A DNA stretch of 64,000 nucleotides from Rhizobium oryzihabitans (GTDB taxonomy: Bacteria; Pseudomonadota; Alphaproteobacteria; Rhizobiales; Rhizobiaceae). Below the pieces are notes generated by a model, which was given only the letters and a program-made list of their open reading frames with translations, ran no database searches and was not told where the DNA came from. Position 1 is the stretch's first letter, and each line of letters opens with the position of its first letter. The position numbers and the translations under genes are program-made. The stretch is taken from NCBI RefSeq assembly GCF_010669145.1, contig NZ_CP048632.1, positions 2,180,001 through 2,244,000 on the forward strand. The letters are read 5' to 3'. Shown piece after piece: positions 1-64,000 of this stretch.

Positions 1-2466
1 ATAAAGACGGATCTGCCCGAACTTCCCGTCAGCGACGTTCTGGCAGATATCGCCGATGCGCTTGGGGGAGCAAAGCGTGCGGTTCTTTCAGCTCCGCCGG
101 GCGCGGGCAAAACCACGCTGGTGCCGCTTCATCTCTTGCAAGAGGAATGGCGGGGTGACGGCAAGATCATTCTTCTCGAACCACGTCGGCTTGCGACCCG
201 CGCCGCCGCCGGGCGCATGGCCGATCTGCTACATGAGGATGTCGGGGAAACCGTCGGCTACCGCATGCGGCTCGACAATCGCATCTCCTCAAGGACCCGG
301 ATTGAAGTGGTGACGGAGGGCGTGTTCGCCCGAATGGTTCTTGACGACCCGGAACTTGCCGGCGTTTCGACGGTGATTTTCGACGAGTTTCACGAACGTT
401 CGCTCGACGGCGATTTCGGACTGGCGCTTGCGCTCGACGTGCAGGAAGGGTTGCGAGATGATCTGCGCATCCTCGTCATGTCCGCCACCCTCGATGTGGA
501 CCGCATCAGCACGCTGATGGGTGACGCCCCGGTCATTCAGAGCCTGGGTCGGACATTTCCGATCGATATCCGCTACGAGGACCGCTGGCAGGGTGTACCC
601 GTCGAAGAGAAAGTCACAAAGGCGATTACCGAAGCCCATGCAGCGGAAACGGGCTCCATCCTCGCCTTCCTGCCGGGGCAAGCGGAAATCACCCGCACGG
701 CCGCACGGCTGGAGGGGCGTTTTTCCGCAGATACGGATATCATCCCGCTTTACGGCAATCTTTCGCAAAAGGAGCAGGATGCGGCGATCAAGCCGGCACC
801 GGCCGGACGGCGCAAGATCGTGCTTGCCACCTCTATCGCCGAAACCTCGATCACCATAGACGGCGTGCGCGTGGTGATCGACAGCGGGTTGCAGCGACTG
901 CCGGTCTTCGAACCGGCAACGGGCATAACGAGGCTGGAGACTGTGCGAGTTTCGCGGGCTTCCGCCGATCAGCGGGCGGGCCGCGCTGGGCGAACGGAGC
1001 CCGGCGTTGCGGTCCGTCTTTGGCATCAAGGGCAGATGGCGGCGCTCAACGCCTTCACACCACCGCAAATTCTGGCGAGCGACCTTTCCGGCCTGGCGCT
1101 TGATCTTGCCCATTGGGGCGTTCACGATCCGTCTGCGCTTGCATTTCTGGACGCCCCTCCCGAAGCGGCGCTGAAGGAATCCATCGCGCTTCTCAAAAAT
1201 CTCGGCGCACTCGATGAAGCCGGATCACTGACGCAACGCGGCCACCTCATGCGCGGCCTCTCATTGCCGCCGCGACTGGCGGCCATGGTGATTGCCGCGA
1301 CGGGTGAAGGTGCGGGAAAAAAGGCGGCGATGCTCGCCGTCATGCTGACCGAACAGGGTCTCGGCGGAAACGACATTGATCTCGATGAACGATTGCGGCG
1401 CTTTCTTTCCGAGAAGAACGAGAGGGCACAGGCGGCCCGCAAGCTGGCGTCGAGGCTTTTCGATACGATCGGCGGTGCGAAGGCAGCAATCGAATTGCCG
1501 AGCGAGGCTGGTCCCCTGCTGCTGCATGCCTATCCTGACCGGATTGCGCTTCAGCGTGGAGCACGCGGCCGTTACGTGATGGCGAACGGCCGGGGTGCTG
1601 AACTCGCCGAGACCGACCGGCTTGCCGCAAGCAGGATGCTGGTGGTTGCCGACATCACCGGGCGGGCGGCGCAGCCGCGCATCCTTTCAGCTGCCGGCAT
1701 CGAGCGGGCCGATATAGAAGAGCGAATGCCGCATCTTATCGTGCAGCAGGACCAGCTGCTGTTCGACAAGGCGAGCGGCCAGGCGCGTGCACGCCGCGTC
1801 ACGCGCCTCGGCGCCATCATACTCGACGAAACGCCCCTACCCCGTCCCGAAGACGAACAGGCGGCGCAGGCGCTCGCCAACGGCGTTCGGGAATACGGCA
1901 TCGGCATTCTTCCTTTTTCGAAAGAGACCCTTCAGCTGCGTGACAGGATCGGCTTTCTGAGCGCCAGCATCGGAGAGCCTTGGCCGGACGTCAGCGATGC
2001 GGCATTGCTTTTGCGACTGGATGAATGGTTCGTGCCCTTCCAGCACGGCGCACGCAGCCTGCAGGATATCCGGCCCGGCAGCCTCTCCGAGGGACTTTTA
2101 TCCTTGGTGCCCTATGAGGTCGCGCGCGATCTCGGCAGGCTTGCGCCGACGCATTTCGAAGCACCGACGGGCCAGCGGCATCCCATCCGCTACGACGCCA
2201 GCGAACCGACGCTTTCCATTCGCGTGCAGGAGCTTTTCGGGCTGACGGCCCACCCTGCCATCGCGCAGGGACGATTGCCGCTGCTTCTGGAATTGACCTC
2301 GCCGGCGCACAGGCCGATACAGACGACACGCGATCTTCCCGGTTTCTGGGCGGGATCGTGGAAGGACGTGCGGGCGGATATGCGCGGGCGTTATCCGCGC
2401 CATCCATGGCCGGAAGATCCCGCATCGGCATTGCCGACCAGCCGCGCCAAACCGCGGGGAACGTGA
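1..2466 (+). CDS. hrpB: ATP-dependent helicase HrpB (5' end outside window)
   Basis: DEAH-box helicase of the HrpB family, of uncertain physiological role (related to RNA helicases). The reading frame is open from base 1, so the true start lies just left of the window. Visible motifs in order are a Walker A P-loop (SAPPGAGKTT, Lys codon at 109), the DEFH box (codons from 382), the SATLD motif near 480 and motif VI QRAGRAGR near 970. The long C-terminal part matches the HrpB C-terminal domain and ends with the typical PxxHPWPEDP segment near 2400. It is followed within 10 bases by the actS start on the same strand. Only a few residues should be missing, because the P-loop of HrpB is close to the N-terminus. 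Confidence 0.93.
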   Translation: MKTDLPELPVSDVLADIADALGGAKRAVLSAPPGAGKTTLVPLHLLQEEWRGDGKIILLEPRRLATRAAAGRMADLLHEDVGETVGYRMRLDNRISSRTRIEVVTEGVFARMVLDDPELAGVSTVIFDEFHERSLDGDFGLALALDVQEGLRDDLRILVMSATLDVDRISTLMGDAPVIQSLGRTFPIDIRYEDRWQGVPVEEKVTKAITEAHAAETGSILAFLPGQAEITRTAARLEGRFSADTDIIPLYGNLSQKEQDAAIKPAPAGRRKIVLATSIAETSITIDGVRVVIDSGLQRLPVFEPATGITRLETVRVSRASADQRAGRAGRTEPGVAVRLWHQGQMAALNAFTPPQILASDLSGLALDLAHWGVHDPSALAFLDAPPEAALKESIALLKNLGALDEAGSLTQRGHLMRGLSLPPRLAAMVIAATGEGAGKKAAMLAVMLTEQGLGGNDIDLDERLRRFLSEKNERAQAARKLASRLFDTIGGAKAAIELPSEAGPLLLHAYPDRIALQRGARGRYVMANGRGAELAETDRLAASRMLVVADITGRAAQPRILSAAGIERADIEERMPHLIVQQDQLLFDKASGQARARRVTRLGAIILDETPLPRPEDEQAAQALANGVREYGIGILPFSKETLQLRDRIGFLSASIGEPWPDVSDAALLLRLDEWFVPFQHGARSLQDIRPGSLSEGLLSLVPYEVARDLGRLAPTHFEAPTGQRHPIRYDASEPTLSIRVQELFGLTAHPAIAQGRLPLLLELTSPAHRPIQTTRDLPGFWAGSWKDVRADMRGRYPRHPWPEDPASALPTSRAKPRGT

Positions 2467-2471
2467 CGACG

Positions 2472-3803
2472 ATGACAAAGGTAAAGGAGACGAAGGTGGC
2501 TGGTCATCCGATCGAAACCACAAGGCTTGGCCGCGCCAGCCGCAGGATAAGGCTGCAAACCATCGTATGGCTGCGCTGGCTGGCGGTGGCGGGACAGACC
2601 GCAACGATCCTGTTCGTCGCCCTGGGGCTGAATTTCCCCCTGCCGCTTCTCGCTTGCAGCCTTTTGATTGCGGCTCTGGCGCTTGCCAACCTGTTTCTCA
2701 CAGCCCGTTTTCCCTCCACCTATCGTCTGGAGCCCTGGGAAGCGACGCTGCTGCTTGCTTTCGATCTGCTGCAATTGACCGCGCTCATCTATATTACCGG
2801 CGGCCTTTCCAATCCCTTCGCGCCGCTGATCTGCGTGCAGGTCATCATTGCCTTTGCCTCGCAGCCGCTTCGGCATTCTCTTATTCTTCTCGCCTTTGCC
2901 GTCATATGTTCGACGGCGATTGCCTTTTCGCCGTTTCCGGTTCCTTGGTATCCCGGCGAGGTGCTGCCGATCCAGCTTCTGCTGCATGTCGGCACCTGGG
3001 TCGCGATCATTGCTACCACTTCTTTCGCAGCCTTTTATGCCTATCGCGTTTCGCACGAGGCCAACCAGCTGGCGGATGCGCTGGCTGCGACCGAACTGGT
3101 GCTGGAGCGGGAAAAACATCTGTCGCAGCTGGATGGGCTTGCAGCAGCAGCAGCGCATGAACTTGGCACACCGCTTGCGACAATCAGTGTCGTCGCCAAG
3201 GAGATGGAGCGGGAATTCGGCAATGATGAAAGATTTGGCGAAGACATAGCGCTGCTGCGCAGCCAGAGCGAACGATGCCGCGATATTCTGCGCCGCCTCA
3301 CATCGCTTTCCGCCGACAATGAGGAGCACATGCGCCGCCTGCCGCTCTCCTCCCTGATCGAGGAGGTAGTGGCGCCGCACCGGGAATTCGGCATCCGCCT
3401 GGAACTCGTTGAAAAGAACAACCGGGCTGACGAGCCGGTCGGCATCCGCAATGCCGGCGTCATTTACGGGCTGGGCAACCTGATTGAAAACGGTGTCGAC
3501 TATGCGCGGGAAAAAGTAACCGTGACGGTGGACTACGATTCGCAGACCATCACTGTCATCATCGAGGATGACGGACCCGGTTATGCCCATGACGTGCTTG
3601 CGCGCATCGGCGAACCCTATGTGACCGAACGTCACAACGACACGCGGGCTGGCGGGCTGGGCCTTGGGCTTTTTATCGCCAAGACGTTGCTGGAAAGGTC
3701 CGGCGCCGCCGTCACCTTCGGAAATCGCGGTTCGAGCGGAACTGGAGCGCGGGTCACAATCGTCTGGCCTCGGGCACTTATGGACGATAAAAGAAGCCGT
3801 TGA
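2472..3803 (+). CDS. actS: Redox-responsive sensor histidine kinase ActS/RegB
   Basis: Membrane sensor kinase of the RegB/PrrB/ActS family, which with ActR controls redox-linked genes (respiration, CO2 and nitrogen metabolism, acid tolerance in rhizobia). About six hydrophobic segments occupy residues 30-195 and include the family quinone-site motif GGLSNPFAPL. The H-box AAHELGTPLA carries the phosphoacceptor His229, and the conserved redox Cys269 lies in SERCRDIL. N, G1 and G2 ATP-binding boxes follow (NLIENGVDYA, EDDGPGY, GGLGLGLFIA). Start chosen at the ATG at 2472; a GTG at 2463 in the same frame overlaps the hrpB stop and is an alternative. The protein is 443 aa, normal for the family. 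actR follows after 65 bases. Confidence 0.93.
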   Translation: MTKVKETKVAGHPIETTRLGRASRRIRLQTIVWLRWLAVAGQTATILFVALGLNFPLPLLACSLLIAALALANLFLTARFPSTYRLEPWEATLLLAFDLLQLTALIYITGGLSNPFAPLICVQVIIAFASQPLRHSLILLAFAVICSTAIAFSPFPVPWYPGEVLPIQLLLHVGTWVAIIATTSFAAFYAYRVSHEANQLADALAATELVLEREKHLSQLDGLAAAAAHELGTPLATISVVAKEMEREFGNDERFGEDIALLRSQSERCRDILRRLTSLSADNEEHMRRLPLSSLIEEVVAPHREFGIRLELVEKNNRADEPVGIRNAGVIYGLGNLIENGVDYAREKVTVTVDYDSQTITVIIEDDGPGYAHDVLARIGEPYVTERHNDTRAGGLGLGLFIAKTLLERSGAAVTFGNRGSSGTGARVTIVWPRALMDDKRSR

Positions 3804-3868
3804 CTTTACCATCCACGTTGAAGCGGCGATAAGAAGAAAGCCGACGAAGTTGCCGGAAGGCCGGAAAC

Positions 3869-4456
3869 ATGAAAACAGAAGACCAGAACCCATCCACCAG
3901 CGTGCCGACGGACGACGAAGATCCGATCGGACCTGACAGATCACTGCTGATCGTCGATGACGACGGCCCGTTTCTACGCCGGCTTGCCCGGGCGATGGAA
4001 ACACGCGGATTTGCCGTCGACACCGCCGAGACGGTCAGCGAGGGCATTGCGCGCTCCAAGGCGGCACCGCCCAAATATGCGGTCGTCGATCTGAGGCTTG
4101 CGGATGGCAATGGTCTCGAGGTCATCGAAGCCATCAGGCAGAACCGGGACGATACGCAGATCGTTGTCCTGACCGGCTACGGCAATATTGCAACCGCCGT
4201 TACCGCGGTAAAACTCGGGGCGCTGGACTATCTTGCCAAACCCGCCGATGCGGACGATGTCTTCAATGCGCTGACGCAGCGCAAGGGCGAGAAGACCGAA
4301 GTCCCTGAAAACCCCATGTCGGCGGACCGGGTTCGGTGGGAGCATATTCAGCGCGTTTATGAAATGTGCGAGCGCAACGTTTCGGAAACAGCCCGCCGGC
4401 TCAACATGCATCGGCGAACGCTGCAGCGCATTCTGGCGAAACGCGCGCCGAAGTAG
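3869..4456 (+). CDS. actR: Response regulator ActR/RegA
   Basis: Partner regulator of ActS. The receiver domain (residues about 26-140) has the acidic pocket LLIVDDD, phospho-acceptor Asp74 in VVDLRLADG, and the Lys in YLAKPADADD. A short Fis-type helix-turn-helix at the C-terminus reads SETARRLNMHRRTLQRIL, the highly conserved RegA/PrrA/ActR DNA-binding helix. At 195 aa it is slightly longer than Rhodobacter RegA because of an extended N-terminus. The ATG at 3869 follows a purine-rich ggaaggccggaaac stretch. It is probably co-transcribed with actS. The stop codon runs straight into a rhizobial palindromic repeat. Confidence 0.94.
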   Translation: MKTEDQNPSTSVPTDDEDPIGPDRSLLIVDDDGPFLRRLARAMETRGFAVDTAETVSEGIARSKAAPPKYAVVDLRLADGNGLEVIEAIRQNRDDTQIVVLTGYGNIATAVTAVKLGALDYLAKPADADDVFNALTQRKGEKTEVPENPMSADRVRWEHIQRVYEMCERNVSETARRLNMHRRTLQRILAKRAPK

Positions 4457-4503
4457 AGCATTTCCAGTAAAAGTGCGAAGCGGTTCTGCGCCCGGAAAAT
4501 GCG
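4454..4503. repeat. Rhizobial interspersed palindromic repeat, between actR and mmcB
   Basis: Imperfect inverted repeat with outer arms gcatttcc (4458-4465) and ggaaaatgc (4494-4502) around the core aagtgcgaagcggttctgcg. This core and its arms recur many times in Rhizobium and Agrobacterium intergenic DNA, from memory of those genomes. It sits between the convergent actR and mmcB stops, where it could also act as a hairpin in both transcripts. Confidence 0.6.
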
Positions 4504-4514
4504 CCGAACCGGAA

Positions 4515-5000
4515 CTACTCTCCGAAGCTGCGCCCGGTCGTCCATTCCGCCAGCATCAGCCGGGTTGCAGCGGTTCTCGAGAAATCCAGCATCACCGATT
4601 TGCGGGTCGCCGGCGGCAATTTGTGCTCCGGCGCATCGCGAAGCATATGGGCGCCATATCCATCCGACAGGATCAAGCCGCATTCCTCCGGGAAGATTTC
4701 GACCGGGACTTCCGGATGGGTCGCGAAAAACAGCCGGTCGCAATGCAGGCGGTATTCCGGCCATTTGCGGTCGACCCGAAAATCCTCGATGGAGGATTTG
4801 ATCTCGATGATCCAGATTTCACCCTTCACCGACAGGCTGATGAGGTCCGCCCTGCGTCCGCTTGCAAGCGGCAGTTCCGGCAGCACCGAATGGCGCATCT
4901 CGTGCAGAAGCACTTGAACGCCACGGCGTACAAGCATCGCCTTGTCCGACTGGCGGCCGTCGATTAACGGATTATTGTTGGTAACGGAAAGAATAGTCAT
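4515..5000 (-). CDS. mmcB: MmcB-family DNA repair protein (DUF1052)
   Basis: 161-aa protein of the MmcB/DUF1052 family, an alphaproteobacterial SOS-associated putative endonuclease. The centre carries a PD-(D/E)xK-like nuclease core: GRRADLISL, then IWIIEIKSSIEDF (the E-x-K pair), then DRKWPEYRLHCDRLFFA. Start taken at the ATG at 5000, which gives MTILSVTNNN as N-terminus; an in-frame start at 5090 would add 30 residues that do not look like family sequence. It is divergent from the L,D-transpeptidase gene across 183 bases and convergent with actR. No LexA box was recognised in the promoter gap. Confidence 0.82.
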   Translation of the reverse strand: MTILSVTNNNPLIDGRQSDKAMLVRRGVQVLLHEMRHSVLPELPLASGRRADLISLSVKGEIWIIEIKSSIEDFRVDRKWPEYRLHCDRLFFATHPEVPVEIFPEECGLILSDGYGAHMLRDAPEHKLPPATRKSVMLDFSRTAATRLMLAEWTTGRSFGE

Positions 5001-5183
5001 GGATAAAAGCTGCTGAAGCGTTTGACCTATTGTTGCAAAAAGGCAATCAACCGGCAATTTCGAGGGCACAACCGTCTTGCGGCAGCGCAACGGCTTGCCA
5101 AGAGCGGCTGAATGGAAAATAACCGATTTATCCTGTTAAGCCTACTCCTTCGCACAATTTGGCGAATTTTCCGCGAGAACGAC

Positions 5184-5897
5184 ATGCGCATCCGCACCCC
5201 ATTGACCGCACTCGGTCTGACGGCAGCACTGGCTCTGGCCGGCTGCGCCGAAACCACTTCCCAATCATCTGCGCCGACTTCCGGCAAGATCGCGGCGTCC
5301 GTGCCGGTCGCCGACCCGGTTCCGGCGAAGGTCGAAACGGTCCAGATCTTCAACGATGTTTACGGCCCCGTGACCGATGCGGGCTATGCGCTGCCGGCCA
5401 TTCCGATCAATCGCGTGAATGAGAAGTTCCGTCGCCAGATCGTCGAGTTCCAGACCAGTGAACGGCCGGGCACGATCATCGTCAACACGCGTGACCGTTA
5501 CCTCTATTATATCCTGTCCGGTAACCGTGCGGTTCGTTACGGCATCGGCGTCGGCAAGGCGGGTTTCGCCTGGGCCGGTGAGGCCTATGTCGCCTGGAAG
5601 CAGGAATGGCCAATGTGGCATCCGCCAAAGGAAATGGCGGACCGCAAGCCGGAAGTCGCGAAATATGTCGAGGCGGGCATGGGCCCGGGTCTTTCCAACC
5701 CGCTCGGCGCGCGCGCCATGTATCTCTTCAACGAAAAGGGACAGGACACGCTGTTCCGTATCCATGGTTCGCCTGAATGGGCTTCGATCGGCACTGCCGC
5801 CTCTTCCGGCTGCATCCGCATGATCAACCAGGACGTCATGGACCTCTACAGCCGCGTCCGTCCGGGCCGCAGCTCCAAGGTTGTCGTGATCCAGTAA
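5184..5897 (+). CDS. L,D-transpeptidase lipoprotein (YkuD/ErfK family)
   Basis: Peptidoglycan L,D-transpeptidase, 237 aa. The N-terminus is a lipoprotein signal with basic n-region MRIRTP, a hydrophobic core and the lipobox LALAGC, so the protein should be anchored in a membrane facing the periplasm. The YkuD domain covers about residues 90-237 and contains the catalytic signature: His194 in HGSPEW, then SSGCIRM with the nucleophile Cys210. Start chosen at the ATG at 5184 because it places the signal peptide exactly at the N-terminus. Agrobacterium carries many such paralogues, linked to its 3-3 cross-linked wall and polar growth (family knowledge). A rho-independent terminator follows directly. 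Confidence 0.9.
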   Translation: MRIRTPLTALGLTAALALAGCAETTSQSSAPTSGKIAASVPVADPVPAKVETVQIFNDVYGPVTDAGYALPAIPINRVNEKFRRQIVEFQTSERPGTIIVNTRDRYLYYILSGNRAVRYGIGVGKAGFAWAGEAYVAWKQEWPMWHPPKEMADRKPEVAKYVEAGMGPGLSNPLGARAMYLFNEKGQDTLFRIHGSPEWASIGTAASSGCIRMINQDVMDLYSRVRPGRSSKVVVIQ

Positions 5898-5915
5898 GAT
5901 CGATACCAGACAAAG

Positions 5916-5949
5916 AAAAAGCCGCCGAGGAATTCCCGGCGGCTTTTTT
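5916..5949. terminator. Bidirectional rho-independent terminator
   Basis: Stem gccgccg/cggcggc with loop aggaattcc, flanked by an A-run (5914-5920) and a T-run (5944-5949). It lies between the convergent ends of the L,D-transpeptidase and glcB and can serve both. Confidence 0.88.
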
Positions 5950-5975
5950 GTTTATGGAAATGACTTGCGGCGGCG

Positions 5976-8156
5976 TCAGGCCGCCTGCTTCGCCTTCAGT
6001 TCAAGACGGCGGCGATGCAGAACCGGTTCGGTATAACCGTTCGGCTGCTCCCGACCCTTCAGCACCAGTTCGACGGCGGCCTGAAACGCGACCGATCCAT
6101 CAAAGTCGGACGCCATCGGCAGATAGGCCGGATCTCCGGAATTCTGGCCATCGACCACCGCCGCCATGCGCTTCATGGTCTCAACGATCTGCCCCTCTGT
6201 CACCACGCCATGGCGCAGCCAGTTCGCCATATGCTGCGCGGAGATACGCAGTGTGGCGCGGTCTTCCATCAGCCCGACATTGTTGATGTCAGGCACCTTG
6301 GAGCAACCAACGCCCTGATCAACCCAGCGCACGACATAGCCGAGAATACCCTGCGCATTATTATCGAGTTCGCGCTGGATTTCCTCCGGCGTCCAGTTGG
6401 GACGCGTCGCGACCGGAACGGACAGAATATCCGAGAGCTTCGCGCGGCCGCGGCTTTTCAAGCCTTCCTGAACGGCTGCGACATCGACCTTGTGATAGTG
6501 CGTGGCGTGCAGCGTTGCCGCCGTCGGTGAAGGCACCCAAGCGGTGTTGGCGCCGGCCTTCGGATGCGCGATCTTCTGTTCCAGCATGGCCGCCATCAGG
6601 TCCGGCATAGCCCACATGCCCTTGCCTATCTGCGCATGGCCGGAAAGGCCGCATTCCAGCCCGATATCGACGTTCCAGTTCTCGTAAGCCGCGATCCAGG
6701 CCGCCTGCTTCATGTCGCCCTTGCGGATCATCGGACCCGCTTCCATCGAGGTATGGATCTCGTCGCCCGTGCGGTCGAGGAAGCCCGTATTGATGAAGAC
6801 GACCCGGTCCTTTGCCGCGCGGATGCTTTCCTTGAGGTTGACCGTCGTGCGGCGCTCCTCATCCATGATGCCCATTTTCATGGTGTTAGGCGCCATACCG
6901 ATCAGATTTTCGACCCGCGCGAAAATCTCGTTGGCGAAGGCGACCTCCTCCGGCCCGTGCATCTTCGGCTTGACGACATACATCGAGCCGGCGCGTGAAT
7001 TCTGACGCCGCCCGGACGGGCCAACATCATAAAGCGCGATCAGCGCGGTGACGACGCCGTCCATGATGCCTTCCGGCACCTCACGACCATCCCTGTCGAG
7101 GATTGCCGGATTGGTCATGAGATGACCGACATTGCGCACCAGCATCAGGGAGCGCCCCGGCAGAGTAAGCGCCGACCCATCGGGGGCCGTATAATAACGA
7201 TCCGGATTGAGGCTGCGGGTGAAGGTCTTGCCACCCTTCGACACCTCCTCCGTCAGGTCGCCGCGCATCAGGCCAAGCCAGTTGCCATAAACCAGCACCT
7301 TGTCCTCGGCGTCGACTGCAGCAACCGAATCCTCGCAATCCATGATGGTCGTGAGCGCTGATTCGAGAAGGACATCCGAGATACCCGCCTTGTCGCCCTT
7401 GCCGATTTCTGTCGACGGATCGATGACGATCTCCGTGTGCAAACCATTCTTGCCAAGCAGGATGGTTGCCGGTTTTTCCGCCTCACCGGTAAAGCCCTTG
7501 AATTGCGCCGCATCCTTCAGTTCCGTCGTGCCCTCACCGATTGCAAGCTGCAATACGCCGCCGACAATCTCGAAGCCGGTCACATCCGACCATCCTGCCG
7601 TTTCGAGCGGGGCCGATTCGTTGAGGAAGTTCCGCGCCCAGGCAATGACCTTGTCACCGCGCTTGGGACTGTAGCCCCTGCCCTTTTCCGCTCCGTCGGC
7701 ATCAGAAATGGCATCCGTTCCGTAAAGCGCATCATAGAGCGAACCCCAGCGGGCGTTCGCAGCATTCAGCGCATAACGCGCATTCATGACCGGAACGACG
7801 AGCTGCGGGCCAGCAACGGCGGCAATTTCAGGGTCGACGTTGCTCGTTTCCACCTTGAAGTCGGGGCCTTCCGGCAGCAGATAACCGATTTCCTTCAGAA
7901 AACCCTCATACACATCGAAATCCGTCGGTGCGCCGTTCTGCCGGTACCAGCCATCAAGCTTTTCCTGCAAGGCGTCGCGCTTGGCGAGCAGCTCACGGTT
8001 TTTCGGGGAAAGCTCGTGGACGATGGCTGAAAAGCCCTCGAAAAAAGCCTCGCTGTTCAGGCCCGTGCCCGGCAGCACCTCATCCGTCAAAAAGGCATGA
8101 AGCCTGTTATCGATGGAAAGACCGAATTTATCCGTGCGGCTCACATGCGCCTCCAT
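5976..8156 (-). CDS. glcB: Malate synthase G
   Basis: Condenses glyoxylate with acetyl-CoA to give malate, the second step of the glyoxylate shunt. The product is 726 aa, the normal length for the G isoform. Recognisable family blocks include [62 protein letters not shown] and the [16 protein letters not shown] segment, plus [17 protein letters not shown] and the C-terminal WLRHGVV region. Start is the ATG at 8156; a GTG four codons later (VSRTDKF) is the other candidate. It is monocistronic, with a striking palindrome about 65 bases upstream. No isocitrate lyase gene is nearby. Confidence 0.96.
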
Positions 8157-8221
8157 TTTAACTTGAGGGCACAGAGTGGACGCTGAGGCGGCCGCTCGTC
8201 AATTGCGGGAGACAACCAAAT

Positions 8222-8244
8222 ATTATTTCCATTTTGGAAATAAT
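8222..8244. promoter_or_regulatory. Perfect 10-bp inverted repeat upstream of glcB (candidate operator)
   Basis: Arms attatttcca and tggaaataat separated by ttt, 66 bases upstream of the glcB start. The AT-rich perfect dyad stands out in GC-rich surroundings and is the right size for a dimeric regulator. The regulator is not identifiable from this window. It could equally mark the 3' end of the DUF1402 transcript, but that gene stops at 8266 and runs leftward through the site without a T-run. Confidence 0.5.
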
Positions 8245-8265
8245 GCAGGAGATAATCGCCTTTTC

Positions 8266-9231
8266 CTACAAAAGCGCCTGCAGGTCCTTGAGGCGGTCAT
8301 TCACCAGCCAGCCGTAATAATTCTCTTCCGGCAACAGGGGCTGTTCCCCGCCAGCGGCGCGCTGGCGGTTTTTCTGGGCGAGCGCCGCCGCACGTTGCTG
8401 CGAGCCGCCGACATTATAAAGCGTCGAGGTTACGCCCGGATTTCTGGTGATGTCCATGTCGGCAATGGATTTATAGTCATCGATCGATCTACGGATGGAT
8501 GCCGCCATGAAGGCCAGCGAACGGTCGGGATCCATGATCGCGGTATAAACGGCTGTGGCGTCATTCTCGTCCAGCTTCTCGTAACCGGACGTTCTCGACA
8601 CCATGTCGGACAGCATCAGTGCCGTCAGCGGATTGATCTGGCCGAGACCGAAAGTCTGTCCTGCATAAAAGGGCTGGAAGAATACGGCGCTGAAACGATT
8701 GTTCGGATAGGCAACGCCATCCACCGTCTTGCCGCGGAAGCTGTCGTCCCAGACGTCTTCCCGACAATTCCAAAGGCTGTAGGAGTCCTTTTTCGACTGG
8801 CATCTGGAAAATTGCGAATGCGTCAGAAACTGCGCAATGGTTTCGTCCTTGTAGCCGAAACGGAAGCTGTTGCCGGCATAGGAAGCCGCCTTGACGTAAT
8901 AGGATTGCAGGCGGTCATAGGCATCGACATTATAAGTATGCTCACCAACGATTGCGCCTATCATATGGATCGGATCGATACCGTAGCGCCCGGCCGTCGA
9001 CTTGATCTTGCCGATCAGCGCCTTGTCGGAGGACAGGAGGTCGATCACTTTCTGGTATTTGCGCTCGAAAGAGGTGTTGGACGCCTTGGTCCTCTTTGCG
9101 GAAGCGCCCGGGACGCCCGGCTGTTCTGCATTGCGATTGCCCGGCGGAACGACCGTCGCAGCCTCGGCAAAGGAAGACGAGACGACGGTGAACGTCAAAG
9201 CAGCGGCAAATGCCAGAAGAGTTTTGCGCAC
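8266..9231 (-). CDS. DUF1402 family exported protein
   Basis: 321-aa exported protein of unknown function (DUF1402), a family found mainly in Rhizobiales. The N-terminus VRKTLLAFAAALTFTVVSSS is a signal peptide with likely cleavage after SFAEA, so it is periplasmic. The body has a lysozyme-like flavour: IDPIHMIGAIVGEHTYN and QTFGLGQINPLTALML resemble the Glu-containing and GLGQIN motifs of lytic transglycosylases, which suggests a wall-degrading or goose-lysozyme-like fold (inference). Start chosen at the GTG at 9231, preceded by gagaaaagg, because it begins the signal peptide; the longer upstream frame is not protein-like. It lies downstream of the hslVU terminator. Confidence 0.8.
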   Translation of the reverse strand: MRKTLLAFAAALTFTVVSSSFAEAATVVPPGNRNAEQPGVPGASAKRTKASNTSFERKYQKVIDLLSSDKALIGKIKSTAGRYGIDPIHMIGAIVGEHTYNVDAYDRLQSYYVKAASYAGNSFRFGYKDETIAQFLTHSQFSRCQSKKDSYSLWNCREDVWDDSFRGKTVDGVAYPNNRFSAVFFQPFYAGQTFGLGQINPLTALMLSDMVSRTSGYEKLDENDATAVYTAIMDPDRSLAFMAASIRRSIDDYKSIADMDITRNPGVTSTLYNVGGSQQRAAALAQKNRQRAAGGEQPLLPEENYYGWLVNDRLKDLQALL

Positions 9232-9369
9232 GAGCGAATGCCTTTTCTCAAGCCTGCGGTTTCCCTGGCGACATATGCGGGAAAACCGGACCATTCCACC
9301 AAAGCGGTTCCAACCGGAATGCAGCCCTTCCATAAACAAAATGCGGGCTGAATGCGAGACAAGGCAGAT

Positions 9370-9405
9370 AAAATAAAAGAGTGCGGCAAATATGGCCGCA
9401 CTCTC
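9370..9405 (-). terminator. Terminator of the hslVU operon
   Basis: On the minus strand the stem gagtgcggc/gccgcactc (loop of 7) is followed by a T-rich tract (ttttattttat), about 25 bases after the hslU stop. Confidence 0.85.
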
Positions 9406-9427
9406 ACCTCTTTGATCTGAAGAGTCT

Positions 9428-10735
9428 TCAGAGAATATAGCGCGACAAATCCGTATCGGCAGCAAGATCGCCGACATGTTTTTTCACATATTCCTGATCG
9501 ATCTTGACGGCTGAACCACCGCGATCCGGTGCATTGAACGAAATCTCGTCCAGAACACGTTCCATCACGGTCTGCAGGCGGCGCGCACCGATATTCTCGA
9601 CCGACGAGTTGAGATGAACGGCCACGTCGGCCAAAGCATCTATCGCATCGTCAGTGAAGTCGAGATCGAGTTCTTCCGTCGCCATCAGCGCCTTGTACTG
9701 GCGGATGAGGCTTGCTTCCGTCTCCGTCAGGATACGGCGGAAGTCCTCCTTCGTCAGCGGCTTCAGCTCCACGCGGATCGGCAGACGACCCTGAAGCTCC
9801 GGCAGAAGGTCGGAAGGCTTTGCCACATGGAACGCGCCCGATGCGATGAAGAGCACGTGGTCGGTTTTCACCGGTCCATATTTCGTCGAAACCGTCGTGC
9901 CCTCGACAAGCGGCAGAAGATCACGCTGCACACCTTCGCGCGAGACGCCGGCACCCATGCCACCGTCACGGGCAGCGATCTTGTCGATCTCGTCGAGGAA
10001 GACGATACCGTCATTTTCCACCGACTTCACCGCTTCGCGCTGGATCATTTCATTGTCGAGCAGCTTGTCGGATTCGTCGCGGACAAGATCGGTATAAGAC
10101 TTCGAAACCGTGGTGCGCACCTTCTTGGTACGTCCGCCCATGGCCTTGCCGAACATTTCCGACAGGTTAAGAACGCCGATATTGGCGCCCGGCATGCCGG
10201 GAATTTCAAAGCCGGGCATGCCCGATCCGCTGTCTGCAACCTCGATGTCGATTTCCTTGTCGTCCAGTTCACCATCACGCAGCTTCTTGCGGAAGCTTTC
10301 GCGGGTGCCGGGCGACGCCGTCGATCCGACCAGTGCGTCAAGCACCCGTTCTTCGGCGCTGGCATGGGCCTTTGCCTGAACCTCGGCACGCTTCTTTTCA
10401 CGCACGAGACCGATGCCGATTTCGACCAGATCGCGGATGATCTGCTCGACATCGCGGCCGACATAACCGACTTCGGTAAACTTGGTCGCCTCGACCTTGA
10501 TGAAGGGCGCGCCGGCAAGCTTGGCCAGGCGGCGGGAAATCTCCGTCTTGCCGACACCGGTCGGTCCGATCATCAGAATGTTTTTCGGCATGACTTCGTC
10601 GCGCAGGCTCTCATCGAGCTGCTGGCGGCGCCAGCGGTTGCGCAGCGCAATGGCGACCGCACGTTTCGCATCATGCTGGCCGATGATGTGGCGATCGAGT
10701 TCCGAGACAATTTCCCGGGGAGAAAAAGTGGTCAT
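9428..10735 (-). CDS. hslU: HslU, ATPase subunit of the HslVU protease
   Basis: AAA+ unfoldase that feeds substrates to the HslV peptidase in the cytoplasm. The protein is 435 aa. The N-terminus [19 protein letters not shown] is typical. Walker A GPTGVGKT is at residues 57-64, followed by the pore-loop region [19 protein letters not shown], then Walker [12 protein letters not shown]. The family-specific I-domain lies between them. The C-terminus ends SRYIL, matching the conserved HslU tail that docks into HslV. It is transcribed after hslV with an 84-base gap and ends in its own terminator. Confidence 0.97.
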
Positions 10736-10819
10736 TCTGTCCTCTCGGCTTTCCTGTTCCGACCGGCCTTTCTGGCCCGGCCCACAGGACCCTTGGGTGA
10801 GAAATGGGGTGGAATATGC

Positions 10820-11344
10820 TTACTCGGCGTCGAGAGTTTCGATGACGAGGTTATGGTTGGTATAAACGCAGATATCGGCGGCGATATCGAGCGACTGGCG
10901 CGCCACGTCTTCTGCCGACTTGTCCGTGTCCATCATCGCGCGGGCAGCCGCAAAGGCGTAGTTACCGCCCGAGCCGATGGCGATCGCGCCGTGTTCCGGC
11001 TCCAGCACGTCACCATTACCGGTGATGGCCAAAGTGGTGGATTTGTCGGCCACCAGCATCATGGCTTCGAGGTTGCGCAGATATTTGTCCGTGCGCCAAT
11101 CCTTCGCGAGCTCGACGGCTGCGCGCATCAACTGGCCGGGATATTGCTCGAGTTTCTTTTCGAGACGGTCGAGCAGCGTGAAGGCATCCGCGGTCGCACC
11201 GGCAAAACCGGCAATCACTTCGCCCTTGCCGATGCGGCGAACCTTGCGGGCGTTGCCCTTCATGACGGTCTGGCCAAGGCTTACCTGACCATCGCCAGCC
11301 ATGACGACCTTGCCGCCCTTCCTGACTGTAATAATCGTTGTCAT
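10820..11344 (-). CDS. hslV: HslV, peptidase subunit of the HslVU protease
   Basis: Proteasome-like threonine peptidase, 174 aa. The ATG at 11344 gives [20 protein letters not shown]; removal of Met exposes the catalytic Thr. A TTG one codon upstream would not leave Thr at the N-terminus, so ATG is the better start. Family blocks [20 protein letters not shown] and [16 protein letters not shown] are present. It is the first gene of the hslV-hslU operon, divergent from hisB across about 200 bases that must hold both promoters. I could not define a clear sigma-32 promoter there. Confidence 0.97.
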
Positions 11345-11546
11345 CAAACACCTGTCTGCCCTGCCGGGCCTGCTGTTAACGGGCCGGCATCCGGCCCTTC
11401 TCGAGTTCTATGTAAGTTTGCTTTTCACGATTGCAATCTTGGGCGCCGTGCACCGTTTTGCGCAAGCCAGGCAAGACGATGGAACAACTGGATATTTGTG
11501 TCCCGTGCTGATAAGGAACGGCAACATTTTCACGGAGCGGCCACAA

Positions 11547-12143
11547 ATGGCAGAACGTAAAGGCGAGATTATCCGCAAGACCAACGAAACCTCGGTTTCG
11601 GTGCGCGTGGATATCGACGGCACCGGCAAGTCGACAATTTCCACCGGCGTTGGATTTTTCGACCATATGCTGGACCAGCTCAGCCGCCACTCGCTGATCG
11701 ACATGGACATCGAGGTCAAGGGCGACCTGCATATCGATGACCACCACACCGTGGAAGATACGGGCATCGCCATCGGCCAGGCCATCGCCAAGGCGCTGGG
11801 CGACCGGCGCGGCATTACCCGTTATGCCTCGCTCGACCTCGCCATGGATGAGACGATGACCAAGGCCGCCGTCGATATTTCCGGGCGTCCCTTCCTGGTC
11901 TGGAACGTGAATTTCTCCGCACCGAAGATCGGCACCTTCGACACCGAGCTGGTGCGTGAGTTCTTTCAGGCGCTGGCGCAGAATGCCGGCATCACCCTGC
12001 ATATCCTGAACCATTACGGCGCCAACAACCATCATATCGCCGAAACATGCTTCAAGGCCGTTGCCCGCGTTCTTCGCGCGGCAACCGAGATCGACCCCCG
12101 GCAGGCAGGCCGCGTTCCCTCGACAAAGGGCATGCTGGCCTGA
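11547..12143 (+). CDS. hisB: Imidazoleglycerol-phosphate dehydratase
   Basis: Sixth step of histidine biosynthesis, dehydrating imidazoleglycerol phosphate to imidazole-acetol phosphate. Monofunctional form of 198 aa without the HolPase domain of enteric HisB. The Mn-binding His/Glu motifs are visible: [25 protein letters not shown], then [17 protein letters not shown]. Start set at the ATG at 11547 (MAERKGEI); the frame is open further left but that part is not HisB-like. It heads the his cluster hisB, a DUF2628 gene, hisH, hisA, hisF, hisE, coaA, all on the plus strand with short gaps or overlaps. Confidence 0.96.
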
Positions 12144-12166
12144 CCGCCAAAGCTGTCAGGAAGCCC

Positions 12167-12658
12167 ATGACAAGCTATCTCGTTCTGGAAGCCCCCAACG
12201 GGCCGGACAGGGATCATAAAACGACCCGCTTCATCGCAGACCGTTTCGTCTGGCTGGCGCTGATTGCGCCCTGGCTGTGGCTCGCCCTGAACCGGTTGTG
12301 GCTGGCGGCCGCCATTGTTTTCGTCGCCATCCTTCTGGCCGGTCAGGCATCGATGTTACCCGGGTTTGAACCGGCCGGCATTCTGTGCGGTTTCGCCATT
12401 GCCCTCATCACCGCACTGGAAGGACGCAATTTTCTCGTCCGGCACCTGATCGGCAAAGGCTGGAAGATGACTTCCGTCATTTCCGCCCCTGATCTTTCGA
12501 GTGCAGAGGAAATATATTTCTCCGACCTCACCGATACCGCAACGACGGAACAGCTGTCGCAGCCGGTATGGACCCCTGCGCCGCAAAGGAGCGGCGACAA
12601 AAACTTCGTCAACGATCCCGCCGGATCGTTTCTTTTCGACTTGAATGGAAGGCGCTGA
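12167..12658 (+). CDS. DUF2628 membrane protein in the his operon
   Basis: 163-aa protein of unknown function. The N-terminal [12 protein letters not shown] is followed by two or three hydrophobic segments (about residues 28-85, including [20 protein letters not shown]) and then a hydrophilic tail. This pattern fits DUF2628, a small membrane family. It lies between hisB and hisH with gaps of 23 bases and 1 base, so it is translated as part of the operon. No catalytic motif is evident. A role in histidine synthesis is not implied by sequence; the conserved position is the only clue. Confidence 0.75.
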
Positions 12659-12659
12659 C

Positions 12660-13310
12660 ATGCGTGTCGCGATCATCGACTACGGTTCGGGCAATCTGCG
12701 TTCGGCCACCAAAGCTTTCGAGCGTGCCGCCCGTGAAGCAGGCATCAGTGCAACCATCGACCTGACCGACAGGCCGGATCACGTCGCATCGGCGGACCGC
12801 ATCGTTCTGCCTGGTGTCGGTGCCTATGCCGATTGCCGTGCAGGCCTCGATGCCGTTCCCGGCATGCATGAGGCGCTCATTGAAGCCGTCGAGAAAAAAG
12901 CCCATCCCTTCCTCGGCATCTGCGTCGGCATGCAGCTGATGTCCTCACGCGGTCTGGAAAAGACCGTCAGTGCCGGGCTTGGCTGGATCGAAGGCGACGT
13001 CGTGGAAATGACGCCGTCCGATCCGGGCCTGAAGATTCCGCAGATCGGCTGGAACACGCTGGAAATCCGGCATGCCCACCCGCTATTCGAAGGCATCAAG
13101 ACCGGCGCGGACGGGTTGCATGCCTATTTCGTGCATTCCTATCATCTGGCGGCAAAACATCCGGCGGACGTGATCGCCACCACCAATTACGGTGGCGCGA
13201 TGACGGCTTTCGTCGGCCGTGACAATATGGCGGGCGCGCAGTTCCACCCGGAAAAAAGCCAGACGCTCGGCCTTGCCCTGATTTCCAATTTCCTGCGCTG
13301 GAAGCCCTGA
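12660..13310 (+). CDS. hisH: Imidazole glycerol phosphate synthase, glutaminase subunit
   Basis: Glutamine amidotransferase that supplies ammonia to HisF; 216 aa. Class-I triad: nucleophile Cys in [11 protein letters not shown], and His/Glu in [10 protein letters not shown]. The N-terminus [16 protein letters not shown] is the family signature. ATG at 12660, one base after the preceding TGA. hisA follows one base after its stop, which suggests translational coupling. HisF, its partner, is two genes downstream. Confidence 0.97.
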
Positions 13311-13311
13311 C

Positions 13312-14055
13312 ATGATTCTTTTTCCCGCAATCGACCTTAAAGACGGCCAGTGCGTTCGCCTGAAACTCGGCGATATGGACCAGGCCACCGTTTATAACGA
13401 AGACCCCGGAGCACAGGCCAAGGCCTTCGAGGATCAGGGTTTCGAATGGCTGCATGTCGTTGATCTCAACGGCGCCTTTGCCGGCCAGACAGTCAACGGC
13501 GAGGCGGTCGACGCCATTCTGAAAGCCACGAAAAACCCGGTGCAGCTTGGCGGCGGCATCCGCACGCTCGATCATATCGAAGCGTGGCTCAGCCGTGGGC
13601 TTGCCCGTGTCATTCTCGGCACCGTGGCGGTGCGCGACCCGGTTCTGGTTATCGAAGCCTGCAAGCGTTTCCCTGGTCAGGTCGCCGTCGGCATCGACGC
13701 CAAGGGTGGCAAGGTTGCCGTGGAAGGCTGGGCGGAAGCCTCCGAACTCGGCGTCATCGAACTTGCCAAACGTTTCGAAGGCGCCGGCGTCGCCGCCATC
13801 ATCTACACCGATATCGATCGCGACGGCATTCTGGCCGGCATCAACTGGGCCTCAACGCTGGAACTGGCGAATGCCGTGTCGATCCCGGTCATCGCCTCCG
13901 GCGGCCTCGCCTCCATCGAGGACATCAAGCGCATGTTGCAGCCCGATGCTGCAAAGCTCGAGGGTGCTATTTCAGGTCGTGCGCTTTATGACGGGCGCAT
14001 CGACCCCGCCGAGGCGCTTGCTCTCATCAAGGCTGCAAAGGAGGTAAACGCATGA
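13312..14055 (+). CDS. hisA: ProFAR isomerase HisA
   Basis: Phosphoribosylformimino-5-aminoimidazole carboxamide ribotide isomerase, fourth step of histidine synthesis; (beta-alpha)8 barrel of 247 aa. [17 protein letters not shown] carries the catalytic Asp8, and [10 protein letters not shown] the second catalytic Asp. The phosphate-binding loops LGGGIRT and ASGGLAS are present. It overlaps hisF by 4 bases (ATGA). Confidence 0.97.
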
Positions 14056-14828
14056 CCCTCAAAGCCCGCGTTATCCCATGCCTCGATGTGAAAGACGGCC
14101 GCGTCGTCAAGGGCGTGAACTTCGTCGACCTGATCGACGCCGGTGATCCCGTCGAGGCGGCGAAGGCCTATGATGCGGCGGGAGCGGACGAACTCTGCTT
14201 TCTCGACATCACCGCTTCGTCCGACAATCGCGACACGATTTTCGACGTCGTATCGCGCACCGCCGACCATTGCTTCATGCCGCTCACCGTCGGCGGCGGT
14301 GTCCGCGCCGTCGCTGACATCCGCAAGCTGCTTCTCTGCGGTGCCGACAAGGTCTCGATCAATTCCGCAGCGGTGAAGGATCCTGATTTCGTCGCGCAGG
14401 CCGCCGACAAGTTCGGCAACCAGTGCATAGTCGTCTCGATCGACGCCAAGAGGGTTTCGAAAGACGGGGAAGCCGACCGCTGGGAAATCTTCACCCATGG
14501 CGGACGCCAGCCGACCGGGATCGATGCCGTGGAATTCGCCGTCAAAATGGTTGAACGCGGCGCCGGCGAATTGCTCGTCACCTCGATGGACCGCGATGGC
14601 ACCAAAAGCGGATACGATATCGGCCTGACACGCAGCATTGCCGATCAGGTTCGCGTCCCCGTCATCGCCTCGGGCGGCGTCGGAACGCTTGATGATCTGG
14701 TGGCAGGTGTGCGTGATGGCCATGCCACCGCGGTGCTTGCCGCTTCCATCTTCCACTTCGGCACCTATTCGATCGGACAAGCCAAGACCTATATGGCCGA
14801 GCATGGCATCCCCATGCGTCTCGACTGA
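14052..14828 (+). CDS. hisF: Imidazole glycerol phosphate synthase, cyclase subunit
   Basis: Forms imidazole glycerol phosphate and AICAR from PRFAR and ammonia from HisH. 258-aa barrel. The catalytic Asp is in [17 protein letters not shown], the second in [12 protein letters not shown]. Phosphate loops VGGGVRA and ASGGVG are visible. Translationally coupled to hisA by a 4-base overlap; hisE starts 18 bases downstream. Confidence 0.97.
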
Positions 14829-14845
14829 TTGCAGGAACCTCTTCC

Positions 14846-15169
14846 ATGAGTGCATTTTCCCTTTCCGATCTGGAGCGCATCGTCGCGACACGCGCCGCCG
14901 CCTCTCCCGATGAATCCTGGACAGCCAAACTTGTTGCGGCGGGTCAGGAACGTGCGGCTAAAAAACTGGGCGAAGAGGCGGTTGAGGCCGTCATCGCCGC
15001 CATCGCGAAAGACCGCGACGGGCTGAAAAACGAGGCCGCCGATCTGCTTTATCACCTGATGGTGGTGCTGAAGATTGCCGACATTCCGCTTGCCGATGTT
15101 TTTGCCGAGCTGGAGCGCCGAACCGGACAGACCGGGCTTGCGGAAAAGGCAGCGAGGCCGACATCATGA
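14846..15169 (+). CDS. hisE: Phosphoribosyl-ATP pyrophosphatase
   Basis: Second step of histidine synthesis, hydrolysing PR-ATP to PR-AMP; 107-aa all-helical MazG-like fold. The metal-binding motif is visible in [31 protein letters not shown]. Monofunctional here; HisI is not in this window. The stop overlaps the coaA start by 4 bases. Confidence 0.96.
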
Positions 15170-16167
15170 ACGTCAAGGCAGGCAGCGGGGAGAGAGGCAT
15201 GCCGAGCACACTCGATCATTTCCGCCCGGATGAATATTCGCCCTACCACTTCTTCAGCTCTGAAGAATGGGCGAATTTTCGCGCCGACACGCCACTCACC
15301 CTTTCCGCCGACGAGGTGAAAAGGCTGCGTTCGCTGGACGACCCGATCGATCTGGACGAAGTGCGGCGGATCTATCTTTCGCTGTCGCGCCTCTTGTCAT
15401 CGCATGTGGAAGCGTCGCAGCTGCTTTTCGAACAGCGCAACCGCTTCCTGAATATGGCGGACGTAAACAAGACGCCTTTCGTCATCGGCATTGCCGGGTC
15501 GGTGGCCGTTGGCAAATCAACAACGGCGCGTATCCTGAAGGAGCTTCTGGCCCGCTGGCCCTCCAGCCCGAAAGTCGATCTCATCACCACCGACGGGTTT
15601 CTTTACCCGAACGAGGTGCTGCGGCGCGAAAACCTGATGGAGCGCAAGGGCTTTCCGGAGAGCTACGATATCGGCGCTTTGCTGCGTTTCCTCTCGGCGA
15701 TCAAGGCGGGCCAACCGAATGTGAAGGCCCCGCGCTATTCCCACCTGACCTATGACGTTTTGCCGAACGAATTCACTGTCATCGACCAGCCGGACATCCT
15801 GATCTTCGAAGGCATCAACGTTCTGCAATCGCGCGACCTGCCGGCGGGCGGGCGGATCGTACCGATCGTTTCCGATTTCTTCGATTTCTCGATCTATATC
15901 GATGCTGACGAGGACTTCATTCACAACTGGTATGTGAACCGGTTCATGAATCTGCGGCAAACCGCGTTCCGCGACCCGAATTCGTTCTTCAATCGCTATG
16001 CATCGATCAGCGAGGAAGCAGCACTCAGCATTGCCGAGGGTCTCTGGCAAAACATCAACCTGAAGAACCTGCGCCAGAACATCGTGCCCACGCGACCGCG
16101 CGCCGACCTTATCTTGCGCAAGGGAAAGAACCACCTGATCGACACGGTGGCGCTTCGCAAGCTGTAA
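15166..16167 (+). CDS. coaA: Pantothenate kinase, type I
   Basis: First committed step of coenzyme A synthesis. P-loop [15 protein letters not shown] is followed by the CoaA blocks [19 protein letters not shown] and FEGINVLQ, and the C-terminal [17 protein letters not shown]. The ATG at 15166 overlaps hisE (ATGA); a second ATG at 15199 (MPSTLDHF) would give a 322-aa protein closer to the usual length and is a real alternative. Last gene of the his cluster, a linkage I recall for rhizobia. coaE, the last step of CoA synthesis, lies at 53.3 kb. Confidence 0.95.
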
Positions 16168-16168
16168 A

Positions 16169-16191
16169 AGATGCCGCGCGAGGCGGCATCT
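16169..16191 (-). terminator. Hairpin between coaA and the BON/LysM gene
   Basis: Stem agatgccgc/gcggcatct with loop gcgag. On the minus strand it is followed by ttttac, so it best fits a terminator for the leftward BON/LysM gene; it may also act on coaA although the plus-strand T-run is missing. Confidence 0.6.
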
Positions 16192-16216
16192 CCACTGCAG
16201 CGGTTAAAAGCCGTTA

Positions 16217-16669
16217 TTACGCAAGGTCTGGAATACGCAGGACCTGACCGGGATAGATTTTATCGGGGTGAGTCAGCATCGGCTTGTTGGCTTCGAAGAT
16301 GATGTTGTTCTTCGCACCATTGGCCTTGCCATATTGCGCTTCGGCGATCTTCCAGAGATTGTCGCCCTTCTTGACCGTGTAGAAGACGGGTTCTTTCGCC
16401 GGCGCTTCGGCGACCTTCAGTTCACCCGCCTCGACCTTGGAAATGCCGAGCGTATTGCCAACCGCGATGACCGCCTTTTCGAAAACCGACTGATCGGCCA
16501 CTTCGCCCTTCAGAACGACCTTGTCGTCCACCACTTCGACCTGAACCTTGTCCGTGCCGAGATCGTGGGAAGCGAGTTCCTTTTTGACCGCTTCGACATC
16601 GGGGGCATCATCACCACCGCCGATACCAAGCTTCTTTCCCGCTTCCTTGATGAAATTGAACAGACCCAT
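16217..16669 (-). CDS. BON and LysM domain protein (Kbp/YgaU-like)
   Basis: 150-aa small soluble protein. A BON domain covers about residues 20-85 (VKKELASHDL to ISKVEAGELKV) and a LysM domain about residues 97-148 (YTVKKGDNLWKIAEAQYG to IYPGQVLRIPDL). This order and length match E. coli Kbp (YgaU), a cytoplasmic potassium-binding protein; no signal peptide is seen. ATG at 16669 with an excellent aggagg ribosome site 7 bases upstream. It is a single gene with its own hairpin. The potassium-binding role is transferred from the family, not shown here. Confidence 0.88.
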   Translation of the reverse strand: MGLFNFIKEAGKKLGIGGGDDAPDVEAVKKELASHDLGTDKVQVEVVDDKVVLKGEVADQSVFEKAVIAVGNTLGISKVEAGELKVAEAPAKEPVFYTVKKGDNLWKIAEAQYGKANGAKNNIIFEANKPMLTHPDKIYPGQVLRIPDLA

Positions 16670-16752
16670 AGCACCCTCCTTGGTTGTAGGGATGCTTACC
16701 AGACGATATTTGAGGCTCTATGACAAGTGCGAAACATTTCGCCGTCTGCCGC

Positions 16753-17187
16753 CTATTCGCCTGACGGTTTGCCACGCATTTTCTTCACGTCCGAACGTCC
16801 GGACTTTGCCTTGAGGCGGCGCTCGACCGAGCCTTTGGTCGGCTTGGTGGCCTTGCGCACCGGTGGCGGCGGGGCGGCGGCTTCAAGGATCAGTTCCTTC
16901 AGCCGATCACGGGCATCTTCCCGATTGCGCTCCTGGCTGCGAAACCGGCTCGCCTCGATCATCAGCACGCCTTCTTTCGAAACGCGCCGGCCGCCCAGCC
17001 GCAGGGCGTTTGCCTTTACCCGGTCTGGCAGGGAAGGTGAATTGGCGATGTCTAAAAACAGCTGGACCGCCGTCGAGACCTTGTTGACATTCTGGCCGCC
17101 GGGACCACCGGCCAGCACGAATTGCTCCGTCAGCTCCCAGCCGGCGATGGTAATACGGTTGCTGATGTAAAGCGCGTCGCTGGCCAT
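16753..17187 (-). CDS. arfB: Alternative ribosome-rescue factor ArfB (peptidyl-tRNA hydrolase)
   Basis: Rescues stalled ribosomes by hydrolysing peptidyl-tRNA; 144 aa. The release-factor-like GGQ motif is in LAGGPGGQNVNKVSTAVQL near residue 28. The C-terminal tail is rich in Lys/Arg (KATKPTKGSVERRLKAKSGRSD), as needed to enter the empty mRNA channel. ATG at 17187 gives MASDALYISNRI; a GTG nine codons upstream is less likely. Leftward single gene between pckA and the BON/LysM gene. Confidence 0.93.
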   Translation of the reverse strand: MASDALYISNRITIAGWELTEQFVLAGGPGGQNVNKVSTAVQLFLDIANSPSLPDRVKANALRLGGRRVSKEGVLMIEASRFRSQERNREDARDRLKELILEAAAPPPPVRKATKPTKGSVERRLKAKSGRSDVKKMRGKPSGE

Positions 17188-17251
17188 GATCTTTCTCCGC
17201 GCCGGTGATGCCACAGATCACAAAAAATGAAAACAGCAGGCCAAACGAAAG

Positions 17252-17272
17252 AACCCGGCACAAGGCCGGGTC
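17252..17272 (-). terminator. Terminator of pckA
   Basis: Minus-strand stem acccggc/gccgggt with 5-base loop, followed by tctttcgttt, 28 bases past the pckA stop. Confidence 0.72.
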
Positions 17273-17299
17273 CCCTCCTCCTCATAAATGAGGCTTCAT

Positions 17300-18910
17300 T
17301 CATTCAGCCGCGAGCAGCAGGCCAGGTGCAGCGTCGCGAACCTTGCTGTCCACATGATCTTCGAACTTGGTGAAGTTCGTGACGAACATGGAAACCAGCT
17401 TCTTCGCCTGCGCATCGTAAGCTGCACCATCGGCCCAGGTCGAACGCGGATCGAGGATCGCGCTATCGACGCCTTCCAGCGACAGCGGCACGGCGAAGCC
17501 GAAATTCGCATCGGTGCGGAATTCGGCACCCTTGAGCTCACCGGTAAGTGCCGCCGTCAGAAGCGCGCGGGTCGCCTTGATGGGCATGCGCTTGCCGATG
17601 CCGTAAGCGCCGCCGGTCCAGCCAGTGTTGACCAGCCAGCAATCGACGCCATGCTTGCCAATCAGCTCACGCAGCAGGTTGCCGTATTCCGCCGGATGGC
17701 GCGGCATGAAGGGCGCGCCGAAGCAGGTGGAGAAGGTTGCTTCCGGTTCAGTCACGCCTTTTTCCGTGCCGGCAACCTTTGCGGTGTAACCGGAGAGGAA
17801 GTGGTACATGGCCTGTTCCGGCGTCAGACGCGCGATCGGCGGCAGCACACCGAAAGCATCCGCCGTCAGCATGATGATCGTCTTCGGATGGCCGGCAATG
17901 CCCGTTTCCGATGCATTCGGAATGAAGTGCAGCGGATAGGCGCTGCGGGTGTTTTCCGTCAGCGAATTGTCGTTGAAATCAGGAACGCGGTTTTCGTCCA
18001 GCACGACGTTTTCGAGAACCGTGCCGAAACGGCGGGTCGCGGCATAGATTTCCGGCTCGGCTTCCGCCGAAAGCTTGATCGCCTTGGCGTAGCAACCACC
18101 TTCGAAATTGAAGATGCCATGCTCACCCCAGCCATGTTCGTCGTCGCCGATCAGCGTGCGCGACGGATCGGCCGAAAGCGTGGTCTTGCCGGTGCCGGAG
18201 AGACCGAAGAACACGGCGGAATCACCCTCGGGACCCACATTGGCCGAGCAATGCATCGGCATCACGCCCTTGGCCGGCAGAAGGTAGTTCAGCACCGTGA
18301 AGACGGACTTCTTGTTTTCGCCGGCATAGGAGGTGCCGCCGATGAGGACGAGACCATTGGTGAGATCGCAGGCGATGACAGTTTCCGTACGCACGCCGTG
18401 ACGGGCGGGATCTGCCTTGAAGCTCGGCAGGTTGATGATGGTCAGCTTCTGCTTGAAGCCCGCCAGTTTCTCCTGCTTCGGGCGGATCAGCAGATTGCGG
18501 ATGAACAGCGAATGCCAGGCAAGCTCGGTGACGACGCGTGTTGGCAGCGCGTTTTCCTCATCGGCGCCGCCGATCAGATCCTGCACGTAAAGTGTCTTGC
18601 CGGCGGCATGGGCCAGCATGTCCTGGCGCAGCAGCTCGAAATTTTCCGGCGACAAAGGCTTGTTGTTGTCCCACCAGATGGTGTTCTCGGTGGAGGCATC
18701 ACGAACGACGAACTTATCCTTCGGCGAGCGGCCCGTATGCTGACCGGTGACGGCGCGCAGCGCACCATCGATGGTCAGTTCAGCCTCGCCGTTGCGGATC
18801 GCCTCTTCGTATAATTCGCTCTCATTGAGGTTATAAAAGACGCGGGAGGCCTCGCCCAGTCCGAGTTCCGCAACTCCATTGGCAGGATTATGAACCCCAA
18901 GCTCGTTCAT
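17300..18910 (-). CDS. pckA: Phosphoenolpyruvate carboxykinase (ATP)
   Basis: Decarboxylates and phosphorylates oxaloacetate to PEP, the entry to gluconeogenesis during growth on organic acids. 536 aa. Visible: [11 protein letters not shown], the PEPCK motif in [16 protein letters not shown] (kinase-1a P-loop), LIGDDEHGW (kinase 2) and [13 protein letters not shown] at 18910. Divergent from chvI across a 338-base AT-rich gap. In A. tumefaciens pckA is acid-inducible through ChvG/ChvI, which fits this arrangement (established knowledge). Confidence 0.97.
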
Positions 18911-19248
18911 GACGCGTTCCTTGTTAATGACGATAAGGACGTTGAAATTTCCTCGGAAAATACGTGGCGGCTTTTAGAAACGCAAGAGCTTCACTTTAAA
19001 AAACTTAGTGATTTCAATATATTAATCGATTTAAAAGATTTTATTTCTTTTTAAATCGGTTGAAGACGCATTAAAATCCGGCTGCGGCGTTTTCACCGAA
19101 ATCCCCTGATCGCGCTGCGGATTTGGCTGCGAGATTTCCTTTGCCACAATTTGTTCCACCTTTATACTCAAGAGAGTGGCTCACGGCGCACAACCTTGGC
19201 TGGGTGGATGTCGGGAGTTACGAGAAAATGACGATGGAGACCAACTAC
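18911..19248. promoter_or_regulatory. pckA-chvI divergent intergenic region
   Basis: 338 bases without a gene. The middle (about 18985-19080) is strongly AT-rich compared with the flanks. It contains an imperfect inverted repeat, cgatttaaaag at 19027-19037 and cttttaaatcg-like sequence (one extra T) at 19047-19058. Promoters of both pckA and chvI must lie here. I cannot assign a specific ChvI binding site or a transcription start. Confidence 0.55.
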
Positions 19249-19977
19249 ATGCAGACTATCGCGCTTGTCGACGATGACCGGAACATTCTCACTTCGGTAT
19301 CGATCGCGCTCGAAGCCGAAGGGTACCGGGTCGAAACGTATACGGACGGCGCGTCCGCGCTTGACGGGCTGATCGCCCGCCCGCCGCAGCTCGCCATTTT
19401 CGACATCAAGATGCCCCGCATGGACGGCATGGAGCTTTTGCGGCGTCTTCGCCAGAAATCGGATATTCCCGTTATCTTCCTGACGTCCAAGGACGAAGAG
19501 ATCGACGAATTGTTCGGCCTGAAGATGGGCGCTGACGATTTCATCACAAAGCCTTTTTCGCAGCGCCTTCTGGTGGAGCGCGTCAAGGCCATCCTGCGCC
19601 GCGCCAGCAGCCGCGATGCTTCCCCCGTTGCCGGTGGCGGCGCGGCGAAACCGACTGCGGACCAGCAGGCGCGCACGCTTGAACGCGGACAGCTCGCCAT
19701 GGACCAGGAGCGCCACACCTGCACCTGGAAGGGTGAACCGGTAACACTCACCGTGACCGAATTCCTCATCCTGCATTCGCTGGCACAGAGGCCGGGCGTG
19801 GTGAAAAGCCGCGACGCGCTGATGGATGCCGCCTATGACGAACAGGTCTATGTGGACGACCGCACGATCGACAGCCACATCAAACGCCTTCGCAAGAAGT
19901 TCAAATTGGTCGACGGCGACTTCGATATGATTGAAACGCTTTATGGCGTAGGATATCGCTTCCGCGAAGCAGCTTAA
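19249..19977 (+). CDS. chvI: Acid-responsive response regulator ChvI
   Basis: OmpR-family regulator required for virulence and acid adaptation in Agrobacterium. The receiver domain has [10 protein letters not shown], phospho-acceptor Asp52 in [13 protein letters not shown], and the conserved Lys in [10 protein letters not shown]. The winged-helix DNA-binding domain (about 145-240) includes RSLxRG-like and [17 protein letters not shown]. Start taken at the ATG at 19249 ([10 protein letters not shown]), preceded by ggaga; an in-frame ATG at 19228 would add 7 residues. 242 aa. The kinase chvG follows after 56 bases. Confidence 0.96.
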
Positions 19978-20033
19978 ACAAGCGCGCCAAGCGGAAGAGA
20001 CCACCCGACGAGTGGTGGCGAGGACTTAAATAC

Positions 20034-21824
20034 GTGTTGAAGAAAACGCCGGAAACCGTCTCGGACAGTGACGATGCCGAAGATCGCGGCAGCGAACGCC
20101 GCCATCGTATCCATCCACTGACGATTATCCGGCGCATCTTCGGCAATGCGGTGTTTTCCAGCCTCACGCGCCGTATTCTTTTCTTCAACGTCGCAGCGAC
20201 GGTCGTTCTGGTCGGCGGCATTCTCTACCTCAACCAGTTCCGCGAGGGGCTGATCGATGCGCGGGTGGAGAGCCTTCTGACACAGGGCGAAATCATTGCT
20301 GGCGCCATTTCCGCCTCCGCCTCTGTTGACACCAACTCGATCACCATCAATCCGGAAAAGCTTCTCGAATTGCAGGCGGGGCAGAGCATCACCCCTGCCC
20401 TCAATGACGAGGACTTAAGTTTCCCGATCAATCCGGAACGGGTGGCCCCGGTGCTGCGCCGGCTGATTTCACCGACCCGCACACGCGCGCGTCTGTTCGA
20501 TGCCGACGCCAACCTGCTTCTCGATTCCCGCCATCTTTATTCCCGCGGGCAGGTCCTGCGCTTCGATCTGCCGCCGGTGACGCCGGAAACCCAGACCTGG
20601 GGTGAATGGTTCACCAGCATGTTCAACCGCATGCTGCAACCAAGCAGCCTGCCGCAATACAAGGAAGCACCGGGCGGCGACGGCTCAATCTATCCGGAAG
20701 TGATGAATGCACTGACCGGCGTGCGTGGCGCCGTCGTGCGCGTCACCGAAAAGGGCGAGCTGATCGTTTCGGTTGCCGTGCCGGTGCAGCGCTTCCGGGC
20801 CGTGCTCGGCGTGCTGCTGCTGTCGACGCAGGCAGGCGATATCGACAAGATCGTGCATGCGGAACGCCTTGCGATCATGCGCGTCTTCGGCATCGCCACG
20901 CTGGTCAATATCGTGCTGTCGCTGCTCCTCTCCTCCACCATCGCCACGCCGCTGCGGCGGCTTTCGGCCGCCGCGATCCGTGTGCGCCGCGGGGCGAGAA
21001 CCCGTGAGGAAATACCGGATTTCTCAGCGCGTCAGGACGAGATCGGCAACCTCTCGATAGCGTTGCGTGAAATGACGACCGCACTTTACGATCGTATCGA
21101 TGCGATCGAAAGTTTCGCTGCCGACGTCAGCCACGAGCTCAAAAACCCGCTGACGTCGCTGCGCAGTGCCGTTGAAACGCTGCCGCGCGCCAAGACCGAA
21201 GAGTCCAAGCAGCGCCTCACTGAGATCATTTTCCACGATGTGCGCCGCCTCGACCGCCTCATCAGCGATATTTCGGATGCCTCGCGGCTCGATGCCGAGC
21301 TGGCGCGCGCCGATGCCTCGCCGCTCGATCTTGATGTCCTGATGAAGGGTCTGGTGGATATATCCCGCCAGATAAGCACCAAAAAGAAAAGCGTGACGAT
21401 CGACTATGTCGTCGACCGGAAGGCGGGCACCAAGACCTCTTTCGTGGTGAATGGCCACGATCTTCGCATAGGCCAGATCGTCACTAACCTCATCGAGAAT
21501 GCGCGATCTTTCGTTGCAGAGGAAAGCGGCCGTATCACCGTGCGCCTTTCCCGCCACAAGGATCGTTGCCTTGTGCAGGTGGAAGATAACGGACCCGGCA
21601 TTCAGGCAGAAGATATCGACCGGATTTTCGAGCGCTTCTACACCGATCGGCCGGCCAGCGAAGGCTTCGGGCAGAATTCCGGCCTTGGCCTTTCCATCAG
21701 CCGCCAGATCGCCGAAGCCCATGGCGGAAGCCTCAGGGCGGAAAATGTTGTCGACAAATACGGCGTGATTTCCGGCGCGCGCTTCACCCTGTCGCTGCCG
21801 GCGGCCGAGACCCATGAACGCTGA
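20034..21824 (+). CDS. chvG: Acid-responsive sensor histidine kinase ChvG
   Basis: Membrane kinase partner of ChvI, restrained by periplasmic ExoR at neutral pH (established). 596 aa. A first membrane helix at about 47-66 (ILFFNVAATVVLVGGILYLN) is followed by a roughly 210-residue periplasmic domain, a second helix near 283-303 and a HAMP segment (STIATPLRRLSAAAIRVRRG). The H-box DVSHELKNPLTSLR carries His367; the ATPase domain shows NLIENARSF, EDNGPGIQ and GLGLSISRQIAEAHGG. Start is GTG at 20034 after a gagg. The 3' end overlaps hprK by 11 bases. Confidence 0.96.
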   Translation: MLKKTPETVSDSDDAEDRGSERRHRIHPLTIIRRIFGNAVFSSLTRRILFFNVAATVVLVGGILYLNQFREGLIDARVESLLTQGEIIAGAISASASVDTNSITINPEKLLELQAGQSITPALNDEDLSFPINPERVAPVLRRLISPTRTRARLFDADANLLLDSRHLYSRGQVLRFDLPPVTPETQTWGEWFTSMFNRMLQPSSLPQYKEAPGGDGSIYPEVMNALTGVRGAVVRVTEKGELIVSVAVPVQRFRAVLGVLLLSTQAGDIDKIVHAERLAIMRVFGIATLVNIVLSLLLSSTIATPLRRLSAAAIRVRRGARTREEIPDFSARQDEIGNLSIALREMTTALYDRIDAIESFAADVSHELKNPLTSLRSAVETLPRAKTEESKQRLTEIIFHDVRRLDRLISDISDASRLDAELARADASPLDLDVLMKGLVDISRQISTKKKSVTIDYVVDRKAGTKTSFVVNGHDLRIGQIVTNLIENARSFVAEESGRITVRLSRHKDRCLVQVEDNGPGIQAEDIDRIFERFYTDRPASEGFGQNSGLGLSISRQIAEAHGGSLRAENVVDKYGVISGARFTLSLPAAETHER

Positions 21825-22284
21825 ACGCTTCAACCTGCACGCTACCGCCATCGTCGTAGACGACACCGGCATCCTCTTCACCGGACCCTCCGGCAGCGGC
21901 AAAAGCGAGCTTGCCTTCAGCTTCCTGGTCGAGGCTGAACGCTGCGGATTGACGGCAGCACTGATCGCGGACGATCAGATTTTCGTGTATCGCGATGGCG
22001 AAACCATCATTGCAGAGCGGCCGGAAGCAATCGCCGGATTGCTGGAACTGCGCGGCAGCGGCATTGTTTCACTCAAAAGCATTGCGAGTGCGCCACTGGA
22101 TTTCGCCGTTACGACAGTTCTTTCACCCGAAAACCCAAGACTTCCTGAAGATGACGAGGTGGTGTTGCTACCCTGCGGCGGGCATCTTCCGCTTCTGCGC
22201 ATTCCGCTTTCCAGTCTTACGCCCTATGGAAAATTTGCTGCACTTGCTCAAAATCTTTTTAAAACGAATGTGAAGCGACCGTGA
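21814..22284 (+). CDS. hprK: HPr kinase/phosphorylase, short form
   Basis: Phosphorylates or dephosphorylates a Ser of HPr according to metabolic state. 156 aa, only the catalytic domain; the N-terminal domain of the Gram-positive enzyme is absent, as usual in alphaproteobacteria. P-loop LFTGPSGSGKSELAF is at about residues 23-36, and LIADDQIFVY and LELRGSGIVSL match the family. It overlaps the end of chvG by 11 bases, tying the PTS regulatory genes to the acid-sensing two-component system. Confidence 0.93.
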   Translation: MNAERFNLHATAIVVDDTGILFTGPSGSGKSELAFSFLVEAERCGLTAALIADDQIFVYRDGETIIAERPEAIAGLLELRGSGIVSLKSIASAPLDFAVTTVLSPENPRLPEDDEVVLLPCGGHLPLLRIPLSSLTPYGKFAALAQNLFKTNVKRP

Positions 22285-22403
22285 TTCGGGCGATTTTAGG
22301 CTTGCGATTCGCATTTTCCTCATCAAGATGAAATCCCACCGATGGACAGGATTGCCGCGTTGCGATAGTCGGCAATGAGAGTGCGTGTGCAAGGGAGCAT
22401 TTC

Positions 22404-22805
22404 ATGATCGGACTAGTGCTTGTCACCCATGGCAAGCTGGCTGAGGAGTTTCGCCATGCGTTGGAGCATGTCGTCGGTCCCCAGAAATTGATCGAGACGG
22501 TCTGTATCGGTCCCGAAGACGACATGGATCAGCGCCGGCAGGATATCATCGACGCCGTCACACGCGCCAATGATGGCAATGGCGTCATTATCCTGACGGA
22601 TATGTTCGGCGGCACGCCCTCCAATCTCGCGATTTCCGTCATGAATAACGGCAATGTCGAAGTCATCGCCGGCGTCAATCTTCCCATGCTGATAAAGCTC
22701 GCCGGCGTTCGCAGCGAAGACAACATGGACAAGGCGCTCCAGGATGCATCTGACGCCGGCCGCAAATATATCAACGTCGCCAGCCGCGTTTTGAGCGGCA
22801 AGTGA
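22404..22805 (+). CDS. PTS system EIIA component, mannose/fructose (ManX-like) family
   Basis: 133-aa EIIA protein. MIGLVLVTHGKLAEEFRHAL contains the phospho-accepting His near residue 9, and LTDMFGGTPSNLA is the second family signature. No sugar-specific EIIB or EIIC is nearby, so it probably acts as a regulatory phospho-relay rather than in uptake. It starts 119 bases after hprK and lies directly before ptsH (11-base gap), the order hprK-manX-ptsH known from alphaproteobacteria. Confidence 0.93.
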   Translation: MIGLVLVTHGKLAEEFRHALEHVVGPQKLIETVCIGPEDDMDQRRQDIIDAVTRANDGNGVIILTDMFGGTPSNLAISVMNNGNVEVIAGVNLPMLIKLAGVRSEDNMDKALQDASDAGRKYINVASRVLSGK

Positions 22806-22816
22806 GAAGTCAGCCC

Positions 22817-23092
22817 ATGTCGCCATTCTCCCGGGAATTACCGATCATCAACAAACGCGGTCTCCACGCCCGGGCATCCGCGAAGTTCGTGCAGATGGTC
22901 GAGGGGTTCGACGCGACGATCACGGTTTCCAAGGATGGCATGACCGTTGGCGGCACTTCCATCATGGGTCTCATGATGCTGGCGGCCAGCCCCGGCTGCA
23001 GCGTCTATGTCGAGGCAAGCGGTAACCAGGCGGAAGAAGCGCTTGCCGCACTCGAGGCGCTTGTCGCCGACCGCTTCGGCGAAGAAGCCTGA
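22817..23092 (+). CDS. ptsH: Phosphocarrier protein HPr
   Basis: 91-aa HPr-family carrier. NKRGLHARASAKFV has the His phosphorylated by enzyme I, and GGTSIMGLMMLAA has the Ser targeted by HprK. ATG at 22817; a GTG at 22802 overlaps the previous stop and would add five residues. With hprK and EIIA it forms a nitrogen- or carbon-type regulatory PTS lacking transport subunits. Enzyme I is not in the window. Confidence 0.94.
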   Translation: MSPFSRELPIINKRGLHARASAKFVQMVEGFDATITVSKDGMTVGGTSIMGLMMLAASPGCSVYVEASGNQAEEALAALEALVADRFGEEA

Positions 23093-23111
23093 CCTCTCCT
23101 CATATAAAGAC

Positions 23112-23127
23112 ATAAAGACTTCTTTAT
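23112..23127. promoter_or_regulatory. Palindromic operator upstream of ahcY (SAM/SAH-regulator type)
   Basis: ataaaga-ct-tctttat, a perfect 7+7 dyad 94 bases upstream of the ahcY ATG, with a further atataaaga half copy at 23102-23110. The sequence resembles operators attributed to ArsR-family regulators of the SAM/SAH cycle in Rhizobiales; I recall this only in general terms. No copy was seen elsewhere in the window. Confidence 0.6.
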
Positions 23128-23220
23128 ATCATCATTGCCAGATCGTTTGTGGCCTGCTAAACCCCTGCTACGTTTAAAAGCCGGGCTGACAGGCGCGGCA
23201 TTTCTGATCTGGAGAACCTC

Positions 23221-24621
23221 ATGAGCCTTGAGAAGGACTACATCGTCGCCGATATCAACCTTGCCGCATTCGGCCGCAAGGAACTGGACATCGCCGAAAC
23301 CGAAATGCCTGGCCTGATGTCCTGCCGCAAGGAATTCGGCGAGAGCAAGCCCCTGAAGGGCGCACGCATCACCGGTTCTCTTCACATGACGATCCAGACC
23401 GGCGTTCTGATCGAGACGCTCAAGGAACTCGGCGCGGATATCCGCTGGGCGTCCTGCAACATTTTCTCGACGCAGGACCATGCTGCGGCTGCCATCGCGG
23501 CTGCCGGCATTCCGGTCTTCGCCGTCAAGGGTGAAAGCCTGACGGAATATTGGGAATATACCGACAAGATCTTCCAGTGGACCGATGGCGGTCTCTCCAA
23601 CATGATCCTCGACGATGGCGGCGACGCCACCATGTACATCCTGCTCGGTGCGCGCGCCGAAGCCGGCGAGGACGTTCTTTCCAATCCCGGCTCCGAAGAA
23701 GAAGAGATCCTCTTCGCGCAGATCAACAAGCGCCTGAAGGCTTCGCCCGGCTGGTTCACCAAGCAGCGCGACGCGCTGAAGGGCGTTACCGAAGAAACGA
23801 CGACCGGCGTTCACCGCCTTTATGACCTCAGCAAGAAGGGCCTCCTGCCCTTCCCGGCCATCAACGTCAACGACAGCGTCACCAAGTCCAAGTTCGACAA
23901 CAAATACGGCTGCAAGGAATCGCTGGTGGACGGCATTCGCCGCGCAACCGACGTGATGATGGCCGGGAAGGTCGCCGTCGTCTGCGGTTACGGCGATGTG
24001 GGCAAGGGTTCTGCCGCTTCGCTGCAGGGTGCCGGCGCCCGCGTCAAGGTTACCGAAATCGACCCGATCTGCGCGCTTCAGGCCGCCATGGACGGTTTCG
24101 AAGTTGTTCGTCTTGAAGATGTCATTTCGTCGGCCGATATCTTCATCACCACCACCGGCAACAAGGACGTGATCCGCATCGAGCATATGCGCGAGATGAA
24201 GGACATGGCCATCGTCGGCAATATCGGCCATTTCGACAATGAAATTCAGGTCGCATCGCTGCGTAACCTGAAGTGGACGAACATCAAGCCGCAGGTCGAC
24301 ATGATCGAGTTCCCGAAGGGCAACCGCATCATCCTTCTGTCCGAAGGCCGCCTGCTGAACCTCGGCAACGCCACCGGTCACCCGTCCTTCGTCATGTCTG
24401 CGTCCTTCACCAACCAGGTGCTTGGTCAGATCGAACTCTTCACCAAGCAGGGCGAATACAAGAACGAGGTTTACGTGCTGCCGAAGCACCTCGACGAAAA
24501 GGTTGCACGCCTTCATCTTGAGAAGCTCGGCGTGCGTCTGACGGAACTTACCGACGTTCAGGCAGATTATATCGGCATCTCGAAGCAGGGCCCGTTCAAG
24601 GCAGAACACTACAGATATTAA
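23221..24621 (+). CDS. ahcY: Adenosylhomocysteinase (S-adenosylhomocysteine hydrolase)
   Basis: Splits SAH to adenosine and homocysteine, keeping methylation reactions going. 466 aa, typical of the proteobacterial form. Blocks seen: [32 protein letters not shown], the NAD-binding [16 protein letters not shown], and the C-terminal [15 protein letters not shown] at 23221 follows ctggag. Monocistronic, with a palindromic operator upstream and a very strong terminator downstream. Confidence 0.98.
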
Positions 24622-24659
24622 TTTCATAGTTAATATCCACTGAAATTACACAATATGTA

Positions 24660-24697
24660 GATGCCGCGCGCTTGACAAAGCGCGCGGCATCTTTTTT
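24660..24697 (+). terminator. Strong rho-independent terminator after ahcY
   Basis: 14-bp perfect stem gatgccgcgcgctt/aagcgcgcggcatc with gaca loop, followed by six T. Confidence 0.95.
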
Positions 24698-24829
24698 GCG
24701 CGCTCCCTTTCCGCAGATTTATGAAGGCGGTATTGTCATCGAACTTGATTCGGACACGCCAAAGGGCGGCGGGGACGAAATGGGATGTCTTGTCGAAGAT
24801 GCGGCACATAGGACGGAGACAGACCGGGG

Positions 24830-27412
24830 ATGACGGTTCACAATTCGGATCTGCGCGAGCAGACAGTTCAACGCGTTGAAAACACGCATGCTGGCGTGGC
24901 ATTGAGCGCGGCTATTGGCCGTTGCCGGCAGGTCGTCAGTGCGGTTCGGACGGGCTTTGCGAGGCTTCCCGTCCTGATGTCGGGTACTATTCTCACCGGC
25001 TCTGCAAGCATGGCGCTGGCGCAGGACAGCCTTGCGGCAAAGACCGGCGCACGGCTGTTTTCATCCGGAGAAACAATCACCTATTCGCTTTTTGTCGGCA
25101 TGCTGTCAGCAACGCTGTTTTCCGTCGTCTGGCTGGTGCGGCAGCGCGGCAATATAGAGGCGGAAAGCAGCGAATATCGCCAGGCACTTGCCCAGTCCCA
25201 CCACAAGATCGCGAAATATGAAGCGCTGATCTCGGACAAAAGCCGACGCATCGTCATCTGGGATGGTGCGGACAGGCGCCCGGAGTTTCTCGGGCAATTG
25301 CCGGTGGAAACGGGCGCACCGCAGGCCGACCATGATTTTCTGGCCTTTGGGCGCTGGCTGAAACCCGCATCCGCAAGCCAGCTTGAAAAATCACTGGAAA
25401 AGCTGCGCAGCCACGCGCAAAGTTTCGACCTGACCATCGAGACACAGCGCGGCGAAGTCATTGAGGTTCAGGGCCGGGTTTCCGGCGGCAATGCCTTTGC
25501 GCGTTTCATCGCGCTCAACAATCTGCGTGCGGAGCTTGCCGAATTGCAGGTGGAGCGCGAGCGCCTCGTGGCCTCGGTCTCGACGTTTCAGGAACTTCTG
25601 GATTCGATCGAGCAGCCCGTCTGGCGGCGCAATGGCGAAGGTGACCTCACCTGGGTCAACCACGCCTATGCGCAGGCAGTGGATGCGCGCAATGCCGACC
25701 AGGCCGTTCACGAAAAACGCGAGCTTCTCAATACCGTTACCCGGCAGAAGATACGCGCGGCCGCAACGCCGGAATCGCCTTATCACGACCGCATTTCGAC
25801 AGTGGTGTCCGGAAATCGCACCTTCTTTGATGTTGTCGACATCAAGACGGCGGGCGGGTCCGCGGGCATCGCCATCGACGCCACCGAAGCGGAAACCATC
25901 CGCGAGGAACTCAAGCGGGTTCTGAAAAGCCACGCCGAAACGCTGGATCATCTGGCAACGCCCGTCGCCATTTTCGACGGCCGGCAGCGGCTGCAATTCT
26001 ACAATCAGGCTTTTGCAACCCTGTGGGGTTTCGATCTGGTTTTCCTCGAGTCCGGCCCTGATAATTCCGAGCTTCTCGACAGGCTGCGCACCGCCGGCAA
26101 GTTGCCGGAGCAGCTGAACTGGAAAAACTGGAAAGAGACAGCGCTTTCCGTCTATCGTTCCCTCGATACCAAGACCGATCTCTGGCATCTGCCAAACGGC
26201 CAGACCCTGCGGGTCATCGCAACCGCCCACCCGCAGGGCGGCGCGACCTGGGTCTTCGAGAACCTGACCGAACAGGTCGATCTGCAGATGCGCTACAACA
26301 CGCTGGTGAAGGTGCAGGGCGAAACCATCGACCATCTGGCCGAAGGTGTCGCCGTGTTCGGTGCGGATGGGCGCATTCGCCTTTCCAACCCGGCATTCCG
26401 GGCGCTTTGGGGCGTTACCGCGGAGCAGGCTGAAACAGGCACCCACATCCGCGCGATCGAAACGGCCTGCACGCAATCCTATGACAGGCCGGACGGCTGG
26501 CGTTCTTTCAGCCAGTTCATCACCAGCTTTGACGACGAGCGTCCGTCCAGGCAGGGCACGCTTGAGCTGCTCTCCGGCCTCGTGCTCGACTACGCCATCA
26601 TTCCGCTGCCGGACGCGCAGACCATGCTGACTTTCGTCAACATGACAGACAGCGTGCGGGCCGAGCGGGCGCTCAAGGAAAAGAACGACGCACTGCTCAA
26701 AGCAGACGAGTTGAAGAACGATTTCGTGCAGCACGTCTCCTACGAATTGCGCTCGCCGCTGACGAATATCATCGGTTTCACCGATCTCCTGAAGACCCCG
26801 GGTATTGGAGAACTGACGGAGCGGCAGGCGGAATATCTCGACCATATTTCCACCTCGTCCTCGGTTCTTCTGACCATCGTCAACGATATTCTCGATCTCG
26901 CGACCGTCGATGCCGGCATCATGCAGCTGAATTATTCGGAAAACGACCTGAACGAGTTGCTTGACGATGTGTCGGTGCAGATCGCCGACCGGCTGCAGGA
27001 GAGCGGCATTTCGCTCGAGGTCGTCGCACCGGCCCATCTTGGCAGCCTGGTGGCCGATCATCAGCGCCTGAAGCAGATCCTCATCAAGCTTCTGACCAAT
27101 GCGATCAATTTCGCGCCGGAAGGATCTGTCGTTCAGCTTTCCTGCCAGCGCAGCGAGGGCGACTTCCTGTTCTCGGTGGCGGACAAGGGCCCGGGCATCC
27201 CGGAAGACATGCTGAAGAGCGTCTTCGACCGCTTCGAGACGCGCGGCAATGGCGGACGGCGAACCGGTGCGGGGCTTGGCCTTTCCATCGTGGAAAGCTT
27301 CGTCAGCCTGCATCACGGCACCGTCAGCATCGACAGCCGACCCGGTAACGGCACCATCGTCACCTGCCGCATTCCCTCCGCCACGCGCCCGCATTCCATC
27401 GCCGCAGAATGA
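24830..27412 (+). CDS. divL: DivL-like PAS sensor kinase with tyrosine at the phosphoacceptor site
   Basis: 860-aa membrane protein with hydrophobic segments near residues 45-65 and 83-102, then several PAS-like regions (about 255-370, 375-480, 500-610), then a kinase core. The H-box reads VQHVSYELRSPLTNI: the phosphoacceptor His is replaced by Tyr638. This substitution defines DivL, the tyrosine pseudokinase that controls CckA and polarity in Caulobacter. The ATPase part is kept (LTNAINFAPEG, DKGPGIPEDM, GAGLGLSIVESF). The next gene, the tsaE fusion, overlaps by 4 bases. The divL symbol rests on the Tyr plus domain layout; I could not compare it in full with Caulobacter DivL. Confidence 0.85.
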   Translation: MTVHNSDLREQTVQRVENTHAGVALSAAIGRCRQVVSAVRTGFARLPVLMSGTILTGSASMALAQDSLAAKTGARLFSSGETITYSLFVGMLSATLFSVVWLVRQRGNIEAESSEYRQALAQSHHKIAKYEALISDKSRRIVIWDGADRRPEFLGQLPVETGAPQADHDFLAFGRWLKPASASQLEKSLEKLRSHAQSFDLTIETQRGEVIEVQGRVSGGNAFARFIALNNLRAELAELQVERERLVASVSTFQELLDSIEQPVWRRNGEGDLTWVNHAYAQAVDARNADQAVHEKRELLNTVTRQKIRAAATPESPYHDRISTVVSGNRTFFDVVDIKTAGGSAGIAIDATEAETIREELKRVLKSHAETLDHLATPVAIFDGRQRLQFYNQAFATLWGFDLVFLESGPDNSELLDRLRTAGKLPEQLNWKNWKETALSVYRSLDTKTDLWHLPNGQTLRVIATAHPQGGATWVFENLTEQVDLQMRYNTLVKVQGETIDHLAEGVAVFGADGRIRLSNPAFRALWGVTAEQAETGTHIRAIETACTQSYDRPDGWRSFSQFITSFDDERPSRQGTLELLSGLVLDYAIIPLPDAQTMLTFVNMTDSVRAERALKEKNDALLKADELKNDFVQHVSYELRSPLTNIIGFTDLLKTPGIGELTERQAEYLDHISTSSSVLLTIVNDILDLATVDAGIMQLNYSENDLNELLDDVSVQIADRLQESGISLEVVAPAHLGSLVADHQRLKQILIKLLTNAINFAPEGSVVQLSCQRSEGDFLFSVADKGPGIPEDMLKSVFDRFETRGNGGRRTGAGLGLSIVESFVSLHHGTVSIDSRPGNGTIVTCRIPSATRPHSIAAE

Positions 27413-28920
27413 GTGACGATATCCTGCCAATCACCATTTCCCTTGATGGGGAAAAAGACACCATCCGGTTAGGTGAAGATTTGGCGCTGGCTTTGACGGC
27501 CGGGGATTGCCTTGCGCTCATCGGCGATCTCGGTGCCGGCAAATCCACCCTCGCCCGTGCTTTCATCCGGGCGATGGCGGACGCACCGGATCTTGAAGTT
27601 CCAAGCCCAACATTCACGATCATACAGACCTACCCCACACGTATTCCGGTCGCGCATCTCGATCTCTACCGGCTTTCGGATGTCTCCGAACTGGACGAGC
27701 TCGGCATTGACGAGATGCTGGAGGACGGTATCTGCCTGATCGAGTGGCCGGATATGGCTGCCGAGGTTCTGCCGCCCGAGCAGACCATCAGCTTGACGCT
27801 GACCCATTCCGGTGAAGGGCGTCTGGCTGTGATCGACGCTCCCGCGAAGCAAAAAGCACGGCTTGAGCGCGTTTTTGCCATTCGCGCGTTCCTCGCAAAA
27901 AATGGCATGGGCGACGCGACGCGCCGTTTTCTGAGCGGCGATGCTTCCACACGCGCCTATGAGACCATTTCCACCGATGGTTCGGACCTTATCCTGATGG
28001 ACTGGCGACGCCCCTTGAGAGGGGCGATCGTCGCGGATGGCAAGACCTATGCGGAAATCGCCCATCTCGCCCAGGATGCCCGTTCCTTCGTGGCGATCGG
28101 CAACTATCTGGGAAACAGCGGCTTTTGCGCGCCGGAGATTCTGGCGGCGGATACAGACCAGGGCATTCTCCTTCTGGAGGACCTCGGACGGGACGGAGTG
28201 CTGGCATCTGACGGAACGCCGATAGAGGAGCGTTATCTGCAAAGCGTCGCCTGTCTCGCCGCCCTCCATCAGACGCCCCGGCCCGATCTGCTGCCGGTGG
28301 GTGATGGCAGCACCTATGAGGTTCCGCCCTTCGACCGGCAGGCGATGAAGATCGAGGTGTCGCTGCTGGTGGAATGGTATCTGCCCCATAAGCGTGGCAA
28401 GCCGCTCACCGATAGCGAAAAGAGCGACTATTACGCCCTATGGGACAGGCTGATCGATACGCTCGCCGATTGCGAAACAGGGCTTCTGCTGCGCGATTTC
28501 CATTCTCCGAATATTATCTGGCAACAGCAGAATAGCGGCATCCGGCAGGTCGGACTGATCGATTTTCAGGACGCGATGATCGGCCCGACCGCCTATGATC
28601 TCGCTTCCATCGTGCAGGATGCCCGGGTTACCATCTCCCCCGAACTGCAAGCGCGTCTGCTTTCGCACTATCTCGACGGCAGAAGAAACACGCCTTCGTT
28701 TGAGGAGACCGCTTTCCTCAAGGCCTTCGCCATCATGTCGGCGCAGCGCAACTGCAAGCTGGCCGGTATCTGGGTAAGACTGTTGGAACGGGATGGAAAA
28801 CCCGGTTATATGCAACATATGCCAAGGACGTTCCGCTATCTTGGCGCAGCGCTTTCGCATCCGGAACTTGCGCCTCTCCGAGACTGGTGCTTGCGCATGG
28901 GCATGGAATTTAACGACTGA
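27409..28920 (+). CDS. TsaE (t6A ATPase) fused to an AmgK-like sugar kinase
   Basis: 503-aa two-domain protein. Residues 1-150 are TsaE, the ATPase of the tRNA threonylcarbamoyladenosine complex: P-loop GDLGAGKSTLAR (39-50), SPTFTIIQTY, HLDLYRL, LIEWPD. Residues about 165-500 are an aminoglycoside-phosphotransferase-type kinase with Brenner motif LLRDFHSPNIIW (Asp363) and the metal-binding IDFQD (Asp385), like AmgK, the anomeric MurNAc/GlcNAc kinase. The neighbouring murU supports the AmgK assignment. The single frame has no internal break, so this is a true fusion, known in Rhizobiales. ATG overlaps the divL stop. Confidence 0.92.
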   Translation: MSDDILPITISLDGEKDTIRLGEDLALALTAGDCLALIGDLGAGKSTLARAFIRAMADAPDLEVPSPTFTIIQTYPTRIPVAHLDLYRLSDVSELDELGIDEMLEDGICLIEWPDMAAEVLPPEQTISLTLTHSGEGRLAVIDAPAKQKARLERVFAIRAFLAKNGMGDATRRFLSGDASTRAYETISTDGSDLILMDWRRPLRGAIVADGKTYAEIAHLAQDARSFVAIGNYLGNSGFCAPEILAADTDQGILLLEDLGRDGVLASDGTPIEERYLQSVACLAALHQTPRPDLLPVGDGSTYEVPPFDRQAMKIEVSLLVEWYLPHKRGKPLTDSEKSDYYALWDRLIDTLADCETGLLLRDFHSPNIIWQQQNSGIRQVGLIDFQDAMIGPTAYDLASIVQDARVTISPELQARLLSHYLDGRRNTPSFEETAFLKAFAIMSAQRNCKLAGIWVRLLERDGKPGYMQHMPRTFRYLGAALSHPELAPLRDWCLRMGMEFND

Positions 28921-28936
28921 AAGACGGTTGACCACG

Positions 28937-29674
28937 ATGACGATCAAGAACGCGATGGTGCTTGCCGCAGGGCTCGGCACGCGGATGCGCCCGATCACGG
29001 ATACGATACCGAAGCCGCTCGTCAAGATCGCCGGCAAGCCGATGATCGACTACGCGCTCGATGCCCTTGTCGAAGCCGGGGCCGAGAGGATCGTCGTCAA
29101 TGTGCATCACCATGCCGAACAGATGATCGCCCACCTTGAAACCCGCTCGGATGCCGAGATCCTGATTTCCGACGAGCGGTCGCAGCTGATGAATTCCGGT
29201 GGCGGGCTTGCCAAGGGCCTGAAACTTCTGGAGCCCGGTCCCGTCTTCGTCATGAACGCCGATCTTTTCTGGATTGGCGAGCAGCTGAATGCCGTCAGCA
29301 ATCTGCGCAAGCTTGCGCAATTCTTCGATGCCACGCACATGGATATGGCGCTGCTCTGCGTCGACATGGACCGCACAACCGGACATAACGGCAAGAGGGA
29401 TTTCAAACTCTCTGCCAGTGGCAAACTGGCGCGTTATCGCGACGGTGATCCGAACCCGGTGGTTTATGCCGGGGCGATCGCCATGGATTCGCGCCTGCTT
29501 GACGATGCGCCGACGGATGCCTTCAATCTTAATATCTATTTTGACCGCGCCATCGAAAAAGACCGGCTTTTCGGGCTCCCACTGGATGGCCACTGGATCA
29601 CCGTCGGCACGCCCGATGCGATAGAAGACGCCGAAAGCATTATCCGGCAATACAGGGAAAAGCGCTCTGCATGA
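28937..29674 (+). CDS. murU: Nucleotidyltransferase, probable MurU (MurNAc-1-phosphate uridylyltransferase)
   Basis: 245-aa sugar-1-phosphate nucleotidyltransferase. The signature LAAGLGTRMRPITDTIPKPL is at the N-terminus and VMNADLFW provides the metal-binding Asp. Following an AmgK-type kinase, it is best read as MurU, making UDP-MurNAc in the cell-wall recycling route that bypasses de novo synthesis (as in Pseudomonas). ATG at 28937, 16 bases after the fusion gene. Its stop overlaps the addB start by 4 bases. It could instead be a generic mannose-1-phosphate guanylyltransferase-like enzyme. Confidence 0.85.
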   Translation: MTIKNAMVLAAGLGTRMRPITDTIPKPLVKIAGKPMIDYALDALVEAGAERIVVNVHHHAEQMIAHLETRSDAEILISDERSQLMNSGGGLAKGLKLLEPGPVFVMNADLFWIGEQLNAVSNLRKLAQFFDATHMDMALLCVDMDRTTGHNGKRDFKLSASGKLARYRDGDPNPVVYAGAIAMDSRLLDDAPTDAFNLNIYFDRAIEKDRLFGLPLDGHWITVGTPDAIEDAESIIRQYREKRSA

Positions 29675-32600
29675 CTTTGACCCACCACGCAAAGCGCGTC
29701 CTGACGATCGCCGCGGGAACACCGTTCCTCAAGACGCTCGCGGAAACGCTGTGTGACGGGACACTGACATCCGGCTATCAATATGACCCGGCCGATCCGC
29801 TTTCGCTCGCCAAGGTGACGATCTATGTGCCGACCCGGCGCTCCGCCCGCGTGCTGCGCTCCGAATTCGTCGATCTTCTGGGTGGCCGATCCGCCATTCT
29901 GCCGCTCATCCGGCCGCTCGGCGAAACGGATGACGACAGCGGCTTCTTCGAAATTGAAAATCCCGAGATCATGGATCTGGCGCCGCCGATCTCCGGCACC
30001 GGCAGGCTGATCGAGCTGGCGCGCCTCATTCTGGCATGGCGCAACAGCCTGCCGGACGCCATCAGGGCGATCCATTCGGATTCACCGCTCGTCGCCCCCG
30101 CCAGTCCCGCCGACGCCATATGGCTGGCGCGTGCGCTTGGCGAGGTGATTGATGCGATGGATACCGAAGAAAAGGAATGGGAAGCTCTTCAGCATCTCGA
30201 TACCGGCGATCACGCCCAATGGTGGCAGCTGACGGCGGATTTCCTGAAGATCGCCAGCATCTTCTGGCCTGCCCGTCTCGCCGAGCTCAACCGCACCTCC
30301 GCAGGCCGGCATCGAAACGGCATCCTGCGGGCGGAGGCCAACCGGCTTGCCAATCTGCCGGATACCGGGCCGATCATCGTTGCGGGCTCCACGGGCTCCA
30401 TTCCGGCGGCAGCTGACCTCATCGCCTCCGTTGCCTCCCTGCCGCAGGGCGTCGTCGTGCTTCCGGGTCTCGATCTTTCGATGCCGGAGGAGCAATGGGA
30501 GGCGATTGCCGAGGACCCCACCGACCCTTCCAGCCGCACCCATTCGCAATATGGGCTTTACATGCTCTTGCAGAAGCTCGGCATCATGCGCGACGATGTC
30601 GTTCAGATCGGCGCTGTCGACAGTGATCTCGAAAAACGCGCGGCGGTGTTTTCAGCGGCACTCGCGCCGGCCAAATCCACCAGCGACTGGAACCGTTGGC
30701 GTGAGGAGAAACCGCCCGGATTTTTCGACGATGCTTTCGCAGCGGCGACCCTGATAGAAGCTGCCAATGAGCGGGAAGAGGCAACCGCAATCGCGGTGGC
30801 GCTGCGGCTGGCGCTCGAAGCGCCGGGTGCCGGGCGCCCGTCTCAGGCAGCGCTGATCACGCCCGACCGAGGACTGGCGCGGCGCGTTGCGACGGAACTG
30901 CAGCGCTTCGGTATCGAAGCCGATGACTCAGCCGGCACGCCATTATCCGCCACGCCACAGGCGGGGCTGACGCAACTGGCGCTGGAAGCGATCCTCAGGC
31001 CCGGAGATCCGGTGCCGGTCATTTCCCTTCTGAAACATCCGCTCAGCCGTTTCGGGCTTTCTGAGGAAGCATTCACGACGGCATCTAAAGGGCTGGAGTT
31101 GATCGCACTCAGAGGCGGCCGCGTCGAAACTGAAATCGGCAATCTGGAGGCGGTTCTCGATGCGCAACTCGTGGCGCAGCGCGATGATCGGCACCCGCCT
31201 GCCTGGCGGCTGGCACTGCCGGAGGGAAGCGTGGAGGCCGCACGCGATCTGGCGCGTCGGATCGCCGTTTCGACAGAGCCGCTCGGTGCTGCATTCGTTC
31301 GACGCGACAGGTCGGGCCGGTCTTTCACGGACAAACTACCGCTTTCCGATTGGGCAGAGCGGACCGGCCGGGTGATCGAAGCCATTTGCGCCGATGAAAA
31401 CAATGATCTTGCCGCGCTCTGGTCCGGCGAGGCAGGCGACAAGCTTTCCGGCCTGTTCGGCGAATTGATGGAAAGCGGCGAAATCCTCGATGCTGACGGT
31501 CCGCAATGGGCCGATATCTTCGCGGCACTGGTGGCCGGCGAATCGATCAAACCGCGATCCATGCGCCATCCACGAATTTTCATCTTCGGCGCGCTCGAAG
31601 CGCGTTTGCAGAGCGTCGACACCGTGGTGATCGGCGGCCTCAACGAAGGGCTTTGGCCGGGCCAGACGGCAAACAATCCGTTTTTATCCCGCAACATGAA
31701 GACCGCGATCGGCCTGGAGCCGCCGGAGAGGCGGATCGGCCAACTGGCGCATGATTTCGAGATGGCGAACGGCACTCGGCAGATTTTTTACAGCCGGGCG
31801 CTCCGGCAAGGTTCGACACCCGCCGTCGCATCGCGCTGGCTGCAGCGATTGCTGGCACTCGGCGGCGAGGATTTCGCCGACCAGCTGAAGAAGCGTGGCG
31901 AGACCTATCGCCACTGGGCGGGTCTGATGGACGCGAGCATCGACCAGGAAGCGGCAAAACGCCCTGCCCCGAAGCCGCCTGCCGAGCTACATCCGAAAAG
32001 CTATTCTTTCAGCGAAGTGGGCAGGCTGCGCCGCGATCCCTATTCGATCTATGCGCGGCGCATCCTGCGGCTCGATCCTCTCCACCCGTTCAATCGCGAC
32101 CCCAACGCGGCCGACCGCGGTACGCTCTATCACGCAATCATCGAACGTTATTCACGCGAGGGACATATTCCGGGCACGCCGGCATCGCTTGAGGCCATGC
32201 AGCGCATTCTGGATGAAAGTTTCGATGCGCAAGATCTTCCCTTGCATGTCGATGTCATCTGGCGCCCGCGATTCGAGGCGGTGGCGCGCGCCTTTATCGA
32301 CTGGGAGAAGGAACGACATCCATCCATCCGCCGCAGCTTCTTCGAAGCCCGCGCCGGACAGGAAATCCCGAGGCGGGCATAAGGCTGACTGGTATCGCCG
32401 ACCGTATCGACATCAAGACCAGCGGTCAGGCGGATATTATCGATTACAAGACGGGGCTCGCGCCGTCAGTCAATCAGGCGCGCGCGCTGCTTGACCCGCA
32501 GCTTGCGCTCGAAGCGGCAGCGCTGATGCGCGGCGCCTTTCGCGAGGCGGGTTCGCACACGCCGGAAAACCTCATCTATGTGCGCCTGCGGCCGGGTGAG

Positions 32601-32855
32601 CGTTTTTTTGCCGACCAGGTGAATAACGAACATTCCAACCGGAGCGGCAAGAAAGCGCCGAAATCGGCAATCGAACTGGCAACCGAATCCATCGACCAGC
32701 TGGCCAAATTCGTGCGTTCGCTGCGTGATGGCGAGAATGGCTTTGCCTCACGGCTGGTGCCGGAGGAGCAGCAATCCTATGGCGGGGAATATGACCACCT
32801 CGCCCGGGTTTCGGAATGGTCGACGGCGGAACCGGGAGACGGCGATGATGATTGA
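29671..32855 (+). pseudogene. addB: addB, double-strand break repair nuclease subunit, frameshifted
   Basis: AddB subunit of the AddAB helicase-nuclease, which processes DNA ends for RecA. The first frame (29671-32382) has YVPTRRSARVLRSEF and the superfamily helicase-like body, then stops early. The continuation is in the next frame and resumes GIRLTGIADRIDI and IIDYKTG, the PD-(D/E)xK nuclease motif, running to TGA at 32855. Restoring one G near 32370 (cccgagg to cccggagg) gives a continuous protein of about 1061 aa, the usual length. As written, the product lacks the nuclease centre. Either a sequencing error or a true lesion; addA next door has a similar defect. Confidence 0.9.
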
Positions 32856-35800
32856 CCCTATCGATCACGGGCCCGCCACGGATACCCCTCAAAGCTGGAT
32901 CGACTGGACGAGCGACCGGCAGCGGCTCGCCTCTGATCCGGCTAGCTCCGCCTGGGTTTCGGCCAATGCTGGATCCGGCAAGACCCATGTTCTGACCCAG
33001 CGCGTCATCCGCCTGCTTCTGGCCGGATGCCGACCCTCCGCGATTTTGTGCCTCACCTATACCAAGGCGGCGGCTTCTGAAATGTCGAGCCGCGTTTTCG
33101 ACCGCCTGGCGGAATGGGCTACATTGCCGGATAATGATCTTAAGGACCGCATTGCCGCCATCGAAGGCAAGGTACCGGATCGCATCAAGCTTGCTGAAGC
33201 GCGGCGGCTGTTCGCCAAGGCGCTCGAAACGCCGGGCGGGCTGAAAATCCAGACGATCCACGCCTTCTGTGAAGCGCTGCTGCATCAGTTCCCGCTGGAG
33301 GCCAATGTCGCCGGCCATTTCTCGGTTCTTGATGACCGTGCCGCAACCACCCTGCTGGCCGAGGCGCGCCGTTCGCTCCTAACGGCTGTTTCGACGGAGG
33401 GAGACACTGATCTCGCGCAGTCTCTCGCCTATGTGCTTGATCTGGCAGATGAAAGCGGGCTTGAATCGCTTCTGACCGCCATCATCGCCAATCGCAGCGC
33501 CCTTCGCGCCTTTTTGATTGAGGCAAAACAGGCTGATGGCATCGATGCCCAATTGCGGCAGGCAATGCAGATTGAAGCGGGTGAAACAGAAGAGACGGCA
33601 GCGGCGGCCTTCTGGCCCCTGCCCGGCCTCTTCGGGCTTTCCCTCGATACATATCTCACGCTTGCTGACGAAGTGGGCGGATCGCGCGTCATCGACGTCG
33701 CTTATGCCCTGCGGGAAGCGAAACGGCAGACGGATTCCGTGCGGCGCATGGAATTCATCGAGGCCGCGCTGTTGACGGCCAAGGGCGAGAAAAAATCCGA
33801 TGCCTATGTCATCAACAAAGGCATGCAGAAATCGGCACCTGATCTCCTCGACGCACTGACGCTTGCGCGGGACCATGTCGTTGCCTGCCGCAACCGCTAT
33901 CGTCTGGTGCGGATGCTGGAGGCGACGAAATGTGCGCTTGTTCTGGCCGAGCGGTTGATCGGCGATTTCGAGGATCTGAAAAAGCAGCGAAGCCAGCTCG
34001 ATTTCGAAGACCTGATCGAACGCGCCGCCAACCTCCTCAACCGCGATACGGCGGGTGCCTGGGTGCATTACAAGCTGGACCAGGGCATAGACCATATTCT
34101 CGTCGATGAGGCGCAGGATACGAGCCCGGTGCAATGGTCGATCATCCAGTCGCTGGCGGCGGATTTCTTCACCGGCGAGAGTGCCCGCCTAGGCCGGCGC
34201 ACGCTTTTTGCAGTGGGTGACGAAAAGCAGTCGATCTATTCGTTTCAGGGCGCAAGGCCGGAGCGGTTCTCCCAGGAGCGCGACGAGACAAAAAGACGCG
34301 TCGATTCGGTCGAGCAGGCGTTTCACCGCATCCGCCTGCCACTGTCCTTCCGTTCCACGGAAGATGTGCTGGCCGCCGTCGATCAGGTCTTTTCCGACCC
34401 CAAAAATGCCAGTGGCCTCAGCGCCGATAACGAGCCTGTCGAACACCGTTCCAACCGCGCCGGCCACCCGGCACGGTGGAAGTCTGGGATATGGTTGCGC
34501 CGGAAACCGCCGAGGACGAAGAGGACTGGACAGCACCTTTCGATGCACTTCGGGAAAGCGCGCCGGCCACCATCGTTGCCCGCCGGATCGCCGCGCGCAT
34601 CGCCGGGATGATCGGGACCCAGACCATCATCGAAAAGGGCGTGGAACGCGCCGTCGAACCGGGCGACATTCTGGTCTTGGTCAGAAAACGCCACGCCTTC
34701 GTCAACGCGCTGACGCGCGAGCTGAAACGACGCAAGAACATTCCCGTTGCCGGTGCCGACCGTCTTCGCCTGACCGACCACATCGCCGTCCAGGATCTTC
34801 TGGCGCTTGGCCGTTTTGTCGTGCTGCCCGAGGATGATCTTTCGCTGGCAGCACTTTTGAAAAGCCCTATTTTCAATCTCACCGAAGATGATGTTTTCGA
34901 TGCGGCTGCCTCGCGATCCGATATGGAGAGCGTGTGGCAGAGATTGCAGACACTTTCGCAGGATGAGAGCAGCCGCTTTTCCGCAGTGGTCAGCAAACTC
35001 AAAAACTTCATCGCGCTTTCAAAAACGGCAACCGTGCATGATTTCTTTGCCGCGGTTCTGACCCTGCATGACGGTCGCAAGAAGTTCCTGGGCCGTCTCG
35101 GCAACGAGGCGAGCGATGTTCTGGACGAGTTCCTGTCCTTTGCGCTTGACCATGAGAGGACAGGCCTGCCCGGCCTGCAGGCCTTCCTTTCCGTTCTGGA
35201 AACGGATTCGCCGGAGGTGAAGCGCGAACAGGACAAGGATCGCGGCGAAGTGCGCATCATGACCGTGCATGCCTCCAAGGGTCTTGAAGCGCCGGTTGTT
35301 TTCGTCGTTGATGGCGGATCAAAAGCCTTCAACCACAGCCATGTGCCGAAACTGCGCTTCGTGGAAGCGGACGGCGACGCCTTCCCCGTCTGGCTGCCAG
35401 GCAGCGGTTTTTCCAATCATCTCATTCGCGCTGACGAGGACCGCCTGAAGACGGCCGCCGAAGATGAATATCGCCGGCTGCTTTATGTAGCGATGACACG
35501 CGCTGCCGATCATCTGGTCGTTTGTGGTTATCGCGGCCAGAGGGAAAATCCAGAATGCTGGCATGCCATCGTCAAGGCAGCACTTGCCGACAATGAAAAA
35601 CACTCGCAGCCGCAACTGTTTGCGGCCGACGGCGAGGAATGGCAGGGGCTGGTCTGGCGCAAGTCCGAGGCCCGCCCGACACCCGCCCCGCAAAGACTGA
35701 CCGAACCGCAGCAGCAGGAAGAATATGCCCTTCCGGCGGGACTTCTCGGCCCCTTGCCTGCCCTACCCTCCCTGCCGAGACCGCTCAGCCCTTCCGGCGC

Positions 35801-36401
35801 GGGCACCATCATCGATGACGGCGCGGACGATCTGGCCGTTCGTTCACCGCTGTTCGGCGAAAAAGCCGATGCATCCTCACTGGCGCTGCAACGCGGCCGG
35901 CTGGTGCATCGCATGCTGCAGGCCCTTCCGGATTTTACCGAGAGTGAGCGGGAAGAGGCGGCCCGCCGCTATGCGGAACGCGCTGCCCGTTTCTGGCCGC
36001 CCAATGAACGCGAACACCTGATACGGGCCGTCCTGCGGGTGATGTCCGAACCGGCGGTGCAGCCGGCATTTTCAGCCAACAGTCGTGCGGAAGTTTCCAT
36101 CATGGGAACCATGACGATCGGCAGGCAGCAATATGCTGTTTCAGGCCGTATAGACCGGCTGGCGGTGGATGGCGACCGCGTCATTCTGGTCGATTACAAG
36201 ACGAACCGCGTTCCGCCGCGTGAGGCGCGCGAAATACCCTTTTCCCACACGGCGCAGCTTGCGATTTATCGGGAAATTCTCGCACCGCTTTATCCCGGCA
36301 AGAAATTCGTCTGCGCGCTGATCTACACGGAAAATGCCGCTTTTGTGACAGTTGACGACGATGCGATGAAGCAGGCCCTTGCCGCAATAAAGACAAAGTG
36401 A
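32845..36401 (+). pseudogene. addA: addA, double-strand break repair helicase subunit, frameshifted
   Basis: UvrD-like helicase-nuclease subunit of AddAB. The first frame starts at ATG 32845 (overlapping addB by 11 bases) with Walker A VSANAGSGKTHVL, LTYTKAAASEM, QTIHAFCEALL, ILVDEAQDTSPVQW and FAVGDEKQSIYSFQGA, then loses frame. The second part, readable from about 34470 to 36401, has TVHASKGLEAPVVF, LLYVAMTRAADHLVV and the nuclease motif VSGRIDRLAVDG, ILVDYKTNR. Adding one C in the ccc run at 34467-34469 restores HPGTVEVWDMV and a protein of about 1185 aa, normal for AddA. Same caution as for addB: error or real decay. Confidence 0.9.
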
Positions 36402-36477
36402 GATACCGGGGCATTGAAATTTCGCCGCGCCCGCATCACATCATAGCGGAAAAGTTTAGCTGAAAGGAGAGCCAGAT

Positions 36478-36798
36478 ATGGCTACCGTAAAAGTCGATGC
36501 CGCCAACTTCCAGTCCGAAGTCCTCGAATCCGCCGAACCAGTCGTGGTGGATTTCTGGGCCGAATGGTGTGGCCCTTGCAAGATGATCGCCCCGAGCCTT
36601 GAAGAGATTTCTTCGGAGCTTGCCGGCAAGGTCAAGGTTGCAAAGCTCAACATCGACGAGAACCCGGAACTGGCCGCCAAGTTCGGCGTTCGCTCGATTC
36701 CGACGCTCGCCATTTTCAAGGGCGGCGAAGTGGCCGATATCAAGGTTGGTGCTGCTCCCAAGACAGCGCTTTCCGCCTGGATTTCCGGCGCCGCATAA
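36478..36798 (+). CDS. trxA: Thioredoxin
   Basis: 106-aa cytoplasmic thioredoxin. Active site [14 protein letters not shown] with both Cys, cis-Pro in [13 protein letters not shown] at 36478 with aaaggagag directly upstream, a strong ribosome site. It ends the divL-to-trxA run of rightward genes, 76 bases after addA, and is closed by a terminator. Confidence 0.97.
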
Positions 36799-36818
36799 GC
36801 GATTTTTGATGGAATAAG

Positions 36819-36848
36819 AAAAGCCCGGCAGCGATGCCGGGCTTTTTT
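36819..36848. terminator. Bidirectional terminator between trxA and folC
   Basis: Stem aaaagcccggc/gccgggctttt with loop agcgat and T-run, between convergent trxA and folC stops; the last bases touch the folC stop. Confidence 0.92.
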
Positions 36849-38190
36849 ATTGGGGAATGGTGCCATTCAAGGCAAGCGCATTTCCGGCAAGGTAAAGCGA
36901 ACCGCCGATCAGGATACGCGGCGCCGGCCCTTCGGGATCGAAGCGGCGTGACAATTCGTCCAGCGCTTCGGTAAGGGAAGATGTAGGCGCTGCCACCAGA
37001 CCGGCATCAAAGGCCGCATGGGCAAGTACAACGGGGTCGATCGCCGCATCGGTACCGCCGATCGGTACGGTGAAGACATATTCGGCGATATCCGCAAAAG
37101 CCTTGAAATAGCCCACTGGATCCTTGGTATTGATCATGCCCGCAATGATGAACAGCGGACGTGGCGTCTTGTCCTCAAACCCCGCCATGGCTTCAGCGAT
37201 AACTTCGCCGGCACCCGGGTTGTGGCCGCCATCGATCCAGATCTCCGCATCCTTCGGGGCCATGTCGGCGATTTTGCCGGTCAGGACGCGCTGAAGACGG
37301 CCGGGCCACTCCACTGTCGTCATGGCCTTTTCGATCATCCGCTCCGTCACCTCGAAACCGGCCGCCTTGACGGCGCGGATCGCGGCAGCGGCATTGGCAA
37401 GCTGGTGGCGGCCGGGGAGCCGCGGCAGCGGCGCATCGGTCAGGCCGAATTCATCCTGATAGACCATGCGGCCAAATTCTTCATGGGCGGAAAAATCCTG
37501 TCCATAGACCGATACAGGGCAACCGAGACGCTCCGCCGTGGCAACAAGCGTTTCCAGCGCCGCATCATATTCCTGATGGCCGATGACGACTGGAGAACCC
37601 GATTTCATGATGCCGGCCTTTTCAGCGGCAATCAGTTCCACCCGATCTCCAAGATAGGCCTGATGATCGAGTGATATCGGCATGATAACGCAAACGGCCG
37701 GGTTGTTGATCACATTGGTCGCATCGAAGCGCCCGCCAAGCCCAACTTCGACGACAGCGGCGTCAGCGGGCTGCTCCGCAAAAAGCACGAACATCGCGGC
37801 GGTCAGGATTTCGAAAACCGTTATCATCTGGCCTCCATTGGCAGCCTCAATACGGCGCAGCGCATCCGCAAAGACGGCATCCTCGACATAACGGCCCTTC
37901 TCGCCGGAAACGCCGATCCGATAACGTTCGTGCCAGTTCACGAGATGTGGAGAGGTGTGCACGTGGACGGAAAGGCCCGCCGCCTCCAATAATGCGCGGC
38001 AGAAGGCCGTAACCGAACCCTTGCCGTTAGTGCCTGCGACATGAATGACCGGTGGGAGTCTTTTCTGAGGGCTACCCAATTTTTCGAGAAGACGGGAAAT
38101 TCTATCCAGCGAAAGATCAAACCCCTTGGGGTGGAGCTGCATCAGCTCTTCGATGATCTGTTCGGCCTCGCCGATTGCGGGCTTCGTCAT
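36847..38190 (-). CDS. folC: Dihydrofolate/folylpolyglutamate synthase
   Basis: Adds glutamate to dihydropteroate and folates. Mur-ligase-type ATP site VIHVAGTNGKGSVTAF, then HTSPHLVNWHERYR, VEVGLGGRFDATN, EKAGIMK and IDGGHNPGAGE. The start is uncertain: ATG at 38190 (MTKPAIGEAEQ, 447 aa) is used because FolC proteins begin near this point. In-frame ATGs at 38226 and 38259 would add 12 or 23 residues. Last gene of the leftward trpF-trpB-trpA-accD-folC operon, a classic proteobacterial linkage. Confidence 0.95.
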   Translation of the reverse strand: MTKPAIGEAEQIIEELMQLHPKGFDLSLDRISRLLEKLGSPQKRLPPVIHVAGTNGKGSVTAFCRALLEAAGLSVHVHTSPHLVNWHERYRIGVSGEKGRYVEDAVFADALRRIEAANGGQMITVFEILTAAMFVLFAEQPADAAVVEVGLGGRFDATNVINNPAVCVIMPISLDHQAYLGDRVELIAAEKAGIMKSGSPVVIGHQEYDAALETLVATAERLGCPVSVYGQDFSAHEEFGRMVYQDEFGLTDAPLPRLPGRHQLANAAAAIRAVKAAGFEVTERMIEKAMTTVEWPGRLQRVLTGKIADMAPKDAEIWIDGGHNPGAGEVIAEAMAGFEDKTPRPLFIIAGMINTKDPVGYFKAFADIAEYVFTVPIGGTDAAIDPVVLAHAAFDAGLVAAPTSSLTEALDELSRRFDPEGPAPRILIGGSLYLAGNALALNGTIPQ

Positions 38191-38269
38191 GTCTTCTGTC
38201 CGCCTTTCAGGCGTTGTCTTGGCCATTTTGTCCGCCGCATCAGAAATGAAATCATGCAACGTATAACAT

Positions 38270-38299
38270 CACCCGAAGGCGATTTGCCGCCTTCGGGTG
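38270..38299. repeat. 12-bp perfect hairpin between accD and folC
   Basis: Arms cacccgaaggcg and cgccttcgggtg, loop atttgc. In the leftward transcript no T-run follows, so it is unlikely to be a full terminator; it may stabilise or process the accD end of the polycistronic mRNA. On the plus strand an atattttt tract follows, but no plus-strand gene ends here. Confidence 0.7.
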
Positions 38300-38311
38300 A
38301 GATATTTTTCG

Positions 38312-39205
38312 TCAGGCCGAAGCCGCAAGCGGAACGACCGCATTTGCTTCCGCCGGCGCTTTCGTCATGATCTTGAGAAGGCTGGCCAGCGTATCGGGGA
38401 TCTCGCGGCGGTCGATCACCATGTCGACCATACCGTGCTCGAACAGGTATTCCGATGTCTGAAAGCCCTCAGGAAGCTTTTCGCGAATGGTCTGCTCGAT
38501 CACGCGCTTGCCCGCAAAGCAGATTTCGGCACCGGGCTCGGCGATATGCACATCACCCAGCATGGCGTAGGAAGCCGTGACACCACCCGTCGTCGGGTTC
38601 GTAAGAACCACGATGTAAGGCATGCCCGCCTCTTTCAGCATGTTCACCGCAACCGTGGTGCGCGGCAGCTGCATCAGGGAGAGAATGCCTTCCTGCATGC
38701 GAGCGCCGCCGGAGGCCGGGAACATGACGAGCGGGCAACGCTCGGAAATGGCGCGCTCGAATGCCTTGACGATGGCTTCGCCCGCCGCAATGCCGAGAGA
38801 ACCGCCCATGAACTGGAATTCATGCACGACGGCGACGATCTTCAGTCCCTTCAAAAGACCAACGCCGGCAAGGATCGTATCTTCCTGCTCGGTCTTCGTG
38901 CGGCTGTCGCGCAGGCGATCGGTGTATTTCTTGGAATCGCGGAACTTCAGCGGATCCTGCGCCACCTTGGGCTGCGGCAAGGCCTCATACACGCCGCCAT
39001 CAAAAAGATCGACGAGACGTGCCTTTGCCGGCATCTTCATGTGGTAACCGGAAGCCGGGATGACCCACTTGTTATCCTCGAGGTCCTTGTGGAAGACCAT
39101 CTCGCCCGTTTCCGGGCACTTGATCCACAGGTTCTCCGGAACCTCCGGGCGGCGGCCAAGCATGGAATTGATCCGGGGCCGTACGTAATTGGTGATCCAG
39201 TTCAA
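38312..39205 (-). CDS. accD: Acetyl-CoA carboxylase carboxyltransferase subunit beta
   Basis: Beta subunit of the carboxyltransferase that makes malonyl-CoA. 297 aa. Start codon is TTG at 39205 ([10 protein letters not shown]) behind an aggag ribosome site. Crotonase-fold blocks [30 protein letters not shown] and [18 protein letters not shown] are present. Odd point: the N-terminal zinc ribbon of E. coli AccD needs four Cys, but here only the first (IKCPETGE) remains and the later pair is replaced ([10 protein letters not shown]). I recall the same in other rhizobial AccD. Confidence 0.96.
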
Positions 39206-39232
39206 CTGACTACTCCTGACTGGGCCGCGCGA

Positions 39233-40072
39233 TTATTCCGCAGCGGCAAGGCGCGACGCGCGCACGCCCGTTGAAAGTCCTTTTACCAGCGTCGTGACGG
39301 CCGGCACGGTATCGGCGGTCGCCTGTCCGTCCTTGGTCAGGCTGCCCGCAATCTGGTTGACAATGGCCGAACCGACCACCACGCCATCCGCCACGGCACC
39401 GATCGCTTTGGCATGATCGGCCGTCTTGACACCGAAACCGACGCACACTGGCAGTTCCGTATGCGCCTTGATACGACCGACAGCGCCCGAGATCAACGAG
39501 GGATCGGGAAGTGCGGAGCCGGTAATACCGTTCATCGAGACGTAATAAACGAAACCTGAGGTATTTTTAAGAACGGCAGGCAGGCGCTTGCCATCCGTCG
39601 TCGGCGTGGCAAGACGGATGAAATTGATGCCGCGCGCCAGGGCAGGCACGCAGAGCTCATCATCCATTTCCGGCGGCAGATCGACCACGATCAGGCCATC
39701 GACACCGGCCGCCAACGCATCATCCAGAAACCTGTCGACACCGTAGATATAGATCGGATTGTAATATCCCATCATCACGATCGGGGTCGCATCATCACCC
39801 TTCCGGAACTCGCGGGCGAGATCGAGTGTGGTTTTCAGCGTCTGGCCACCTTTCAGCGCGCGCTGTCCCGCCAGCTGGATCGCCGGGCCGTCCGCCATCG
39901 GGTCGGAAAACGGCATTCCAAGCTCGATAACATCGGCGCCTGCTTCCGGCAGGGCCTTCATGATGCCGAGCGAGGTTTCGAAATCCGGGTCGCCGCCCAT
40001 GAAATAGGTGATCAGGGCCGGGCGATTTTCCGCCCGCAGATCGGCGAAGCGCTTGTCCATACGTGCAGTCAT
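39233..40072 (-). CDS. trpA: Tryptophan synthase alpha chain
   Basis: Cleaves indole-3-glycerol phosphate to indole, channelled to TrpB. 279 aa. [17 protein letters not shown] has the catalytic Glu, and [13 protein letters not shown] the catalytic Asp region; phosphate site [11 protein letters not shown]. Start set at ATG 40072 ([12 protein letters not shown]), 4 bases after the trpB stop. A second ATG at 40060 is possible. Confidence 0.97.
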
Positions 40073-40076
40073 GATC

Positions 40077-41297
40077 TTATACATCCATTCCAAGGAACTT
40101 GCTGACGGTGTGGACATCCTTGTCGCCGCGACCGGAGAGGTTCATCAGGATGATTTCGTCCTTGCCCATCGTCGGCGCGCGCTTGATGACTTCCGCCAGT
40201 GCGTGGCTTGGCTCCAGAGCGGGAATGATGCCTTCGAGGCGGGTCAGCATCTGGAAGGCGTCCAGCGCCTCATGGTCCATGATCGGTACATATTCGACGC
40301 GGCCGATATCGTTCAGCCAGGAGTGTTCAGGGCCGATGCCGGGATAGTCGAGACCTGCGGAGATGGAATGGCCTTCCTTGATCTGGCCATCCTCGTCCTG
40401 AAGCAGATATGTGCGGTTTCCATGCAGAACGCCCGGCGAACCGGCTGTGATCGAAGCGCAATGCTCGTCACCCGAAAGGCCCTTGCCGCCGGCTTCGACG
40501 CCAACGATGCGGACATTCTTGTCGTCAAGGAAAGGATGGAAGATGCCGATGGCATTAGAGCCGCCGCCGACAGCCGCGACGACCAGATCCGGCAGGCGGC
40601 CTTCCGCCTCCAGCATCTGCGCCTTGGCTTCCTCACCGATGACGGCCTGGAAATCGCGAACCATTTCCGGATAGGGATGCGGGCCGGCCGCGGTGCCGAT
40701 CAGGTAATAGGTATCGTCGACATTGGTGACCCAGTCGCGCAGGGCCTCGTTCATGGCATCCTTCAGGGTGCCGTGGCCGGCCGTCACCGGCTTCACTTCA
40801 GCACCGAGGAGCTTCATGCGGAAAACATTCGGGGCCTGACGGGCAACATCCGTCGCGCCCATATAAACGACGCAGGGCAAACCGAAGCGCGCGGCCACGG
40901 TAGCAGAGGCAACACCGTGCTGGCCGGCACCGGTTTCGGCGATGATGCGGGTCTTGCCCATGCGCTTGGCAAGCAGGATCTGGCCAAGGCAATTGTTGAT
41001 CTTGTGCGAACCGGTGTGGTTGAGTTCTTCGCGCTTGAAATAGATCTTCGCGCCGCCAAGTTCCGCCGTCAGGCGTTCCGCAAAATAAAGCGGGCTCGGA
41101 CGACCGGTATAGTGAGCGCCGAGATGCTTGAGTTCCGCCTGAAACGCGGGATCGGTCTTGGCCTTGTCCCATTCCGCCTGCAAATCCAGAATGAGCGGCA
41201 TCAGCGTTTCGGCAACGAAGCGACCTCCGTAAATGCCGAAACGTCCGTCCTCATCGGGACCAGCGCGAAAAGAATTGGGTGTTGGCGCGTCGTTCAC
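40077..41297 (-). CDS. trpB: Tryptophan synthase beta chain
   Basis: PLP enzyme joining indole and serine. 406 aa. The PLP Lys is in [14 protein letters not shown], the glycine-rich phosphate loop in [14 protein letters not shown], and the KREELNHTG block is intact. Start is GTG at 41297 ([13 protein letters not shown]), one base after the trpF TGA, with ggag upstream; the frame extends 11 codons further but that overlaps trpF without homology. Confidence 0.97.
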
Positions 41298-41298
41298 T

Positions 41299-41961
41299 TC
41301 AAGCTCCCTTTGGGCCTTTCGACCAATCATTCACCACATCGAAAAATGCGTCGATCATGGACAGATCCTTGACACCCGGCGCGCTTTCCACACCGGACGA
41401 TAAATCTAGTCCGCTTGCCCTGGTCTCCGCCAGCGCCTCGGCGACATTGTCCTTGTTCAATCCCCCGGAAAGCATGTAATCCACACTTCCGTCAAGTGAT
41501 CGCAGCATGGTCCAGTCGAAGGAGACGCCGTTGCCACCCGGCAGCTCGGAACCGGCGGGCGCCTTGGCGTCCAGCAGAAAACGGTCGGCTATTCCGATAT
41601 AAGGGTCGATTTTGGCAAGATCAGCGGCATCGCGAATGGAAATCGCCTTCATGACAGGCAGGCCATACAGCGCCTTGATATTCAGCAGCCGCTCCGGGCT
41701 TTCATTGCCATGCAGCTGCAGGATGTCCGGTTTTACGAGATCGACGATTTCATCGAGATAGTCATTATCGGCATTGACGGTGACGGCAACCACCTTGGCG
41801 GCGCCACGGGCACCTTCCGCCAGCCTGCCGGCAATATCGGGCTCGATGTTGCGCGGGCTTTTTTCAAAGAAAATAAAGCCGACATGGGAGGCGCCGCGCC
41901 TGACGGCGCGCTCCAGCGCTTCCGGTGTCTTCAATCCGCAAATCTTGATATCCGGTTTCAT
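41299..41961 (-). CDS. trpF: Phosphoribosylanthranilate isomerase
   Basis: Third step of tryptophan synthesis; 220-aa barrel. Catalytic Cys in [11 protein letters not shown] and Asp in [23 protein letters not shown] is the core family motif. First gene of trpFBA-accD-folC; a parS site lies 63 bases upstream of its ATG. Confidence 0.97.
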
Positions 41962-42023
41962 ACCCGCGACCTGACATGAAATGCGACAAGAGTCGAGCCA
42001 AATCGCATCCGTTTTCTCTGGAA

Positions 42024-42039
42024 TGTTTCACGTGAATCC
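42024..42039. other. parS-like ParB binding site (1 of 5)
   Basis: tgtttcacgtgaatcc matches 14 of 16 positions of the consensus TGTTTCACGTGAAACA. The right arm contains gaatc, a GANTC site. In the gap between trpF and the DUF45 gene, about 14 kb left of the proposed origin. Confidence 0.8.
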
Positions 42040-42063
42040 AGATGGCGATCCACGCCTCCACTT

Positions 42064-42831
42064 TCAATCGAAATCGATGGCGTGGAGTTTGGAGCCATGG
42101 CGTTTCAGCCATTCCTTGGCTTCGTCAGTATGCGGGCAGAGCTTTTCACACAGGGCCCAGAATTTCGGGCCGTGGTTCATTTCGCTCAGATGCGCAACCT
42201 CGTGGGCGGCGAGATAATCGATGACCTTCTCCGGCGCCATGACGATGCGCCATGAGAAGCTCAGATTTCCATCATGGGAACAGGAGCCCCAGCGGCTGCG
42301 GGTGTCCTTCATGCTGATGGACCGCACAGGTCGGCCGGCGGCACGCGCATGGAACGCAACCAGCTTCTCCAGATCAGCCTTCGCTTCCTTTTTCAGAAAG
42401 GTCGCCACCCGTCTGCGCAGATGCTCGGGCGCGCCGCTGACTTTCAGAACCGCCGTGCCGTCAGCGTCCTGGGATATATGGGTCAGGCCCCGCAGGCTGC
42501 CGGTGTGGTCTATGCGGTGGGATATGCCGCGAATATCGATGGTCGCGCCATGACCCAAACCGTCGTCAGGGCCGATTTTCAAAAGCTTGCCTTCCAGCCA
42601 GCCCTGATGCCTTTCAAGGAAATCATCAACCTGGCGGTGGTGCAGGCCCTGCGGGATCGTCAGCTTCAGTGCCCGACCGCCGGGTTCGATGCGCAAGGTA
42701 ATGCGCGTGGCCCGCGGGTTTTCCCTCACCGTGATGGGGACGTGACGCCCGGCCACCTCGACGGTGCGCTGGCTCGGTGCGGTCTTTTTTGGCGCCGGCG
42801 ACTTCACGGATTTTCTGAGGAGCGAAAACAT
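42064..42831 (-). CDS. M48/DUF45 (YgjP-like) metallopeptidase
   Basis: 255-aa cytoplasmic protein of the YgjP/SprT-like DUF45 family. The zinc-metalloprotease motif is in DYLAAHEVAHLSEMNHG (HExxH), with the third ligand region KFWALCEKLCPH. RSRWGSCSHDGNLSFSWRI is the family hallmark. ATG at 42831; no signal peptide. Physiological substrate unknown. Codirectional with trpF downstream but separated by the parS-bearing gap. Confidence 0.88.
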   Translation of the reverse strand: MFSLLRKSVKSPAPKKTAPSQRTVEVAGRHVPITVRENPRATRITLRIEPGGRALKLTIPQGLHHRQVDDFLERHQGWLEGKLLKIGPDDGLGHGATIDIRGISHRIDHTGSLRGLTHISQDADGTAVLKVSGAPEHLRRRVATFLKKEAKADLEKLVAFHARAAGRPVRSISMKDTRSRWGSCSHDGNLSFSWRIVMAPEKVIDYLAAHEVAHLSEMNHGPKFWALCEKLCPHTDEAKEWLKRHGSKLHAIDFD

Positions 42832-42899
42832 GAATGGTTCATAGCCGATTCGACACTGGCTTGGCCACGCAAATGCGCGGCATCGCCTGTCTTCCAGCG

Positions 42900-44131
42900 C
42901 TAGACAGTCTGGTGTTTGCCGATGAATTCCACCATACGCGGCACGATTTCCTTGCGGAACCGCGACCCGTTGAAAACGCCGTAATGGCCGACATCGGGCT
43001 GCATATAATGGGCGCGCTTTTCATCCGGGATGTTCCGGCACAGATCATGGGCCGCCTTGGTCTGGCCGACACCGGAGATATCGTCATTCTCACCTTCCAC
43101 GGTAAACAAGGCGACATTTCGAATGGCAGCGGGATCAACCGCCCTGCCCCTGTGCTGCATGTTTCCCTTCGGCAGCGCATGGTCGATAAAAACGGTTTCG
43201 ACAGTCTGCAGATAGAATTCCGCCGTCAAATCCATGACGGCCAGATATTCATCGTAAAAATCGCGATGCTTCTCGGCGGAATCGCCATCGTTCTTGACGA
43301 GGTTGAGGTAGAAATCCTTATGCGCCGTCATGTGCTTGTCGAGGTTCATGGACATGAAACCGGACAATTGCAGGAAGCCGGGATAAACGGACCTGCCGAA
43401 AGCAGGCTGCGGCCACGGTACCTGCATGACGACGTTATCGCGGAACCACTCGATGGGCTTGGCCTTGGCCAGGCCGTTGACGGCTGTGGGATTGATGCGC
43501 GTATCGATCGGCCCCCCATCAGCGTCATGGATGCCGGTGCGAAACCATCCCCATCGGCTTCCATCAGGGAAACGGCCGCGAGCACCGGCACCGAGGGTTG
43601 ACAGACGGCAACCACATGCGCACCCGGTCCAATCTCACGCAGCATATCGATGACATAGCTGATGTAATCGTCGAGATCGAAGGTGCCTTCTGTCACCGGC
43701 ACCATGCGGGCATCGATCCAGTCAGTGATGTATATATCCGCCGATGGCAGCAGCGCCTCCACCGTTCCCCGCAGCAATGTGGCGTAGTGGCCGGACATCG
43801 GCGCAACCAGCAGCACCTTCGGATCCGCTTTGCGGGTCGTATCAAATTCTTTTTTGAAATGAACGAGGTTGCAGAAGGGACGCGACCAGACGATTTCTTC
43901 GGTGACGGCAACCGTCTCGCCATCAACGGTCGTGGTGCCAAGGCCGAACTCCGGCTTGACGTAACGGCGTGTCAGACGCTCGAACACCTCAAAGCCCGCA
44001 TCGAGGCTTCGCCCGAAGGCGGTGCTGGAAAGCGGGTTCAATGGATTGCTGCAGGCCTGGCGCATCATATCGGCACCCGCGCGCAGGGGCACCATCGCCG
44101 CATGGTTCATTTCATAAAGGTGGTAGAACAC
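42900..44131 (-). pseudogene. phaZ: phaZ, intracellular polyhydroxybutyrate depolymerase, frameshifted
   Basis: PHB depolymerase of the intracellular type. Start is GTG at 44131 (MFYHLYEMNHAAM) after a ggagg ribosome site. The first frame runs through YWDWIDARMVP-like and VVAVCQPSVPVLAAV, where Cys replaces the usual lipase Ser as in Ralstonia PhaZ. It then shifts at MTLMGG. The rest, in another frame, continues from IDTRINP-like sequence to VPWPQPAFGRSVYPGFLQL and the C-terminus at 42900. Adding one C to the six-C run at 43512-43517 restores a protein of about 410 aa. Homopolymer sequencing error is a strong possibility. Confidence 0.88.
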
Positions 44132-44202
44132 TGATTACGCCTCCCTCGCGGATCACGCTCTTTTTTTGACCATAGCAGCTTTTCGCAACTGCACAAAATC
44201 GA

Positions 44203-44230
44203 AGGCGCCGGTGGTTTCCCGCCGGCGCCT
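44203..44230 (-). terminator. Hairpin after the FAH-family gene
   Basis: Arms aggcgccgg/ccggcgcct. In the leftward transcript it lies 28 bases past the stop and is followed by tcgatttt, a weak T-tract. Confidence 0.6.
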
Positions 44231-44257
44231 CAATTTCAGTTGAACGCTTGTCGATAA

Positions 44258-45100
44258 TCAGATGTCGGCGACGAAGGTCTGCTTCTGGGAACCGAGGCCT
44301 TCAATGCCGAGTTCCACGACATCACCGGTCTTGAGATAACGCGGCGGCTTCTGGCCCATGCCGACGCCGGGAGGCGTGCCGGTGGAGATGACGTCACCGG
44401 GATGCAGCGACATGAACTGGCTGAGATAGGAAACGACATGGGCAACGCCGTAAACCATGGTCTTGCTGGAACCGTCCTGCATTGTCTGGCCATTCACCTT
44501 CAGCCACATGCCGAGGTTCTGCGGATCGGTGATTTCGTCCTTCGTGACGAGCCAGGGGCCGATCGGGCCGAAGGTGTCGCAGGACTTGCCCTTGGTCCAC
44601 TGCCCGGCGCGCTCCGTCTGGAAGGCGCGTTCGGAAACGTCGTGCGAGACGCAATAACCGGCGACGTAGTCGAGAGCATCGGCTTCCGAAACATATTTTG
44701 CCGTCTTGCCGATGACGACACCAAGCTCGACTTCCCAGTCGGTCTTTTCGGAGCCGCGCGGAATGACAACATCATCATTCGGACCGACGATCGCCGAGGT
44801 CGCCTTCATGAAAATGACCGGTTCCGGCGGTACGGTTGCACCCGTTTCAGCAGCATGGTCGGAGAAGTTGAGGCCGATGCAGATGAATTTCCCCGTTCCG
44901 GCAACGCAGGCGCCGATGCGCTCTTCGTTGAGGACCGGAAGAGTGCCAAGATCGATGGCAGCAATCTTCTTGAGGCCCTCTGGAGAGATGGCATCGCCGC
45001 CGATATCTTTCACATGGGCGGACAGATCGCGGACTTTTCCTTCCGCGTCGAGGATCGCAGGCTTTTCCTGGCCGGGTTGGCCAACGCGCATCAATTTCAT
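44258..45100 (-). CDS. Fumarylacetoacetate hydrolase family protein
   Basis: 280-aa member of the FAH family (ureidoglycolate lyase, acylpyruvase or 2-hydroxyhepta-2,4-diene-dioate isomerase type). CIGLNFSDHAAETG opens the catalytic domain, and DWEVELGVVIGK with GYCVSHDVSERAFQ provides the Glu/Asp metal ligands. GDVISTGTPPGVGMGQKPPRYL is the C-terminal signature. ATG at 45100 with gggagaga upstream. The exact substrate cannot be decided from sequence. Divergent from the nitroreductase gene. Confidence 0.9.
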   Translation of the reverse strand: MKLMRVGQPGQEKPAILDAEGKVRDLSAHVKDIGGDAISPEGLKKIAAIDLGTLPVLNEERIGACVAGTGKFICIGLNFSDHAAETGATVPPEPVIFMKATSAIVGPNDDVVIPRGSEKTDWEVELGVVIGKTAKYVSEADALDYVAGYCVSHDVSERAFQTERAGQWTKGKSCDTFGPIGPWLVTKDEITDPQNLGMWLKVNGQTMQDGSSKTMVYGVAHVVSYLSQFMSLHPGDVISTGTPPGVGMGQKPPRYLKTGDVVELGIEGLGSQKQTFVADI

Positions 45101-45228
45101 GGAACTCTCTCCCAGTTGTCTGACAAGGTGATGCATATATGAACGATGCATTCATACTTGTCACCCCTTGACTGCTCCGACTTTCGAAAAATACCTTTTC
45201 CCTCCCGGCAATCAAAAGGACATGGCCC

Positions 45229-45831
45229 GTGACGAACAGTAATTCCCGGCAATCAGAATATCCCGTCGATCCCCTTTTCCTCGATCGCTGGTCTCCCCGC
45301 GCCTTCGATGGCAATGCCATGCCGCAAGAGCATCTGCTGACCATTCTCGATGCGGCGCATTGGGCGCCCTCGGCATCCAATCATCAGCCATGGCGATTTG
45401 TCTATGCACACAAGGATAGCGAGGACTGGCCGCTCTTCGTGGAACTTCTGATGGAGGGGAACCAGCGCTGGGCAAAAAATGCCTCCGTGCTGCTCTTCGT
45501 CATTTCCCGCGACCACAATATTTCGCGAGAAGGCGAGAAAAAACCTTCAGCGACCCATTCCTTCGATGCCGGTGCGGCATGGTTTTCGCTCGCCATGCAG
45601 GCCCATCTGCTCGGTTACCACGCCCATGGCATGGCCGGCATATTGAAAGACCAGATCGTGGAAAAGCTTGATGTTCCAGAAGGCTATAAAGTGGAGGCGG
45701 CGGTTGCCATCGGCACATTGACCGACAAGACCGTCCTTCCCGATGATCTGGCGGAACGGGAAGTGCCGAGCAAGCGCCTTCCCCTTTCGGACGTCGCTTT
45801 CAAGGGGCGTTTCACCGGCAAGGCCGATTGA
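45229..45831 (+). CDS. Nitroreductase family protein
   Basis: 200-aa FMN-dependent nitroreductase-fold oxidoreductase. Flavin-binding start DRWSPRAFDGNAMPQEHLL, then AAHWAPSASNHQPWRFVYA, and later HAHGMAGILKDQI and VAIGTLTDK match the family. The start is GTG at 45229, preceded by aaaagga; an ATG seven bases upstream is in another frame and stops at once. It ends in a bidirectional terminator facing gyrB. Confidence 0.88.
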   Translation: MTNSNSRQSEYPVDPLFLDRWSPRAFDGNAMPQEHLLTILDAAHWAPSASNHQPWRFVYAHKDSEDWPLFVELLMEGNQRWAKNASVLLFVISRDHNISREGEKKPSATHSFDAGAAWFSLAMQAHLLGYHAHGMAGILKDQIVEKLDVPEGYKVEAAVAIGTLTDKTVLPDDLAEREVPSKRLPLSDVAFKGRFTGKAD

Positions 45832-45851
45832 TATCCGAGCGTCAATATCAA

Positions 45852-45889
45852 CAAAAAGGCCCGGCGGAAAACAACCGCCGGGCCTTTTG
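45852..45889. terminator. Bidirectional terminator between nitroreductase and gyrB
   Basis: Stem aaaaggcccggcgg/ccgccgggcctttt with an A/T flank on both sides; serves both convergent genes. Confidence 0.92.
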
Positions 45890-45898
45890 TTAAAGTTT

Positions 45899-45914
45899 CG
45901 TTTCACGTGAATCG
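45899..45914. other. parS-like ParB binding site (2 of 5)
   Basis: cgtttcacgtgaatcg, 13 of 16 to the consensus with the 13-base core gtttcacgtgaa intact. Contains gaatc (GANTC). Located 23 bases past the gyrB stop. A weaker echo, gttacgtgagacg, follows at 45914-45926. Confidence 0.72.
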
Positions 45915-45936
45915 TTACGTGAGACGCCCCACAGAA

Positions 45937-48465
<2,529 letters not shown>

Positions 48466-48528
48466 CTACACCCAATCCCAAAGGCCGCATGCTTCCGGAT
48501 GCTGCATAAAGCAGGGGATAGAGGGGTT

Positions 48529-48894
48529 TCAATCGCAAGAACGGCTTTTTTGCAGCACCGCTGACAGTTCCTCTATCATACTCGGCGGCAGCTTGCGAAT
48601 ATCCCGCGCCAGACGATTGGCGAAAGCCGTATATTGTGGTGGCAGACCGATGGTGTCGATCACCACTTTCGGGTCGGACGAGCCGGCGAGAAAGAACAAT
48701 TCCTCCGCCTCGTCCCAGATAATATTGAAATATCCGGCAATGCGCTGAAGGAGATCAAAGCTCGGCTTGCCACGCTTGCCGTGCTCCAGCGCCGAGAGAT
48801 AGGCCGGCGACACGCCGATGGCGGCGGCCATTTCCTTCTGCGTCACGCCCTTGCGTTCGCGAAGCTGTCGCACCGCCTCGGCAAAGGGCGTCAT
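48529..48894 (-). CDS. XRE-family transcriptional regulator
   Basis: 121-aa helix-turn-helix protein. HTH at about residues 8-62: VRQLRERKGVTQKEMAAAI, GVSPAYLSALEHGKRGKPS. The rest (DEAEELFFLAGSSDPKVVID) is a short helical tail typical of a widespread alphaproteobacterial type. Its ATG overlaps the stop of the Smr gene by 4 bases. Target genes unknown; gyrB lies 156 bases downstream. Confidence 0.9.
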   Translation of the reverse strand: MTPFAEAVRQLRERKGVTQKEMAAAIGVSPAYLSALEHGKRGKPSFDLLQRIAGYFNIIWDEAEELFFLAGSSDPKVVIDTIGLPPQYTAFANRLARDIRKLPPSMIEELSAVLQKSRSCD

Positions 48895-49460
48895 GATTTG
48901 TCACCCTTCCGGCGTGCCAGCCGCACATAGAGCGCGCCGTCGCCGCCATGATTGGCAGATGCATCCTCGTAGGAGGAAATCAAATGGCGATATTCCGGTT
49001 TGGAGAACCACATGGGCACCGCTCTTTTCAACGCGCCGTCGCTGCCTATCGAGCGCCCCTTGCCGGTGATGACGAGCACATGCCTCAGACCCCGTTCATG
49101 CGCGCGCAGCAGAAAGTCGAGCAGAACCGCATGGGCCTCGCTCTGGAACATGCCGTGCAGATCGATCCGCCCTTCCAGCGGCAGCCTGCCGCGGGTGAGC
49201 TTGCGCTTGACCGGTTTTTCCAGCGGCTGATGAATTCGGGGTTTCTTGTCCGGCGAAGCGGGCGGCACCTCCGCCGGCTCTGCGAGCATGCGCGGAAAGA
49301 GACCCTTGCCGGTTTGCGGAACCACCGGCTCGGCCGGGGTTTCCTCTACATCGTCGAAAGCCAGCAAATCCTCCAGCCTGCCTGGGATCGGCCGCGCTGT
49401 CCTTGCGACCTTACCCCACAGGATGCGTTCTTCCTTGCCAAGCTTTCGACTGCCCTTCAT
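48891..49460 (-). CDS. Smr/MutS2-family domain protein
   Basis: 189 aa. The N-terminal half is variable and basic; the C-terminal Smr domain (about 95-185) has DLHGMFQSEAHAVLLDFLL, HVLVITGKG and AVPMWFSKPEY. Smr domains are nucleases acting on branched DNA or on RNA at stalled ribosomes; which applies here is unknown. Overlaps mltA and the XRE gene by 4 bases each, so translation of the cluster is coupled. Confidence 0.88.
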   Translation of the reverse strand: MKGSRKLGKEERILWGKVARTARPIPGRLEDLLAFDDVEETPAEPVVPQTGKGLFPRMLAEPAEVPPASPDKKPRIHQPLEKPVKRKLTRGRLPLEGRIDLHGMFQSEAHAVLLDFLLRAHERGLRHVLVITGKGRSIGSDGALKRAVPMWFSKPEYRHLISSYEDASANHGGDGALYVRLARRKGDKS

Positions 49461-50569
49461 CGCCGATACCTTTCCGCAGCAGCATGCGGCAACAGTATAT
49501 AAAAATCGGCGTCGTTGCGCACCGTACCGGCAAGTTCGCCGGCTTCGAAACCGGAGCCGGTGAAAATATCGCCGCGCGCCGGGCCGACGATGGCCGACCC
49601 CGTATCGAGCGCCAGCATCAGCCGGGCGAATGGTTTTCCATCATCCAGATGGGTCAATGACGGCGCATGGATGAAAAAGGGCAAACCGAATGTGTGAATG
49701 AGCCTATCGACCGCAAGCGCCCGGCCAGCGATCAGCGGCACCTTGGCGGCGGCAATCGGTCCCATATCGTCTTTGGCAACATCCGCTTCCCGGAAAAAAA
49801 TATAGGAGCGGTTATGCCAGAGCACGCCATCCACGTCGTCGGGATGATCGGCGAGCCATTTTCGGATCGTCTGCATCGAGACGGTTTTTGGATCGAGTTC
49901 GCCGCGATCCAGAAGCAAGCGGCCGATTGGCGAAAACGGATGCCCGGCTTTTGCCGCATAGGTAATGCGTTTCACCTCACCATTGCGAAACAGGAGACGG
50001 GCAGCACCCTGAACGTGGACGAAAAACAGATCGACCTTCGATTTCGCCCAGGCGATCTCAAGACCCCTGCCCTCCAGATATCCTTCATCCATGGCGCGAC
50101 GGTCGGGAAAATAGGAAATCCCGTCTTCGCCTTCTTTGCCAAAAGCATAGGTCGGATCGAAACCGGTGGGACGATTATCGTCGCCGATATCCACCAGTTC
50201 CGGCGGCCTGCGATAGATCGGATAACGCCAGATCTCGTCCGGTGTGGAAGACACTTCCAGTTCCGGTTCGTAAAAGGCGGTAACAAAACCGCTCTTTCCC
50301 TGAGCAGGAGAAATCTTGAAGGCTACGCAATTGGTTTCGAAAAAGTGGCGCGCCTGTTCGGGGCTATCCGCTTCCAAGCCTTCGGCGGCTTCCAGAAGTG
50401 AAACCAGTTCCCCAGCGGTGACGCCGAGCGCGCCGGTCCTGTAGGGTTTCGCATTCCTCAGATGCGACAGGATCGTTCCCATAGCTGCAAAAAGCTCGCT
50501 GGGATCGTCCTCCCGCCACCCTGGCAGATCGCGGAAAGACACTTCGTCGATTGAAAAAGGCGTGCTCAT
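49457..50569 (-). CDS. mltA: MltA-like murein transglycosylase
   Basis: 370-aa lytic transglycosylase A family protein. The MltA domain covers about residues 60-270 (GKSGFVTAFYEPELEVS, RGLEIAWAKSKVDLFFVHVQGAARL), followed by the C-terminal 3D domain with VPLIAGRALAVDRLIHTFG and LMLALDTGSAIVGPARGDIF. No signal peptide is visible at the N-terminus (MSTPFSIDEVSFRDLPGW), although MltA works in the periplasm. The ATG overlaps the Tim44-like gene stop by 4 bases, so the start cannot be moved far upstream without leaving the frame. Confidence 0.9.
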   Translation of the reverse strand: MSTPFSIDEVSFRDLPGWREDDPSELFAAMGTILSHLRNAKPYRTGALGVTAGELVSLLEAAEGLEADSPEQARHFFETNCVAFKISPAQGKSGFVTAFYEPELEVSSTPDEIWRYPIYRRPPELVDIGDDNRPTGFDPTYAFGKEGEDGISYFPDRRAMDEGYLEGRGLEIAWAKSKVDLFFVHVQGAARLLFRNGEVKRITYAAKAGHPFSPIGRLLLDRGELDPKTVSMQTIRKWLADHPDDVDGVLWHNRSYIFFREADVAKDDMGPIAAAKVPLIAGRALAVDRLIHTFGLPFFIHAPSLTHLDDGKPFARLMLALDTGSAIVGPARGDIFTGSGFEAGELAGTVRNDADFYILLPHAAAERYRR

Positions 50570-51264
50570 TGCTCGGATTCGGTAGCGATCAGCTTCCAGT
50601 TCGGATCGCGCGAACGAATGTCACGCGAGAAGGTCCAGATGTCATCCACTTCCGCAACCGCGTCCGGATCGCCATCCACCAGCTTGCCGTCCTTGTCATA
50701 CGTGGCAGAAATCAGCTGGCTGACCAGCCTCAGCGTGATCTGCACTTCCGAGTCTCGAACGGCCGCCTGGGTGATATCGGCCTTTTCGATACCCACGAAG
50801 GTGGACTTAACAACCTCACCACGACTTTCCCGCTCGGAAATGGCCGCATCGAAGCCGTCAAAAACGTCCTTCGACAGAAGGTTCTTGAGTGTCTTGCGGT
50901 CGCCGTCGGCAAAACCCATGACAATCATTTCATAGGCCATGCGTGCGCCGTTGAGGAATTCCTTCGGGCGGAACGTCGGGTCCTTGGTCATCACGTCCCT
51001 GAGGGAAGCATTTAATGCGGAGTCCACGGGCGCAAGCGCATCCGCCTCGGCAAAGCGGTTTTCATCCTCCGCCTCGCCGCGCTTCGGCAGGGTCACGACC
51101 TTGTTATCGTCCGTGACGGGACCTTTCGCGACGTCGCGCGGGCTATAGGGATCGAATGGCGGCTTCTCATTGCCCGTTCGGCGGCCGAGAACGCTACGCA
51201 GCTGAAAGAAGATCAGCACCGCCGCAACGAGAAAAAACAATGTGATAAAGTCGCTAAAGCCCAT
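50566..51264 (-). CDS. Tim44-like domain protein
   Basis: 232 aa. An N-terminal membrane helix (MGFSDFITLFFLVAAVLIFFQLRS) is followed by a polar linker and a C-terminal Tim44-like domain (about 95-230), including DPTFRPKEFLNGARMAYEMIV and VDDIWTFSRDIRSRDPNWKL. This is the bacterial TimA/Tim44 homologue seen in alphaproteobacteria, related to the mitochondrial import motor subunit; its bacterial role is unclear. First gene of the leftward cluster with mltA, smr and XRE, divergent from fxsA. Confidence 0.9.
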   Translation of the reverse strand: MGFSDFITLFFLVAAVLIFFQLRSVLGRRTGNEKPPFDPYSPRDVAKGPVTDDNKVVTLPKRGEAEDENRFAEADALAPVDSALNASLRDVMTKDPTFRPKEFLNGARMAYEMIVMGFADGDRKTLKNLLSKDVFDGFDAAISERESRGEVVKSTFVGIEKADITQAAVRDSEVQITLRLVSQLISATYDKDGKLVDGDPDAVAEVDDIWTFSRDIRSRDPNWKLIATESEQ

Positions 51265-51405
51265 CTTTTACCAAAACCGCCATTTAAAATCGAAAACCAC
51301 ACCATCATATAGTCTGCATCTTACCATCATTCAAATGTGCAGATTCAATCATCGGTGTTCTCGCGAACCGGCAATCTGCCAGAGATGCACACGCAAGGCT
51401 AGAAG

Positions 51406-51954
51406 ATGCGTTTTTCCTTTCTCCCCATCGTCATCCTGATGATGCCCATCCTCGAAATTGCCGGCTTCATCATTGTCGGCAAAGCGATCGGTTTGTGGCT
51501 GACATTGGCGCTCGTCCTGTTCACGTCGTTTCTCGGGCTCCTGATCCTGCGCCTTGGCGGCATCGGCATGGTGAGAAACCTTCAGGCAGCCGGACGCACG
51601 GGTGCCCAACCGGCGGATGAGCTGGTCAATGGCGCCATGCGGGTTGTCGCCGGAATCCTGCTTTTCATTCCCGGTTTCATTACCGACATCCTCGGCCTTC
51701 TGCTGTTGTCGAAAACGGTTCGGCGCTTTTTCTGGAAAGCCTTCGGACCACGCGTCGTTGTTGCGGGCTCGTTTCGCCAGTCTGGCAGCCAGTCCGGTCC
51801 GCAGCCCGGTGATTTTTCCGGGTTCCGCAATGATCAAGGAAAAAGCGGGAATTCCAAGGTCGTAGACCTCGACGAGGAAGAGTTTCACCGCGAAGGACCG
51901 AAGGATTCTCCCTGGTCCCGCAAGCCGGATGATCGCGACCTGCCCAAACCCTGA
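51406..51954 (+). CDS. fxsA: FxsA family membrane protein
   Basis: 182-aa inner-membrane protein with three to four hydrophobic segments in residues 1-110 (RFSFLPIVILMMPILEIAGF, LWLTLALVLFTSFLGLLILR, VVAGILLFIPGFITDILGLL). The latter is the FxsA hallmark. The C-terminal tail is polar. In E. coli FxsA relieves T7 exclusion by F; its normal function is unknown. ATG at 51406 after gctagaag. secB follows 102 bases later on the same strand. Confidence 0.9.
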   Translation: MRFSFLPIVILMMPILEIAGFIIVGKAIGLWLTLALVLFTSFLGLLILRLGGIGMVRNLQAAGRTGAQPADELVNGAMRVVAGILLFIPGFITDILGLLLLSKTVRRFFWKAFGPRVVVAGSFRQSGSQSGPQPGDFSGFRNDQGKSGNSKVVDLDEEEFHREGPKDSPWSRKPDDRDLPKP

Positions 51955-52055
51955 AGGCGCGTTGGAACAGACCCAGGGCCGGCTCACGAAGGGTTGTAAG
52001 GCTCGGGTCGAAATGATAGACCGCCTTCCACGAATTCACGCCGCGAGGAAACGTA

Positions 52056-52538
52056 ATGACCGCTGAAAATGGTGCACAGGACGCAGTAAGTCCTTCCCTC
52101 AACATTCTTACCCAGTACATCAAGGATCTTTCCTTCGAAAATCCGGGCGCTCCTCGTTCGCTCCAGGCACGTGAAAATGCGCCGTCGATCAACATCAACG
52201 TCAATGTCAATGCAAACCCGATCTCCGGTTCGGATTTTGACGTTGTTCTGGCGCTGAATGCGGAAGCCAAGGATGGCGACAAGGTTCTGTTTGCGGCCGA
52301 GCTGGTTTATGGCGGCGTGTTCCGCATTGCCGGTTTCCCGCAGGAACATATGCTGCCGGTGCTGTTCATCGAATGCCCGCGCCTTCTGTTTCCCTTCGCA
52401 CGCCAGATCATCGCGGACGTTACCCGCAACGGCGGCTTCCCGCCGCTGATGATCGACCCGATCGATTTTGCGCAGATGTTCGCTCAGCGCGTTGCCGAAG
52501 AACAGGCGAGAGCCAAGGTTCAGGCCGTACCGAACTGA
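52056..52538 (+). CDS. secB: Protein-export chaperone SecB
   Basis: 160-aa tetrameric chaperone that keeps preproteins unfolded for SecA. Family blocks: [41 protein letters not shown], and the C-terminal [26 protein letters not shown] at 52056 following gaggaaacgta. Ends in a hairpin terminator. Confidence 0.97.
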
Positions 52539-52574
52539 GCAGCGCATATCGCGTTTCAGAATTTCTGACAAAAC

Positions 52575-52602
52575 AAAACCCGGGTTCTTTGCCCGGGTTT
52601 TT
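52575..52602. terminator. Bidirectional terminator between secB and dnaQ
   Basis: Stem aaaacccggg/cccgggtttt with loop ttctttg plus T-run; suits secB and, with the A-run, the leftward dnaQ. Confidence 0.92.
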
Positions 52603-52642
52603 CTTTGACCACATTTGCCATTTCAACGTCTCGGCAGGCGCG

Positions 52643-53341
52643 TCAATTCTGGTACCGGTTCCAGATCGCCTTGTCGCCCATGCCGAGAACAAGTTTGCCA
52701 TGAGCCGCGAGCGTCTCCGCGTCCAGTCTCGAGGGCAAGGGGCTTGGCCGTTGCAGTGGCTCAAGCGGTACGTCATCCTCGATGACGATGGTTTCCTGCT
52801 TGGCGGAGGAACCGAAACCGAGCGCCGTCTGGCGCCCGCCGATCATCTCGATGTAGACTTCGGCTAGAAGTTCGGAGTCGAGAAGCGCGCCGTGCTTGGT
52901 GCGGTGGGAATTGTCGATGCCGTAACGCCGGCAAAGCGCATCGAGAGAATTCGGTCCCATCGGGTGCTTGCGGCGGGCGAGCGAAAGCGTATCCGTCACC
53001 AGATCGGGTGCGACAGGTTCAATTCCAAGACGGGCGAATTCCGCATTGATGAAGCCCATATCGAAGGTCGCATTATGCGCCACCCAGCGCGCGCCCTCGA
53101 AGAAATCACGGATCTCGTCGACGACATCGGCGAATTTCGGTTTGTCTTTCAGGAAGTCGTCGGTAATGCCGTGAACCGCAAGCGCATCGGGGTGAACCTT
53201 GCGGTCTTCCGGGCTGATATAGAGATGCAGTGTTTTTCCGGTTGGAAAATGGTTGATCAGCTCAATCCCGCCGATTTCGATAACACGGTCCAGTTTCGAT
53301 TCAAGGCCCGTGGTTTCCGTATCGAAAATGATCTCACGCAT
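52643..53341 (-). CDS. dnaQ: DNA polymerase III epsilon subunit (proofreading exonuclease)
   Basis: 232 aa. Exo I motif IIFDTETTGLE (catalytic Asp/Glu), Exo II HNATFDMGFINAE, Exo III HRTKHGALLDSELLAEVY. C-terminal tail contains the region that binds the alpha subunit. Overlaps coaE by 8 bases; last gene of the leftward run starting at the PEP synthase/PPDK regulator gene. Confidence 0.97.
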   Translation of the reverse strand: MREIIFDTETTGLESKLDRVIEIGGIELINHFPTGKTLHLYISPEDRKVHPDALAVHGITDDFLKDKPKFADVVDEIRDFFEGARWVAHNATFDMGFINAEFARLGIEPVAPDLVTDTLSLARRKHPMGPNSLDALCRRYGIDNSHRTKHGALLDSELLAEVYIEMIGGRQTALGFGSSAKQETIVIEDDVPLEPLQRPSPLPSRLDAETLAAHGKLVLGMGDKAIWNRYQN

Positions 53342-53942
53342 TGTTTTCTCCGTGGCCTGAACCGGCGGCCAATCTTTGCAAGATTCCTCTTACCTGATCC
53401 CGCGCCGCTTCGACACCATTTCCGGTATCGATGACGAAATCGGCGCGTTGGCGCTTTTCAGCATCTGGCATCTGCCGGGCTAGGATCATTTCAAACTTCT
53501 CTTCCGTCATGCCCGGCCGGGATAAAACGCGCTGGCGCTGTATGTCAGGGGCGCAGCTGACGACCACTATTTTATCGACCCTCTCTTCAGCTCCGGTTTC
53601 AAACAGCAGCGGAATATCGAGAAGGGCGAATTGCCGAGCTTCTTCCCTAGCCTTTGCGAGAAAGTCCTCCTGTTTCTGCCGGACAAGCGGGTGAACAATC
53701 GCTTCGAGCTTTCCAAAATTAGCCGGATTCTCCCGCAGAACTTCGCCGAGCTTCTGGCGATCCACCGCACCGGAAGCGGTCGTGCCGGGGAAAGCGGTTT
53801 CGATCAAGCCAACAGCTTCTGCCCGATAAAGCGCGTGCACGACCTCATCGGAATCGAGAACCGGGACGCCTTCTTCAGCAAACAGCTTTGCCGTCGTTGT
53901 TTTTCCCATTCCGATCGAGCCGGTAAGACCGATGACAATCAT
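53334..53942 (-). CDS. coaE: Dephospho-CoA kinase
   Basis: Last step of coenzyme A synthesis. 202 aa. P-loop IGLTGSIGMGKTTTAKLF, DSDEVVHALY, LLDIPLLFETGAE are family blocks. ATG at 53942 overlaps the aroE stop by one base. CoA synthesis is also represented by coaA at 15.2 kb. Confidence 0.96.
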   Translation of the reverse strand: MIVIGLTGSIGMGKTTTAKLFAEEGVPVLDSDEVVHALYRAEAVGLIETAFPGTTASGAVDRQKLGEVLRENPANFGKLEAIVHPLVRQKQEDFLAKAREEARQFALLDIPLLFETGAEERVDKIVVVSCAPDIQRQRVLSRPGMTEEKFEMILARQMPDAEKRQRADFVIDTGNGVEAARDQVRGILQRLAAGSGHGENNA

Positions 53943-54802
53943 CAATGTTTTTCCATATCCGCGATGATGATGGAACGAAGGGTTTCGTCGACCTCCGGCA
54001 TTTGACCGAACCACTTCTTGAAACCGGGTTTCGCCTGATGGAGGAGCATGCCAAGCCCATCCACGGTCGCAATGCCCTGTGCCTGCGCCATCTGCAGGAT
54101 GGGCGTTATCAAGGGCACATAGACGATATCCGTCACGACGGCATTTTCTGCCAGCGGCGAGAAGTCGAGTTCGGGCGCTTCGGTCCCGTCCATGCCGAGC
54201 GATGTGGTGTTCACGAAAAGACCGGCACCTTGCATGACCTCATGAAGCGCGCCCTGCGGATGGGAAAAAACACGGGCGCCAAAACGGTCGGCCAGTTCCT
54301 GGGCACGTTCTTCAGTGCGGTTCAAAATGTGGATTTCGCCAATACCGCGGTCCCGCAAGGACTGAACCACTGCCCGGCTTGCGCCACCGGCGCCAAACAC
54401 CACCGCCCGATCGGCTTTATCCCAGCCCGGGTGTCGCTCATCGAGATTGGAGACAAAACCATAACCATCCGTGTTGGTGGCGTGAAGCCTACCCTCTTCC
54501 ATCCAGATGGTGTTGGCCGCACCCAGTTCTTCAGCCACCTCGTCAGGGCTATCGGCGAGCCTGTAGGCGGCTTCCTTGTGCGGGATGGTGACATTTCCGC
54601 CGACGGCGGATCCAAGCCCCTGCGCCCTTATTGTCGCAATGAAGTTCGGGAAGTCGTCCGGCGTGACCTCCACGGCCTTATAGGAGCCGGAAATGCCGAA
54701 TTTCTTCAGCCAATAGGAGTGGATGATAGGCGACCTGGAATGCTTGATCGGGTAACCGGCAACGAAGGCATTTATGGTTAATGTTTCACGTGAATCAGCC
54801 AT
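53942..54802 (-). CDS. aroE: Shikimate dehydrogenase
   Basis: Reduces 3-dehydroshikimate with NADPH. 286 aa. Substrate site [17 protein letters not shown] with conserved Ser pair, catalytic Lys in [15 protein letters not shown]-binding [19 protein letters not shown] at 54802 gives [13 protein letters not shown]; codons for DSRET contain a parS site, so this N-terminus is shaped by the centromere sequence. Overlaps maf by 8 bases. Confidence 0.96.
54782..54797. other. parS-like ParB binding site (3 of 5)
   Basis: tgtttcacgtgaatca, 15 of 16 to consensus, with gaatc (GANTC) in the right arm. Overlaps both the maf stop and codons 2-7 of aroE. 1.5 kb left of the proposed origin. Confidence 0.88.
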
Positions 54803-55394
54803 CGATGACATCCATGTCGCGCAGTTTCGATAAAAGAGGCAGAAGCGGCAGGCCGAGAATGGTGAAATAATCGCCTTCGATCGAAGTGAATAGCTGGATT
54901 CCCTCGCCCTCGAGCTGATAGGCGCCAACGCTACTCAGAGCTTTTTCTCCCACCCGTTGCAGGTGACGCGAGATAAATTCGACGCTCAGTTTCCGCACGG
55001 AAAGCTCGGCACTGGAAACAGTCTGCCATATTACTTCTTCTCCGCGAACGAGCACGGCAGCGCTGTTCAGGCGATGAACCTTGCCGGACAATGAAAGCAG
55101 GTGCGCCTCGGCTTCCGCCATCGTCTTCGGTTTGTGATAGACGCGGGTGCCGAGCGCCATTGTCTGGTCGCATCCAAGAACGAGCGCTTCAGGATGGAGC
55201 GCGCTGACTGCGAGGGCCTTGGCTCTGGCAAGTTCAAGCGCAACCTCTTCCGGGCGGGCGCCGTTTCTCTCCAGCTCTTCATCGAGCGCACGCTCGTTTA
55301 TATCCGCCGGGATTGCCGAAAATGTCAGGCCCGCATTACGCATCAACATCTGGCGGGATGCGCTGGACGAGGCGAGGATCAATTCTTGTTTCAT
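54795..55394 (-). CDS. maf: Maf-family nucleotide pyrophosphatase
   Basis: 199-aa house-cleaning enzyme hydrolysing non-canonical nucleoside triphosphates. [19 protein letters not shown] is the Maf N-terminal motif; LVLGCDQTM and [14 protein letters not shown] the catalytic and substrate blocks. ATG at 55394 ([10 protein letters not shown]). Gap of 31 bases from the regulator gene upstream. Confidence 0.94.
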
Positions 55395-55425
55395 CGACTG
55401 TCTGCTCCGAATGGTGCGATCCGGA

Positions 55426-56247
55426 TTATCGTGTCCTCGGGCGAAGGGCAAGAATGGCTGCCGCCGTTTCCTCAATGGACCGTCGCGTGACGTCAATCAG
55501 TGGCCAATTGTTGCGCGCGCAGAGCGCCCGCGCATATTTCAGCTCCTCCATGATGGTGGCGCGGTCCGTGTACCGCCCGCTGTCAAATCCCCCGGTAACG
55601 CCAAGCTCCCGGTTTTCACGCACCTGCGATATGCGGTCCGATGTCGCGACGAGACCGACGATCAGTGGCCTTGTGGCCACATAGAGGCTTTCGGGCAGAG
55701 GCACGTTGGGAACGACCGGAATGTTGGCGGTCTTTATTCCCCTGTTGGCGAGATAGATGCTGGTTGGCGTTTTCGACGTACGGCTGATCCCGATAATGAC
55801 GATATCGGCCTCATCATAGGTTTCCGGCATCTGCCCGTCATCATGGTCCATGGCGAAATTAAGCGCCTCGATCCGCGCGAAATAATCCGCATTCAAGACA
55901 TGCTGCGCCCCGACCCGCCGTCTGGAGGGCGCGCCGAGATAGGTCTGGAAAATACCGATGATCGGTTCCAGAACGTTGACGCAGGGCACCCCGATCGCGT
56001 GGCAGCGTAGATCCAGAAACTCGGCCAGCTGCTGGTCAACGATGGTATAAAGGACGATGCCCGGTTCCTTGTCGATAAGGTCCACCACCTGGGCAAGCTG
56101 CTTCTGGTTCCTGATCATCGGATAAACATGTTCCACCGGCATGGAGGCGTGGAACTGCGCAGAAACCGCGCGGCCGGCCGACATCAGAGTCTCGCCCGTT
56201 GAGTCCGAAATCAGATGCAAATGGAAGAAGCTTTTTTTGTTCTCCAC
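55426..56247 (-). CDS. PEP synthase/PPDK regulatory kinase-phosphorylase (DUF299)
   Basis: 273-aa bifunctional regulator that phosphorylates and dephosphorylates pyruvate phosphate dikinase or PEP synthase. P-loop [18 protein letters not shown]-terminal [15 protein letters not shown] is the family signature. Start codon is GTG at 56247, with gggag upstream. First gene left of the origin, transcribed away from it; hemE is transcribed the other way. Confidence 0.95.
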
Positions 56248-56654
56248 GCTGTTTTTCTCCCGCTGTTGATAAACCGGGACAAACTTCCGGATTGTCCTGC
56301 GGGCTGCGCCGCGCCGTGGATAAAGTGGTTTTTTTCCACAATTCGCAAGTGGCTTCTTTGTTGTTCGGCGTGCCTGTGAATAGTCTGAAAATCTGGAACT
56401 TGTTCAAATCTCTCCACAAGCGATCCACAGACAACGCCTTCGGTACTAAAATTCTAAATTATTGAAATAATTTATTGAATCTTCGATTTCTCCATTATTC
56501 TGCGAAAGAACGATTTCCTTGTGCTCGCAGAATGATGAAAAGGCCCGGCTGCGGCATTTCGACTGGAAAGATTTTAATCCTTGCTACTCACCGACTCTAA
56601 GAAATAGAAAATCTTTTAAATCTCTTTGATTTTATTTTTTAGAAGTTGGGTGGC
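56248..56654. other. Predicted chromosomal replication origin (oriC) beside hemE
   Basis: 407-bp gap between divergent genes, strongly AT-rich at about 56440-56510 and 56565-56645. DnaA-box-like 9-mers: ttttccaca at 56332-56340; complement of ttatccacg at 56315-56323; complement of ttatcaaca at 56264-56272; complement of ctattcaca at 56375-56383; cgatccaca at 56421-56429. A perfect 8+8 dyad aaattatt-ga-aataattt lies at 56456-56473. GANTC sites at 56477 and 56593. Alphaproteobacterial origins (Caulobacter, Sinorhizobium) adjoin hemE, and parA and parS sites surround this gap. No full TTAA-N7-TTAA CtrA site was found. Confidence 0.85.
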
Positions 56655-57689
56655 ATGAGCGAGCGTAAGGTTATAAAGGTGTTGAACGGGCAAACGGTCA
56701 CACCTCCGCCCATATGGCTGATGCGGCAGGCAGGGCGTTACCTCCCCGAGTACAGGGAAACGCGAAAGATCGCCGGCAGTTTCCTCGAGCTCTGTTATAA
56801 TCCCGAGCTGGCAACTGAAGTGACCCTTCAGCCCATTCGCCGGTTCGGGCTCGATGCAGCCATTCTGTTTTCCGATATTCTGGTGATACCGGACGCGCTT
56901 CATCGCAACGTCTCTTTCAGCGAAGGAAAGGGTCCGGCCATGGACCCGATCGATGTGAGCGGTATCGAAAAGCTAGATTCAGCGAATGTCCTAAAACATC
57001 TTTCGCCTGTTTTCGAAACCGTTTCCCGCTTGCGCACAGCCTTGCCGGATGAGACGACGCTTCTCGGATTCTGCGGCGCGCCCTGGACGGTTGCCACCTA
57101 TATGATTGCCGGCCACGGCACACCTGATCAGGCACCGGCGCGGCTATTCGGCTACCAGGAGCCGGTCGCGATGGAAAAACTTCTCGCTTTCCTTGCGGAT
57201 ATCTCCGCTGATTATCTGGTGGCGCAGATCGATGCCGGCGCCGACGCGGTTCAGATTTTCGATTCCTGGGCCGGCGTTCTCGGCGAGAAGGAATTCGAGG
57301 AATATGCAGTAAAGCCCGTTGCACGGATTATCGCTTCGGTACGCGCTCGTCGTCCATCCGCAAAGATCATCGCTTTCGCCAAGGGGGCCGGTTATCTTTT
57401 GAAGGATTATCGCCGCAAGACAGGTGCAGACGCCATCGGGCTCGACTGGTCTGTACCTCTCAGCTTCGCTCGCGATCTGCAAAAGGAAGGCTCTGTGCAG
57501 GGCAATCTGGACCCGATGCTGATGGTGGCCGGTGGCAGGGCGTTGCAGGATGGCATCGATGCCGTGCTACAGGCGCTCGGACAGGGTCCGCTGATCTTCA
57601 ATCTCGGCCATGGCATTACCCCGCAGGCCGATCCGGAAAACGTCGCAAGGCTGGTACAGCGGGTACGCGCTTATGGAGCCGGGGCATGA
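56655..57689 (+). CDS. hemE: Uroporphyrinogen decarboxylase
   Basis: Decarboxylates uroporphyrinogen III in haem synthesis. 344 aa. [17 protein letters not shown] is the substrate-binding motif with conserved Arg; [13 protein letters not shown] and the catalytic-Asp region [10 protein letters not shown] also present. ATG at 56655; a TTG three codons earlier is unlikely. First rightward gene after the origin; overlaps hemJ by 4 bases. Confidence 0.97.
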
Positions 57690-58231
57690 GCGACGAGAAA
57701 CAGACCTCTGCCCGTTCCGGAAACAGAGCCGCCCTTCGGGCGGGCGTAGCACTTGGCGTCTTTGCGGCATTTGTCACCCTGCTGTTTTATGCCGATCCCG
57801 CCGATCTCTATCTCTGGATCAAGGCGCTTCACATCATCGCGGTGATCTCCTGGATGGCGGCGATTTTTTACCTGCCGCGGCTGTTCATCTATCACACCGA
57901 TGCGCCTGTTGGCTCACAGCAGTCCGAGACCTTCAAGGTGATGGAACAGCGGCTGATCAAGGTCATCATGAACCCGGCGATGATGATAAGCTGGGTATTG
58001 GGGCTTTATCTCGCCTGGTCGGTTTACGGTTTCTCCGGCGGCTGGCTGCATGCAAAAATCGCGCTGGTGGTGATTTTGACCATCACCCATGTCTATTTCA
58101 CCCGCAGCGCCAAACGTTTCGCACGGGATGAAAATACCAGACCTGCCCGTCACTGGCGGTTGATGAACGAAGTTCCGACGGTGCTGATGATCCTCATAGT
58201 CGTACTTGTGGTTGTGAAACCCTTCGGTTAA
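57686..58231 (+). CDS. hemJ: Protoporphyrinogen oxidase HemJ
   Basis: 181-aa inner-membrane protein with four to five helices; the haem-type protoporphyrinogen IX oxidase of alphaproteobacteria. Conserved His in [24 protein letters not shown], and [27 protein letters not shown] follow. 4-base overlap with hemE couples two haem steps. Confidence 0.94.
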
Positions 58232-58416
58232 GAGGTTCTCACGATAAATTTCGCGGAATTCGTGCTTTCCTCTTGCGGCGGCCGTGTTCAGTCGCTATTT
58301 TCCCCTCACTCATCTTCGTGGCATGTGAATTTTTCAGTCATCTGCGGTATCTCCCTCAGCATCTGATTCGCGAACACGCCCTCCCCCAAATTACATTATC
58401 AAACGGTCTTTCCTTC

Positions 58417-59682
58417 ATGGCTGAAATGAAGCTTCAGGAACTTAAGAGCAAATCGCCTACCGACTTGCTGACTTTTGCTGAATCCCTGGAAGTTGAAAAT
58501 GCGAGCACCATGCGCAAGCAGGAGCTTATGTTCGCAATCCTCAAGGTTCTCGCGAGCCAGGACATTGAAATTATCGGCGAAGGCGTCGTTGAAGTCCTGC
58601 AGGATGGTTTTGGTTTCCTGCGGTCTGCAAACGCGAACTATCTGCCGGGTCCGGACGACATCTATATTTCGCCCTCGCAAATCCGCCGCTTCTCGCTGAA
58701 GACAGGGGATACCGTTGAAGGCCCTATCCGTGGTCCCAAGGAAGGCGAACGTTACTTCGCGCTTCTAAAGGTCAACACGATCAATTTCGACGATCCTGAA
58801 AAGATTCGTCACAAGGTTCACTTCGATAACCTGACGCCGCTCTATCCAAACGAGCGGTTCAAGATGGAACTCGATGTTCCGACATCGAAGGATCTCTCTT
58901 CGCGGGTGATCGATCTCGTCGCGCCGCTCGGCAAGGGCCAGCGCGGATTGATCGTCGCGCCGCCGCGCACCGGTAAAACGGTCCTGCTGCAGAACATCGC
59001 CCATTCGATCACGGCGAACCATCCGGAATGTTATCTGATCGTTCTCCTGATCGACGAACGCCCGGAAGAAGTGACCGACATGCAGCGTTCGGTGAAGGGT
59101 GAGGTCGTCTCCTCCACCTTCGACGAACCGGCTGTGCGCCACGTCCAGGTCGCCGAAATGGTCATTGAAAAGGCGAAGCGCCTTGTGGAACATGGCCGCG
59201 ACGTCGTCATCCTGCTCGATTCCATCACCCGCCTCGGCCGCGCCTATAACACTGTCGTTCCCTCTTCCGGCAAGGTCCTGACCGGTGGTGTGGACGCTAA
59301 CGCTCTGCAGAGGCCAAAGCGCTTCTTTGGTGCCGCTCGTAACATCGAGGAAGGCGGTTCGCTGACGATTATCGCGACTGCATTGATCGATACGGGCAGC
59401 CGTATGGACGAAGTGATCTTCGAAGAATTTAAGGGTACGGGTAACTCGGAAATCGTGCTCGATCGCAAGGTCGCCGACAAGCGCATCTTCCCGGCTCTGG
59501 ACATCCTGAAATCCGGCACGCGTAAGGAAGACCTGCTGGTACCGCGTCAGGATCTGCAGAAGATTTTCGTGCTTCGTCGAATTCTGGCGCCGATGGGAAC
59601 GATGGACGCCATCGAGTTCCTGATCGACAAGCTGAAGCAGACCAAGACGAACTCGGACTTCTTCGAGTCCATGAATACCTGA
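58417..59682 (+). CDS. rho: Transcription termination factor Rho
   Basis: 421-aa RNA helicase hexamer. N-terminal [21 protein letters not shown]-binding cold-shock-like segment with [29 protein letters not shown], Walker [15 protein letters not shown], and the Walker B region [19 protein letters not shown] at 58417. The 185 bases between hemJ and rho hold no gene that I can support; a leader or promoter is expected there. A hairpin follows the stop. Confidence 0.98.
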
Positions 59683-59718
59683 TCCGGAGTTTAGCCGGAT
59701 TCTTCGACCAAGATTTAA

Positions 59719-59748
59719 AGCCGCATTCGTTTATTCGAATGCGGCTTG
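59719..59748 (+). terminator. Hairpin after rho
   Basis: 12-bp stem aagccgcattcg/cgaatgcggctt with loop tttatt; only a weak T-tract (gactgtttt) follows. Confidence 0.7.
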
Positions 59749-59770
59749 ACTGTTTTAGACGAGGTACGTG

Positions 59771-61099
59771 ATGCCAGCTTCCACCGATACGATCTATGCG
59801 CTTTCAAGCGGAGCCCTGCCGGCCGGTGTTGCCATCATCAGGATCAGCGGTCCCTTAGCCTTTGAGGCTCTGTTGAAGTTGACCGGCCGCGAGCTTCCCG
59901 CCCCTCGGCAAGTCGCGTTGGGTTCGATTCGGGATCGAAACAATGAGATTATCGACCAAGCGCTGACGGTCATTTTCCTGGCCCCCAATTCATTCACGGG
60001 CGAGGATTGCGTGGAGATTCACAGTCACGGCAGTCGGGCTGTCATGGCCGCGATTTTCACGGAACTCGACAATCTTCCGGGGCTCAGGCCCGCAGATGCC
60101 GGCGAATTCTCCCGTCGTGCATTTGAGAACGGCAAGATGGACCTTCTCGAAGTTGAAGGACTTGCCGACCTGTTGCAGGCGGAAACCGAAATGCAGAGGC
60201 GGTTGGCTGTCGAGCAAAGCTCAGGCAAACTCTCGGCGCTCTATGATGGCTGGGCAAATCGGTTGACCCGTGCCCGCGCCATGATCGAGGCGGAACTCGA
60301 CTTTGCCGATGAAGAGGACGTTCCGGATTCTGTTGCGTCCCAGGTCTGGGATTCCGTGTCGCAGCTGCGAGATGAGATTGCCGGTCATCTGCGGAGCGGT
60401 GGAAGCAGTGAAATCATTCGTGACGGCTTCAAGGTGGCGTTGGTTGGAGAGCCTAATGCGGGTAAATCCACTCTCCTTAACGCTCTGAGCGGTCGCGACG
60501 TCGCCATTGTGACGGATATCGCCGGCACGACCAGAGACGTGCTGAGTGTGGATATCAATCTGGATGGTTATCTGGTTCGGATATTCGATACAGCCGGTAT
60601 CAGGGATACTCAGGATGTGGTCGAACAGGAGGGTGTCAGGCGCGCCGTTCTGACGGCGGAAACTGCCGATCTCGTATTGGTGTTGCAGGATAATGATTCG
60701 ATTCCGAAACAATTTTCCGCGTCGGTTGAGAATCAAAGACGGTTACGGGTCCGAACTAAAACGGCGGTTTCCCACTCTAATGCAGGCTCGGATTATGATC
60801 TCTCCATCTCGGCCAAGGAGGGTGTTGGCTTGGCCGAGTTGCGTTCGTCGATCAAACGGGAGATCGAAAGGCGGGTCGGCGCTGCGCAGACTTTGGTTCC
60901 GGCGCGCGCGCGTCACAAAAAACGTCTTGAAGACACGCTGAATTATGTTAGTGATGCGCTCCATTCCGAAGCCATGGACCTTGCGATCAGGTCAGAATAT
61001 TTGCGGCTTGCGGCGACCTCGCTCGGACGCATTACGGGCCGCGTGGATGTGGAAGATTTGCTCGGCGTGATCTTCTCGGAATTCTGCATAGGAAAATGA
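59771..61099 (+). CDS. mnmE: tRNA modification GTPase MnmE
   Basis: With MnmG modifies the wobble U34 of several tRNAs. 442 aa. N-terminal folate-binding domain [21 protein letters not shown]1 [31 protein letters not shown]; ends FCIGK with the catalytic Cys. ATG at 59771; a GTG one codon earlier is weaker. The TGA stop is inside a parS site. Confidence 0.97.
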
Positions 61100-61112
61100 T
61101 TCACGTGAAACA
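61097..61112. other. parS-like ParB binding site (4 of 5)
   Basis: tgattcacgtgaaaca, 15 of 16 to consensus; gattc (GANTC) in the left arm. Begins with the mnmE stop codon. 4.5 kb right of the proposed origin. Confidence 0.88.
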
Positions 61113-61160
61113 TTGGCGGCCCACGCGGCAGTGCTGATGGTTAAAATAAGGCGCAGGAAT

Positions 61161-63044
61161 ATGCACCACTCATTCGATGTCATTGTTATTGGTGGCGGTC
61201 ACGCGGGCAGTGAGGCAGCAGCCGCGGCTGCACGACATGGTGCGAAAACCGCGCTGGTTACCCATAAGCGCGAAACGATTGGTGTGATGTCCTGCAACCC
61301 GGCGATCGGTGGTCTTGGTAAGGGCCATCTTGTTCGTGAAATCGACGCACTGGACGGCTTGATGGGTCGGGTGGCTGATGCTGCGGGAATTCAGTTCCGT
61401 ATGCTCAATCGCAAAAAGGGCCCAGCCGTGCGCGGGCCTCGCACCCAGGCCGATCGGCGTCTTTACCGAGAGGCGATGCAGCGCGAAATCGATGCCATAG
61501 ACATGCTCACGATTATTGAAGGGGATGCTTTCGATATCGAAATGGCCGGTGACCGGGTTTCTGCCGTTATCATGGCAAATGGTAGCCGGATTCTCTGTGG
61601 CGCCGTTGTTCTGACTAGCGGCACTTTTCTACGCGGACTTATTCATATCGGCTCCGAAAAGATTCCCGCCGGCCGCGTCGGCGAAAAGCCGTCTCTTGGG
61701 CTCTCCAAAACGCTTTCCCGTCTCGGTCTTGCCATGGGTCGGCTGAAGACCGGTACGCCCGCGCGCCTTGATGGGCGCACAGTCGATTGGAACGCGGTAG
61801 ATCGCCAGGCTGCCGATGAGGATCCGGTCCCGTTTTCCTTTATGACGGACCGCATCGTCAATCCGCAGATCGAGTGTGGCGTGACGCGTACGACGCCTGC
61901 CGGGCATAAGATCATTCAGGACAATATTCATCTCTCGGCGATGTATTCAGGGCAAATTGAAGGCGTCGGTCCGCGCTATTGCCCGTCGATTGAGGATAAG
62001 ATTACCCGCTTCGGTGAACGCGACGGCCACCAGATCTTTCTGGAGCCGGAAGGCCTGGATGATCACACCATTTATCCGAACGGGATTTCGACGTCTCTCC
62101 CAGCTTCTGTCCAGGAACAATTTATCCGCACCATACCCGGCCTTGAAAACGTGACTATTCTGCAGCCTGGCTATGCAATCGAATATGATTATGTCGATCC
62201 GCGGGAGCTTAAGCCGTCTCTGGAATGCCGCAAAATTCCAGGGCTGTTTCTTGCAGGGCAGATAAATGGAACGACAGGTTATGAAGAAGCCGCCGCGCAG
62301 GGTCTCGTTGCCGGGCTGAACGCCTCGCTTTATGCCGGTGGCGCGGATGCCATCCATTTTAGCCGCACGGAATCCTATATCGGCGTCATGATTGATGACC
62401 TCACCTCGAAAGGTGTTAGCGAGCCCTATCGCATGTTCACATCGAGAGCAGAATATCGCCTTTCGCTTCGTGTCGACAATGCCGACCTGCGATTGACGCC
62501 CATTGGTCAAGTTGCCGGAATCATAGGCCGTGAACGGCAGGAGCGCTTCGCGAATTTCCTTTCCGATCTTCATCAGGGACGGGAGTTGATGAGGAGCATG
62601 TCCATCAGCCCGTCGCAGGCAGCCAAGCAAGGATTGAAGCTCAATCAGGACGGCCAACGTCGCTCCGTCTATGAGCTGCTTGCCTATCCTGATATGACCC
62701 TTGAAGCGCTGACCGAACATTGGCCGGAGCTGCGATCTATCGACAGCAAGGTTGCTGAGGTATTGCAGATTGAGGCAAGTTACGCCGTCTACATGCAACG
62801 CCAGAGTGCGGATATTGTCGATATCAAGCGCGACGAGGACAGGAAGATTCCCGATGACTTCGATTTTCAGACTTTGTCCGGTCTATCCAATGAGCTGAAA
62901 CAAAAGCTGGAAAAGGCGCGCCCAGAGAACATTGCGCAGGCTGCCCGTGTTGACGGTATGACACCTGCTGCGATATCGCTGCTGCTCGCACTTTTGCGGA
63001 AGAGCTCCGCAACGCGAAACGAAAAACTGCGCATGCACCAATAG
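61161..63044 (+). CDS. mnmG: tRNA uridine 5-carboxymethylaminomethyl modification enzyme MnmG
   Basis: FAD enzyme partner of MnmE. 627 aa. FAD motif [53 protein letters not shown]; the C-terminal [22 protein letters not shown] at 61161 (MHHSFDV) chosen as the standard start; the frame is open upstream. Follows mnmE after the parS site, the standard mnmE-mnmG-rsmG order. Confidence 0.98.
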
Positions 63045-63055
63045 CGAGTCGGATT

Positions 63056-63673
63056 ATGAAGATAAACGGCCAGAGTGTTTCACGTGAAACACAAGAGAGG
63101 CTCGAGCATTTTGTCGAGCTTTTCAAGAAGTGGAATAAAACCACAAATCTGGTGGCGCCTTCGACTCTTACTGAGCTTTGGAGCAGGCACGTCGCTGACA
63201 GTGCGCAGATTTTCCAGCTCTCCCCTGCCCCTCAGAAATGGATAGATCTGGGTAGCGGCGGCGGATTTCCCGGCGTCATCACCGCTATTTTTCTTGCGGA
63301 GCTTGGCGAAGGCTGGGTCGATCTCGTTGAAAGCAACAATAAGAAAGCTGCATTTCTGCGAATCGCGCTAAAGGAAACCGGCGCGAGAGGCTCTGTTCAT
63401 CCGGTCAGAATTGAAAAAGCGCCCGAATCCGTTAAAAACTGCGATGCCGTTTCCGCAAGAGCGCTGGCTGAGCTGGATCTGCTTTTCGACTATATTCACC
63501 CTTGGGCGCGGAATAATCCAAATCTCAAGGCCTATTTTAATAAAGGCCGGGATTATGATTCCGAAGTGCAGAAAGCACATGGCCGCTGGCAGTTTGATCT
63601 GATAAAACATCAGAGTGCCATTGAGGCGGATTCTGTTGTTCTTGAAATCAGAAACCTCATTTTGAGGCACTGA
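63056..63673 (+). CDS. rsmG: 16S rRNA (guanine-N7) methyltransferase RsmG
   Basis: Methylates G527 of 16S rRNA. 205 aa. SAM-binding [37 protein letters not shown]. The N-terminus [16 protein letters not shown] includes VSRET, encoded by a perfect parS. It stands between mnmG and parA, as in many bacteria. Confidence 0.96.
63076..63091. other. Perfect parS site (5 of 5)
   Basis: tgtttcacgtgaaaca, 16 of 16 to the bacterial consensus, extended to an 18-bp palindrome by flanking g and c (63075-63092). Lies within codons 7-12 of rsmG, 0.6 kb before parA. Confidence 0.95.
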
Positions 63674-63691
63674 CGAACTGACCAGGTGCGG

Positions 63692-64000
63692 CATGAGCTT
63701 TGAAAAAAACCGGATAATCGCAGTTGCAAACCAGAAGGGCGGCGTGGGTAAAACGACGACGGCCATCAATCTGGCTACCGCGTTGGCGGCAATTGGCGAG
63801 CGCGTGCTGATCATCGATCTTGATCCGCAGGGCAATGCGAGCACAGGACTTGGAATTGACCGTAAAGAGCGTAAGCTCTCGTCCTACGATCTTCTGGTAG
63901 GTGATAACACCATTGCCGAAGTTGCGGTCCCGACAGCGGTTCCAAGCCTCGATATCGTTCCTTCCACGATGGATCTGCTTGGCTTCGAGATGCAGGTCGC
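63692..64000 (+). CDS. parA: Chromosome partitioning ATPase ParA (3' end outside window)
   Basis: First 103 codons. Deviant Walker A AVANQKGGVGKTTTAINLAT with signature Lys, then VLIIDLDPQGNASTGLGI. ATG at 63692. Together with the five parS sites it identifies the ParABS system. parB is expected just beyond the window, not seen. Confidence 0.97.

Follow-up and report, generated by a model that had tools for sequence, protein, structure and literature searches.

Whether a bacterial centromere can register its own recent replication is an open question, and a methylation target placed inside a ParB half-site would offer a testable switch, here in bacteria with well-studied cell cycles. The stretch of Rhizobium oryzihabitans DNA analysed here (64,000 nucleotides, hereafter the window) raises this question, since a sequence-only reading had claimed that four of its five parS sites contain an overlapping GANTC, the CcrM methylation site, that an A-to-T swap in one arm is the sole change in their core, and that the copy near parA lacks it. 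Departures from the parS palindrome are generally regarded as imprecise copies of it. We find that all three claims hold. Matching the window to TGTTTCACGTGAAACA with up to three mismatches returned exactly five sites (Table 1), far beyond the mean of 0.14 in shuffled sequence. In the first four the 14-base core differs by one base, which turns GTTTC/GAAAC into GATTC/GAATC in one arm and makes a GANTC; the fifth is perfect and sits in rsmG. At the full 16 bases, the site at 42024 is also off at its last base and that at 45899 at both end bases. A genome-wide scan with the 16-mer (≤2 mismatches) returned the window sites except 45899, which was recovered with the 14-base core, and two weaker extra sites (genome coordinates 2251747 and 2284322). 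Avoidance of GANTC across the window is strong, with 92 observed vs approximately 360 in shuffles. The chance that all four variants take a GANTC-making change (2 of the 42 single core changes) is approximately 5e-6, a rough figure since it assumes random core changes, whereas ParB tolerance differs between changes.

Table 1. Predicted parS sites and neighbouring features, in window coordinates
Feature	Position	Strand	Remarks
GANTC-parS TGTTTCACGTGAATCC	42024..42039	-	GANTC arm on the right, GAATC at 42034-42038; between the PRA-isomerase and YgjP-like genes
GANTC-parS CGTTTCACGTGAATCG	45899..45914	-	GAATC at 45909-45913; directly 3' of gyrB
GANTC-parS TGTTTCACGTGAATCA	54782..54797	-	GAATC at 54792-54796; first codon on the minus strand is the maf stop TGA
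GANTC-parS TGATTCACGTGAAACA	61097..61112	+	GATTC at 61098-61102; TGA is the mnmE stop codon
Perfect parS without GANTC	63076..63091	.	Within the start of rsmG
Candidate oriC	56250..56650	.	Gap 5' of hemE, AT-rich, containing TCCACA/TGGATAA-like elements
mnmE (TrmE)	59768..61099	+	
mnmG (gidA)	61161..63044	+	Anchor for relatives; one match per relative
rsmG (gidB) ORF	63056..63673	+	Putative name, by synteny
parA start	63693..64000	+	parB next, beyond the window edge

The sites flank the likely oriC and the gene run hemE, UPF0093, rho, mnmE, mnmG, rsmG and parA. The gap upstream of hemE is taken to be the likely origin in line with the hemE-linked origins of rhizobia; the names mnmG, parA (from its sequence) and rsmG (by synteny) are putative. 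The gene just outside the window was identified as parB by a match of its product to solved ParB structures, and this cognate ParB has the parS contact residues (R173, G201 and others). The sites resemble the universal chromosomal parS of ParABS systems in their core, in their neighbourhood (likely oriC, mnmG, rsmG and parAB), in being present in multiple copies and in the contact residues of ParB, and they cluster by parAB and the likely origin both in the window genome and in relatives. They differ from ordinary parS in that one arm carries a conserved GANTC.

The comparison with relatives, which the sequence-only reading had proposed as a check, came out in its favour: in each of the six genomes sampled from the genus, one of them the window's, all four orthologous sites carry the A-to-T change and all four cores are identical, with flanks having 26 to 62% invariant columns. 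Among 239 Pseudomonadota genomes GTTTCACGTGAATC is present in 26, i.e. in 14/14 Rhizobiaceae (window genome included), 5/23 other members of the order, 0/46 other Alphaproteobacteria and 7/156 others, while GANTCACGTGAAAC was found across the order in 155/297 genomes and within Rhizobiaceae in 259/297 (90/106 genera); these genome counts, like the site counts below, share ancestry and are not independent. We also collected loci around mnmG, picked by MnmG: 80 named loci, and 73 loci from the order, one per genus. For the latter the first 80 of 112 listed genera were asked, 77 yielded MnmG, and G274, G150, G162 and G064, fetched for having GATTC, were left out. The named loci were split by name into 33 Hyphomicrobiales and 47 others, with ambiguous cases (e.g. 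L038, L042, L058 and L077) put in the latter. GAYTC sites are present in 32/33 named Hyphomicrobiales loci, 29/73 order loci and 1/47 others, and the order outside Rhizobiaceae is divided in its use of the GAYTC arm. The site at the rsmG place is perfect in 74/80 named and 48/73 order loci, and has the GANTC form in 7/73. An MnmG tree of the 153 loci (FastTree) requires at least 21 switches between presence and absence, which implies repeated gain or loss. The GANTC-parS is therefore a conserved site class and not a local oddity, and this asymmetric class is widespread and recurrent in Hyphomicrobiales, placed around parAB and the likely origin.

What stands opposite an intact arm was counted for the perfect half-site ACGTGAAAC. 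In 106 Hyphomicrobiales loci its partner is GTTTC in 181 cases, GATTC in 132 (58 loci) and GACTC in seven; other single changes number 24 in all (GTTCC 9, GCTTC 6, ATTTC 5, TTTTC 3 and GTCTC 1), and the remaining 16 partners are as many as expected by chance (15.7). In the 47 other alphaproteobacterial loci the partners are GTTTC 102, GTTCC 4, GATTC 1 and singletons. These counts show that one arm type makes up most of the variants, which thus do not reflect a range of tolerated changes. None of these loci has a site with GANTC in both arms, where independent arms would give approximately 27.

The absence of double-arm sites fits an affinity threshold, as would be expected if a single GAYTC arm simply costs the ParB of Hyphomicrobiales little, the GANTC arising as a by-product. 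By this account a permissive Lys184 raises affinity enough for a changed position 2 in one arm. According to the accessible parts of PMC7383237, K179/K184 are permissive and the Noc equivalent contacts the phosphate at T2. At position 184, K or R was found in 100 of the 117 ParBs from Hyphomicrobiales, and K in 5 of the 45 from elsewhere; the 117 include 13 loci that were selected by parS content or are the window's own. The correspondence is loose in both directions, since GATTC sites are missing from the loci of five other K184 ParBs and present in six Hyphomicrobiales loci whose ParB has a different residue there. Lys184 is hence neither needed nor sufficient, and may explain why the order can afford a weakened arm. 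Moreover, the ParB residues that contact bases hardly vary, whatever the group and whether or not the locus has the sites, which speaks against mere tolerance and led us to reject a change in ParB specificity as the cause.

Tolerance gains from the seven non-alphaproteobacterial genomes noted above: each carries one GATTC site, none has a RAMA hit, and four of the seven sites lie <5 kb from mnmG, the other three being on stretches without mnmG. Among 18 genomes from two of these families and from neighbouring ones, GATTC is the commonest variant (6/17 single-mismatch sites), which tells against a strict need for CcrM; the families had been picked owing to earlier GATTC matches. Tolerance loses from 55 further non-alphaproteobacterial genomes, where GTTCC prevails with 19 of the 33 variant sites and GATTC accounts for one, among the matches listed.

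A further distinction comes from the bases of the arm itself. Where position 2 is A, different bases occur at N: 24 of 297 genomes have 32 GAVTC sites (31 GACTC and 1 GAATC), the reversed-pattern control giving two. The T after N stays fixed, GATVC amounting to six scattered sites in 5/297 genomes with five in the control. Among the matches listed for Rhizobiaceae (150 sites), 108 are GATTC and 42 GACTC, and in two genera, g60 and g338, a site may have GATTC in one genome and GACTC at the orthologous place in another, with no change at the other 13 bases of the core. As to the swaps in g347, the flanks are 10% invariant and orthology is unsure; in g345 the rows are largely gapped. Tolerance alone would have to reach GACTC by two changes, the second of which is rare by itself (GTCTC 1), yet GACTC is common and GATCC, which would combine the first change with the commonest other single change (T4 to C), is not. 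A Fisher test of GACTC 6 and GATCC 0 against GTCTC 1 and GTTCC 11 gave p 0.0004, with changes on the tree as input for GACTC and GTTCC and sites for GTCTC and GATCC. Variation at N with G, A, T and C retained is what selection on GANTC itself would produce; the substitution pattern points to such selection as the better account, and we consider the tolerance explanation rather unlikely. Since N is almost only T or C, that base must be under a further constraint in addition to CcrM, probably from ParB.

Selection could act on this arm for translational reasons, if parS at gene ends uses TGA as a stop codon so that TGTTTC becomes TGATTC. Two of the four changes in the window do form a TGA stop, of mnmE (61097-61099) and, on the minus strand, of maf (54797-54795), and 48 of 139 GAYTC sites terminate an open reading stretch ≥100 codons long, compared with 411 of 4240 random TGAs. 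The remaining 91/139 are no such stops, however, and 44/139 lack the preceding T, which occurs in equal share before GAYTC arms (95/139) and perfect arms (249/362); neither the arrays of sites nor GACTC is explained. Stop codons are thus insufficient as a general cause, and very improbable as the main one, although they may have contributed to the fixation of two of the four sites in the window.

The orientation of the GANTC arm relative to the origin was considered in two ways. By the GC-skew minimum of 20-kb loci the assignment was too noisy (67 facing oriC and 40 away, loci with the minimum at an edge excluded). By hemE, 113 arms face it and 69 point away; after exclusion of stop-codon sites the numbers are 59 and 61, so there is no general orientation rule. 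In Rhizobiaceae orientation is convergent, with 28 contigs minus-then-plus, none plus-then-minus, six mixed and 14 uninformative, among the matches listed. We rejected the idea that the asymmetric arm distinguishes the two sisters, as mixed or convergent orientation speaks against it.

If GANTC is what selection sees, its reader could be a factor other than ParB, e.g. GcrA or an origin sequestration factor, with parS merely overlapping and ParB indifferent. GcrA is the usual methylation-sensitive regulator working with CcrM, as stated in the accessible parts of PMC11514494, and GANTC avoidance is relaxed around parAB in the named Rhizobiaceae and Rhodobacteraceae even with GANTC-parS masked. 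The one-per-genus order set shows no clear relaxation of this kind, and its profile is flat apart from a lower right edge, and a separate reader would not account for the recurrence of GANTC at the same position of the ParB arm. We regard such a reader as improbable.

How far CcrM itself is tied to the sites was examined through its RAMA domain. The window genome has one RAMA-domain (CcrM-type) enzyme, so that both the target sequence and the enzyme are present, and 81 of 83 alphaproteobacterial genomes have a RAMA-type CcrM. The exact GATTC form is absent from all 46 Alphaproteobacteria outside the order, 44 of which have a RAMA hit, and across the lineages of the 239 Pseudomonadota genomes the presence of the motif did not track CcrM. 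CcrM is neither sufficient nor strictly necessary for GATTC sites. In Agrobacterium tumefaciens, CcrM depletion made no obvious difference to ori1 duplication or partitioning and CcrM overexpression caused no significant ori1 change, as reported in the accessible parts of PMC11514494. These null results argue against a strong methylation effect, although perfect sites could mask one. The 259 Rhizobiaceae genomes with sites, out of 297, connect the A. tumefaciens data with the sites at the level of the family.

We interpret the GANTC-parS as an asymmetric class of parS with one intact and one methylatable arm, at which ParB loading may differ before and after replication; we give this reading an even chance. 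In this reading one arm is intact (ACGTGAAAC) and the other (GAYTC) is at once a weakened ParB half-site and a CcrM target. The sites are predicted, and ParB presumably binds them, a view indirectly supported by their unchanged cores amid diverged flanks in the six genomes. The recognition helix of ParB reads the major groove of parS (accessible parts of PMC7383237), and CcrM would methylate two adenines of the arm, at position 2 and opposite position 4, in that same groove. GANTCs near the origin stay hemimethylated for a time, as described in the parts of PMC11514494 available to us. After passage of the fork, these early-replicating sites would remain hemimethylated up to the appearance of CcrM in late S phase, and we infer that ParB nucleation would differ between pre-replicative and newly replicated centromeres. 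Full methylation would most likely weaken the arm and replication would partly relieve this, the opposite sign being possible; perfect sites would load ParB independently of methylation. Taken one step further, with somewhat more doubt than belief, Hyphomicrobiales would have a two-class centromere of constitutive perfect parS and CcrM-methylatable asymmetric parS, with ParB loading on the latter switched by replication and reset by CcrM when S phase ends. If true, this switching of loading, and thereby of spreading or SMC loading, would let DNA methylation time chromosome segregation directly. Methylation control of ParB is plausible, and the retention of the GAYTC arm in evolution suggests that methylation may tune chromosome segregation.

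Hemimethylation in the SeqA/Dam system of Escherichia coli and Vibrio acts on initiation through SeqA and not on ParB binding. The likeness to the present sites is that adenine methylation marks newly replicated origin DNA (PMC2865523, accessible parts). In repABC loci, as far as the available parts of the sources go, parS lies by GANTC clusters with a suspected role in partition (3parS of pAMI4, PMC9040568; motif M2 of A. tumefaciens ori2, PMC11514494); there GANTC stands beside a RepB-type parS on secondary replicons, whereas in the present sites GANTC lies within the ParB arm itself and on the main chromosome. A further likeness is seen in Caulobacter, where a DNA-binding protein, MucR, competes with CcrM for GANTC (PMC5172544, accessible parts). 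The shielded GANTCs described there are MucR targets and not ParB arms, and those assayed at the Caulobacter parS locus are given at the level of the locus and not placed inside parS. Our literature search, made mostly below the full-text level, found no paper with the GATTC parS string and no link between GANTC and chromosomal parS arms. Within the reach of that search, this is a real, conserved parS variant without a description.

Variants of parS are accordingly not mere noise around a consensus, and even if ParB is indifferent to methylation, GAYTC is a second parS arm type for site-prediction tools. Finally, in the L117 genome the parS centre is CACATG in place of CACGTG, and the GATTC arms are still present.

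Near the hemE-parAB region of the window, i.e. the part holding the candidate oriC, mnmE, mnmG, rsmG and the start of parA, avoidance of GANTC is relaxed. This is likewise the case in the named Rhizobiaceae and Rhodobacteraceae with the GANTC-parS masked (parS sites with one arm intact and the other changed to GATTC or GACTC, i.e. GAYTC, a CcrM target); relaxed avoidance around parAB was not clearly seen in the order set, one locus per genus of Hyphomicrobiales.

Features of the window discussed here
Feature	Position	Remark
Part with relaxed GANTC avoidance	56001-64000	14 and 18 GANTC per 4 kb; remaining bins 2 to 8
maf stop codon (TGA)	54795-54797	part of parS
mnmE stop codon (TGA)	61097-61099	part of parS
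rsmG-start parS	63076	perfect copy

The parS at the rsmG start, which in relatives lies just 3' of mnmG, is perfect in 74 of the 80 named mnmG loci and in 48/73 order loci; a GANTC form occupies this place in 7/73 of the latter. Five loci of relatives (L020, L021, L027, L029 and L156) carry between 5 and 9 GANTC-parS each within approximately 20 kb around mnmG.

Among the matches listed for Rhizobiaceae, the GANTC arms of both sides face each other in 28 contigs and face apart in none, with mixed orientation in six and 14 being uninformative; order-wide, the facing orientation is not general. As for the overlap with stop codons in the window (see table), 48 of 139 GAYTC sites in relatives likewise terminate an open stretch of at least 100 codons. 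Finally, the parS centre in two relatives' loci, L116 (three such sites) and L117, reads CACATG (TGTTTCACATGAAACA), and two of the three sites in L117 additionally have a GATTC arm.
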